Below, piece by piece: positions 1 through 64,000 of a DNA stretch of 64,000 bases. The stretch is taken from NCBI GenBank assembly GCA_903813345.2, contig CAIIXF020000001.1, positions 26,215,915 to 26,279,914 on the forward strand, given 5' to 3'. Below the pieces are notes generated by a model. The model made no database searches, was not told where the DNA came from, and was given only the letters and a program-made list of their open reading frames with translations. How positions within the stretch are numbered: the first letter of the stretch is position 1; each line of letters opens with the position of its first letter. Source of the stretch: Owenia fusiformis (lineage: Eukaryota > Annelida > Polychaeta > Sabellida > Oweniidae). The translations under genes were made by a program, and so were the position numbers.

Positions 1-299
1 CTGCTCCTAAAGTCCAGTCATCACCCTGAGGTGAATAAAAGCAATAGAGTTGTTATGAATAGTGGCTATCGGTCAGTGGTAAACATATAATAAACTTTGA
101 TGAACTGATGAATAAAATATTTTTTCTCTATGTTTGTGAAATGCTAAGGTGAAGTAGATCTTAAACATTAAGAAAAATCACTTAAATAGATATATTTATG
201 AATTATAAATATATGAACATACATGTGTTATTTGTAATTTGTTATTCATAACAAGATAAAAAAATTGTAAAATGTTGATGAGGTGTCAATGTCATAAAA

Positions 300-960
300 A
301 GTGCTCTAAAAGAAGTATATCATTAAATTACAATGCATGTCTTCTAAAAGAAGTACTTCATTAAGTTACAACGGAGTGCATGTCTTCTAAAAAAGTATGT
401 AATTAAATTACAATGCATGTCTTCTAAAAGAAGTACATCATTAAATTAGAATGGGGTGCATGTCTTCTAAAAGAAGTACTTCATTAAATTACAATGGAGT
501 GGATGTCTTCTAAAAAAGTATGTCATTAAATTAGAATGGGTTGCATGTCTTCTAAAAATTAGAATGGGGTGCATGTCTTCTAAAAGAAGTATATCATTAA
601 ATTACAATGCATGTCTTCTAAAAGAAGTACTTCATTAAATTAGAATGGGGTGCATGTCTTCTTAAAGAAGCATGTCATTAAATTAAGATGGAGTGGATGT
701 CTTCTAAAAAAAGTATGTCATTAAGATAGAATAGGGTACATGTCTTCTAAAAGAAGTACTTCATTAAATTAGAATAGGGTGCATGTCTTTATTAAATTAG
801 AATGGGGTGTTTGTCCTCTGACAGAAATACAATATTAAATTGAAATAGGGTGCATTTCCTCTAAAAAGTAGCAGATCATTAAGTTAAAATGGGGTGCATG
901 CCCTCTAAACGTACATCATTAAATTGAAATGGGGTGCCTGCCCTCTAAAAGAAGGATGTC
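300..960. repeat. Minisatellite, unit about 43-46 bp
   Basis: Around fifteen imperfect copies of a unit containing GCATGTCTTCTAAAAGAAG, then TTCATTAAATTAGAATGGGG. Copies become more diverged towards 960. The array lies upstream of the first visible PDE7 exon, probably in an intron. No coding content was seen at 1-1526; the short ORFs there have no family resemblance. Confidence 0.9.
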
Positions 961-1526
961 ATTAAAATCATCAAATAGAATGTGATTAATCTATAGCTTC
1001 CCATGAAGCTGTTCAGGGCAGGGGGCTATTGTGAGGATCTGAGCCATCTCCCTCCTGGTATATAATACAAGCAGGGGATTCATTTCATTTTGAGGTAATT
1101 ATTGAAGACGTAGGTTACTTAACATGACGCACTATTATTTATGACAATGTGGCTTTAATTGGATGAATTGGCATGCTGTGACCATACTAAGAACATCTCT
1201 GTATATGTTAACCACACATAACAGAGAATGCGTCAGGAAGTAAGACACATATTCAGATACAGCTTGCTTTGTAAAAACAAGCTTCTTAAAATGGAGTTGG
1301 AAAGAAAAAAACATTTGAGAGGTATACAAATGAATATAAAGTCAGAAGATTTGTATTTTTATCTTCGGGAGAGGCTTCAACATAATGGATTGATGTCTCA
1401 AAGCATGTTAAGTAACATGTAGTGTTAAGTAACATGTAAAGTTAAATATGAATATAGTATTTCAAAATGATTCTTGCCATTTCTTGCCACTTTGTGTTGA
1501 ACATGTAGTTTACTTTGTATTTTCAG

Positions 1527-4500
1527 TGCTCAGTTTGGATAATTACACAGCACATTATGATGAGAAGTTTCACAGTTTACGAAGTGCCACGTTGAGGAAA
1601 CGTACCTCACTTGATCAGTTGACATCTGAGACAAGCACTGTGGTCAATGATGGCTACAACAAACAAGCCAAGGTTAGTAATCGTCCTTTTTATGTCTCCA
1701 TCACTATACTACACTGCTCTAAGATAAATGCCTCATCAGAATTCTATTCTCCTGTTTAATTACATTTAATGATTACCAGCTACATGCATTGTTATGTCAC
1801 CACCAAAAAGTGGTGACATATTGTTATGGTCTCCATTTTTTGTGACAGTGGTTGGCAATTGGTGTTTTGTGGTTGGCGGTCGGCGATTGGCGTCTGTAAC
1901 AAATTCTTACAACTTCCAATAACTTAACAAATACTGTTTAAACTGACTTCAATGTTTTTCAAAATCATGTTCAAGTTTTCTGAAGTTCAAATCTGACTTA
2001 AAATTTAAGATTTGACTTTCAATGACCTTCTAAAGGTCAAAAAGTGTCAAAAAGGTTTCAACTTTCTTCACATTGACCAATTTTTTTTAAAAATCATTTT
2101 CAAGATCTCAGAATGTCAAATCTGACTTAAGATTGAACTAATAGGTGGATTTGGTGTCAAGACGTTTCACCCCCTGGACGTTTCACCCCTAGACTGTTCA
2201 CTCCTTAGACGTTTCACCCCCTAGACATTTCACCCCTTAGACGGTTCACCCCCTAGACATTTCACCCCCTGGACATTTCACCCCCTATACATGTCTTAGG
2301 GGTGAAATGTCTAAGGGATGAAATGTCTAGGGGGTGAAACTTCTAGGGGTGAAACGTCTAGGGGATGAAATGTCTAAGGGATGAAATGTCTAGGGGTGAA
2401 ATGTCCAGGGGGTGAAATGTCTAAGGGGTGAAACATCCATGGGGTGAAACGTCCAGGGGTGAAACGTCTAGAAAGCGAACTAATAATATTGTGAGCAACT
2501 AGGTAGTGACATTTTGTCATGTTAATGCCTTTTTTTGTGTGTGGCGATTCATTTTCAAATTACTATTTCAAAAATGAATTAGAATACATTGGTAGAAAGT
2601 AAGTTATCAACCTGGTGGTGTTTTATAAAAGCCTGTCTTTTTATTTCACCACCACAGCATTTGATGTCTTATGGTCGGCATTCAGAGTTCGGCTGCATCT
2701 ATAACAAATAACAGATGGTGACTTTTTGCATGTCAATGCCTTGTTAAAAAAAATTACATGCATTATCAAAACACCAACATAATATTTTAAACAAATTTTT
2801 CCTACTGTTAAAAAGAATGATCAAGTTTAAGTAGTAATTTTGCAACTTTTTTATAGTGTGCCTCTAACAGTAGGAGGTTTTATTTTTGCTTGAAATGTTT
2901 TGCCATGAATATCCTGAGGCTGTAAATAACATTTTTCTGGTGGAGTGCACATTGACATTGCATTCCTTTGAAAAGTGTGCCCTAAAGTTGAATTTAAACA
3001 ATCTTTCAAATGATTATTCACACACCAAAAAAACTCTTGATTTCCTTTAGTCACATGCCAAGGAAGTGTGTAATTTTTATCGTTTTCACATTGGAAATTA
3101 GAAAACCTAGAGTGCACACATATTTTATTTGTTAAACATTATTGTTTGTTTTTAATAATCCTATCATTTCTAATGATAATGTTTATTGGATTTTGAAAGG
3201 AAATTGTTTACGAGTTTGGTGCTTCAATTGCATGTAATGCAAACTTAAGAGCATGAATGATAATCTGATAAAGTCATAATCATGGTTCAAACTTCTATTT
3301 AATATTTCCAGTTATCTTGGTTATAAATTAATAACTTGTATTATTGTTTACTTTTACAGAATATGTTGTCCAGATTGGGGAGCTGGGACTTCAATATGTT
3401 CCATTTAGATAAGCTCACAAATGGTAAGATTCAAAATTTATGTACCATAAATCCTGTGTTTATTGAACATTTTTTGCCAAGAAAAATGTTAAGCATCGGT
3501 AGGTGTTCACTTTAGAGAGGGTAATTTATACAGACGTCAATAGAGTATGTACAAAGGAATGGTGTCCACTAGAGGTTAGAAATTGGATTAATTAATTGAC
3601 ATTAGGTCAATTCATTGAATTTCTCCAAAATTATTCCAATGTTGTTAATTTTATCTATTGAATGGAGTCTAGAAAAAAGTCTGTTTTATAGTGTTAAGGT
3701 TGTATTTGGTGATCTAAAAAATATAAACTTTTGTTTCTAAAATGATGGGAAATTCAAATATTTGAAAATTATGAGACAAATGACTTTTTTTTAGTCACTT
3801 TTTTCAAAAAATGTCTTAGATTCTTTTTCAGGTCATGAAAAGTAATATTTGAATAATGAGACTATACTTTTCATGGGGCCTTTATGTCCAATGCCAAGGT
3901 GATCTTTTTTAATGAACTTGAACTCCTGAAATACTAAGTGAATGTAAATTATTGAAAAGTCACTCTCAAGACCAGTTGAACTTCGATCACAAAATATAAA
4001 ACAAATTACGCACATTACCGGCAAATCTCCAATATTTGACTTTCAAACTTGAAGAATCACTTTTTAACACAAGGTTTTTATTTCGATCAAACGTTACCTA
4101 TTACCTTTAAAAACAACAGAGACATCTGTATTACTTTTTCAATATTCAATATTAATCCACATATGATTATTATGAAATTTGGGAGGTTTTCATAAAAGTA
4201 CATTGCAACTGACATTCTAATTGGCTGCGATTAAATAATTTCTCCACTGAGATAATAGTTGTTATTGTAGGGAAAGTTAACCACATATTGCTTTGCATAT
4301 TCACTGGTGATCCACTCGATTACGCTGGTTACCGAAACGGCTCATTACGGTAACAAAATGTCGGAACATCGAGGGTATATATTTGCGAACAAATTGTACA
4401 GAAGACAACAGAATTGTTGATTTAGTTCCTCACTTAAGTTACATAAATGGTATTTCGAAAAAATGTTAAGATGTGTTTTTGTGAGAAAAAATTTCGTGGG

Positions 4501-7500
4501 GATTCTGCCTACAAAGCGTGAAATAAGGGAAAAAGAAAAATCGTACCTCTGACGTTACGACATTTTGTTACCGAAACGAACCGTTTTTACGTCATTAGAC
4601 ATTCAAAATTTGGTCAACTTGATATCATATTTGAGGTCTACATGTAAAAGTATATCTAGAAATATGGTTTTTATTAATCATCTGAAATTTTCTTTGAAAA
4701 TTTGAATTCTATGTTGGATAGACTGTATATTCACCATATCACAAACTTTTTTTTGTGTTGGACTTTGTTGGAATACTTTCTTTTATTGGATATATTTTCA
4801 TTTGTATAATTATCAGACACAACTGCACAAGGGTTATATGAAAATTGATCTACTAAAACTAATGATTATTCAAGCTTAGGTAACTTTCTAATATCCTGCC
4901 ATGTTATAAAGCTGTCATAATTTTACAATATTGTTAATTTTCCTCATAATGTGCATTGCCTATTTCTATGTCACCACTTTTTGGTGGTGACATAGAAATA
5001 GGCAATGCACATTATGAGGAAAATTATGGTCTCCATTTTTGTGGCGGCGGTTGGCAGTCAGCGGTTGGTGGTTGGCAGTTGGTGTCTGTAACAAATTCTT
5101 ACAACTTCCAGTAACTTAACAAATACTGTTTAGACTAACTTCAATTTTTTCAAAATCAACTACAAGTTTTCAGAAGTTCAAATCTGACTTAATATGTAAG
5201 ATTTGACCTTCAATGGTCTTTTTAAGGTAAAAAAGGTCAAAAAGGTCTTTTTTCAACTTGCTTCAAATTGACCAAATTTTTTTCAGTATAATCTTCAAGT
5301 TATTAGAAGTTCAAATCTGACTTAAGATTTGAGATTTGACCTTCAATGACCTACTCAAGGTCAAAAAAGGTCATTTTTCAACTTGCTTCAAATTGACCTA
5401 TTTTTTCAAAATCATCTACAAGTTCTCAGAAATTCAAATCTGACTTTAGCTTGAACTAATAATATTGTGAGCAACAAGGTGGTGACATTTTGTCATGTTG
5501 ATGCCTTGTCTAAAACGTCCAACAGTTCTGATTCTGTTTCATGATAAGCCTGAAATAATTAAGGATATCTAGTAATAATTTTTAAAAACTGGACATTTTT
5601 AATTAATGAATTTTGAGATTTCTGCATCTTAAATCCCAGTAACTTCTGTATTGGATCAAATGTTTTTTTTCAGATAATGAAATAATGAATGTGATTGAAA
5701 CAATGTGGCATGATTTTTTTTAAGAATTACTTCAACATTATCCACTCCATTCTTTGCTATCACTAATTTTTGAAATGTAAAGTGCAGTAGAAGTAAAACT
5801 AACATCATTCACAGTATACCATTACCATTAGTCAACAAGTAATGCCACTAGTCAACACTTAATTCTATAGAAATACCACAAAATGAGAAGGCGCATCCAG
5901 TTATTGATTGTGTAGTAGACATTTTAGTATTGGCATTAAGTTTTTTTTACATATACACGTACGTGTAGAAATAAGTTCAAAGCACTTATATCTAAAAATG
6001 AAAGTTTACTTTACTCAAGTACTATTATAATATACCGTTTGCTATTCAGTTGAGATTATTGATGACCCAAGTTCTATATATTAACACATGTCTTGGTGTG
6101 TATTAACACCATGGTCCTTTCAATTAGTTCAAAATGTTTGACAGGACAACTCTCAGAATATCCAGCTTGGGGGCATCCCAGAGTTCATATATGATATATA
6201 ATTGGTGATAGTGTCAAAGAACTCATCTTTTGATTACCAGTTTACCATTCAATAATAGTTACTAATAGATTTAAGGCAAAATGTTGACTTTGACTGATTA
6301 CTGTTTGGCATTCAGGATAAAAAAATCTATGAAGAAATTAAATGAATAATTTGTTGACAACTATAGCTACCTATTCGTGTTTGTGTCCTTGTATGGTGAT
6401 TGGTTACACCTAGCATCTAGGAAATTTTATATTTTATCTTTCAAAATACATAAATTTTGTCTTTTCATCATCTATTGGTACACATGTATAAAGGAAACAT
6501 CTGGATGTATTTCTTGAATTTCTGAGGATTGTTGGGAATGGTCTGAGTTACCAATCAAGTGCATCATGCCACCTATTGGTCAAAAATGTACCATTAATAT
6601 GTATTTTTATCTACCTGTATATTCCATCTACAAGTGTATGTATTTTTAAACACTGTATATTACATGGATCTTGTATAGTATAGTATCTTGTACAGTCCAA
6701 GAGACTGGCATGATGGAGTCAATAAAACATATATAATGGTTATAATACACAGGCATTTCACAATAAAATAGAGAATCTCATGATGGGAACACCCCCAGGA
6801 ACATCTTGCATGAATTACAATGATATCATTTTATAGTGAACAGTGGGAAAACAATCAATATTTTTGTTACAATTGAATTTTTTTTTTATTGCAGGTCAGT
6901 CACTGTATTATACAAGTCTGCAACTCTTTCAAGAATATGGACTCCTCAATGCCTTCAACATTGACATTATCAAGCTCATGAAATGTTTTTGTAAGTAGAT
7001 TGTTCTTAATTAGTAAACAAGAAAATCTTTGAGTTCCAAGGTGAATTCTGGACCAGCTTAGCTATGACCATACCAAGGTTGTCTGTCTGAGCTAGGTTAT
7101 TCATATTAGCCATTAAAATTTATTTTGAAATTTATTTTTGTTATTTCAAAATAAATCAAGATAATAAGACAATATATGATAAAGGAAGATTATTTTGTGT
7201 CTTGCGTTCTGCCTGAACCTAATTGTGCATGAGGTAATGTACAAACACTCACCAGGGGGAGACTTACAAACATGAGGTTCAAGGACATAAATATGATTTA
7301 GATATGTGCTTTATGGAAAGTATTGCTTTTTAGTGACTAAACTGTTTGCTTTTGTATTCTATTTGCCACATATGAGATAAGAAAAATTCCAAAAATTGAA
7401 GTAAAAAGGAAAATATGGTAATGTGAAAGTCTAGACAAGTCAGTGTGAGTCTAGATATCTGGAGAAATAGTTTGATCACAGTCTTGATTCGATACTTGAA

Positions 7501-10500
7501 ATATTAAAGTTGTTTTAAAGAAAACATTTAAATCATATAAATTGCAATTGTCAGTATTTGTTTAGTAGTTATTTATTGAGCTTACAAATGTCAGATCTAT
7601 GCCAAGGCTGAATTATTATTAGATGACTTGTTTCATTGTAAAAATCTTGAAACAAAGTCCTTATCTAGTTTCTCAAATAACCCACTTCCATTCAGATTAT
7701 TTCACAATTTTGTCAAACCTTGAAGGAACTTCCTTATTGTCCTGTTTTAATTTGATCAAATCCCTGACCCATCTTATATTGATTAGGATTCTACAGGGTG
7801 GGTAGAATGGTTAGTAGTACATTTCTGTGCTAAGATCCTCATGATTATAGCAGAACTATGTGTGAATGAAATACCAATAGATAGATGATCCAATTCCTCC
7901 TTAAAATTAAATGAAATGATTTTTTACTTTAGAACTAGGCATTTAACACAACATTTATGATGTTTGAAGTCTGGTTGTTAAGCAAATTTTCTATGGTGCT
8001 TAGAAAATCATAAAATTAAAAAATGATGTGATGTATTATTTCATTGGAAATTAAATTACTTTTCCAATGGTATATCATTCATGCATAGTTCTGCTATTAT
8101 TAGGATATGATTAGGATATCCTGAATAAGAACTGTACTTCTTTTTTCTGACCTACCCTGTATATGTGCATACATATTAAAGTTATCACTTGTTTCAAGGC
8201 AAAAGATTAAATCAACTTCCTCGAATAAGCAACTGAATAAATCATTGAGTATTATTTCAAACTTATTGTGAATATTGGAAACATGTCATTTTGCTCTACA
8301 AAATGAACATGGATGATCATCTGACATAGTTGCTCCATTATTGATATCAATTCATTGTTGCTTTTTCATGAATATTTCACTGGTCCTGCCTTTTCATAAA
8401 TATTCTTTCATTTGTCCCCATACATTCTCAAAAGACACCATGAAAACGAAAGCATTTTTTCGATTTATTCAAAACAGGTTTTTTCCAACTGAGTAATATG
8501 AGGAATTACTACTCATAAGACATTTTGTATGACTTGAAAAGATTGGCAATTGGCGTGGGTATATATATATAGAGAAAATGATTCTTGTATCTTTCAGGTG
8601 TATTTAGATTCATTCTAAATGCTGTTATAATTGTTAAACTTCAATTAATTCGCAGTAGATTTCGATTGCTCCTTGACACTGGTGTTAGAGATAAGATTCT
8701 ATGTGGCTTGAAGTACAATTCAATTTATCACTTGTTACAAGTGGAATTCACTACCTAAGTTTCATATCATCTCATCGAGTTAATTCAAATTTTTGCATGT
8801 ATGTTAACTAGTGCTGCCATCTTTCAATGATGTACATAACTGAAATGGTAAATGTGTAATATTGTTCTTATTTTCTGAAATAGGGCAACAGTTCAGTGGT
8901 TTCTCATCCTTAATATATCAATATAACTCTGTGGAAGAGCATTTCTCCTGAAATGCAATGACCATAGTTTGATCCCTGGTTCATGGCAAAACTACTTTGG
9001 CTGTTGTGTTAAGTGATTAAAGGTGTTTCACAGAGATATCCACAGTTTGTGCAATTTGTATGTCCGTTTGTTACTTGCACATGGAATAAGACAGGGCTCT
9101 TTGAGGAGAGATTTCTGTGTCTGTCCTTCTATGATTTTTGGAATCATTGTAGTAGCCTTCTATAAATTATTGTGAATCTTACAACTGCCTTGCAAAAATG
9201 ATATACATTCATACATAAACCAGAATTGTAAAGTTCTGTGTGAACATACAATATCCCCAAACTAATTGTTATTCCAATCTTTATTGTAGCTTCGATTGAG
9301 ACGGGTTACCATAGCAACCCATATCATAACTCTGTCCATGCGGCTGATGTTACTCAAGCTATGCATTGCTACCTCACTGAAGACAAGGTAAGAACCATTT
9401 ATAGTGTATGAGAGACCATAAAGAGTGTACAAGGGACTGTAGTTGGGGAACTATAATAGATAGAGCGAAGCAACGTTTGATCCATTTAGATATGAGGGGA
9501 TGGCCAGGACAGTGTTTATTATTGGTTGTTAGATGTTAAACTGTGACTTCTTAAAAATGTGCTTTGATATCCATGTAGGCTTTGTAGATGTAGATAGTGA
9601 AAGCAAATATATAATATAAATAAACCATACAAATACTTTGAAAAATTTTGAAACATATTTCCTTATCCAACCATCCAAGTTCCATTGTGCATGTAAAGTG
9701 TACTGCATCTGTATCTGAACTGTATATACTTAGCTGTATATGTGTCGTAGTCGACTGTTCACTTGACTCAAGACTATTAAACTGCTTTTCAATCAACAAA
9801 TTAAAAATTATGATTCCAGGTAACCAGAATATATTGTATGCCATGTATAAGTGTGTACCATTGTTTTAGATGTGTTTTTACAGTCCACTAGAGAAGATGG
9901 CAGCTCTAGTGGCAGCTATGACACATGATCTAGATCATCCATATATTATATGCCATGTATAAGTGTGTACCATTGTTTCAGATGTGTTCTTACAGTCCAC
10001 TAGAGAAGATGACAGCTCTATTGGCAGCTATGACACATGATCTAGATCATCCATATATTATATGCCATGTATAAGTGTGTACCATTGTTTCAGATGCGTT
10101 CTTATAGTCCACTAGAGAAGATGACAGCTCTATTGGCAGCTATGACACATGATCTGAATCATCCATATATCATATGCCATGTATAAGTGTGTACCATTGT
10201 TTCAGATGTGTTCTTACAGTCCACTAGAGAAGATGACAGCTCTATTGGCAACTATGACACATGATCTGGATCATCCATATATTATATGCCATGTATAAGT
10301 GTGTACCATTGTTTCAGATGTGTTCTTACAGTCCACTAGAAAAGATGACAGCTCTATTGGCAGCTATGACACATGATCTAGATCATCCATATATTATATG
10401 CCATGTATAAGTGTGAACCATTGTTTCAGATGTGTTCTTACAGTCCACTAGAAAAGATGACAGCTCTATTGGCAGCTATGACACATGATCTGGATCATCC

Positions 10501-13500
10501 ATATATTATATGTCATGTATAAGTGTGTACCATTGTTTCAGATGTGTTCTTATAGTCCACTAGAGAAGATGACAGCTCTATTGGCAGCTATGACACATGA
10601 TCTGGATCATCATATATTATATGCCATGTATAAGTGTGTACCATTGTTTCAGATGTGTTCTTACAGTCCACTAGAAAAGATGACAGCTCTATTGGCAGCT
10701 ATTACACATGATCTGGATCATCCATATATTATATGCCATGTATAAGTGTGTACCATTGTTTCAGATGTGTTCTTACAGTCCACTAGAGAAGATGACAGCT
10801 CTATTGGCAGCTATGACACATGATCTGGATCATCCATATATTATATGCCATGTATAAGTGTGTACCATTGTTTCAGATGTGTTCTTACAGTCCACTAGAG
10901 AAGATGACAGCTCTATTGGCAGCTATGACACATGATCTGGATCATCCATATATTATATGCCATGTATAAGTGTGTACCATTGTTTCAGATGTGTTCTTAC
11001 AGTCCACTAGAGAAGATGACAGCTCTATTGGCAGCTATGACACATGATCTGGATCATCCATATATTATATGCCATGTATAAGTGTGTACCATTGTTTCAG
11101 ATGTGTTCTTACAGTCCACTAGAGAAGATGACAGCTCTATTGGCAGCTATGACACATGATCTGGATCATCCATATATTATATGCCATGTATAAGTGTGTA
11201 CCATTGTTTCAGATGTGTTCTTACAGTCCACTAGAGAAGATGACAGCTCTATTGGCAGCTATGACACATGATCTGGATCATCCAGGTGTTAACCAATCAT
11301 TCCTAATAGCCACCTCCAATCATCTGGCAGCTCTTTACAAGGTAGGGAACATTTTCCATAATACAGAACAGAGTATTTCATAATGACCATCCCCCATCAA
11401 CCACCAATCCTAAATAGATTGACGTGATGGGGGACAGCCATACGCCATGAAACACCCTGTAGTATGTACGTATATTACTTTAACTATAGACAGAGTATAT
11501 GGAATTTTGAACTTTATATACACGTATGTGGACTTCTTTGAAAACATGTTTGTGGTATAGTTGATAATTCAGTATATAATTCTTACAAAAGTTGTTCACA
11601 ATCCCACTTCTCTGATGGCTTTATCAAACACTAAATATATGCATGATGCATGCTACATCTATTCAAACATTAAGTCAATTTACAAGTAAAGGTTTCCATT
11701 GATTGGCTTCTTTGACAGATGATCTTTGAGGTCCAAACAAAATATAGTCTTGGAATGCATCAAGTTGGTAATATTACTTTGTTAAGTGCACAGCTATCTA
11801 AATCATTATTTGTTTTATATAATATATGTATTTCATGCATTGATTGTTGAATTATTTGATTCATTTTGTTTTAGAACCAGTCTGTGCTGGAGAATCACCA
11901 TTGGCGTTCTGCTATTGCAGTGATACATGAGTCAGGGGTATTTGACCATCTTCAACCAGAACAATGGTATGCTTGCTATTTCTTCAAAGTAGAAATTTTG
12001 TATATTTAAACAAATAGTTTATGAGCACATTTAAAATGTCAAACCACCATCCATTTTCTCTGTTCTATAAAATTATGAAATCTTAGTATTCAATTCAATT
12101 AGCCTTAGACCTTTCCGATAAACCCCGTCAACTTTTGGTACATCATAGAAACTATGATATATTGGCTAAATTGATGATTGGTTGTAGGTTGCAATTTGTC
12201 CAATTGAAACTTGGGCCTACTGCATTAACTTATTAATTTTGAAAAGTACAACCTATGACAGCACTGATCTAGCTAATATATCATAGCTTCTTTGATCTAC
12301 CAAAAGATGGCAGTGTTTATTAAAAAGGTCTATTAACACTTTGCAGTGAACAATTAACACTTTAACGGTGTGTTTAGTATGTGCTATAATAACAGAATGA
12401 TTATCTTGTCATTACAGGAGTAGTGTAGAGTGTCAGTTGAAGTCTCTCATCTTAGCTACAGATATAACCAGACAACAGGAGTTCCTCACTAAGTTCAGGG
12501 TATGTTGCTTTATTTTCATAAAGCCACCTCTGTTTGGATGAGTCACAAGCAATTCAGACCAACTGATTGGTAAATTTATTTTAAAACATTGCTAATAGCA
12601 ATTAGCAGTCTTAAAATCTCCCAGGGACTTTGTACATGAAAAACTGCTTTCAACATTTATTTACTGTCCTTCCACTTAATTTGGCGACTATTGTTAAAGT
12701 CTGCCAAATTTAGTAGCCGCCAAATTCAGTATTTCATATTTCAATCGTAAAGTATGGTATATACATTTCAATTGCAAGTCCGCAAAATTAAGTAGTTGTC
12801 AAATGTTCAAAACACCAAATCCACCAAAATAAGTAGCACCAAATTAAGTAGAAGTACAGTATGGAATTTGAAAAAACAGTTTATTGTGCGAGGACATTGT
12901 TTCCTGTAATTGCAATCAGGTGGTGACACCTTTTTGCCTGCGTTATGTATAATAGGCTGTTGAATTTATAACATCTCCCTGATCCCAATAACAGCTATTG
13001 AACAATAGGGTACATTTTCACCCAAAATAAAGAAAATTATGAAAAATGTTTTTACTATTTTTATGTCACCACCATCATTGTTGACATATTGTTATTGTCT
13101 CCAACTTTTTTGTGGCGGTGTTCAGAGTTTGACTTTTGGTGTTTGGCATCAGTAATACATGTAACAAATGGCAGGTTGTTACATTTTGCATTTTGATGCC
13201 TTGTATTTATTTGTTTTGTGTTGAAATTTTACAGCAGCATCTGGACAATCAGGATCTAGATCTTCCAAACAATGAACAGCACCGGCATTTTATTTTACAG
13301 GTAAGCATTTCATTTTACAGAAGAACATTATCATATTACAGGTAAACATTTTACGACACGTAATATGAATTCATTTTATCAACCTTTCCAAGCTCAGTCC
13401 TTCAAGTTATGATAGATGTAATTAATTTATTTTCATTTAAATTATTGAAAAACATATTGCTTTTGATATGTATAAAGTATTGTATAAAATCATGGATTTC

Positions 13501-16500
13501 GTAAAAATTTCATGATCCCTTCAAAGACAGTATTGCTATATTATTCTCCACTCTATAGAATTTCAAAGGAAATCACAAATTCCAAATGGCTGCCTACAGC
13601 ATGAATTCGCTATAATTAAGAGATCTGTCCAAAATATAATTACATTATCCTATATCTCAAATAACTCTCAAATATTGTTTGCAAATAAGGGTAGAGTGTA
13701 AATATATTGTGACATACAGTATAGAGATTTATGTATATTTTGTTTGTTTGATGGAGTCTGTAGAGTCGCAATTTTTCTAATTGAGCTCATAATTACCTCT
13801 TCTTCACACACCATTGTTTGTCACAAAATTCTACCATATAGTTTCCCAATACATCACTTCGATGTTATGTTTGAATCGATATAAACATATTCTTTGTACA
13901 CTTTCCTTTATCTTGACATGAAATAAGGAGCTATGATGTTGGTAAATGCTCCAGAAATATAAATTAAATTATTCGAAGCATTTTTACAAAATTTGGAATC
14001 TGCCTTTTGTTTCTGTCAGCTCCCAATCAGTAAATGTCATTTAACCAATCAGGGTCAAGAACATAGTTGGGTTGTGTCAGTCATAGACCAATAAATGGGC
14101 TTTCATTTGTAGTTACATCACAAGAAAGTTAATTTGTCATCATTGATGATATTTAAAGCTGTAATCAATTTCATAAGGCCACCACCATTTAACACATTCA
14201 TTTATTCCAAAAATCATTGTTTCTTTTTTGCCCCTATTGAGCAAAATATATTCAGAAAAGCTAGACATAACAAATTTTGTACTTAAAATGAACTTCCAAT
14301 TTTAACAAGCAGGATGTTTTTGATTTACTTAATCAAAAAACATATTTTTTCCTCAAAAATGAAAAACAATTTTTTGAAATTATTTTGCTGTACTAATATT
14401 AGACCACACACTGTTTGTGTTAATTAAACATAAGTTTTTGAACTTTTATTATCTGTCTGTTTGTTGGTGATCTGTCTGGTTTCACTTTTAAAATGTGACT
14501 ATAATATAAAATCTTCAATTGTCCTTTAAGTCCTGTGTCTCAAAAGCTCACCTCATTCACTTTACAAATAGGTTTAGGGCTTCAGAGTGTTGCATTAGGG
14601 GGTATCTCTGCAGTCATTATAGGATATCCTATGACTTTGAGGAATATCTTATTTTAACGTATTTTATCTACGAGGTGATATTGATATCTGCACGAGAGAG
14701 CAAAGCGAACGAGTGCAAAATCAATATCACCGAGTAGATTAAAATTATATTCTGAAAAAAATCATAGGATGTTCTTATTATCCTACACTTACAAGGAGTG
14801 TACTAAATGTATAATATCATTGCAAAATGAATTTCATGCCAAATAGAGTCAATTTGGCGGGAAATCAACAAGCGGAGTATATCGTCACACTATCCTCCGC
14901 ATATTGGGTTTTCCGGAGTATATTGTCACGATATCCTCCGCCCGGAGTATATCATCACGATATCCTCCTGTTATTCATTTTGCCAATAGATATCAAATTT
15001 TTTTTTAATGTTATTATACATTTAGTACACTAAGTGTAGGATAATAGATTATATCAACTTGATATCAACACAGCAACAAAATTCAATACTCTCTTTAGGT
15101 GCCAAGATCTGATTAGGTTTGAGGCATGCTGGGTAAATTACTTGGCAGTCGTTTTGAATTTTTCCATAAATCTTGTCATCAGTATTCCTGGAAAACTTGC
15201 ACTTATCCGTTAAACTTGAAAATTTTACAGATGGAAGAGCAGACTATTGCCAAGATTTGATTAGGTTTTGGGCATGCTGGGTAAATTACATGGTGATTAT
15301 TTGGTCTTCAAAGTGCGATATTTATCACCGTGTGTCTTGTTAGTTTATGATCTCCGTAGAATATAGAAAATATTGTACCCTACAAAGTCTGTTTCATATT
15401 TGCTATATTTGGTTTTAAAATGTGTTTTCAACTGGAAATGATGACTTGCCAAAGCATGTGATATAGTGATGTCCAGCTCATTCTTGATTCTGTAGCTCAT
15501 GCAGTGAAAAATACATGATATATTTAGTTATTTACATCACATCGGCCAATCAGATCATTTGGATTTCACTGTCATTGAATTAAAACCAATATTAACTAAT
15601 TTGTGTGACGGTTTTAGCTATAAATGGAAAAATGGCCACAAATTTAAATTGTACTATTCAGACAAAATCATCAAATGGGCCTAATGACGTATGCATTCTT
15701 CTAGCTGTGAACTACTATTAGAGCTTTTTGAATGTTTATTAGAGCTAATGAATGCTAATTACCTCCTGATACACCACCCTGGGAGATGATGTCAATATTT
15801 CATGTTCATATTTTTTTTACTAATGTAATTTAGATGGGAATTGATATGATTTAGCTAGCATTCGCGAAAGCAACTTCTGGTTGCAGGATTAACCTATTAA
15901 TATGCATAAATGAACATAAATGAAGTTGAAATGACAAACAACTCTCTAGTCATCTCACAGTGATCATGTGACTCTTTATGCAATTGTAACATCTATGTGC
16001 TAAATGTACTTCTCCTCTAATTGCAATACTGAATACATCCTTAGTCGGTGTTAGTTGCTGCTTAAAGGCAGATTAAACCATTATTTAGGTGACCTATTGG
16101 GCTTGACGTGGTAGCTTGCAGCTTCTGGAATTCATGGCAGGTTCATACCTGTATGTAAATGATTAGGTCATCCAATTGCAGTACACCTGTAGTTGGCAGT
16201 TGCATTCGTGAATGCCACCTCAGTTCAATAATATTTAGTCCAATGACCTTAATTTGAATGGTGTTTGTTTGTAGATTGCCCAAAAGTGTAGTGTTTGTTT
16301 GTAGATTGCCCTAAAGTGTGCTGATATATGCAATCCATGCAGGAACTGGGACCTCAGCCAAAAGTGGAGTACATCTATATGTCAAGAGTTCTTTCAACAA
16401 GGTTAGTGTCCTATGAAGAAGATGAGGAATCATACAAGTGATAATAAACATGAATACTTGTTCTATATATTTAAGGAATAAAGACCGATATTTTATGATT

Positions 16501-17271
16501 TATGGCGTAATATATGACTGAAAATTTTATTCTGTTCATTGTTAACCCTTTCCCGACGTGAATATAAGAGGAAAATGTTGGCCCTGGTGACGGATAAGTA
16601 AGAGCAGATTTTAGGGGAAAACTGAAAATTACCTATGCCCAGGGACCTATAACTTGAATTTTATGCACTGAAATACATTTTTTAGTAAGGACTATCGTAT
16701 TAGAACAACTTGTCAAAATTTGGTGTAAAAATACTGAATAGAACTGGAGATATTATCATTTCATCGATGTATATAAATAAAAATTATGGTGCCAAAAGGA
16801 GCCTATCGTCCTGAAAGGTATTACATAATAGGGCACCATATGGAGCCCATCGTCGTGAAAGGGTTAAAAGACCAAATTGTGTAGCGATTGAGGTCTTTGG
16901 CAATGCCCAGAATCAAATTTGAGGCCCAATCTCCATATAATATATGGGAGGTCGAAAAAACTGAATTTTCCCTCATTTTGAGATCTCTCCAATTATTTTA
17001 CTCAAATCATAGTAATTTAAGAGTATTGTCTTGTCTTTATAATCTGTGCCTATGATTTTCTACTTTGAACATAGATCTGTACCCACTGTATGTGAGATAT
17101 TATGTTATTCATTTGATCAGAATGAATGATTTTACATTGATTTTTCACCTTCAAATCTTCAAATCGTTATATATTGGAAATGTTTTGCAGGTGACATTGA
17201 GCGAGAGCTAAATATTCCTGTGACGCCTTTCTGTGATAAGTTGTCAACTACAACAGCAAAGATACAAGTGG
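1527..17271 (+). CDS. PDE7: PDE7-type cAMP phosphodiesterase, partial (10 exons)
   Basis: Hydrolyses cyclic AMP in the cytosol; PDE7 is the cAMP-specific, rolipram-insensitive branch of class I phosphodiesterases. Exons: 1527-1672, 3360-3423, 6895-6990, 9290-9387, 11213-11341, 11875-11966, 12418-12499, 13235-13300, 16305-16401, 17191-17271. Phases close across all joins and give about 317 residues. Recognisable stretches are [42 protein letters not shown] (the YHN catalytic His and HxxxH metal site), [11 protein letters not shown] (metal site), [39 protein letters not shown] (metal Asp) and QEFFQQGDIERE. These follow vertebrate PDE7 almost residue by residue. The N-terminus lies upstream of the window. 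The last exon, expected to continue after 'IQVG', was not found and may be in the gap at 17501-18000 or beyond. Exon 8 starts at a NAGNAG acceptor, so one Gln is optional. Family assignment is firm; the upstream boundary of the first exon is less sure. Confidence 0.93.
1793..2545 (+). mobile_element. Interspersed element with GTCACCACC hairpin end, copy 1
   Basis: Begins with a small palindrome (ATGTCACCAC, loop, GTGGTGACAT), followed by TTGTTATGGTCTCC, a GGTTGGC-rich stretch and alternating TTGACCTT/TCAAGTTC segments. It ends GAGCAAC..GGTAGTGACATTTTGTCATG. It matches 4970-5515 closely. A separate fold-back element is inserted into it at 2144-2476. Related fragments are at 2640-2745, 13055-13205 and, inverted, 62516-62640. 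I do not recognise a named family. Confidence 0.75.
2144..2476. mobile_element. Fold-back minisatellite element with 9-bp target duplication
   Basis: About eight units of (GACGTTTCACCCCCTA) are followed after 2290 by about eleven units in reverse complement (TAGGGGTGAAACGTC), so the 333-bp segment can fold into one long hairpin. It is flanked by direct repeats GAACTAATA at 2135-2143 and 2477-2485. The paralogous repeat at 4970-5515 has one uninterrupted GAACTAATA at 5453-5461, so it serves as an empty site. Confidence 0.85.
4327..4590. repeat. Inverted repeat CGGTAACAAAATGTCG
   Basis: A 16-bp sequence near 4356 recurs in reverse complement near 4558, each next to ACCGAAACG. The elevated CpG relative to the surroundings suggests a small element. 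A truncated copy of the GATGCGAGTAG family follows at about 4609-4930. Confidence 0.45.
4609..4930 (+). mobile_element. Truncated copy of the GATGCGAGTAG MITE family
   Basis: Shares, in order, ATTTGAGGTCTACATGTAAA, TCTAGAAATATGG, TTTTGTGTTGGAC, ATATTTTCATTTGTATAATT, ATCAGACACA and CCTGCCATG with the complete copies at 42721, 48047 and 63568. Both terminal inverted repeats are missing or decayed. Confidence 0.6.
4935..5026. repeat. Perfect 92-bp palindrome (43-bp arms, 6-nt loop)
   Basis: Arms 4935-4977 and 4984-5026 are exactly complementary, with loop TTTTTG. The centre is the GTCACCAC/GTGGTGAC hairpin end of the interspersed element. The outer parts (CATAATGTGCATTGCC and complement) look like an inverted copy of flanking DNA. 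Confidence 0.93.
4970..5515 (+). mobile_element. Interspersed element with GTCACCACC hairpin end, copy 2
   Basis: Colinear with 1793-2545 without the fold-back insertion: hairpin end, TTATGGTCTCCATTTTTGTG, GGTTGGC runs, repeated TCAAATCTGACTTA and TTGACCTTCAATG blocks, and a GAGCAACAAGGTGGTGACAT end. It lies in the PDE7 intron between 3423 and 6895. Confidence 0.75.
5520..6890. other. PDE7 intron sequence, nothing recognised
   Basis: AT-rich intron between repeat copy 2 and exon 3. It contains no long ORF, repeat array or RNA gene that I can support. Confidence 0.6.
6991..9289. other. PDE7 intron sequence, nothing recognised
   Basis: A 2.3-kb AT-rich intron between exons 3 and 4. Short ORFs here (for example 7623-7805) have no recognisable family features. 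Confidence 0.6.
9824..11284 (+). repeat. 112-bp tandem array of a PDE7 splice acceptor plus partial exon, 13 acceptors
   Basis: Thirteen copies of an intron end (about 40 nt closing in TTTCAG) followed by the first 72 nt of PDE7 exon 5. Exon copies begin at 9870, 9982, 10094, 10206, 10318, 10430, 10542, 10653, 10765, 10877, 10989, 11101 and 11213. Spacing is 112 bp, except one 111-bp unit that lost a C near 10610. Only the last copy runs on into the rest of the exon and a good donor at 11342. Each earlier copy reads ...[13 protein letters not shown]-stop. The first copy is the most diverged (TTTTAG acceptor, KMAALVAAM). Copy 3 has D to N in the metal motif, copy 4 has A to T, and copy 9 has M to I. 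High identity between copies points to recent amplification. Confidence 0.95.
12108..12330. mobile_element. MITE with about 65-bp imperfect TIRs, TA target
   Basis: The left end GACCTTTCCGATAAAC.. and the reverse complement of the right end GACCTTTTTAATAAAC.. stay alignable through CTTTTGGTA and CTATGATATATT. TA is present on both sides (12106-12107 and 12331-12332). The element sits in the PDE7 intron between exons 6 and 7. Confidence 0.75.
12662..12861. mobile_element. Short MITE with TACTGT..ACAGTA ends
   Basis: The left end TACTGTCCTTCCACTTAATT and the right end (reverse complement TACTGTACTTCTACTTAATT) form about 23-bp TIRs with two mismatches. The interior repeats AAATTAAGTAG-like words. 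It lies in the PDE7 intron between exons 7 and 8. Confidence 0.7.
13055..13205 (+). mobile_element. Fragment of the GTCACCACC-hairpin element
   Basis: ATGTCACCACC..TTGACATATTGTTATTGTCTCC at the left and GTTACATTTTGCATTTTGATGCCTTG at the right match the two longer copies with most of the interior deleted. It ends about 30 bp before PDE7 exon 8. Confidence 0.65.
13286..13345 (+). repeat. Local duplication of the PDE7 exon 8 splice donor
   Basis: The exon 8 end CATTTTATTTTACAG|GTAAG is followed by two diverged copies, CATTTCATTTTACAG|AAGAA and CATTATCATATTACAG|GTAAA. The third restores a potential donor about 40 nt downstream, which would shift the frame if used. Confidence 0.65.
14619..15043. 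mobile_element. Bipartite palindromic element, copy 1
   Basis: The first part (14619-14775) is a hairpin: GGATATCCTATGA..GAATATC..GGTGATATTGATAT..TGCAC with its complement after an AGAGAGCAAAGCGAACGAG loop. The second part (14779-15043) has TIRs TATCCTACACTT..GTGTACTAAATGTATAATA. Between the TIRs are three near-palindromes of the form CGGAGTATATCGTCACGATA..CCTCCG. It is nearly identical to 41143-41550. It lies in the PDE7 intron between exons 8 and 9. Confidence 0.85.
15101..15295 (+). repeat. Direct repeat of about 45 bp, 148 bp apart
   Basis: GCCAAGATCTGATTAGGTTT and GGCATGCTGGGTAAATTAC occur at 15101-15145 and again, with a few changes, at 15249-15295. The rest of this intron (15300-16260) shows nothing I can name. 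Confidence 0.6.
16261..16320 (+). repeat. 30-bp tandem duplication of the PDE7 exon 9 splice acceptor
   Basis: 16261-16290 and 16291-16320 are near-identical. Each holds GTTTGTTTGTAG followed by the first 16 nt of exon 9. The second copy gives the frame used in the model ([11 protein letters not shown]). The first acceptor, ending at 16274, would add 30 nt in frame ending in TAG directly before the normal exon start. Confidence 0.9.
16546..16863. mobile_element. piggyBac-type MITE with TTAA target duplication
   Basis: Termini CCCTTTCCCGACG and, inverted, CCCTTTCACGACG. Immediately outside are TTAA at 16542-16545 and 16864-16867. CCCT-type ends with a TTAA target are the piggyBac superfamily hallmark. 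There is no transposase ORF. It lies in the last visible PDE7 intron. Confidence 0.8.
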
Positions 17272-17317
17272 GTAGGTATATTGGTGTGATAAAAATGGTT
17301 GACTACAAATAATATAC

Positions 17318-18307
17318 TTAAACATAGCATTGATCGAGTTTGGCCCAAAGGTCACAAATCAAATCTATCTCATGATTCCTAGGCAGCCAGTACCATTTGA
17401 TCATCGTGTGGTCTTCAAACATATCCAACGTATATGTGTCTGACCATGGAATATTCTTGGTCTTGTGTAGAAATGATTTCTCTGGCTTACTGCTACCATG
17501 NNNNNNNNNNNNNNNNNNNNNNNNNNNNNNNNNNNNNNNNNNNNNNNNNNNNNNNNNNNNNNNNNNNNNNNNNNNNNNNNNNNNNNNNNNNNNNNNNNNN
17601 NNNNNNNNNNNNNNNNNNNNNNNNNNNNNNNNNNNNNNNNNNNNNNNNNNNNNNNNNNNNNNNNNNNNNNNNNNNNNNNNNNNNNNNNNNNNNNNNNNNN
17701 NNNNNNNNNNNNNNNNNNNNNNNNNNNNNNNNNNNNNNNNNNNNNNNNNNNNNNNNNNNNNNNNNNNNNNNNNNNNNNNNNNNNNNNNNNNNNNNNNNNN
17801 NNNNNNNNNNNNNNNNNNNNNNNNNNNNNNNNNNNNNNNNNNNNNNNNNNNNNNNNNNNNNNNNNNNNNNNNNNNNNNNNNNNNNNNNNNNNNNNNNNNN
17901 NNNNNNNNNNNNNNNNNNNNNNNNNNNNNNNNNNNNNNNNNNNNNNNNNNNNNNNNNNNNNNNNNNNNNNNNNNNNNNNNNNNNNNNNNNNNNNNNNNNN
18001 CTTTATATTTATGAAACCTGGCGTGCAATTGCAAATGGTCTTTAGCCAAGCGAAGCCGGTCAGGTTTGATAATGTTTTGTGCAGTGTCATTCGTGACTGT
18101 TGGGTCCCTTGTGTCAACATCGTTTACATTAGGTCTTGGGATGTTACGATTGGTGTTTTCCATACTTGTATGCATATTTGATCTAACGTCTGATTGTAGC
18201 AAAGCCACTTTAATGGAATGGAGTTCTTGTTTTTCTTTATGGCCAGGTGCTCTCTTTAATTCGCTTGTCATTTTGGATTTTATTTTAGCACATGTTACTC
18301 TGTCCAT
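17318..18307 (-). CDS. Putative protein, ORF interrupted by the gap
   Basis: An ORF reads towards lower coordinates from ATG at 18307, about 102 codons before the gap, and then about 60 codons from 17500 to a stop at 17318. The N-terminal part is polar and basic (KIKSKMTSELKRAPGHKEK). The C-terminal part contains NIPWSDTYTLDMFEDHTM and a Trp-rich KWYWLPRN segment. Base composition is less AT-rich than the neighbours, which favours real coding. I do not recognise the family, and the frame link across the N run is only assumed. It could be an intronless gene, a retrocopy or a transposon protein. Confidence 0.35.
   Translation of the reverse strand: MDRVTCAKIKSKMTSELKRAPGHKEKQELHSIKVALLQSDVRSNMHTSMENTNRNIPRPNVNDVDTRDPTVTNDTAQNIIKPDRLRLAKDHLQLHARFHKYKXXXXXXXXXXXXXXXXXXXXXXXXXXXXXXXXXXXXXXXXXXXXXXXXXXXXXXXXXXXXXXXXXXXXXXXXXXXXXXXXXXXXXXXXXXXXXXXXXXXXXXXXXXXXXXXXXXXXXXXXXXXXXXXXXXXXXXXXXXXXXXXXXXXXXXXXXXXXXXXXXXXXXXXHGSSKPEKSFLHKTKNIPWSDTYTLDMFEDHTMIKWYWLPRNHEIDLICDLWAKLDQCYV
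17501..18000. other. Assembly gap (500 N)
   Basis: Exactly 500 N, so probably a placeholder rather than a measured length. Sequence joined across it cannot be trusted to be in frame or adjacent. Confidence 0.99.
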
Positions 18308-20290
18308 CCCTAATTACCTACGATGATCCATTTATGTGATAGTTGTGAGGCTCCGCCTACTGAAAAGCTTTCAATCTAATTAATCAACCTTATTAATCTG
18401 TTAATAACATTGCAATTTGTGTTTTGTTCTTCGATCCATCATCGTTTCTCTTAGTTATTGTTAGCAAAGTATTGAAGTGTTCCCAAAGGTACATATTAGT
18501 ATACCTAGCCTCTTTTTAATGTAATAGTCAAGTTTCCGTCTTAACACTAATAACCAAACAAAATCCAGCATGCAACCTCCATATTGTCGCAATTTTGCTG
18601 AGGCACGTCACTTCCTATAATTACAAGTCGTAAGTGCAAAGTGAAAAGGGCAAAAGGCGTATCTTTTGACCATGTGTTCATGAATTGTTGTGTATATCTT
18701 AATAGAGATATCTGTCGACTCTAATGAACAAAAATGATAAACAGGACGATTTTAACCATGATATGAACTGCTAATCATTGATTAAGTACTTTGACAATTC
18801 GCTCAATATTAATTGTTCAATGATTTAACGAACTCTTAAAGATCAGGTAAAGTATACCAATAAAACTGAAATATATGAATAGCCGGAGAGCTTTGTAAAC
18901 CTGATAGTGTTAAATTCTAATAACGACCAAAGTATAGGGTAGGCCAAAAGAAATATCTATGATATTCATTCTGATATAATATAAAAATAGAAATGGACTT
19001 GAAAAATATTTTCTCCCGACGCGGGACATTAATTCTTTACATGATATTAACCTAGTATATAGTTTATGTGTATCTGGATGAGAAATTCTAAACTTTTGAC
19101 CGAGCAATTCAAATTGTTAGAGAGTATAGATGAGATGGAAAGTGTAAGATTCTGTAATTTAGAAAAATACATGACATGAAATTACAAGAGAAGAAATACT
19201 GTAAAACTAACAATGTTTTCGAAACATTTAGCTCCTTTTTTCTAGTTCTTTTGGGGACGCATAGGGTATCACATGGTTCCAAGAAGTATTACATGAACTA
19301 TGATAAAAACGTTTGAAAGAAAAGGCTGTCTCTCAAGAAAACGGGAAACCTTAGACAAAATCTGGACGAACAATAAAGCATTTGTTGTCAGGAAGAACTA
19401 GCAAGTGGGTGCGAGCAGGACATCAGGGGAACACTGTTTGAAACTGTTTGAAAGGCTCAATTTAGCGCCATCAGGGGAACACTGTTTGAAACTGTACATT
19501 AAACATGATCTCTGTATATCTTCCATTTTAGCCAGTTGCACTTCAGAAGTTGCGGTTCTTATATCATGTATATGTGGCGGTGTTTAAGTGGCGTCTAGCG
19601 CCGGAAACAATATTCTAAACGAGTAAAATACAATATAACGCACAAATTCATGATGCTCGTTGGGAATTAATGTGATCTTCTAAACTGAATTATAAGTCCG
19701 AACTACAAAGACAATGTTTGTGTAATCCACGGACTAAAATTATGAAATAGAGATATAGACGTTTCTTAGACCACCCTGTCAATATGTTCAGTATAAGCAG
19801 CACGGTAATCAATTCACAAATCCAATGAATTATCTTCGTCTTAGAGACGATGGAGTGGTATGAATTCATTACTACGACTATGTTAACATTAAATGAATGA
19901 TTTATTTGTATAACTGAGGATCTTGTATATATTCCATGATTGATATTTATTTGCCATGAAACGGGATGGCTTATAAGTGACATGGGAAGAGGGGCAAATA
20001 TTCTTGCACCATGCGACTATCTTTGAATATAGACCTTATGTCATGTTGAAGGTAATTAAAATATATTATTGATTGTGCAAGCTTAATATCATATGAATCA
20101 AAAATATTTTGTGATAATTCAGGATACGAATTTTAGATTCTGTCCCTTTAAGATTTTCTTTTGTTTCTATTCAAACATGATACAAGTATATAGTTCATTT
20201 ATCTGTCGCACAACCTCAATTCACCCAGTCATACCATTCCGCTCATGTACAAATAAAAACATACTTTTTCCAAACTGACTATTTAGGATT
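18308..20290. other. Intergenic, nothing recognised
   Basis: AT-rich with short unconvincing ORFs. A motif near 18605-18670 (CACTTCC..CAAGTCG..GGGCAAAAGGCG) resembles 23868-23910, suggesting decayed repeat. At 19422-19495 a GGGGAACACTGTTTGAAACT sequence is repeated 56 bp apart. Confidence 0.5.
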
Positions 20291-20294
20291 TGAT

Positions 20295-22000
20295 TCGCAA
20301 GAAGCTGAATATTGAATTCGAAAATTATAAAAATAATATCAGCACATATGGATCACGCTGCCATCTTTTAATCAATGTCAAGTATTTATGGCAAAACATG
20401 TACATCCAAGGGCGTTACAATACCCGGGAATTTATCGGTTCGTCCAGTACTTGTTTGTGATAGCGCCCTCTGTAGGTCACTGTGCTTATAGCCTACAGTA
20501 ATACGGGGTAGGATATCGGGAATTCGGTCAGTTTCTATCCGTCGATTTCGCTATGAATTGAAGCAAGTGTGACCACTTTATCCACTTAAACAATTTGATA
20601 ATTGATTAAATATTTAAAAAAATCGATAAACACGTTATACACTTCCTATCTCCTTAGAAATTAGCATGTATTTATGGATTGTGTTTTCGAACAAGGCTCG
20701 ACCCACCCCAATAGGGAAATCCTTATGCTAATTAGTATGACGTCATATTTTCCTGGGGAATCCTAGATTTCAAGGCCTCAGTCTGTTATTGTGTCAAATG
20801 TAAACGCTCTTGGGACGCTCTTTTGCAGACAGAAAATTGACAGATTAGCTTTTAACTTTCAGCTTTGATGTTTAAATATTCTGTATTTCTACCGGACTTC
20901 TTGCTGAATATCATATAATGTTATAACTTGATTTGGATCATTGCCTGATTGATCATTCTGAAATTTTGATTGTGATTCATGATTGATTGGCAAGAAAAAT
21001 AATTCCTATTGTTTTCCAGCGAAGTCAAAATGTTACAGCATGAGTTATAATGTCGAGTTTGCATCATGTTAAATTCTGCTAGTGATTAGAAGTCCATGCA
21101 CAAGCATACACATAAGAGACAAACACACCCAGGGCTCCAGGCCGTGGATGGAAATATAAAACTATTTAAGGCACAAACTGGTATTAATAGACCGATATGT
21201 AGTGTCTGCCATGTATTGAAGGTAAACCAATCTGTATTATTAATGTTTCTTCTATCAATACATGGGTTGTGCAATAGAAAAGCAATGGCACAATCAAAAA
21301 TGTGCATATCAATCGTGAATATCTCTCGGTTCAAAGCTTATTTCCAACAGAATCGTGTCAAAATATGTGTCTGAGTAACAGTTATACATTATAAGATCGC
21401 AAACTCTTACCAATTATCAGCCGAATGGCTCATTTTCAACGAAATGTCCTTAAGACAACAGCCCTGGGTCGCGCCTGAGACCAAAAACTACTTCAAATAG
21501 CCCTCCCCTAATTATATTGGATAATCACATTTATGCGTGCGCGCGCAGCTCATCCAATGAACGAAACGCCACTTCCCGCTGAAATCACCGGGTATTGATC
21601 TTTCCCTTGGTACATCCCTAATTCACATCATAGGTAAAAGGGCAAACGGTTTATTTTTATTTCGAGTTATTGATTTTGTAGCCCCACTTGGCTATTTGAG
21701 AGGGGTCAAACATCTACTTTTTGAAATAATTGGTCAATTGTGACACTATTCCCCCTCTCTTCTGCCCTGATCCCCATTCGACTACAGAACGTGTTAAAGC
21801 ATCTATGTTTTAATGGAGCCAAAATGAATACGCCATTTGACTCAAATAACCTTCTTTCAGATAACCCATGCAAAATAAGCACATTTTTAAAGAAATGGCA
21901 TGTTATCGTTGCAAAAAGATGACAACCTACATACCAGTTTAATATTGAGAAAACAACATTACCAGTGTACGACAAGCATTTTACAACAAGCATTTTCTAT
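20295..22000 (+). repeat. Dispersed repeat segment, left copy
   Basis: Two blocks match later sequence in the same orientation. Block 20297-20400 (AAGAAGCTGAATATTGAATT..ATATCAGCACATATGGATCA) matches 23750-23850. Block 21690-21990 (TAATTGGTCAATTGTGACAC..CATTTGACT..TTCAGATAA) matches 28480-28810. This looks like two degraded copies of one larger element, the second one interrupted. Confidence 0.55.
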
Positions 22001-23740
22001 ATTTCTGTTCTGATAATATTTTATATTGTGCCATACCTTTGAAATTCCAAGATGCTTAGTGGATGTTCCATTATACAATAAACAATTATCATGTAAATTA
22101 CGTACTACAGTTTATGTGCGTGATTCAACTTAGTTATGCAAGAGTCGAGCATGGGCCAGGGCAATTTTGTCTTTACTTTTTAATTTTATTCTTTCCTCAT
22201 CTGGTAATCAAAATAGAGATGAACCTAGCTTCAGCTAGTCTGGAAATGCCTTATTGTACAAATATTGTATAACATTGACCTTACCCTCAGAATTCTGAGT
22301 GGACTTTGTTCGATCCGACAGATTTTGCCAACAGTTTCATCACGAGGCCCTGTTTCCATAATTCCCACTGATTGTTGTCCAAAAAGTTTTCCCAATAGTC
22401 CTGATCTTGTAAAAATCCCGGAGTTACTCTCCGTCATATTCCCGTCCTGCTAATTGTACAATTTCTTCTTGAAATTTCGAGTCATCATCTGAACGTGGGG
22501 CATCCAGAATAATATCTTTCTCTGGGACGATCGGTGTCCATGTCAATGTATCAAACATATATGTCTATATCTACTTGAGTGTTCCTAGATTGAAAAGTAA
22601 TTAATTAAATTGGGTAAACAATAAAAGAGTTTCTCAATTAGCTATTTCACCCCCGAGAGAGACGTTTAAAAATGATTTCCTCGAACTAATTTATGACAAG
22701 CTATTATATGCTATCATTTTAATTGCACAAGTCATTGCACAAATATATCAAGAGGGCATTCATTATGGCTGCCAACAACCCACGAGGATGTATCCAGCTT
22801 CCAGCAATATACTAGTAACACCCACAAAGACGAATTCCTGGAATCAATCCCTCCCTTGAGTATTGAGAATTGGAAACAAACTTAAATGTACACAGAACCC
22901 ATACCTCAGTGAACTACTTAAAGTAACTGGTAAAAACATTTTAGGAGTATATAATCCCTGAGAGTTCACCGGTGTTAGAGTAAATATAGTCTCCCCGAAT
23001 ACATGGTCCGGGGGACCATACACCCTAGGACACCTATAAACTCACATTCGGTTAAATCCTAAACATGAAACTGAAGATGAATATACAGTGCTGGTATATA
23101 TTAATTGATCAGTCGTTTAATTGGCATATTTTCTTGAATTTTAACATTTAATGTCCCAAACTCCCACAAACTGCAGAAAAGTATATACCATAAATCATAT
23201 TTACCAAAATTAGTATCTCCAAGGCTTCACACCAGCGTATGCATTATGCATTTGTCACGAGTTTGAGCTGAAATTTCCCCAAAATGAAGTAGGCTAAGGG
23301 TAGTCTCTGCCAGGTTTGTTTATTGTTGTAAGCTTGTAAGTGCTCAGAAGCAAATAATTCACGTGCGCAAAAAATCAAATAATATGATTGGTTTAAACTT
23401 TGCTGCACATGCGCACAATGTGTGCCATATTTTTTCTAGTGATTACGTTTCGTTTCATGGAGTTTCCGTTTCAGTGTAACTTCCGCAAAAATGGCTGACC
23501 ATGGACAGAATTAACAGGTAAAATCACTTCGAAATTTCAAGAGAACTTTTTACCTATAATAGCAAAACTTTTGTTTTATTTGTGCATTTTATCTATCAGA
23601 TAAGAGTCTCAAGGGTATGTAGGCAAATTCATTTTGGTAGGAGCACTCTGTTTAGTTTGAAAACGCACCCTTAATTATTATATATCAGCACTGTAGTAAA
23701 ATATCTTATTGCCAGTACTGTTACATGCAAATACGTTGTG
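22001..23740. other. Intergenic, nothing firm
   Basis: No convincing gene. At 23485-23520 an ATGGCTGACC context followed by AACAG|GTAAAATC could be a short first exon, but the longer frame stops after seven codons. Confidence 0.4.
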
Positions 23741-23984
23741 AGCCAAATGGCAAGAAGCTGAATATTGAATTTGACTATTATCAAAATAATATCAGCACAT
23801 ATGGATCACACTGCCATCTTTCAATCAATGTCAAGTATATGTGGTAAAACACCTTTAATTCACGTCACCATACAAGTCAATGGGCAAAAGGGCGGATGCC
23901 TTATTTTTTGTGTCTAGTCATTATGGATTTTTTGGCCCCACTAGCCTACCTGAGATCAAAGCTACATTTTCACACTATAGTGTG

Positions 23985-26900
23985 GGAGCAAAAGTCCAAA
24001 TAAGAGGTTCCGTGTCCTTTTTAGAGGCGAGCTAAGCGACATATGTTTTCATGAACTAGAAGTGATACTGATCAAGAAAAATGATGTTGGCAATTCTGAA
24101 TCCGCGACGGCGTTGCTATGGTAACCAAGTAAATATGCCACGCCCACTTTTAAGGGCTCTTTTCAGTGTATGGCCCCTATCTCTGTCATTATTGCTCAGA
24201 TTTAGATGGAATTCACACCAAATGGAAGGTAATGGATAATGCAATCAGGAAATATCAAGTTGGCAATTCTGAATCCGATATGGCGTTGCTATGGTAACAA
24301 AGTAAATATCCCACACCCACTTTTAGGGGCTCTTTCCAGTGTTTGGTCTATATCTTCGTCAATATTGCTCAGATTTAGGTGAAATTTGAACCAAATGAAA
24401 GCTAATGGAAAGAGCAATCAAACAGTTTATAAAATATGCAAATAAGGTGATTTGCATATTACTTATGACGTCATAACCGTTTGTTCTTGCATATTTTATT
24501 TTAATCATGATGTATAAATCTGGAAAATTAATATCTTTAAAAGGGTCAGTAATGCTTTTAAGTAGTTAATTAGTTTATTTCTTTTCATTGAGTTTATTAG
24601 TTTATTTCATTCATACATGTATGGTCATAAATAATTGAAAAAATGTAAAGAAAATATCGAATTCAAGTTGTTGCTATGGTAACGGTATGTTGCAAAACTA
24701 TCTGCTGTAAAAATAATTCTTTGGGAAATGTTACATTTTGACCAGTTGACTGACATGTATTCCTTCTAAAATTTGATGGCAGAGAATAACCTAATAATGA
24801 TAGAAAATTATCTAATTTGGATTGCGTTATATTATGATGTCATAATGGCAATTATTAATCAGGGGCGCAGCCAGCTTTCAATCAGGGGCGCAGTCAGCTT
24901 TCAATCAGGAGGGGGTTGCGATCTCGGCATAAGCAACTCAAAAAATGTTTAATTTGTCTCGGATTTTACAAAAATTCCTTCAAAATTGAGCTAGAAGCTT
25001 CAAGTCAAAAGCATTTTAAAGCTCTCCTTCTCTCTAATGGTTCTATTTTTACTGGTTAAGGGGGAGGTGGGTAGCCCCCATCACACCCCCTGGCTATGCC
25101 TATGATAGCTATGGTATTCCCGTGAATATGCCGTCCCCAATTTCAGGTCTTTTCCAAAGTTTTGATTCTATCAGTTGTCATGATGATAGCTCTGGTGTAT
25201 ATGAAATTTTCATCAAATCGGAAACTAAAGAATCAGACATTGCATGGGGAATGTCGATTGACAGACTGGCATACCTGTTATGGTATGAATACCATAGCTG
25301 TTTCGTGATTATTTTTTTGAAATAAGGTAAAATTGCTCAAGATGATTCCAAATTGGTATCGAGTCCTTTGACATTCACCATAAAATTAGGTCAAAGCTGA
25401 AAACTATAATTGATTTTCATTCTATTTCTTTACACATATAAAGTATGATCAAGAAATATCATGGGCAATTCTGAATCTGCGAAGCCGTTGCTATGGTAAC
25501 CAAATAAATATGGCATGCGCATTTTTACGGGCTCTTTTCAGTGTTTCAACCCATCTGCACCATTATTGTTCAGATTTTGATGAAATTCAGACCAAATTGA
25601 AGGTAATAGATAATGCAATCAGGAGATATTAAGTTGACAATTCTGAATCAACGATGGCGTTGCTATGGTAACAAAGTGAATATGCCCCACCCACTTTTAG
25701 GGGCTCTTTTCAGTGTTTTGTCCTCATCTTCTTCATTATTGTTCAGATTTAGATGAAATTTGCTTTAAATTAAAGGTAATAGATAGAGCAATCAGACAGT
25801 TAGTAAGCTATGCAAATAGGATGATTTGCATATTGATTATGATGTCATAATTGTTTCTTCTTGCATATTTTATCTTAATCACGATGTATTTATCTGTGAA
25901 ACTATTGTCTTTAAAATAGTCAGTAATGCTTTTAACTAGTTAATTAGATTAGATTTCTTTTAGTTGAGTTTATAATTTTATTTCATTCATACTTGCATGG
26001 TGATAAAAACTGAATAAATCTAAAAAATGTGATGAAAATGTCCAATTTATGCTGTTGCTATGGTTACAGCACAAAGCAAAACTATCTATAGTTAAAAGAA
26101 ATCTTTAAGAAATTTTACATTTTGACTAGTTGACTGACACATGTATTCTTTTTAACATATGATGACAGAAAATAATCTTGTAACTATAAAAAATTATTTA
26201 CTTTGGATTGTATTATATTATGATGCCATAATTGCAATTATTAATCAGGAGTGCAGCCAGTGTTCAGTCAGGACAGGGGGGGGGGGGGGTGCAATCGTGG
26301 CATAAGCAACCCCAACATTTTTTAAGATTTGTTTTGAATTTTACAAAAAAACTGAGCTAGAAGCTTTAAGTCAAATTGATTTTAAGGCTCTTCTTCTGTT
26401 TAATGGTTCTATTTTTTGTTTATGGGGGCGCACCCATCGCACCCCCTGGCAATCCAATATGATGTTGCTATGGTAACTAGGTGAATATGCCATCCTCACT
26501 GTTCAGGGGTTTTCAAAAGTTTTGCTTCTATCTTTGTCATGATTACAGCTTGAGGGTATATTAAATATTCACCAAATTGTAGCTAAAGATTCAGGCAATG
26601 CATGGATTATGTCGATTGACTGACTGGCATACCCATTGTCGCAGTAACTGCTGCTAATGGTTTTGAAATCCGAAAAATATGTTCAACGTCAATTTACATA
26701 AAAAATAATATCATTTTATGGTATTGGTCAATACTATAGCCTATTTCATCTTTTTAGGTCATGTAGACATAACTGCTGTACCAATTTTGAACCGAATGGT
26801 TGGATGTCGGATTTCAAAACCAAAAGCATATTTGAAATCAAGGGCTTCCATACTTCATACTTGTAAAGAAATGGAATCAATCATAGTTTTCCACTTTGAC

Positions 26901-28470
26901 CTCATTTTATGGTGAATGTCAAAGGACAAGGTTCCAATTTGGAAACATTTGGAGCAATTTTACCCTTATTTCAAGATATAATCACAAAAAGCAGCTATGA
27001 TGCCATAACGGGTACTGTACTCCTGGTATTTTTCGCCTGCGATTTAGTTTCGTGCTTGTTAAAATCGCAAAATTAATCTTTGCGAAATTGTCAATTAAAT
27101 CCCGGGGATTTGTTCAATTTATGATTACATTTCGTGTTTTGTAAAATGTTTGTCAAGTGTTTTTAGGCGATTAATGGGATAGTTAGTACTAATTTATGTT
27201 ACAGTGGAATCATTTTGAGCAATTTTACCTTATTTCAAGAAAATAATCACAAAAAACAGCTATGATACCATAACAGGTACTTAGTATGTCAGTCTACATT
27301 ATTCATGTATTGTCTGATTCACCTAGCATATTCACCTAATGGTTACCATAGCAACATCATATTGGATTAACATAGGCAGTGCTTAGGGTTGTGGGGGTGC
27401 GCTGGGTTCACCCATCCCCTCATAAACAATAAAAATAGAACCATTAGATAAAAGAAGACTTTCGACTTGAAGCATTTTGCTAAATTTTGAAGGAAGTTGT
27501 ATCAATTTTTGTAAAATTCAAAACCTATCTTTATTAATACTTTTGGGTTGCCTGTGCCACGATCGCAGGCCCCCTTCTGACTGAAAGCTGGCTGTGCCCC
27601 TGATTAAAAATTGCCATTATGACTTCATAATATAACACAATCCAAATCTAATAACTATGGTTATTAGATTTTTTTCTGTCATCAAATTTTAAAAAGAATA
27701 CATGTCAGTCAACTGGTCAAAATGTAATATTTCCTAGAGAAATCTTGTTTACAGCAGATAGTTTTGTTACATGCTGTCACCAAAGCAACAGTGTGAATTG
27801 GACACTTTCATTATATTCATTCAATTTTTATGATTATAGATGTGTGAATGAAAAAAACGAATAATCTCAACTAAAAGAAATAAACTAAACGAGTTATTAG
27901 CATTATACTGACCATTTTAAAGACAAGAATTTCCCAGAATTATACATTATGATTTAAATGAAATGTGCAAGAACAAACAGTTATGACGTCATAGTTGAAA
28001 TGCAAATCAGCATGTTTGCATATTTTAAAAACTGTCTGATTGCTCTATCAATTACCTTTAATTTGGTGCAAATTTCATCTAAATCTGAGCAATAATGACA
28101 AAGTTAGGGCCGAAACACTGAGAATAGCTCCGAAAAGTGGGCGTGGCATATTTACTTTGTTACCATAGCAACGCCATATTGGATTCAGAATTGCCAACTT
28201 AATATTTCCTGATTGCATTATCCATTACCTTCAATTTGGTGTGAATTTCATCTAAATCTGAGCAATAATGGCAGAGATAGGGGCCATACACTGAAAAGAG
28301 CCCTTAAAAGTGGGCGTGGCATATTTACTTGGTTACCATAGCAACGCCGTCGCGGATTCAGAATTGCCAACATCATTTTTCTTGGTAAGTATCACGTATA
28401 GTTCATGAAAATATATGTCGCTTAGCTCGCCTCTAAAAAGGAAACGGAATGACCTTTGCTCCCATACTAC
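23985..28470. mobile_element. 4.5-kb repeat complex: two direct copies and one inverted copy
   Basis: Copy A (about 23985-25420) and copy B (about 25440-26650) are direct repeats. Copy C (about 27300-28470) is the reverse complement of A, down to its outer end (CTAAGCGACATAT / ATATGTCGCTTAG). Shared landmarks are CGTTGCTATGGTAACCAA, TTTTCAGTGT, GATTTGCATATT and TTGACTGACATGTATTC. Each copy contains two internal versions of a GGCAATTCTGAATCC..GCTATGGTAAC block. No transposase ORF was found. A separate CpG-containing segment (GTATTTTTCGCCTGCGA) lies between B and C at about 27030-27150. Confidence 0.75.
24861..25108. mobile_element. GGGGCGCAGCCAGC-type insertion, one of five
   Basis: Ends GGGGCGCAGCCAGCTTTC and CCCCTGGCTATGCC are inverted. 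Relatives are at 26250-26450, 27385-27600 (inverted), 52635-52755 and 63055-63283. This end sequence is common in animal MITEs, often attributed to hAT. I cannot see a clean 8-bp target duplication here. Confidence 0.5.
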
Positions 28471-28719
28471 TAAGCTCCAAAGGGCTCAAACATTTATTAC
28501 TTTTGGTAATAATTGGTCATTTGTAACACTACCCCCTCTCGGCCACCAAAAAATGAAATTCACAAAAATGAAGCCAAAATTAACATGCCATTTGACTTAA
28601 AATTTTCCTTCAGATAAACCAAATGTGCCCATTTTTAGAAGAATTTGGAAATTTTATGTTAGTATAGCAAAAACATAAAAGCAGTACCTACACACCAACT
28701 TACGTATTCTTTATAATCA

Positions 28720-30125
28720 GAACTGTGTTGAGACTACATATATTCTAAAACTATGGAAGTGACATATTAGAGTATTTTTGGCCTTTGAGTACTCGAGTAA
28801 TATTGAGAAAACAGCAAAACCAGTACAGAACACTGTAGGCCGTGGCTCCCATGGTAATTTTTCATGAGAAGGTCGCCACAAATTACCCTAGAATGTAGTA
28901 CACTCCCCTCCATACGTTTGCTAACCCTAACTCCCCCAATGAACTACGTGTTTAAGCCTCTATATGTTTGAATTGTTATTTACTCGTACATGTAACCATG
29001 GGCTTTCAAATTGAAAGCCCATGATGTAACATGCAATGATTTTTTATTATCATTATTTATTGCTCTCACTATACAACAGTGGCACATGAAGAGTATCAGT
29101 GCGGCAGAATGACATGTCAATAAAATACAATATATGTTACAGCATTGTAATATATTGCATTTTACTGACTACTAGACTATACATAAGGTGCTGTCACCTT
29201 TAAAAAAAGATAAAAGTAAAAGTTGAAAACACTAATTCAACAAGAATGATTTGGAACAGAATGAAGAAATGAGGTTAGGAAGATATCAGAAAGTTAATCA
29301 TAGGGCCATTTTACTGTTATTCCATCAAAACCTCCAATCAACGATTACAAACAATCAACACGACAAAGCAAGTTTCAAAGTTTTATTGTAAATAAATGAT
29401 AATAAGATTTGGTTTTACATCAGTTTTATCAAATACAAATCAAAGCAAATTACATGAATTACATGGCTCTAAAAGCAAAATCTGACTTTAGTCGATAAAA
29501 ACTCATAAAAGGATTTAAGTTACAAAATACTTAAGATGGCGACAATATTTCAGCTTTAAGTAAAGCGATTGTCAAAAGGTGGCGCTGTGTAAAATCTCAC
29601 CTGCGCGCTGAGCATATCAAAATCAGACCAAATTTACCTGCCAAAAATTACATAATTCTTTCACAGAAAATCAATCACAGTAGATCAACTGTTCCAAATA
29701 ACCAAATCAAATGCATATTCAGTTGACTCTTGAAAGTCAAAGACAAAATAAAATGAATATAATTCACAATATTTCTACAAGTATGCTCAGCACTGCAGAT
29801 CAGTGGAATCAAGGGAATTTTGTATGACGTTTACCGCGCGGTAAATGCCATATTCCCCAACGTGTATGTCATATTCTCCGAGTGAATATGTCATATTACC
29901 CAGGTGATAATGAGGTATTCACTATATCATATTCCAATGCAGAATATGCCATACTCACTTGCGGAATATGTCAGATACCGCAGGTGAGTATGCCATATTC
30001 ACTTGTATCACAAATACCGCGCAACCATAAATTTATGCCATATACCGCGTAACACGAATGTCGATTTGGATTTTGGAAATTATGTCAATTTATATTTCAA
30101 ACGTACCTTAAAATTAATCTTCTCA
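28720..30125. other. Intergenic with palindromic segment
   Basis: No gene recognised. 29820-30060 is enriched in short palindromes, beginning with the perfect 16-mer TTTACCGCGCGGTAAA (29830-29845), and in recurring GAATATG/CATATTC words. TTTATTG.AAATAAA near 29385 might be a poly(A) signal of a minus-strand transcript. Confidence 0.45.
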
Positions 30126-30129
30126 TTGT

Positions 30130-30522
30130 TCATAAAGAGGCTTTAACACGCATATCAAATCGTCTAGTTGTTTCAATACATATTAATCTATCAAAGCCCC
30201 GCGGCGTTTGGAACGCTCCAGAGTGAAAGCATTGGCGTTTTTGTATTACTCCGTGATAATGTATGATGTAATCCTCTATCTCGGCATCTTGATTCACAAG
30301 GCTTCGATTGTTCTTGTCTCTAGACCAAGGGGAAAGCAACGATGCTATCTCGGCTTCTGTAGTATTTTTGATAATTTTACTGAGTATAGATGGAAGTGTT
30401 AGATTTTTTGTTTGGTTGTAGATGAACATAAATATAGTACAATTGACGTCTGAGATATAACAAGTACAATTTTTCCTATTCAAAAAGGGTTTATTCGTTA
30501 CCAAACGGTTGTGCAACACCAT
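30130..30522 (-). CDS. Exon-like ORF of unknown function
   Basis: A 130-codon minus-strand ORF. The last 75 codons, after a possible acceptor CTACAG, are clearly richer in GC and in varied residues than the neighbours: SLLSPWSRDKNNRSLVNQ, AEIEDYIIHYHGVIQKRQ and GAFQTPRGFDRLI. This may be the terminal exon of a minus-strand gene whose other exons lie at higher coordinates. I could not find them and I do not recognise the family. The first 55 codons may be intron. Confidence 0.35.
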   Translation of the reverse strand: MVLHNRLVTNKPFLNRKNCTCYISDVNCTIFMFIYNQTKNLTLPSILSKIIKNTTEAEIASLLSPWSRDKNNRSLVNQDAEIEDYIIHYHGVIQKRQCFHSGAFQTPRGFDRLICIETTRRFDMRVKASL

Positions 30523-30529
30523 TAAGTAT

Positions 30530-31365
30530 GCACGATATGTAATTATATATAATCATATTTTGTATAATTGCTTCATGACTACGATTCTATTTGTGTCTAT
30601 ATTGGGTCCCATGGGGATAATCTCTATATAGGACGTAATTTCCCCTGCCTATACTTACGCACTCTAGAAACTTTGTATATAGATAATACATTTATGGTAA
30701 TTATGGTTGATTCTAAAGTAATGAACACGTTTTATATAATTGATTTTATAATAGAAATGTAGACCTTTATGTTAGGAGACTTCCAATTTCAACCATACGG
30801 ATAGCCTACTCGGAATTGACTTTTAAATCGCATGACACAATTAAAAAGTGAGATTGAACTTTCATTAGTCCAATATTAATCTAAAACTCATGACATATGT
30901 CATGTCTGTGAACATTTAATCACAAATTTTTTTAACATTTAATATCTTTTATGTTCATAAACTAACGAAAAAATAAACTTACAATGCACAAACTTCACCT
31001 TACACCATGCATGATCAGCTGTTTGGTAAGCTAGCATGTGCCCTTTCAGGTATATTGAGTAAATATATCTAAAACTTGCAAGGGGAGTATCATGAGAAAT
31101 CATGGCCTTCTATTTATTATTTCTAGTTGAAGGCAGAAATATGTAATGAAGAATGAAAAATATAGAAATAACACCCAAATTGAAATTATTGAATTATGAA
31201 TATTCAAAAGAGGACATTTAAATCTACAATACGTAAAATATCAAGATTGCCCTAAGCAGGTGTAACGTGACCGATTCAATAAAATGCAAGTCTCGGTTTG
31301 GAGACTGGTGAACTTCGTGCTCCAAACCGGTGTAAAAGGGACTAGTCTTTTATTCTTGGACAGAG
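30530..31365. other. Intergenic, nothing recognised
   Basis: AT-rich, with no coding or repeat structure that I can support. Confidence 0.5.
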
Positions 31366-31369
31366 TTCA

Positions 31370-32010
31370 TTTATCTCTATATACTAGGCATTAGCATATA
31401 AAATGTGAACCAAATTCGTCCAGTGGTATTTGAGTTATCAAAGTTTACGTTCTGTTAGAAAGAATGGTGGCCATTTTGAAATTCAGCTGCTATCTTGAAA
31501 ATTCAAGTTCTCGTGTCCCCAGGCATCAGCAAATAAAATTTAAATAAAACCCATCCACTGGAATTTGAGATATAAAAGATTACGTTTTTACAAAAACTGA
31601 AGGCCATTTTGAAATTCAGCTCGAAAAATTCTTCTCGGACACAGCTCTCGTGTCTCTAGGCATCAACATATATAATTTGGGCCAAATCTGTTCACAGGTA
31701 TTTGAGTTATCAAACATTATATTTTTACGAAAAATGGCGGCCATTTTTAAATTTGGTATCCATCCTGAAAACGTCTTCTTGATCAGAACTCATTTGTCTC
31801 GATCAGCATCATTATATAAAATTTGAACCAAACCCGTCCACGGGTATTTAAGTTATCAACGATTAAATTTTTTACGAAAAATGGACGGCATTATGAAATT
31901 AAGTGGCCATCTTGAAAATATCTTCTTCTCCTTTGTCCCTAGGCATCGGCTTATAAAATCTGAACCAAATCCGTCAACTATAGTATTTGAATTATCAAAC
32001 ATTACATCTT
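31370..32010 (+). repeat. Tandem array, unit about 130-140 bp, about 5 copies
   Basis: Each unit reads through ..TAGGCATCAGC..TAAAATTTGAACCAAA..CCGTCCA..GGTATTTGAGTTATCAAA..TTACG..AAAATGGCGGCCATTTTGAAATT, with substantial divergence. Related single copies, often closed by a CGGACGGACGGA tail, occur at 33410-33600, 42380-42660, 43200-43450 and 45130-45430. Confidence 0.7.
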
Positions 32011-35000
32011 ATAAGCATAAGTTACTATGTCCCGATCTCATGTACATTTACAGAAATACTAACACGTAATGGTCTATTTTCGAAAGACTCTTGAACAATG
32101 GTTTTAGCATTAAAAATGTGTAAAACTCAAAAAATAAATGTTGGTAAGGACCTTAAGCCCTTATTATCTTATTAAAAAATCAAACCTATGAAAAAGATGT
32201 CATTATTCCGTTAAAAATATATGTTTTGTATTCATTTTGTCTACATAGCAAACATTATGCGACTTGTGTCTGTTTTGTACGAAGAAAAAAATTGATAGAA
32301 ATATAGCAGGTTTCAAAGAGTCTCGTCATTTCAATACACGAAATTAGGTTTTTCTAGTGACATTCAACTATATTTTTTATAATGTCATAAAAGCATTGCC
32401 CTTATACTACATATACTATAATTTTAAGTTCAGTTGTATTGCTTTGCATTTAAGCTTATTTGGACCAGGTAATATGACTTGGTCAAATTCAGCATTCTTT
32501 TGTCCTAAAATATTTTGACGTTGTAAAAATTGATTAGGGTGTTTTAATGGCAGTCTAAAATGATATCAGGAAAACAAATGATAACATATTTGGTATGTAG
32601 AGAATGCTCATAGCCCATATTTTATGATTCATCACGTTTATCTTTAGATCAAGCTAAGTATGAGATTTTCCTTTAAACGTGCGTGACAGAGAATTGTCCC
32701 ATCTCGATTTTTTCCTTTGAATTTTAGTAGGCTGAATCCAGGGAAGAAAAGAATGAATATAAACTTTGAAACATATGATATTATATTATCATAAAAATGC
32801 TCATAAACTCAAGATTCCAATGATATATCACATGACTATCATCCCTTCTCAGATCTTTAGTTATTGTTTAATATGTGCGTGACATAATTTGTCCCATCGA
32901 CGATTTTTTACAAAAATAGAGAAATACTGTACGACGTCATATCACCTTCAGCAAATCCTGAAGAACAAAATGCTCTCAAGTCATGGCATGATAGTATTTT
33001 GAACAAAATATTTCAAATGATCGGTTTTTGAGGACGGTAGTGAATTAGACCAAACAAGGGGTTATATAGAAAGATTCTTCACATGTAGTTCAAGCAATTT
33101 TAATTATTCTGAGTAGCGGAAGTCATTAATACTGATAGCGGAAAGTCATTTATCATTAACGTGTTCATATTTAATTAATCGTTATTTAATTTCAATTTGA
33201 TACTCTATTAACACGTATAATCTAGCGTTCTTGTTAATTAAATGACTAAAATGCATATACGACCTGAAAGTCCGTGTCTAAATCTACAAAATAATGTTTA
33301 CTTTATTTGGATTAAATAACAATTGATGACACCTCAAAGCATCAACAGGCGGCCGTTTTAGCATTATTTTCACTGATTGCAACGTAAATGTACATGAAAT
33401 CGGGACATAGAATCAAGACAAATGGCGGTCATTTTCAATTGAGAAGCCATATTACAATTTTCCTTCTCGAGCAGAGGTCCTACACCCATAAGGCATAAGC
33501 CTATACAATTTGAATCAAATTCATCAACCGGTATTCGAGTTATCGCCCGGACACACGAACGGACGGAAGGATGGACGGCTTTCCTATAATATACTGGGAT
33601 AATTAATCATTGTTTAGTAATGAATTATTCATGTGATTTCAATACATTTCTCATCCACTTAAACCATAAAAATCCTGAACCCATGGAAATCATGATTCCA
33701 TAGTAAGAGAACAAAAAATAATTCATAACTTTACGAACTTATGGATCCCCTCATACAATTTAGCGGAAATTAATGCATTGATTGCACAATAATAGACTGA
33801 GTTAAATTGCAATTGAAACTAGTGCAACAAGGATGAATCTCCATATCTAGGGCTTAAAATCCCATCTTATATGTTAATAAAGAGAGTGGCAAACACAACT
33901 TTTGAAAATGCTACTTTTTATACAGCACCTATGCACCCTTTTTGCAGTTTCATAGTGTTAATTAGTGACCCTATGTTAGAATTAAATTGGTCCACCACCA
34001 TCGTTGATGATACCTTTGAGACCTGGTTGACAGCATATGACAGCATCAATTTCAATGACTTAGTTTCTTCAAATTTACTATTCTCAATTGTCAATCTGCC
34101 CTTGATCAAGAATAGGACAATTAACGGGGTGGTCATCGGGCTCTTGCAGTTTGGGTGCATTTCTCATCCAAAAATATAATGGTAACATTTTAAGGATCTC
34201 CAGTATATCTAGTCTATCTTGGCATTTTCAGTGCACTGTGTGCGTTCCTTTTCTATACTGCTTTTATAATACACCGATATTAAAAGGGTTGTGGTATTTA
34301 GAAAAAAGTGGCATTTTGGCTCACCCTGTAGAGTGACCTTATTACAACTAATGATGAGTGTATTGCCCAATACTAGTAAGCTTCTGGGGACAGTTTACGT
34401 TCGGTTGACGAACAAATCTGTTACGCCGGATCAGTGACAGAAGTGTAAGTCCTTTTGGAAATTAAACACCTTGTTACACTTAGAGATGAATCCATATTTC
34501 ATTCATTGAAATATTACGGTGGGGAAGATTTAAACTCCCATAACGCAACAAAAACTAAGTGCGTGTCAGTTCTAGATAATAGTTTACTATTTGCCAAGAA
34601 ATACAGAAACACTGAAATTGTTACACCTGTGTACTGAATGTTTTTTTCTCATTAATCAGTTTGAAAATGTTAAGTAAAAATAACTGACAATAGTACATAG
34701 TAAATAGGCAGAAGTACAATAAGCAGTTTTTAAGTCCAATATGCATCTGCGACCCATTAATGATCACGCTAGAAACGAGTTAGCCGAAAGATGTCATCTT
34801 GATTCCTTTAAGGAATAACGCTATATTTACTAGCTGAAATATTATTTTAAATCAATTCTTATTTTGAAAGCTTTGATAATTTATGCTATGTTTACAAGGG
34901 GGGGGGGGGCATAAAAATGTGACATCCATCATTTTTTGTAATATTTAGGATCATGTAGACGAACCACATGTAACATAACAAAAGGTAGGGAATGTTTAAA

Positions 35001-35060
35001 AAAGTTTGATCCATATGTTATATATCTTGGTTGCAGTAGTTATTTTGACAATTAAAATGT
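32011..35060. other. Intergenic; one dispersed repeat and weak ORFs
   Basis: 33410-33600 is a member of the ATGGCGGCCATTTT..CGGACGGACGGA repeat. An overlapping pair of ORFs at 33871-34179 (+) and 33918-34160 (-) has no recognisable domain. A run of G lies near 34898. Confidence 0.5.
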
Positions 35061-35063
35061 TAA

Positions 35064-35297
35064 AAGCCCAGTATACACCAATGGGGCAAAATCCCACTTG
35101 CCCCATCGAGTCCCATCGAATCCCACTAAAACCCATGGGACCTTGATTACTGTGCCCCATCGAGTCTCATCGTGCCCAATCGAGCCCCATAGAGATCGGG
35201 CAAGATGGGGCAAAATCCGACGAAGTCCCCCGAGGTCCCAATGCATATATTAAGTCTGTGGAGGTCCCAACTTGCCCCATTGCTGTATACTGGGCTT
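35064..35297. mobile_element. 234-bp MITE with 26-bp TIRs
   Basis: The left end AAGCCCAGTATACACCAATG and the reverse complement of the right end AAGCCCAGTATACAGCAATG, both extended by GGGCAA, differ at one position. The interior is rich in CCCCATCGAG and its variants. The target duplication is not clear. Confidence 0.8.
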
Positions 35298-36086
35298 ACA
35301 TGTAAGTCACAATTCACTAAAAATAGGATTTGCTGATCAATTTATGAAAGATACCCAATATGTAACTTCACAAGTCATAATAGCTCTCAATTTCATTTAG
35401 TCTTCGATTGATCTTCCTCGGATCTGTGCCATCATTCGTGATTTATTTTATATTCAACTTATCTTAATATAATGTTAACCTTTTTGTGTGAAAATGAAAA
35501 GATACATAATTTAACTCACAAATCTAAACATGCGATAGCGAATGTTAAACTTTATAGTAGCATATATGTGAGTGTCCAATGTCTTGGCTCACCTTGTATG
35601 GTATAATGGTTCATCATATTTGAAAAAAAAACATTCAATGTCAATATATCATACTACATTTACTACCTTCAACATAAGAAGAATGCAAGGTATCACGAAT
35701 TTTGTTAAAATAATCTTCATTTGACGTCACAAGTTAGAATTACTCTCGGCATACCTGTCGCCATAGATTGGTTATCCCTGTTGCGTTTAGATCACCGCAT
35801 CGAGTATCTATTAGTGTTATTGGAATATTCTCCAAGAGACTGCAAAGCTTTAGTTAGTACTTACTGGTGACATCTCACTGAAAGGTAGTAATAAAGGTTA
35901 TTACGGAAGTAGGATACAATGTCGTCCATATAGATGCTTATCTCCAGAAGTGACAAAAATAACATGATTTCATGCATTCGTTGATATAACAATACACAGA
36001 AGAAAGCCGTATAATTCTATCTAATTCTAAGTGTTACTTTAGATAAATAGACAAACTTGTAATGCGAATAAAAAGCGGGGGATACA

Positions 36087-44564
<8,478 letters not shown>

Positions 44565-45908
44565 AGACAATCACTTAATGCTTAAAGGATAAATGTATTA
44601 TGTCATTGGTTGTCAAGTTTATTGTACAGATAATTGATATAAATGGTGTTCTAATATATATATTATATGTATATGTATATTTTTATGTATATACATATAT
44701 ATAATGGATATTGGATACATTCATATACCGGTACACGAATAATACATATTTGTTATCTATCGGATTATTTCTATATCATATGAAGCCTTGACTGATGATA
44801 ACTAATAAGTTCATAATTCAGGTAAATGTGGCAAATGTATATTCACTACTCTCATTTGCTTTTATTCGTTGGAAATCCAATACCTGACAAACAATCACTA
44901 ATTATACCCTAATCCAATATGTTCTGGTTTTGATTACTATAATAATAGACTATCAAGGTTTGCAAGATACTTTTAGTGTCAAATATCAAATCAATATGGC
45001 AACAGGGTTATTAACTAAATGAATTTTTAAATTGATGCATTTTTCCTTTTGAACGGATATTGTAACCCTTATAGCATGTATAAAGAATAAAACTAGAAAA
45101 CGGTAACTCAAAATTAACGCTTAAATTGTTGCGAAATCTCACATATGGCGGCCATTTTGAATTTTACACGGAATATATGTGAAATAAATATATGTTTTGA
45201 ATATACTTTCAACATTTCAAACAACAATATCTATCACTTTGGTTTAAGATAAAAAACATAGATTATCGCGAAAAGTTCCCGCCATAAAGCGGCGGCCATC
45301 TTAAAACTATTCACCAACAGCCTATACATCTTTCCAACAAATATGAAGAAAATTTATCAACAAGTAATCGAGTTATCTTCCGGACAGACGGACGGACTGA
45401 CTGATGGGGGGGGGGGGCTTCACTGTATCCCTACCGAACTTCGATCGTTGGGATAATAACATTTCAAATATGGACCAATTTGGTAATCGAGGCAAGATTT
45501 AAAAACTTGAAAAACAGAACATCGCAAAATATATACCAGTATTTGTAATACTTTATTATTTAATAAATGTGATACACCTTGTTTAAGATATGAAGCAAAC
45601 GAAAGTCGATAATAATGTGACAATGTCTATTTCTGGCAAATATTTCTAGCATCTGGCTGAAGAAACTGCATACACTCACTTGGCTTTGTACCCTGAAATA
45701 CATTAATAATAGATACATTCGAACACAGATGTGGATTACATTAGACAGCAGAGTACTCATTGTATATTATCACCCTATCAAGGAAAGTATTATTGACAAT
45801 GTAATAGTCGATAAGAAACTGCATCTTCAGATGAGACTTCAACAAGGTTATGTTTTATTTTTTAAGATGCACTTATTACAGTATATAATATATAATATAT
45901 TAGACATG
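44565..45908. other. Convergent intergenic region between cyclase and GILT
   Basis: Contains an AT microsatellite (44655-44705), a dispersed repeat with GGCGGCCATTTTGAATTTTA and a CGGACAGACGGACGGAC tail (45130-45420), and a G run. Candidate poly(A) signals are AATAAA at 45086 (+) and its complement at 45552 (-). Confidence 0.6.
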
Positions 45909-48900
45909 CTAGTAGCGATTATGTACGTCATGTATGGTTTTTGATATGTCACTGTCATTTTGATTAATAAATGTATGTTGATATTTTCTTATATAATGTA
46001 CCTTGTATGTTTTGCAAACAAACTTTATCAGATTACGCTGCGCCTCTTCCTGAATAGTATCTGTGTGCATCTAAAATAAGGAATACTCATATTCATACCT
46101 GGGTGACATTCACTGAATGTGACAAAGATATGCTGGGGCTGGGAGGAAAAAAGGGTGTGCCATTCAGACGTCAAAGTTTAACTTTTGATGTTTTGTCTAT
46201 TTCATTCATTCGTCAAGGTTATTTGAGATCAGGAATCATCTTGAAAAATCGAAAAATGTTTTCACTTTAAAATCCATATTCTATATAATGGAAAATTAAA
46301 ATCATTTTGGCAAAACTTGTTCTCAAAATGTGAATACATTTTGTGGGAAATCGTGCAGTGTGTCTATTTTTTCATATATTCGCAAACCCTTGAGACATTG
46401 AGTAAGCCTATTTAGCTCATTTATTCAGCATTGTGATGAAGAATAAAGGAAATGTCCTCACTCCGTTCACAACTATCCATGGTGTGTACTTATGAGGAGG
46501 CTTGAGTCCCTCTGTTAGTATCGCCATGGAGTGCTCCACCATATCACCAACAGGTCCATTTGCACATTTTTCAATATCTGGGTAGACTTTCTCCAGGTTA
46601 TGTTGTCTGGCACACTAGAAACAATGAAGACACGATCGAAGCACTTCGATAATTAATTAAGATGATAAATATGCAGTACGGGTTGAGAAGGTCAAAATTG
46701 AAAGCTATATTGATTTTATGGTGAATGTCATATAAGGTCAAAGGTCATCTCGATTTTTAAATAACCCATTGTGCCAAAATTTTCATATCGACGTATAAGA
46801 GACTACTTTGCACTAGTCAGCTAGTAATAAAGTATAAACACACAGTAATAAAGTATAAAAGATGTTTACCTTATTGGCTATATTTCTTGGCAGTTCTTTT
46901 GATTTTTCAATGCAGTCAATAAAAGGAAAGTATGCACTGATGTTCTGGACAATATGTATTGTACAGGACTGGAAATAAACAATGTACAATAAATGGGCGA
47001 TCCAATTTAGCATAAATGACAAATAAAACCAGGATGCAACAGATTGAATATGTCCATGTCCTGTCATCATTTGGATGGACACCACCCATGGTGTACACTT
47101 TACATCATAAGCAATCATGTACCCCCACGTGTACCTAACAAAAACCTTGGTTAGGAGGAAGGTACCCACGTTTACTAGTTTTAAGAACCACCTGAAAAAT
47201 AAAGATTTAAGAAAATCAAAAATAAAATTATATGTAAATCTATAGATATAGGAGGTAGGGTATGATACTGAGCTATCTTGAAAAGAAATATAGCGGGTCT
47301 TTGAGCCTAGCGCCTGGTATCATTGGGTCTCATTCTTAGAATATAGTTTGCACTAAATTGTCTTGTCTTACAAGGTTCCACTTGTCCGATCACCACTTGA
47401 AAGTCAAAGAAGATACGAATCTCATTTGATTTACAATTATATCTTAAATTACCTCAATTATGTTCCCAATGCATTCTTCTACTCCGTGTTGACAAGTGAA
47501 GACCCATTTATCGCCAGATTGCTTCTCCTGTAATATACAATGAGCGCTTGATTTACATGATATGGAGGTCGAATAGATAGATAATTGAGACATCTATTTT
47601 TTATATATCATGAAAGGGAAAATCAGAAATAAATAGCAACTTTCCGATAATAGTGTTATTTTGTATCGTACGGTATCTCTTGCCATACATATTTTCCTTA
47701 ATTGGAATAATGTGAGTCTTCATAAAAAATTGTGATATCGACATTAGTAATCATATCGTTAGTCAAACAAATCTAGAATTTACAATGTTCTGCATAAGAG
47801 AATGATAAGATACAAGTATCATAAAATATGTTTTGTATAACACAAGTAAATTGATAAAAGAGCCTGAAAGGCACTTTGATCCGTTGATGGGAAAAGCGGT
47901 GATTGAAATTCTGTCATCCCATTCTAATACTCAATTAATCTTTCTTAGAAATATGACATCATGGCTGAGAACAATATTTCATGATATGTCATGTCACCGG
48001 CCCAATTTCTCTGATTCTATATGCAACTCTTTGAACAATTACGCAAATGCGAGTAGGTAGTTACCAGTTTCACCACCAGGTGGCTGATTCGGGTCAATTA
48101 ACATGGCAGGTATATAAGAAAGTTCCCTTAAACTTGAATAGTATCAATTTAAGTGGCTCAATTTTCATATTACCCTTATGTATCTGATACTTATACTAAT
48201 GAAAATATGTCCAGTAAAGCAAAATATTATCTGTCCACTAAAAGAAAAGATATTTCATTTTTTGTGATTTTTGTGATTTTATAGCATCTATGGGGAATCT
48301 CCTCGAGCTAGAAGTCACATTTTCAAAAAAATTAATTTTTCAAAGTTGATAAAAACCTTTTAAAACCACATTTCTAGATGTAATTTTACATGTAGATTTC
48401 AAATATGATATTACTTTGACTGAATTTTTAATGACGTAAATCAAGATTATTTCTACTCGCATCTGGGTTATTGTTGTTTACAGCACATTGTTCTTCGCAC
48501 CCTATTACATTGATTTGTAAACAAGGACAAAAAATGCGTTGCAGCGAGATTGGCGAGACAAAGACTGGCATGTGCTCGGGTATGACGGAAATGACGTTTA
48601 AATTACTCATTAGGGAGTTTAAGCTTGCAATGCATTTCACATCCTAAACATGAACGGATAATATCTAAGCGATGCATGTGTATGGGCGATTGGTCATACG
48701 TATAGGTTGATGTTTCGATTTTATATGCAAGCTTAAACTCCCTATTATCTAAATATACAGTCTTTCTATTATATTAGACATGGTAATATACCTAGCCACT
48801 GACATGACATAAATCATTTATTAGTAGTACTACTTACATGGGCATTACCATAAGGTATTAACGTGACATTCATTATCTTCCTGATCTTATTAAATGCAGG

Positions 48901-49375
48901 GAATAGCTGCTGGGTGATGAATGCCCGACATCCTGGACAGAGAGATTCATAATACAGGGTGACATTGACTGGCTTGGCTTTATCATTTACTGCCCAAACG
49001 TTTCGTCGACACTGATCCACAACCTGTAGTGTAATCCGAAAATGATAAAGTAACACATATGCGTTATTTTTCTATTTGTATACAGAATGTCTCATGATAA
49101 CTAACTCAAAATTAATCATATTAACTACAATTAGCTTCAAGAGTCTCTTGACGTACTAGCCTACAATATAAAACCTAAGATGTATCCAAATACAGCCAAG
49201 ATGGGAATGGATGCACGGCGCGCTGTGATGTAGTTTAGTTACGAGCACTTACCCCGCAGCTCCTAGCTATTTCCTCCGAACTGCACCAAACGCTTGGTGC
49301 ATGATTGCAAGGTTCTGTAGCAGCCGACAATCCTATCGTTACTGCAAACGCCAAAGATGAAAGGAAAGAAAACAT
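45909..49375 (-). CDS. IFI30: GILT-family lysosomal thiol reductase, complete
   Basis: Reduces protein disulfides in the lysosome at acid pH; vertebrate GILT supports antigen processing and invertebrate relatives act in innate immunity. Exons in transcript order: 49375-49253, 49023-48838, 47527-47453, 46968-46870, 46614-46462, 46070-45909. They join in phase to 265 residues. An N-terminal signal peptide (FSFLSSLAFAVTIGLSAA) precedes mature sequence starting near TEPCNHAPSVWC. The active-site CPGC follows VTLYYESL in exon 2. The family signature is in exon 3 (WVFTCQHGVEECIGNIIE), and exon 5 has HKYTPWIVVNG. Exon 6 gives MHTDTIQEEAQRNLIKFVC and a roughly 30-residue basic tail. An upstream in-frame ATG at 49424-49426 exists; 49375 is preferred because it starts directly at the signal peptide. 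A TATA-like TTTATAAT lies near 49485. Confidence 0.93.
48047..48463 (-). mobile_element. GATGCGAGTAG MITE, copy in GILT intron 2
   Basis: Reverse complement of the copies at 42721 and 63568, with ends CTACTCGCATC at 48453-48463 and ATGCGAGTAG at 48047. The outer CAATAAC.CA beyond the right end recurs outside the right end of 63568-63985, suggesting longer TIRs. Confidence 0.8.
48613..48745. repeat. Short inverted repeat with GGGAGTTTAAGCTTGCA ends
   Basis: AGGGAGTTTAAGCTTGCA at 48613-48630 is mirrored by TGCAAGCTTAAACTCCCT at 48727-48744. This looks like a small hairpin or MITE of about 130 bp in GILT intron 2. Confidence 0.7.
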
Positions 49376-49429
49376 TGTGACTGAGTCAGTCGATAAATAC
49401 CGATTTAAATATTTAAGCCTAGTCACTCA

Positions 49430-51233
49430 CGAGTTGTTGATCTTGCGATACGCGAACTTTCCACAGGGTGAGCTCGTGCATTATAAACATGATGTACACC
49501 CGGGGATGTACACAAGTTAGAAAACATTGTCGTCTAAAACGATCAACCAATTATCCTTGGAGTCAGTTCTTCAAAATAGCCTTGATGGAATTTCCATTGT
49601 AAAATTTAGAGATGACTCAAATGAAATTATATTCAACACCTTACAGACGACAGAGAGTGATATGTTTCACAAATGTGTTCAATAACATGTAGGCATGGGC
49701 AGGGTCACCCTGTATTCAAGTGGTAACAATGTTAGCTCAAAATAAATTTCAGTGTCAAGTTGTTATCAATCAGCTGACCTAAACAATAAAAATATGACAA
49801 GACACTACTGATTGTTCAAGTCTTGTGATCATTGTAAATCTTGTATTTCAAGAACTTCTTATCAATTGATATAAATCATCCTGCATGAACGTGTCCTCTT
49901 ATTATAAACGGATGTTATCTTGCCTATTATACCCATCATCATAGATCAAGATTAAGTGAAATCATATTTCAACGTATATTTCAGAGTATATTGCAAAGCA
50001 TTTAATTAGTTTCATTTCGTCAACTCTAGATGTTGATCATGATTTGCCAGGGGCATCCTAATGTATTTCCTCCATATCTAAAGAAGTTGAACGATATTGT
50101 ATGTTTGTAAAGACAATTTTGGGGGAATAGGGTTGTAATATTTAACGGTCTAACCGTCGGTGATTTTACATAACGCTGTATACAGTATAACTTGCAATAC
50201 ATAAAGGTATATTGAGAATATATGGTTGAATATACCGATCGCCAATATGATACGATAATACCATATTAACCGAGTTTTAAAACCAATACGCAATTCCCGT
50301 CCAGGAAATAAGCTACATGTGTGAATGTTTCATGAAAAGATTATGATGTCTAAGATTTACAGTAAATAGGTTAAACGTTGATATGATTTTATTTTCGTTT
50401 GCTTAAAGTTTGCAAAAAATTCGATCATGTTTGAAACAATGAAACCTTTCGAGAAAACGATTTATTCTGGAATAATGAAAATTTTTCACACATCAAATAT
50501 GAACAAAATCGCAAATAAAGCAAAAACGTCCAAAAACAGTGGATCGTCATTAAACAGGGTACTAAATATGCTTTCAAATATTCACAAATACAGACGCGTT
50601 TTTATATCCCCGAACATTGTTCGATGGCGTAAACGGGAATAAAATGACCAGGTGAATACGATTCCAATATGGGACATCAGACGCAATACTGTATTTTTAA
50701 TAAATGTACGTACAAGTCTAAATTGTATGTCATGAAAATATCTCTGTGAAAAATCTACTAAATGGCGCATTGGTTAGATATCCAATATCTCAAAGAACAA
50801 CTCATTAGAGGGATTACTCCATCCAAAATGAAAACCATTTTAAAACGCTGATGAAGCTAAAATTGATAAACAGCATTTAAAAGCGACAAACTTATTGATT
50901 CAACTTTTACTTTTCCAAATATTGCATCTTTATTTCGAAATTTTCAGTCTTTCAAAACTTTGGAAGTCAAATATGAAGTAAATCCAAAACATGATAACAG
51001 CAATATGTTTTATGTTATAATTTGAATTATTTAATTCACTTATTATAGTAAAAAGGGATAAAAAAAACACAGAAATTAGGTAAAATCTGAGAAGCTGCTG
51101 AATTATTGTCCAGTGAGATAAACATTGTACATGTACATGTAAGTATACTACATGAGCCTACGACTGATCCTTCTTGCTATGATATTCTCATACATATTCA
51201 GTTGGCAGATACGTTCATGTAGTCTCTCAGTTT
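49430..51233. other. Intergenic between GILT and MSH4, nothing firm
   Basis: AT-rich. The ORF at 50427-50642 has low-complexity basic sequence and no family features. TTTATT at 50929 is a possible minus-strand poly(A) signal for MSH4. Confidence 0.5.
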
Positions 51234-54200
51234 CTATTCTTCTTCTATCCTATCAGTGCCTTGCAAATCTCTTGCATACTGATCCCTAAGACTTTGTAAA
51301 TAAGACCGTATGCTGCTCTCATCAAGACAAGAATTTCTAGCAGTTTGTACGAGTCTAGTACCAAGTTTGAACACAGCTCTCTGTTGGCGACTTCCCAGAT
51401 CAGTCTCTTGGACTGCCTAGAATGAAATAATTATATTTAATCATATTTTTATTTTTCGTATACATATTTTATACTACGATCATTTGTGGGGATATACACG
51501 TGAACATGCAATATTATGACCCCTCATTTAGTTTTTCCAGGTAAGGAACATAATTACAACTATTTTCCTCATTACTTTTATATTATACTTAATTGGGCTA
51601 AAGGGGGAACTAACCTCCAGAGGACAATAATTCTACAAGTTCTCATACAAGTTCTCTTTAAAACAAGTTCCGCTTAACCGCCCTCATTATTTTATAACTT
51701 TACCTGCTTCTGTTGAACTAAACAGCTACTGATTTTCTTAGCATCGTCCACTAGAGTTTTTGGAAGTCCACATATCTCTGCCAGTTGCAAACCTTGGAAA
51801 ATAAAATTCAGATTCATTTACATTATCGATGCTACTATTCTAGTATATGTACGTTCTAGCTAGAAACATTTTTAATGTACAGTATTGAGTCATAATAAGG
51901 ACATTTTTAAAATTATATTTCTCTCTGTATATCAGACTTCCAATTTCCATTTTATCTATTTTGAGAATATTGATAATATATTGGGGCTAGGACAAAAATG
52001 ATACCTAGAATTCAATATTTACATTTTTTAGGTCAATTTGATCTATTAGGTTAATTTTTCAACAGATTGTTTCAACTTCATTTAAAGCCTGTATACTATT
52101 TATTTTAGTATTTAGTAAAATAAATGGTGAATGACAGCCAAATTAAGTTTTATAGGTATGAGAGTAGCATGATGTCTTGATATTTCAAGGTAACGTCGTT
52201 TGAAAAAACGATGTAAAGATAAAACAACAATGAAATATTTGTAGCTTTCTTTGAAAAACTAAGAAATAATTCAAGTTTGCTAATTTCCTGGAGAATGTCT
52301 AGTGTTGCATCATACGAATGTAATTTTAGGCGATCTGTCTGCGTGGGGTGGAGTTTATTACACCATCATTGAAACGGGACAGCACCTTTTCCATTCGGCC
52401 GAGGTTGGGCCATTGATGCCATGCAGCCGAAGGTCGCCCATACAACCGAATTTGGTCTTAAATCACCAGCTAGTTTTCGAATTTAACACATCTTTATGAT
52501 GTTTTAATCGATGTTAGCAAGCTATGATAGTGGTTATCACGCCAGAAATGAACATAATATTATTCGAAGCGTATTTCGAAATTTTTGAGGCCGCCACTTT
52601 GTTTGTCGATTTTGACCAATAAGAGACGTATGTCATCACCCAGGCCTGTAGCCAGGGTTTGCCAAGGGGGGGGGGGTCACTTTTTGAAAAATTCCAGGGG
52701 GGGTTCACTTGTTACAATTTTGGTCGACCCCCCCCCCCGCCCTGGCCATGGGCACCCCTCTTCACATCAATGTTATCTTCCTACTTAGTTTGCAATGCAA
52801 ATCTTCGGCAATCTGGCTTTTCTTGAGGTTTCTTCGGTTGAATGCCAAAAATCGTTATCAAAAATTATTGCCAAGGAATAGAAAACATATGTTAAGGTTG
52901 AGAGTTATTTGTTTTGACACTATAGGAAAATAGTACCGCAATATAAGGTCAGTGTATATGGGAAGAAGACTGTATCCTTCGTCTGAATAAATTCAGACTG
53001 AATCTCTGTTGGATACGTGCTAATATGGGGACTACTGCGAAATAATGAACGCAAGTGATATATATCCCCGTGTATCTATCTAAAATATTATATGTAGTTA
53101 TTTCGTTAATAATTACGCGCGCGTCTAAATAATTGTAACTAATCAAATTGTTGGATTTAATGCGCATGCGCAAATTGACGAACCAAAAATGGAACCTCAC
53201 ATAGAAAATATTCCGGGCAATACAAGAGGCATTATGGGAAGTAAATGCTGTGAAATAATGAATGTAAGTGACATCTATCTCAAATAATGTTTACAAAGTT
53301 AATGATTGCGCATGCATTCAAATAATTTTCATAAATTGCAAGATTTAATGCGCATGCGCTAAAACCGAACCAAAAATGGAATCTCGCGCAGATTCCCTTA
53401 AGTGCCGTGGCGTCATTTCGGGTGCGAAAGGACGCTATCATACACAGCGACTCTGTTGAAATAAGCAGTATTAAGGTTCAGCTGGAAAGTAACATTTTGG
53501 TAAAAAATTGCTATACAGTTGGGGACAAAAATAAATGACAGGTCGATTTTCGATCACCATTTCCTAATTATGGTGGTCTGAAAGCCCATAATTTTAAATA
53601 TTGTCTAGATATATATCCCTTAAAATTTGTATATTTTACATTTTGTATAATCTCATCCACTGATGTATGGCCTCTTGTAAATTCTCTTATTTTTAACATG
53701 GGAAATCCTCACTTCAGCAAATCCACCTGTCATTTATTTATGTCCCCAACTGTACCTGCACATGTTATTTTCTGGTACAAAATTAAGTATGAAGTTGTGT
53801 GTGTATTTCCTTGCTTTTTTCAGGAAAGTATCATTACACTGTTTACTTATAGAATATCTAGAAACAGGTCAATGGTAGCTCCTGTGTTGTCTGGAAACTT
53901 TGAAAGAAAATTTGGAAAAATAGAAAGTGTGAAATATCAGAATTTCCTGGAGTTCCCATTGAACCCCTACCAGATATTCTAAAAGAAGACAATGTAATGA
54001 TACTTTCCTGAAAAAAGCAAGGGAATTGACACATGCCTTCATACTTTATTTTGTACCAGAAAATAACATGTGCAGGTATAGCAATTTTTTACCAAAATGT
54101 TACTTTCCAGCTGTACCTTAATGCAATTTATGTGACCATGGGGCGGACAGGAAGGCGATGTGCAGCCGCAGCATGTAGTAATAGCAGTATGGGAGATAAT

Positions 54201-57200
54201 AAAAGTCTCTATTTATTCCCAACTGACGAGAAAACAAGACAAAAATGGATCAAACAAGTCAGAATAAATCGTCCAAATTTCACCCCTACCAAACATTCTC
54301 ACTTGTGCCAGGATCACTTTCAGTCCAGAGATTTTAACATCACAGATATACAAGCTAAATTTTACAAAGATAATGGCATAACATATAACAAAGTATTAAA
54401 GAAAGGTGCTGTTCCATCAACGTTTTGGAGGGAAAGTGGTGAAATCCCGGCCTTGGGAACAGTGGCAACAAGTCCTACACAACTGAATTCAGAGCTCAAT
54501 CTGCAGACCCCATTAAGGGAAGCCTTCCTCAAACGGGATAACCAGGGGGTAAGCCTCAATATCGATATTTTTATTTCATTAAATCTAACACGAATTGTTT
54601 AATGATGCAATGTTCACATGAAAAAATGTAAAACACTTGTTTCAGAAATGAGAATCCTTCGTGCGTTTCTACTATTATCGCCCAGGTTTGAAAAAAATCA
54701 TTTTAGACAAAATCGGATGAAGAAAAGATTTTCTTCATCCTAGACAAAATCTAAAGTCTATTTTGTTCACTTTAAAGCTCCATTTACACTTACCAGTCTC
54801 TTTCACTGGACCTTTTAAGTGCTCTAGAGACATGTGATGACCGAAAGTCTAAGTTCACCACAACCCGATATGTCCTCATGAGACATGTGGAGTCCAATGG
54901 AGTGTTGTCAAGTCTGGTCGAGTCCTCTCAAGTCCGATGGAATTCCCTCGGATCGTGTGATGTGATGCATGAAGGCCTCTGTTACCTTGGAAGTATCATG
55001 TGATCAAATTTTAACAAAAAAAGACTGGTGAAAGAATGTGAAAGAAACAATTCATTCCACAAAAAGATCAGTCTTTTTGTAGCAGTAACATCAGTCTTCA
55101 CAAGACACCATTTTTCAAGTCTGATCTAAAAACCTGTCGAGACTGGCAAAAGACCAGCACTCTTCTCTCTCATTGGAAATACACAGGGTAACAAAAAAGA
55201 CTGGTCAGTGTAAACAGAGTTTTAGAATCTGTCATTTATGGGCCTTTTGTTCGCGGCACTCGTGATCATGTCAAATTATTTTCGTAGAAATTGATTGTCC
55301 AAAACTTGAATAAACCGGGGAAATCCCTATGCTATCTGATTGGTCATTAAATATATTTATCAGTATGGTCATTCTAAAAAAATAAAAACTGGCTTTGAAT
55401 CTGATTGGCTGCCTTGCTCAAGGCACATGCCCAGTTTGCCAACACTCATGTAATCTTTTTTGTCACTTGACAGTGTTTTCCCTGGATTGCCACGATCCAG
55501 CTCAATTATGTTCAATTCTGCCATTTGGTTGCTCTGTTGAGCTCAATATATTGGCTATACTATACCCATAAGCTGGTCTCAAAATATATCTGAAGTTCTA
55601 CTTCATGTAAGATATTATATCAGCAATTATAATGGGACATCACTGATTATCCGGGGGTCAATATTATATCATTTGTAAAAGACAAAGTGCATTTATGGGC
55701 AAATACCTATGGTCAGAATGAATCATTTTAGGTGCAACATGAAGAATACAATGTAACACTTTGGAAAATATTTAAGAGATTGGACTCATATGGGCTAGGG
55801 TTGAGGTCATTAAGTTCAGCAAGGGTGTATTGACTTGACATGGGATGTGTTCCATTGACTTAACATGAGGATATCATCATGTCCCAATAGATGCCATTGG
55901 TTTCTTTTGATAACCACAAATATACCAAAAAAACACTAAGACCTGAATCGATTGCAAATTAAATAATTTCACAATATGACACAAATGGTATATCTCATCA
56001 AATATGTAAGTTTGTAATCGATTCAGGTAATACTTTTAATTAAAAGATTATACATTTGTTCGTAATCCTTCCTTTAAAATGACTAGAAAAATTAGCCAAA
56101 AGCAACTTTTACAATTATTAAATGGCATACAACTTTGTACATCCAAAGATTATACTATTATATGTCATTAATTAATAGCATATTTGGATAAGATGTAGGG
56201 ATATGTAGGATGCAAATGGATTTTGACAGACACAAAATGTTTAGCTGATTTGGCATCTCAGCCTCTACACTTCATGATTGAATATTGACCCTAAAAAGAA
56301 GCCATTCATCAATACAGTGCTGCATATAGGTCAACAAGAGAATGTAATTATAAAAGCAATTAATTCTTTTTGAAAAATCAGATGAATTATTTTCTGAATT
56401 TTTTCCCATGGGGAAATCATAATGGAGAGTGCACTACATCCTTTGGTATTTACTATGTTTTTCAGGTTTTCACAGAGTTACTGTCCCCAAAGACTCCAAC
56501 AGAAACTCACGATCCTCCTAGTGAATCAAAGAAAAGAAAAATGACACCACTGACACGTCCTGTCACCCAAATGAAGATAAATGCCAATACACCAGCAATT
56601 GTGAAAAGCAAGCGAGTCCTTCCTAAGGTAATTTGTTGATTAGAGCTATTGAATTCCATTTGAAATACTTCTCTTACCTTTTTGGCCACTACACAGCAAT
56701 TATTTAACAATGAAGGGAATATTTAGCTTGACTTTCAATCTGTCAATATGTTATATCATTGTCAAAGTAGTTGATATCCAAGAATTATCTCCACGGTTGT
56801 CACGAGGGAATAGTCCCTATTTCTATCAGTTCTTAGCCACTTAAAACTGACAACATAGTGAAAATACAACTATCTGTTTTCAGATGCAGAAATCATTGGC
56901 AAGCATTGGTGTGCAAGTTTGCCATACAGATGCAGAGTTCTCATCTCAATATTCAACAGTCAACAACTACACTCAGACAATACCACCTCCTAAAACAATA
57001 TTATGTAACACCAGTAGACAGTATGATCCGGCCACTCCTGCAAGTCTAGCTATCCAACATATTGACAAGAAACCACAATTCAGCTCGACTTCAATAAACT
57101 CACCTTATTACTTACCATAATGTTTCTCCTTTGTCTTTCCCTTTGAAAGGACATGTGTGTATGTGACTTTGTCGCAGTTACCTTCCCTACTGAACACTCT

Positions 57201-60200
57201 CTCAACCTCAAAGTGATAACTGAAACGACATGTCCCATTTTTGTGTTGGTCAATTATTCGTTAATAGTATCTCAAGTAATTTTTGTAAATCCATTTCTAC
57301 AAATGAGAAGACAGACCAGTCTTCTTTCTCTTTCCACTCTGAAATAATCATATTGAACTTTGGATGGGCGTAAAAATGTGAAGCCTTAATCAAGTCTTCC
57401 AAAGTGGCAATGTTAAAATGGAGTTCAAGTAAAAATGCAAACATGTCTTTGAACAAAAGGGAAGGGTTACTACCTCTGATCCTTCTGATAAACACTGCCA
57501 TTTAAGAAGATTTGTATCAATGGAAAGTAGAAGCAAGTGAAGCACAAAAGTTGTTACAAAAAGAGAGCTTACTTTTCAGCATTAGGATAGAGGCTGTCTA
57601 AGTTAGTGAGGTCCATGAAGTGTGTAGCAAAGAATGTGTAGGCCTAAAACATAACAAAGAGATAAATGGATAAAGATTTCAAGTGTGAAGAAATTGATTC
57701 TGTCTTTTGAGGATACATTGAGATGGAAATCGTTGGAAGCAATCATCAATAAACATGACAAAGAGTCTCTGATCAATCAATAATATCTGGAAAATTAGAG
57801 ATATCTGATCAAATATGGACCGGAATGCAAAAATGTCCCAATTCATGAAAAATTGACAAATAACCCTAAAAACAGAGCATTTTGACGAAATAAAGTAAGA
57901 GTTAGTGAATTTTTTCAGAAAGTAGGCATTAGAAGGAATGTTATAAACAAAAAGACTTTTTGAAATTTTTAAAAATTGTTTCACAGATCTTGATAACTTA
58001 TCTTGGGTGAGGTTATAATATACAGCAAATAGCAAAATAGATTAAGACTACAAGAATGTGAATTCATGTAAAATTGCCAAGTTCTGGAAAATCTAGATGA
58101 TCTGACAAACTAAAATAGCTGTTAACACTAAACATATGATTGTGAATATGAGTTAATACAAATTGTATATTTGAAAAAATTATTGACAGAGGATGGAACA
58201 TTGGACAGAAGTGATATGATATATATTATACATACAGCTTTATCTTAGCTATTACCTTCAAACTGATGAAGTATTCACAGATGCCCCAACATATGCCTAT
58301 CCCCTCCTCTGCACTGGTACCCCTGCCTAATTCATCAATGATGATAAGAGACTTGTTTGAGGCATTCTGAACAATATAGTTCATCTCACGCATCTAAAAG
58401 TATAGACTTTAAATTAAATTATGCAATACAAATGTGAATGTAGTATGGTACATTGTACTTTATTTGGAAAGAAAAAAGTTTTAATAAAAATATTAAATAA
58501 CATTATCCAGTTATAACTAAAGGTATCTTACATGCTGCTTCCATGGATCTGAGCTCATGATAATTAATTCCAAAAAATCCCAAAACGTCTAGCATGTCAC
58601 CATTACCATTGGCTATTTACAGTTGTGTATTAGGGAATAGACCTGAATCCCAATATGGTGAATTGTTGTAATGTAAATGTATTTTGAAACTAGTCATGAA
58701 TCTTGAATTGCTTACATATAGTGCTACAGTAAATTAAACATATTTTACTATTAAAATGATACAGTGAAAATACCTCAACTTCAAATGTTGAAGAATTGGT
58801 CTCAATATCATCATCACTTCCAATACGAGAAAATATTTGGTCAGCAATGCGGAAAGAAGCATACTCGGCAGGTACATAGGATCCAATCTGAGCCATAATT
58901 TGTAGCAATACAATTTGACGCAAATAGGTGGACTTTCCACTCTGGAAAAATTGTAATAATAAATTAATTGTTCATTATGTATTAAATATTGTTTCTTTAA
59001 GATTGTAAACAAAAATTCAACTTGAGAATAACAAATATATTACTGTGTTGATGTTTTATTCATTCTTCATATATATTTTTAATTCACAGCATTAAAAGTA
59101 TATCAAAAGTTATAACAAGGCACAGATGTGAACAATATCGTACCTAAAACACAGCATTGAGGTCTTGTTGACCAAGAAAGCAAGATGGCCGCAGAAAAGT
59201 TAATCAGCTCTAGAACTTATCACTGTGTAACATATGTAAAAATTTGAACGGTTTGGCTGGAAACCTGAAGACAAGTCTTGAAAATGAAGATTTTATGACG
59301 GAAAATCCAAAATGGCCACCTTAAAATTTACCCAGAATGCCCAAAAACCAATCAGTTCTTGACGTTGATATGTAGAAACATCCCTGAAAATTTCAGATGA
59401 ATCCCTCAAATGGTTTGGCTGAAAATCTGTAGACAAGTCTTGAAAGTGAAGATTTTAGGACAGAAAATCCAAAATGGCCACCTTAAAATTTAACCAGAAA
59501 CCAGAATGCCCAAAAACTAATCAGTTCTTGACGTTGAAATGTAGAAACATCCCTGAAAATTTCAGATGAATCCCTCAAAAGGTTTGGCTGGAAACCTGTA
59601 GACAAGTCTTGAAAGTAAAGATTTTAGGACGGAAAATCCCAAATGGCCACCTTAAAATTTACCCAGAATGCCCAAAAACTAATCAGTTCTTGACGTTGAT
59701 ATGTAGAAACATCCCTGAAAATTTCAGATGAATCCCTCAAATGGTTTGGCTGAAAACCTGTAGACAAGTCTTGAAAGTGAAGATTTTAGGACGGAAAATC
59801 CAAAATGGCCACCTTAAAATTTACCCAGAATGCCCAAAAACTAATCAGTTCTTGATGTTGATATGTAGAAACATCCCTGAAAATTTCAGATGAATCCCTC
59901 AAATGGTTTGGCTGTAAACCTGTAGACAAGTCTTGAAAGTGAAGATTTTAGGACGGAAAATCCAAAATGGCCACCTTAAGATTTACCCAGAATGCCCAAA
60001 AACTAATCAGTTCTTGACGTTGATATGTAGAAACATCCCTGAAAATTTCAGATGAATCCCTCAAATGGTTTGGCTGGAAACCTGTAGACAAGTCTTGAAA
60101 GTGAAGATTTTAGGACGGAAAATCCAAAATGGCCACCTTTAGATTTACCCAGAATGCCAAAAAACTAATCAGTTCTTGACGTTGATATGTAGAAACATCC

Positions 60201-63200
60201 CTGAAAATTTCAGATGAATCCCTCAAATGGTTTGGCTGGAAACCTGTAGACAAGTCTTGAAAGTGAAGATTTTAGGACGGAAAATCCAAAATGGCCACCT
60301 TAAGATTTACCCAGAATGCCCAAAAACTAATCAGTTCTTGACGTTGATATGTAGAAACATCCCTAAAATTTCAGATGAATCCCTCAAATGGTTTGGCTGG
60401 AAACCTGTAGACAAGTCTTGAAAGTGAAGATTTTAGGGACGGAAAATCCAAAATGGCCACCTTAAGATTTACCCAGAATGCCCAAAAATCAGTTCTTGAC
60501 GTTGATATGTAGAAACATCCCTGAAAATTTCAGATGAATCCCTAAAATGGTTTGGCTGGAAACCTGTAGACAAGCTGAAAAGTGAGACGCCACCCGCCCG
60601 CCCGTCAAGCTGACTACAATATCGTACCTTTTGTTAGGTACTATAAAAATATATGTAAGATGATGATGATATGGTGCACTTGGTTAAAAGGAAAGCTACT
60701 TATCTGATATCTATCAATTAACAAATATTTGGGATAATATGACTCAATTTAGAAATTGAAGATTACCATGTTAGGTCCAGTAATGACCAAGAAGTTGCTG
60801 TCTTCAGAAGCATACTGTAACAAGACACAGTACTACATGTGATCAGGGAGGGTACGTTTATATCTTAATAATCTCATTTAGGATTTTCTATGGGAAATAT
60901 CAGTATTATAGCTGGTTTAGTATTTGGTACTAGAGAATATTTACTATAGACTCACTGCATTATTTGACATTGAAGAATATTTACTATTTAAGTAATTAAT
61001 TTACTGTATTCTTTGGCCCTGATCAACTCACTGTATTATTTGGCACTGGGGAGTCTATAGTTATCTGGTCCAAAATTGGGTGTCTACCCTGCTTGATGGC
61101 AAGAGTATCTGTGAATTCTGGGCGACCTAAAAATGAAAAAAATGAACTTGTGAACATGCACACTAAAATATTATATCGTTCTCCCAAATTATAGTGCAAG
61201 AAAAAGTTATATACATTGGCTCTATAGAATATCATGATGTAGTGTGCAAAATATGTATGTATTAAATGAATCTGTGGAACTTACAGTAATTGGCCACTGT
61301 ACAAGCATGGGCGAAAGACACCAGCATGTCTAACATTGCTACACACTCTGTAAGCTTGTAGAGGCATCCTATGTGCTCTCTTATATCTACCAACAGTCCT
61401 GAGACTACCCTGAAATGTAGAGAAAGACAACTGTTAGTATTTTAAAAACATTTATTTACATTACAGAGACAAACCCTTTCCAATAGTTTCATATCATTTC
61501 TTCAAATGTTGCTCTTTGTTCAGTGAGTTCAATAGATGCAAAATACAAGTACTATTCAATGATCAAGTGTACAATTAGCCTCACTCAGTGGAAAAGTTTT
61601 CAATATGGCTATGGGTCTCTCACATTTTCCAAAGTCTTAGTAGATGAAGTGTAGTCCATATACATACAATAAATTGTGTGTAAGTGGAACACCTTTCATA
61701 CCTCTAAAGGTGTTCCAAATTACAGGTTATAGTGTATTTAACATTACCCTCCTTTGACCATAGTAAATACTGCAATACTGCATTGGCCAGTTGTTACATG
61801 TGGAATCAAGTTTATTGTTCTCGATTACTCTATTACTATGTTGTCAATTGTCATACTATCTTTACTTTCAATGATAGATCAAGGATATGTGATATTATAG
61901 TACAATGGTGCATGAATTTGCTTATATTTAAATAAAACTTACACATTTGTCATGAGGTATATCTCTTGCAGGGATTCCTTGATACGTTCTGCAAAGAACA
62001 ATATTCTTATAGCATAAGCACCAAAGTGATCAGGTCATTGAATAAGCATCTATTAAGAACATTAATTTGGTTTGGTTGAAACCCACGAAACTTGAAATAG
62101 ATGTCAGTTGAATTAAACAGAAAAACACAAAACAAGAAAAAGTCAAAATGTGGCCTCACCATTGTACTTGATCTGCAAATAAAGATGATATTTCATTTTA
62201 TTTTGCTTGCTATTTTAGAGAATATTAGCTTCAATAAGACACTGATAGATACTGACTCTACTTGATGCCAGGTCTCTTTGGTAGCCAAGAATGTACCAGT
62301 TACATCATACATATTAAGAAAAGTTTTGAATCAAAAAACATTTTTTGTTGAACCAATATTAATGAACTCAGCCTCTTCCACAGAATGGCATGTCAAGGCC
62401 GAAACAATTATTTAAAAACATGATAGCTTAATATGAAAGTAATAGCTTTGTACATTCATGCACACATGCAGGAGTGGAAAAATATGTAAATTATAGAGAT
62501 TAACATGCAAAGGTTCACTACCTGCCATTTGTTACAGATGCCAATCACTGAATACCAAACACCAAATGCCCAAGCACCATTCACAAAAAGCTGGAGACTA
62601 TAACAATACACATATATCACCACTTCTGGTGGTGGTGATCATAAAAAGGACTTGAAATATTGATGGACCCAGTCCACCTTAAAAGCATAATATGAAAAAC
62701 TAGTTCTTACCATATCAGCGGTGGTACATCCTATAGTGTTCTTGAATTTAGTGACTTTGACAAATATTCCTGGTAAACTATCAACAGAGATAGTCTGTTT
62801 CCCTCCACAGTAGAGCTGTATGAAGAACCCTCTTGTAGAGTTATAGGCAGTTTTCAAGGGAAGGTTATGGTCAGCAGACAGTTGCCCTGTGAGCTCTGAA
62901 ACACATTCCAAAACCATTGGGATATCCAAAATAGGAATTGGAAAATGCAATCTTTTAGGGGGGTGTTCACTAATGAAATACCCATTCCCTGAACAGATAG
63001 ACTAAACATTAAGTTAAGTATCAAAATTACATGTATGAGATTTGATAAAGTTACATGGGCGTAGCCAGCCCCAAAAAAGAAAAAAAAATTTGTGTTGAAA
63101 AAAAAACATTAACAAATTATAGTTTGAAATGCTTAGAAAGCAACATATAGGCTACAATGTAAATTTTAAAAAAATTCTTGGGGTGAACCCCAGTACCCCC

Positions 63201-63500
63201 TTTTTGGGGTTCACTTCGCTCACAGTAAGGCAATCCCCAAAAATCGGACGCCTTTTGACAATTGCTGGATATGCCCCTGATATATATGAAAGATCTATGA
63301 ATTCTATATACTGTATAGACATCTATTACCCTTCTAAGAAATGGTATAATGGTTCTAAAGAAACATGTCCATATGACTTCTAGATATAATACATGATTTC
63401 TATCATAAGCCAACTACACAGTATTGTTCCTACCAGCGATGTCATTCACTATCTCAGTGTATGTTCTTCTAGCTACATCCAACAGGCCATTGATCTTTGG
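51234..63500 (-). CDS. MSH4: MSH4, meiotic MutS homologue, 5'-partial
   Basis: MSH4 pairs with MSH5 as a clamp that stabilises meiotic recombination intermediates and promotes crossovers. Exons in transcript order: 63500-63434, 62895-62711, 62172-62160 (13 nt), 61988-61943, 61409-61285, 61126-61032, 60814-60767, 58941-58774, 58393-58256, 57643-57573, 51792-51704, 51416-51234. Phases close at every join except between 57573 and 51792, where one exon of about 105 nt is expected but was not found. Landmarks: [59 protein letters not shown], Walker A GPNM|SGKST split by an intron, [29 protein letters not shown], Walker [26 protein letters not shown], and the C-terminus [20 protein letters not shown]. 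The last identifies MSH4 rather than another MutS. The 5' exons lie beyond the window. A THAP gene sits inside the 5.8-kb intron. Confidence 0.95.
51594..51690. repeat. Short repeat related to 38997-39105
   Basis: Shares GGGGGAACT, ACAAGTTCTCTTTAAAA and CCGCTTAACC blocks in the same order. The ends are roughly inverted (GGGCTAAAG.. and ..CGGTTAAGCG complement). It lies in the last MSH4 intron. Confidence 0.45.
52635..52755. mobile_element. GGCCTGTAGCCAGGG-ended small element
   Basis: Inverted ends CCTGTAGCCAGGG and CCCTGGCCATGGG around long G and C runs. One of five related insertions in the window. Confidence 0.45.
53029..53460 (+). promoter_or_regulatory. Candidate THAP-gene promoter with two NRF1 palindromes
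   Basis: Two diverged direct copies (about 53029-53209 and 53247-53395) each contain TTTAATGCGCATGCGC; the exact NRF1-type palindromes are at 53161-53171 and 53349-53359. A CpG-containing stretch (GTGCCGTGGCGTCATTTCGG) follows. This position, 0.7-1 kb before the THAP ATG, fits a CpG-type promoter, but no transcription start is visible. Confidence 0.5.
53475..54117. mobile_element. TTAA-bounded element just upstream of the THAP ATG
   Basis: TIRs of about 45 bp (GGTTCAGCTGGAAAGTAACA.. and its complement ending CCAGCTGTACC) with one mismatch, flanked by TTAA at 53471-53474 and 54118-54121. A second inverted pair (CAGTTGGGGACA..ATAAATGACAGG) sits inside. The right end is 20 bp from the THAP start codon. 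Confidence 0.8.
54138..57120 (+). CDS. THAP-domain DNA-binding protein, complete
   Basis: Exons 54138-54548, 56466-56627 and 56884-57120 join in phase 0 to 269 residues. Residues 1-96 form a complete THAP zinc finger, the C2CH fold shared with P-element transposase that binds specific DNA. Ligands are C8, C13, C57 and H60 (C-x4-C-x43-C-x2-H); LFPTDE, the core Trp in RQKWIKQV and the closing AVPSTF motif are present. The rest is unstructured and basic ([19 protein letters not shown]), a likely nuclear localisation signal, with a Ser/Thr/Pro-rich tail. There is no transposase or coiled-coil domain. An ORF continues upstream in frame from 54033, but that part reads through a transposon end, so the ATG at 54138 at the domain start is preferred. 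The gene lies antisense in an MSH4 intron. Its function is unknown; a transcriptional regulator is likely. Confidence 0.9.
54771..55222. mobile_element. MITE-like element in THAP intron 1
   Basis: Imperfect TIRs of about 24 bp: CTCCATTTACACTTACCAGTC at the left, and ACTGGTCAGTGTAAACAGAG (complement CTCTGTTTACACTGACCAGT) at the right. The interior repeats the word AGTCC and AGACTGG. Confidence 0.55.
55230..56460. other. THAP intron 1 remainder, nothing recognised
   Basis: No exon on either strand that I could identify, although an MSH4 exon is expected somewhere in 51793-57572 on the minus strand. An ACCTGAATCGATT sequence at 55941 has an inverted partner at 56016. Confidence 0.45.
59160..60600 (+). 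repeat. 162-bp tandem array in an MSH4 intron, about 8-9 copies
   Basis: CAGTTCTTGACGTTGATATG begins units at 59353, 59522, 59684, 59846, 60008, 60170, 60332 and 60490. Most spacings are exactly 162 bp, and a diverged first copy lies near 59200. Each unit has one CCAAAATGGCCACC. The array is flanked by ACAATATCGTACCT at about 59133-59147 and again near 60617. Confidence 0.92.
62160..62172 (-). CDS. MSH4: MSH4 13-nt microexon
   Basis: Bounded by TTATTTGCAG and GTGAGG. It encodes IKYN plus one base and bridges the phase between the exons at 62711-62895 (phase 0 end) and 61943-61988 (phase 1 start). Together they read [18 protein letters not shown], matching the vertebrate order ADLVKMNERCQESLREIY. 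Confidence 0.88.
62516..62640 (-). mobile_element. Inverted fragment of the GTCACCACC-hairpin element
   Basis: GCCATTTGTTACAGATGCCA, CCAAACACCAAATGCC and GGAGACTATAACAATA, then a CACCACTTCTGGTGGTGGTG end, are the reverse complement of the 13055-13205 fragment. Confidence 0.6.
63055..63283. mobile_element. GGGCGTAGCCAGC-ended element
   Basis: The ends GGGCGTAGCCAGCCCC and GCTGGATATGCCCC are inverted. The interior has a GGGGTGAACCCC palindrome and CCCCCTTTTTGGGG. It lies in an MSH4 intron. Confidence 0.55.
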
Positions 63501-63567
63501 CTGAAAAATATATACAAAATACATTAGTAAAGATTCCTCATTTTGAATGTCTGGGAAGAATAGACTA

Positions 63568-63985
63568 GATGCGAGTAGAAATAATCTTGATTTACGTCAT
63601 TAAATATTCAAAATACAGTCAAAGTGATGTCATATTTGAAATCTACATGTAAAAGTACATCTAGAAATATGGTTCCGAAAATTGTTTACCAACTTTGAAA
63701 ATTTAATTTATTTTGAAAATGTGATTTCTAGTTCGGGTTGAATCCCCATAGACCCCATGTTACAAAGTCACAAAAAGTGAAATATCTTTTCTTGTAATCG
63801 ACAAATAACATTTTCCTTTACTGGACATTTTTTAATTTGCATAACTATTAAATACATAAGGGTTATATAAAAAGTGAACCACTAAAACAGAATTTAAGTT
63901 AAAGGGAACTTTCTCCTATACCCGCCATGCTATCTGACCCGAACGAGTCACCTGGTGGTGAATCTGGTAACTACCTACTCGCATC
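63568..63985 (+). mobile_element. GATGCGAGTAG MITE, best-preserved copy
   Basis: Perfect 11-bp ends GATGCGAGTAG and CTACTCGCATC with a 418-bp length. It is colinear with 48047-48463 (inverted) and 42721-43103. It lies in the MSH4 intron nearest the window end. Confidence 0.88.
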
Positions 63986-64000
63986 TGCGTTATTGGAGGC

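Follow-up and report, generated by a model that had tools for sequence, protein, structure and literature searches.

In the PDE7 gene of the annelid Owenia fusiformis, thirteen tandem copies of a 3' splice site precede a single donor, and only the last copy opens an exon. The window (the whole stretch of DNA analyzed) comprises 64,000 nucleotides of contig CAIIXF020000001.1. In line with an annelid source, PF16915, the linker of annelid extracellular haemoglobin (erythrocruorin), had three matches above cut-off in the assembly and none in 14 controls, although prokaryotes among the control genomes give this contrast little weight; one of the three exons matched haemoglobin linkers of the PDB (best E 0.0022). 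A search for COX1 found none. We consider it likely that this repeat is a "mirage", a homogenizing and nearly neutral minisatellite whose surplus copies are lost with the intron during splicing; it would probably be a harmless stutter of the DNA that splicing overlooks rather than a switch. The neutral reading is preferred because the upstream copies show no constraint and because 14 similar arrays lie across splice junctions elsewhere in the genome. On these two grounds it is also the best supported of the three explanations (splicing brake, source of truncated proteins or neutral satellite) offered by an earlier, sequence-only reading of this DNA.

The PDE7 gene and its exons

A conceptual protein made from the joined exons of the window aligned over its entire 247-residue length with human PDE7A (E 1.8e-87), in agreement with the gene identity proposed from the letters alone. 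Among the best 60 of 151 matches the next family was PDE4A (E 8.4e-45). As judged by sequence the host gene is PDE7, which is the closest of the solved phosphodiesterases, and the metal motif is present.

The conserved catalytic exons all lie on the forward strand. Upstream is an exon at 6894..7001 (approximate ends), detected by tblastn with the window's own conceptual PDE7 protein and having an open frame. The exon that precedes the array, at 9290..9387, was delimited from sequence and frames and ends in phase 0 with the donor GTAAGA. Following the array are exons at 11875..11966 (31 residues) and 12418..12499 (27 residues), both placed by sequence and tblastn, and exons with approximate ends found by tblastn at 13241..13309 (again using the window's own conceptual protein), 16281..16403 (33 residues, with a PF00233 match at contig positions 26232192-26232320) and 17190..17273. 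The catalytic exons were traced to about 17273, and the region 17493-18013 reads N.

Anatomy of the acceptor array

The array occupies 9829..11284 of the forward strand (TRF and copy table). TRF gave a period of 112, 13.0 copies, 97% matches and a score of 2765. Each 112-bp unit is composed of 40 nt of intron end plus 72 nt of coding exon start, and the single donor after the array is the GT at 11342. The arrangement of thirteen tandem acceptors before one donor is thus as the sequence-only reading described it. The acceptors lie at 9870, 9982, 10094, 10206, 10318, 10430 and 10542 (copies 1-7) and at 10653, 10765, 10877, 10989, 11101 and 11213 (copies 8-13), a spacing of 112 throughout save one interval of 111. 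Their reported near identity holds for the AG, which is present in all 13 copies, but not for the full hexamer, which is TTTCAG in 12 copies and TTTTAG in copy 1. TTTCAG was taken as the acceptor because TTACAG, 14 nt inside the exon, is out of frame.

Frame analysis showed that an open exon is obtained only from acceptor 13, as had been claimed for the enzyme-encoding product. This exon (11213..11341, forward strand) consists of copy 13 plus the exon body, has 129 nt and 43 codons and matches human PDE7A. Together with the donor at 9388 the in-frame acceptor at 11213 predicts an intron of 1,825 nt (9388..11212, forward strand) that holds the 12 upstream copies. All 12 upstream acceptors lead to an in-frame TAA. 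Eleven of these copies terminate in HPYIICHV, with the stop six codons past HP; copy 7 (exon part 10542..10612, forward strand) lacks one base of a CCA codon and its shifted frame reads on into copy 8, where it meets the same TAA. The statement that every upstream copy reads THDLDHP and then TAA therefore stands as to the stop (12/12) but not as to the motif, as copy 3 has THDLNHP and copy 7 is frame-shifted. Note that a stop is often expected when the tail of an intron is read as exon.

The local splice-site sequence gives acceptor 13 no advantage over the other 12, and the upstream acceptors sit 241 to 1,472 nt from the 11341 donor. By an approximate weight matrix, the two flanking donors, at 9387 and 11341, score 7.09 and 4.89 bits, against 0.75 bits for the best GT within the array.

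No visible constraint on the upstream copies

Copies 9-13 match the consensus at every position, and copies 1-8 deviate from it, mostly each by its own set of changes. The most diverged is copy 1 (exon part 9870..9941, forward strand), with six changes. Altogether, changes from the consensus were found at 5 of 520 intron sites and 15 of 936 exon sites, plus the one deletion, and one of the exon changes converts D to N within the metal motif (copy 3). The upstream copies vary equally freely in their exon and intron parts and hence no constraint on them is visible. As copies 9-13 carry no changes, this exon-side block spread recently; their identity also means that their number depends on the assembly. 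When the assembly that contains the window was searched with the unit at the DNA level, all 13 matches obtained lay inside the PDE7 array, and no second haplotype of the array was seen among the best candidates scored.

How the array may have formed and how it would be spliced

The array probably originated by tandem duplication of a segment that reached 40 nt into the intron and 72 nt into the exon from the 3' splice site, and then grew and homogenized, again probably through unequal exchange or slippage. An explanation based on hairpins was dropped, as ten units folded as single-stranded DNA (that of PDE7 and nine others) gave z-scores of -1.02 to 1.85, which is ordinary stability.

The exon body is found only at the right end of the array and therefore the extra copies fall within the predicted intron; joining of the 9387 donor to acceptor 13 would discard all of them along with it. 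By the rules of exon definition and nonsense-mediated decay, acceptor 13, paired with the 11341 donor across the 129-nt exon, should outcompete the upstream acceptors, and RNAs made by choosing an upstream acceptor, which would stop early with introns still downstream, would be expected to decay.

Boundary arrays at other splice junctions of the genome

Two samples were picked by exon density ahead of any repeat search: 16 stretches of 10 kb covering all 53 PF00233 (PDE) matches outside the window, and 17 stretches containing 70 of the 92 PF00063 (myosin) matches, for a total of 261.5 kb. Boundary arrays were identified by TRF and reading by eye. Arrays across splice junctions were found in 7 of the 16 PDE stretches and 4 of the 17 myosin stretches, giving 14 in all, six on acceptors and eight on donors. 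The sequence-only reading held such an amplified splice site to be unusual; it is not so for this genome, and the kind had already been named from amphioxus.

The acceptor arrays (stretch number, then positions) are L009:7271-7785 (87 bp, 6 acceptors), L017:6129-6436 (103 bp, 3 acceptors), L034:3019-4089 (91 bp, 12 acceptors), L034:5427-6523 (260 bp, 4 acceptors), L038:836-1108 (61 bp, 5 acceptors) and L022:4734-5255 (83 bp, 6.3 copies by TRF), the last of which is backed by an HMM exon and by its sequence. The donor arrays, with copy numbers from TRF, are L020:6463-6965 (42 bp, 12.1 copies), L023:5313-5468 (54 bp, 2.9), L024:7351-7646 (59 bp, 5.0), L024:9866-9962 (31 bp, 3.1), L019:3899-4999 (64 bp, 15.8 copies in 3987-4999), L027:4165-4300 (34 bp, 4.0), L029:3156-3321 (41 bp, 4.0) and L034:2290-2881 (83 bp, 7.2). 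The unit of L024:7351-7646 recurs as a second five-copy block in the same stretch (8721-9015), which was left out of the 14. L026:2612-2730 was rejected because no exon lies there, and L024:5155-5376 and L020:3436-3868, although near exons, were not accepted as boundary arrays.

All 14 arrays have the exon body at one of their ends, which leaves the extra copies in the intron. When the last two upstream acceptors were read, early stops resulted for L017, both L034 arrays and L038, whereas in L009 the misread frame remains open and each copy contributes 29 in-frame residues. Reading beyond the first donor met a stop within 1-23 residues in seven donor arrays but remained open for 144 residues in L020. 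These mixed frame outcomes make one common regulatory purpose unlikely. The boundary arrays were more uniform (n=14, median 95.5%) than other arrays (n=39, 86%; P 4e-4), a comparison in which decayed boundary arrays are the harder to recognize.

Frequency compared with chance

Boundary arrays are common in the genome of O. fusiformis. With the window's own PDE7 array excluded, they were present on 9 of the 122 exons that the HMM searches had listed, 6 of them among 52 PDE exons (after merging) and 3 among 70 myosin exons. Another five boundary arrays, whose exons the HMM searches did not list, were left out of this count. Of their exons, that of L017 had a PDEase_I match of 2.6e-6, those of L024:9866 (PDEase_I, 0.0024) and L029 (Myosin_head, 0.0022) fell below the cut-off, and the two of L034 had no myosin match singly and when joined gave a weak one to myosin-Ic (E 0.0024).

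In the null model each array's single unit was dropped at random on collapsed sequence. The numbers expected were 1.65 for PDE (Poisson P 0.007), 1.47 for myosin (P 0.18) and 3.12 for both (P 0.005), the expectation being slightly raised by entry of L034:2290-2881 with a period of 248 rather than 83. As the PDE set is significant and the myosin set alone is not, the excess is carried by the PDE set. No excess at exon edges emerged from a cruder null that moved whole arrays at random within the 16 PDE stretches (6 edge-crossing arrays versus 3.36 expected, P 0.10). This null also expects 3.26 arrays covering whole exons, of which none was seen, and we judge it less apt because growing arrays do not overwrite exons. 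That boundary arrays exceed random birth at splice junctions is thus suggested but not settled.

A possible excess (9 versus 3.1) would imply more than blind neutral birth. One can conceive that tandem amplification is directed at splice junctions genome-wide, that arrays of near-identical splice sites stand at several per cent of exon edges and that splicing reliably picks the copy attached to the exon body, a proposal that we put forward tentatively and do not favor. If it were true, nature would have set up thousands of experiments in splice-site choice, PDE7 among them, and the arrays would be a standing reservoir from which introns could lengthen and new introns and isoforms arise.

Alternative explanations of the PDE7 array

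The most serious rival is a splicing brake, in which PDE7 output would be turned down by nonsense-mediated decay whenever regulation directs splicing to the upstream acceptors, these serving as poison exons. AG is kept at all 12 upstream acceptors, each leads to an in-frame TAA and PDE7 introns remain downstream; retention of AG in every copy and a stop after every upstream choice are what a brake would need, and count against the neutral reading. The array thus has the early stop before later introns that characterizes a poison exon but shows no constraint on the element. Within the array the exon parts have changed as the intron parts have (15/936 and 5/520), and other PDE and myosin genes have such arrays on donors as well as acceptors, with frame outcomes that include the open readings of L009 and L020. 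We therefore regard a brake as unlikely.

Less probable still is an assembly artefact, a true locus having one or few copies. The identical copies 9-13, whose number rests on the assembly, would permit this, but copies 1-8 differ from the consensus, most by their own change sets, and similar arrays occur at many other places in the assembly. We also give very little credence to hidden cassette exons, for which every unit would have to supply a cryptic donor (CAT|GTATAAG); copies would then be retained as in-frame exons of 87 nt (29 codons) and so add repeats ahead of the metal motif. The frame arithmetic allows such exons, as 72 nt plus 15 nt ends ahead of the TAA, but the donor scores only -2.02 bits with the approximate matrix, and neighboring copies would be separated by a 25-nt intron. 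A useful truncated PDE7 is equally improbable: although use of the upstream acceptors would yield a protein that terminates in HPYIICHV after the metal motif, this product would be without most of the catalytic domain and the upstream copies show no constraint.

Relation to known minisatellites at splice junctions

The preferred reading, a mirage, takes its name from amphioxus, where accounts in PMC3087553 and PMC3902484 use it for minisatellites at exon/intron boundaries of genes. PMC3087553 gives unit sizes of 10-160 bp, describes a homogenized core and an excluded edge in BflGb6, and reports Adh3 data and RT-PCR that, according to its authors, suggest that mirages leave regular splicing undisturbed; PMC3902484 contributes PGBD5 and refers to Adh and troponin C as further cases. 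As far as these accounts go, the PDE7 array shares with BflGb6, BflGb9, Adh3, troponin C and PGBD5 a boundary minisatellite whose acceptor-side units join intron end to exon start, copies that carry splice signals, and a homogenized core with a diverged edge. Its unit spans the boundary of a real gene, is 112 bp long and carries splice signals, and its concerted evolution is seen in the identity of copies 9-13 beside the six changes of copy 1. In contrast, BflGb6 is described with 6 and 3 units and RNA-supported normal splicing, whereas the PDE7 array is from an annelid, has 13 copies and was read from DNA alone. A further difference from the amphioxus accounts is that here the frequency was measured across two gene families.

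Human segmental duplications, as portrayed in PMC2812944, contain internal tandem repeats at exon-intron boundaries that can alter splicing. Like the PDE7 array these are minisatellites over exon-intron boundaries, but they mostly have ~30-bp units, belong to recent primate paralogs and in some cases gave novel introns or alternative transcripts. Earthworm metallothionein offers an annelid comparison with intronic minisatellites and exon-4 duplications missing from the transcript, although the accessible text of PMC12783039 describes no tandem copies of one splice junction.

Among the open-licence papers searched, the name mirages was found only in two on amphioxus, and none of those listed described such arrays from an annelid. 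The array kind is thus already known from amphioxus, and what is new is its occurrence in an annelid, where it is common.

Work on how splicing chooses between near-identical sites generally relies on engineered duplicates. PDE7 is a natural gene in which 13 nearly identical acceptors compete, and elsewhere in this genome there are parallel acceptor and donor cases, two of which (L009 and L020) would remain open-frame when misread. If the exon-proximal copy alone is used, this would be natural evidence for exon definition. The 9 boundary arrays among 122 exon hits sampled outside amphioxus would allow intron growth and gain by boundary duplication to be measured between haplotypes and populations.

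The Rogers model, reportedly illustrated by the potato RdRp gene, has introns gained via tandem genomic duplication. The PDE7 array resembles it in tandem duplication over exon sequence with splice signals and in shared segment ends, but in PDE7 an existing intron grew, whereas the model yields a new one. The ends of the repeated PDE7 segment have TCCAGG and TAACCA in common around a 3-nt gap, a similarity equaled by 1.0% of 19,871 random pairs, which is a weak hint of how the first duplication arose.

Tandem arrays at splice junctions of other PDE and myosin genes

Fourteen more tandem arrays spanning splice acceptors or donors were found in other PDE and myosin genes of the same genome. In the analysed stretches that carry PDE (PF00233) or myosin head (PF00063) matches (L handles), these lie at L009:7271-7785, L017:6129-6436, L019:3899-4999, L020:6463-6965, L022:4734-5255, L023:5313-5468, L024:7351-7646, L024:9866-9962, L027:4165-4300, L029:3156-3321, L034:2290-2881, L034:3019-4089, L034:5427-6523, and L038:836-1108. 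The L009 array is an acceptor array with an 87-bp unit in which the frame is open across the whole part read; judged from the sequence, upstream acceptor choice would add 29 residues per copy, not a stop. The 59-bp exon-end/donor unit of L024:7351-7646 recurs in a second block of five copies (L024:8721-9015), which lies some 1.1 kb farther downstream within that stretch. Another PDE stretch carries an array of about 47 copies of a 42-bp unit (L021:7286-9268).

On contig C9 of the assembly, a row of 12 consecutive matches, all to one segment (roughly positions 18-84) of the myosin head model, adjoins a myosin gene (G000:C9:37986009-37994334). These matches are possibly alternative exons.

Other features of the window

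Three two-copy arrays of period 172-173 (24071-24421, 25466-25795, and 28036-28371) look alike in sequence and may be one dispersed repeat; the consensus units of the first two contain GTTGCTATGGTAACAAA. An array of 8.2 copies of a 162-bp unit (59250-60585) lies near a minus-strand MutS domain V exon (58690-58971). Other coding matches were a fragment of a guanylate cyclase gene (36072-37592; Guanylate_cyc, HNOBA) and a frame with a THAP domain (54030-54602).
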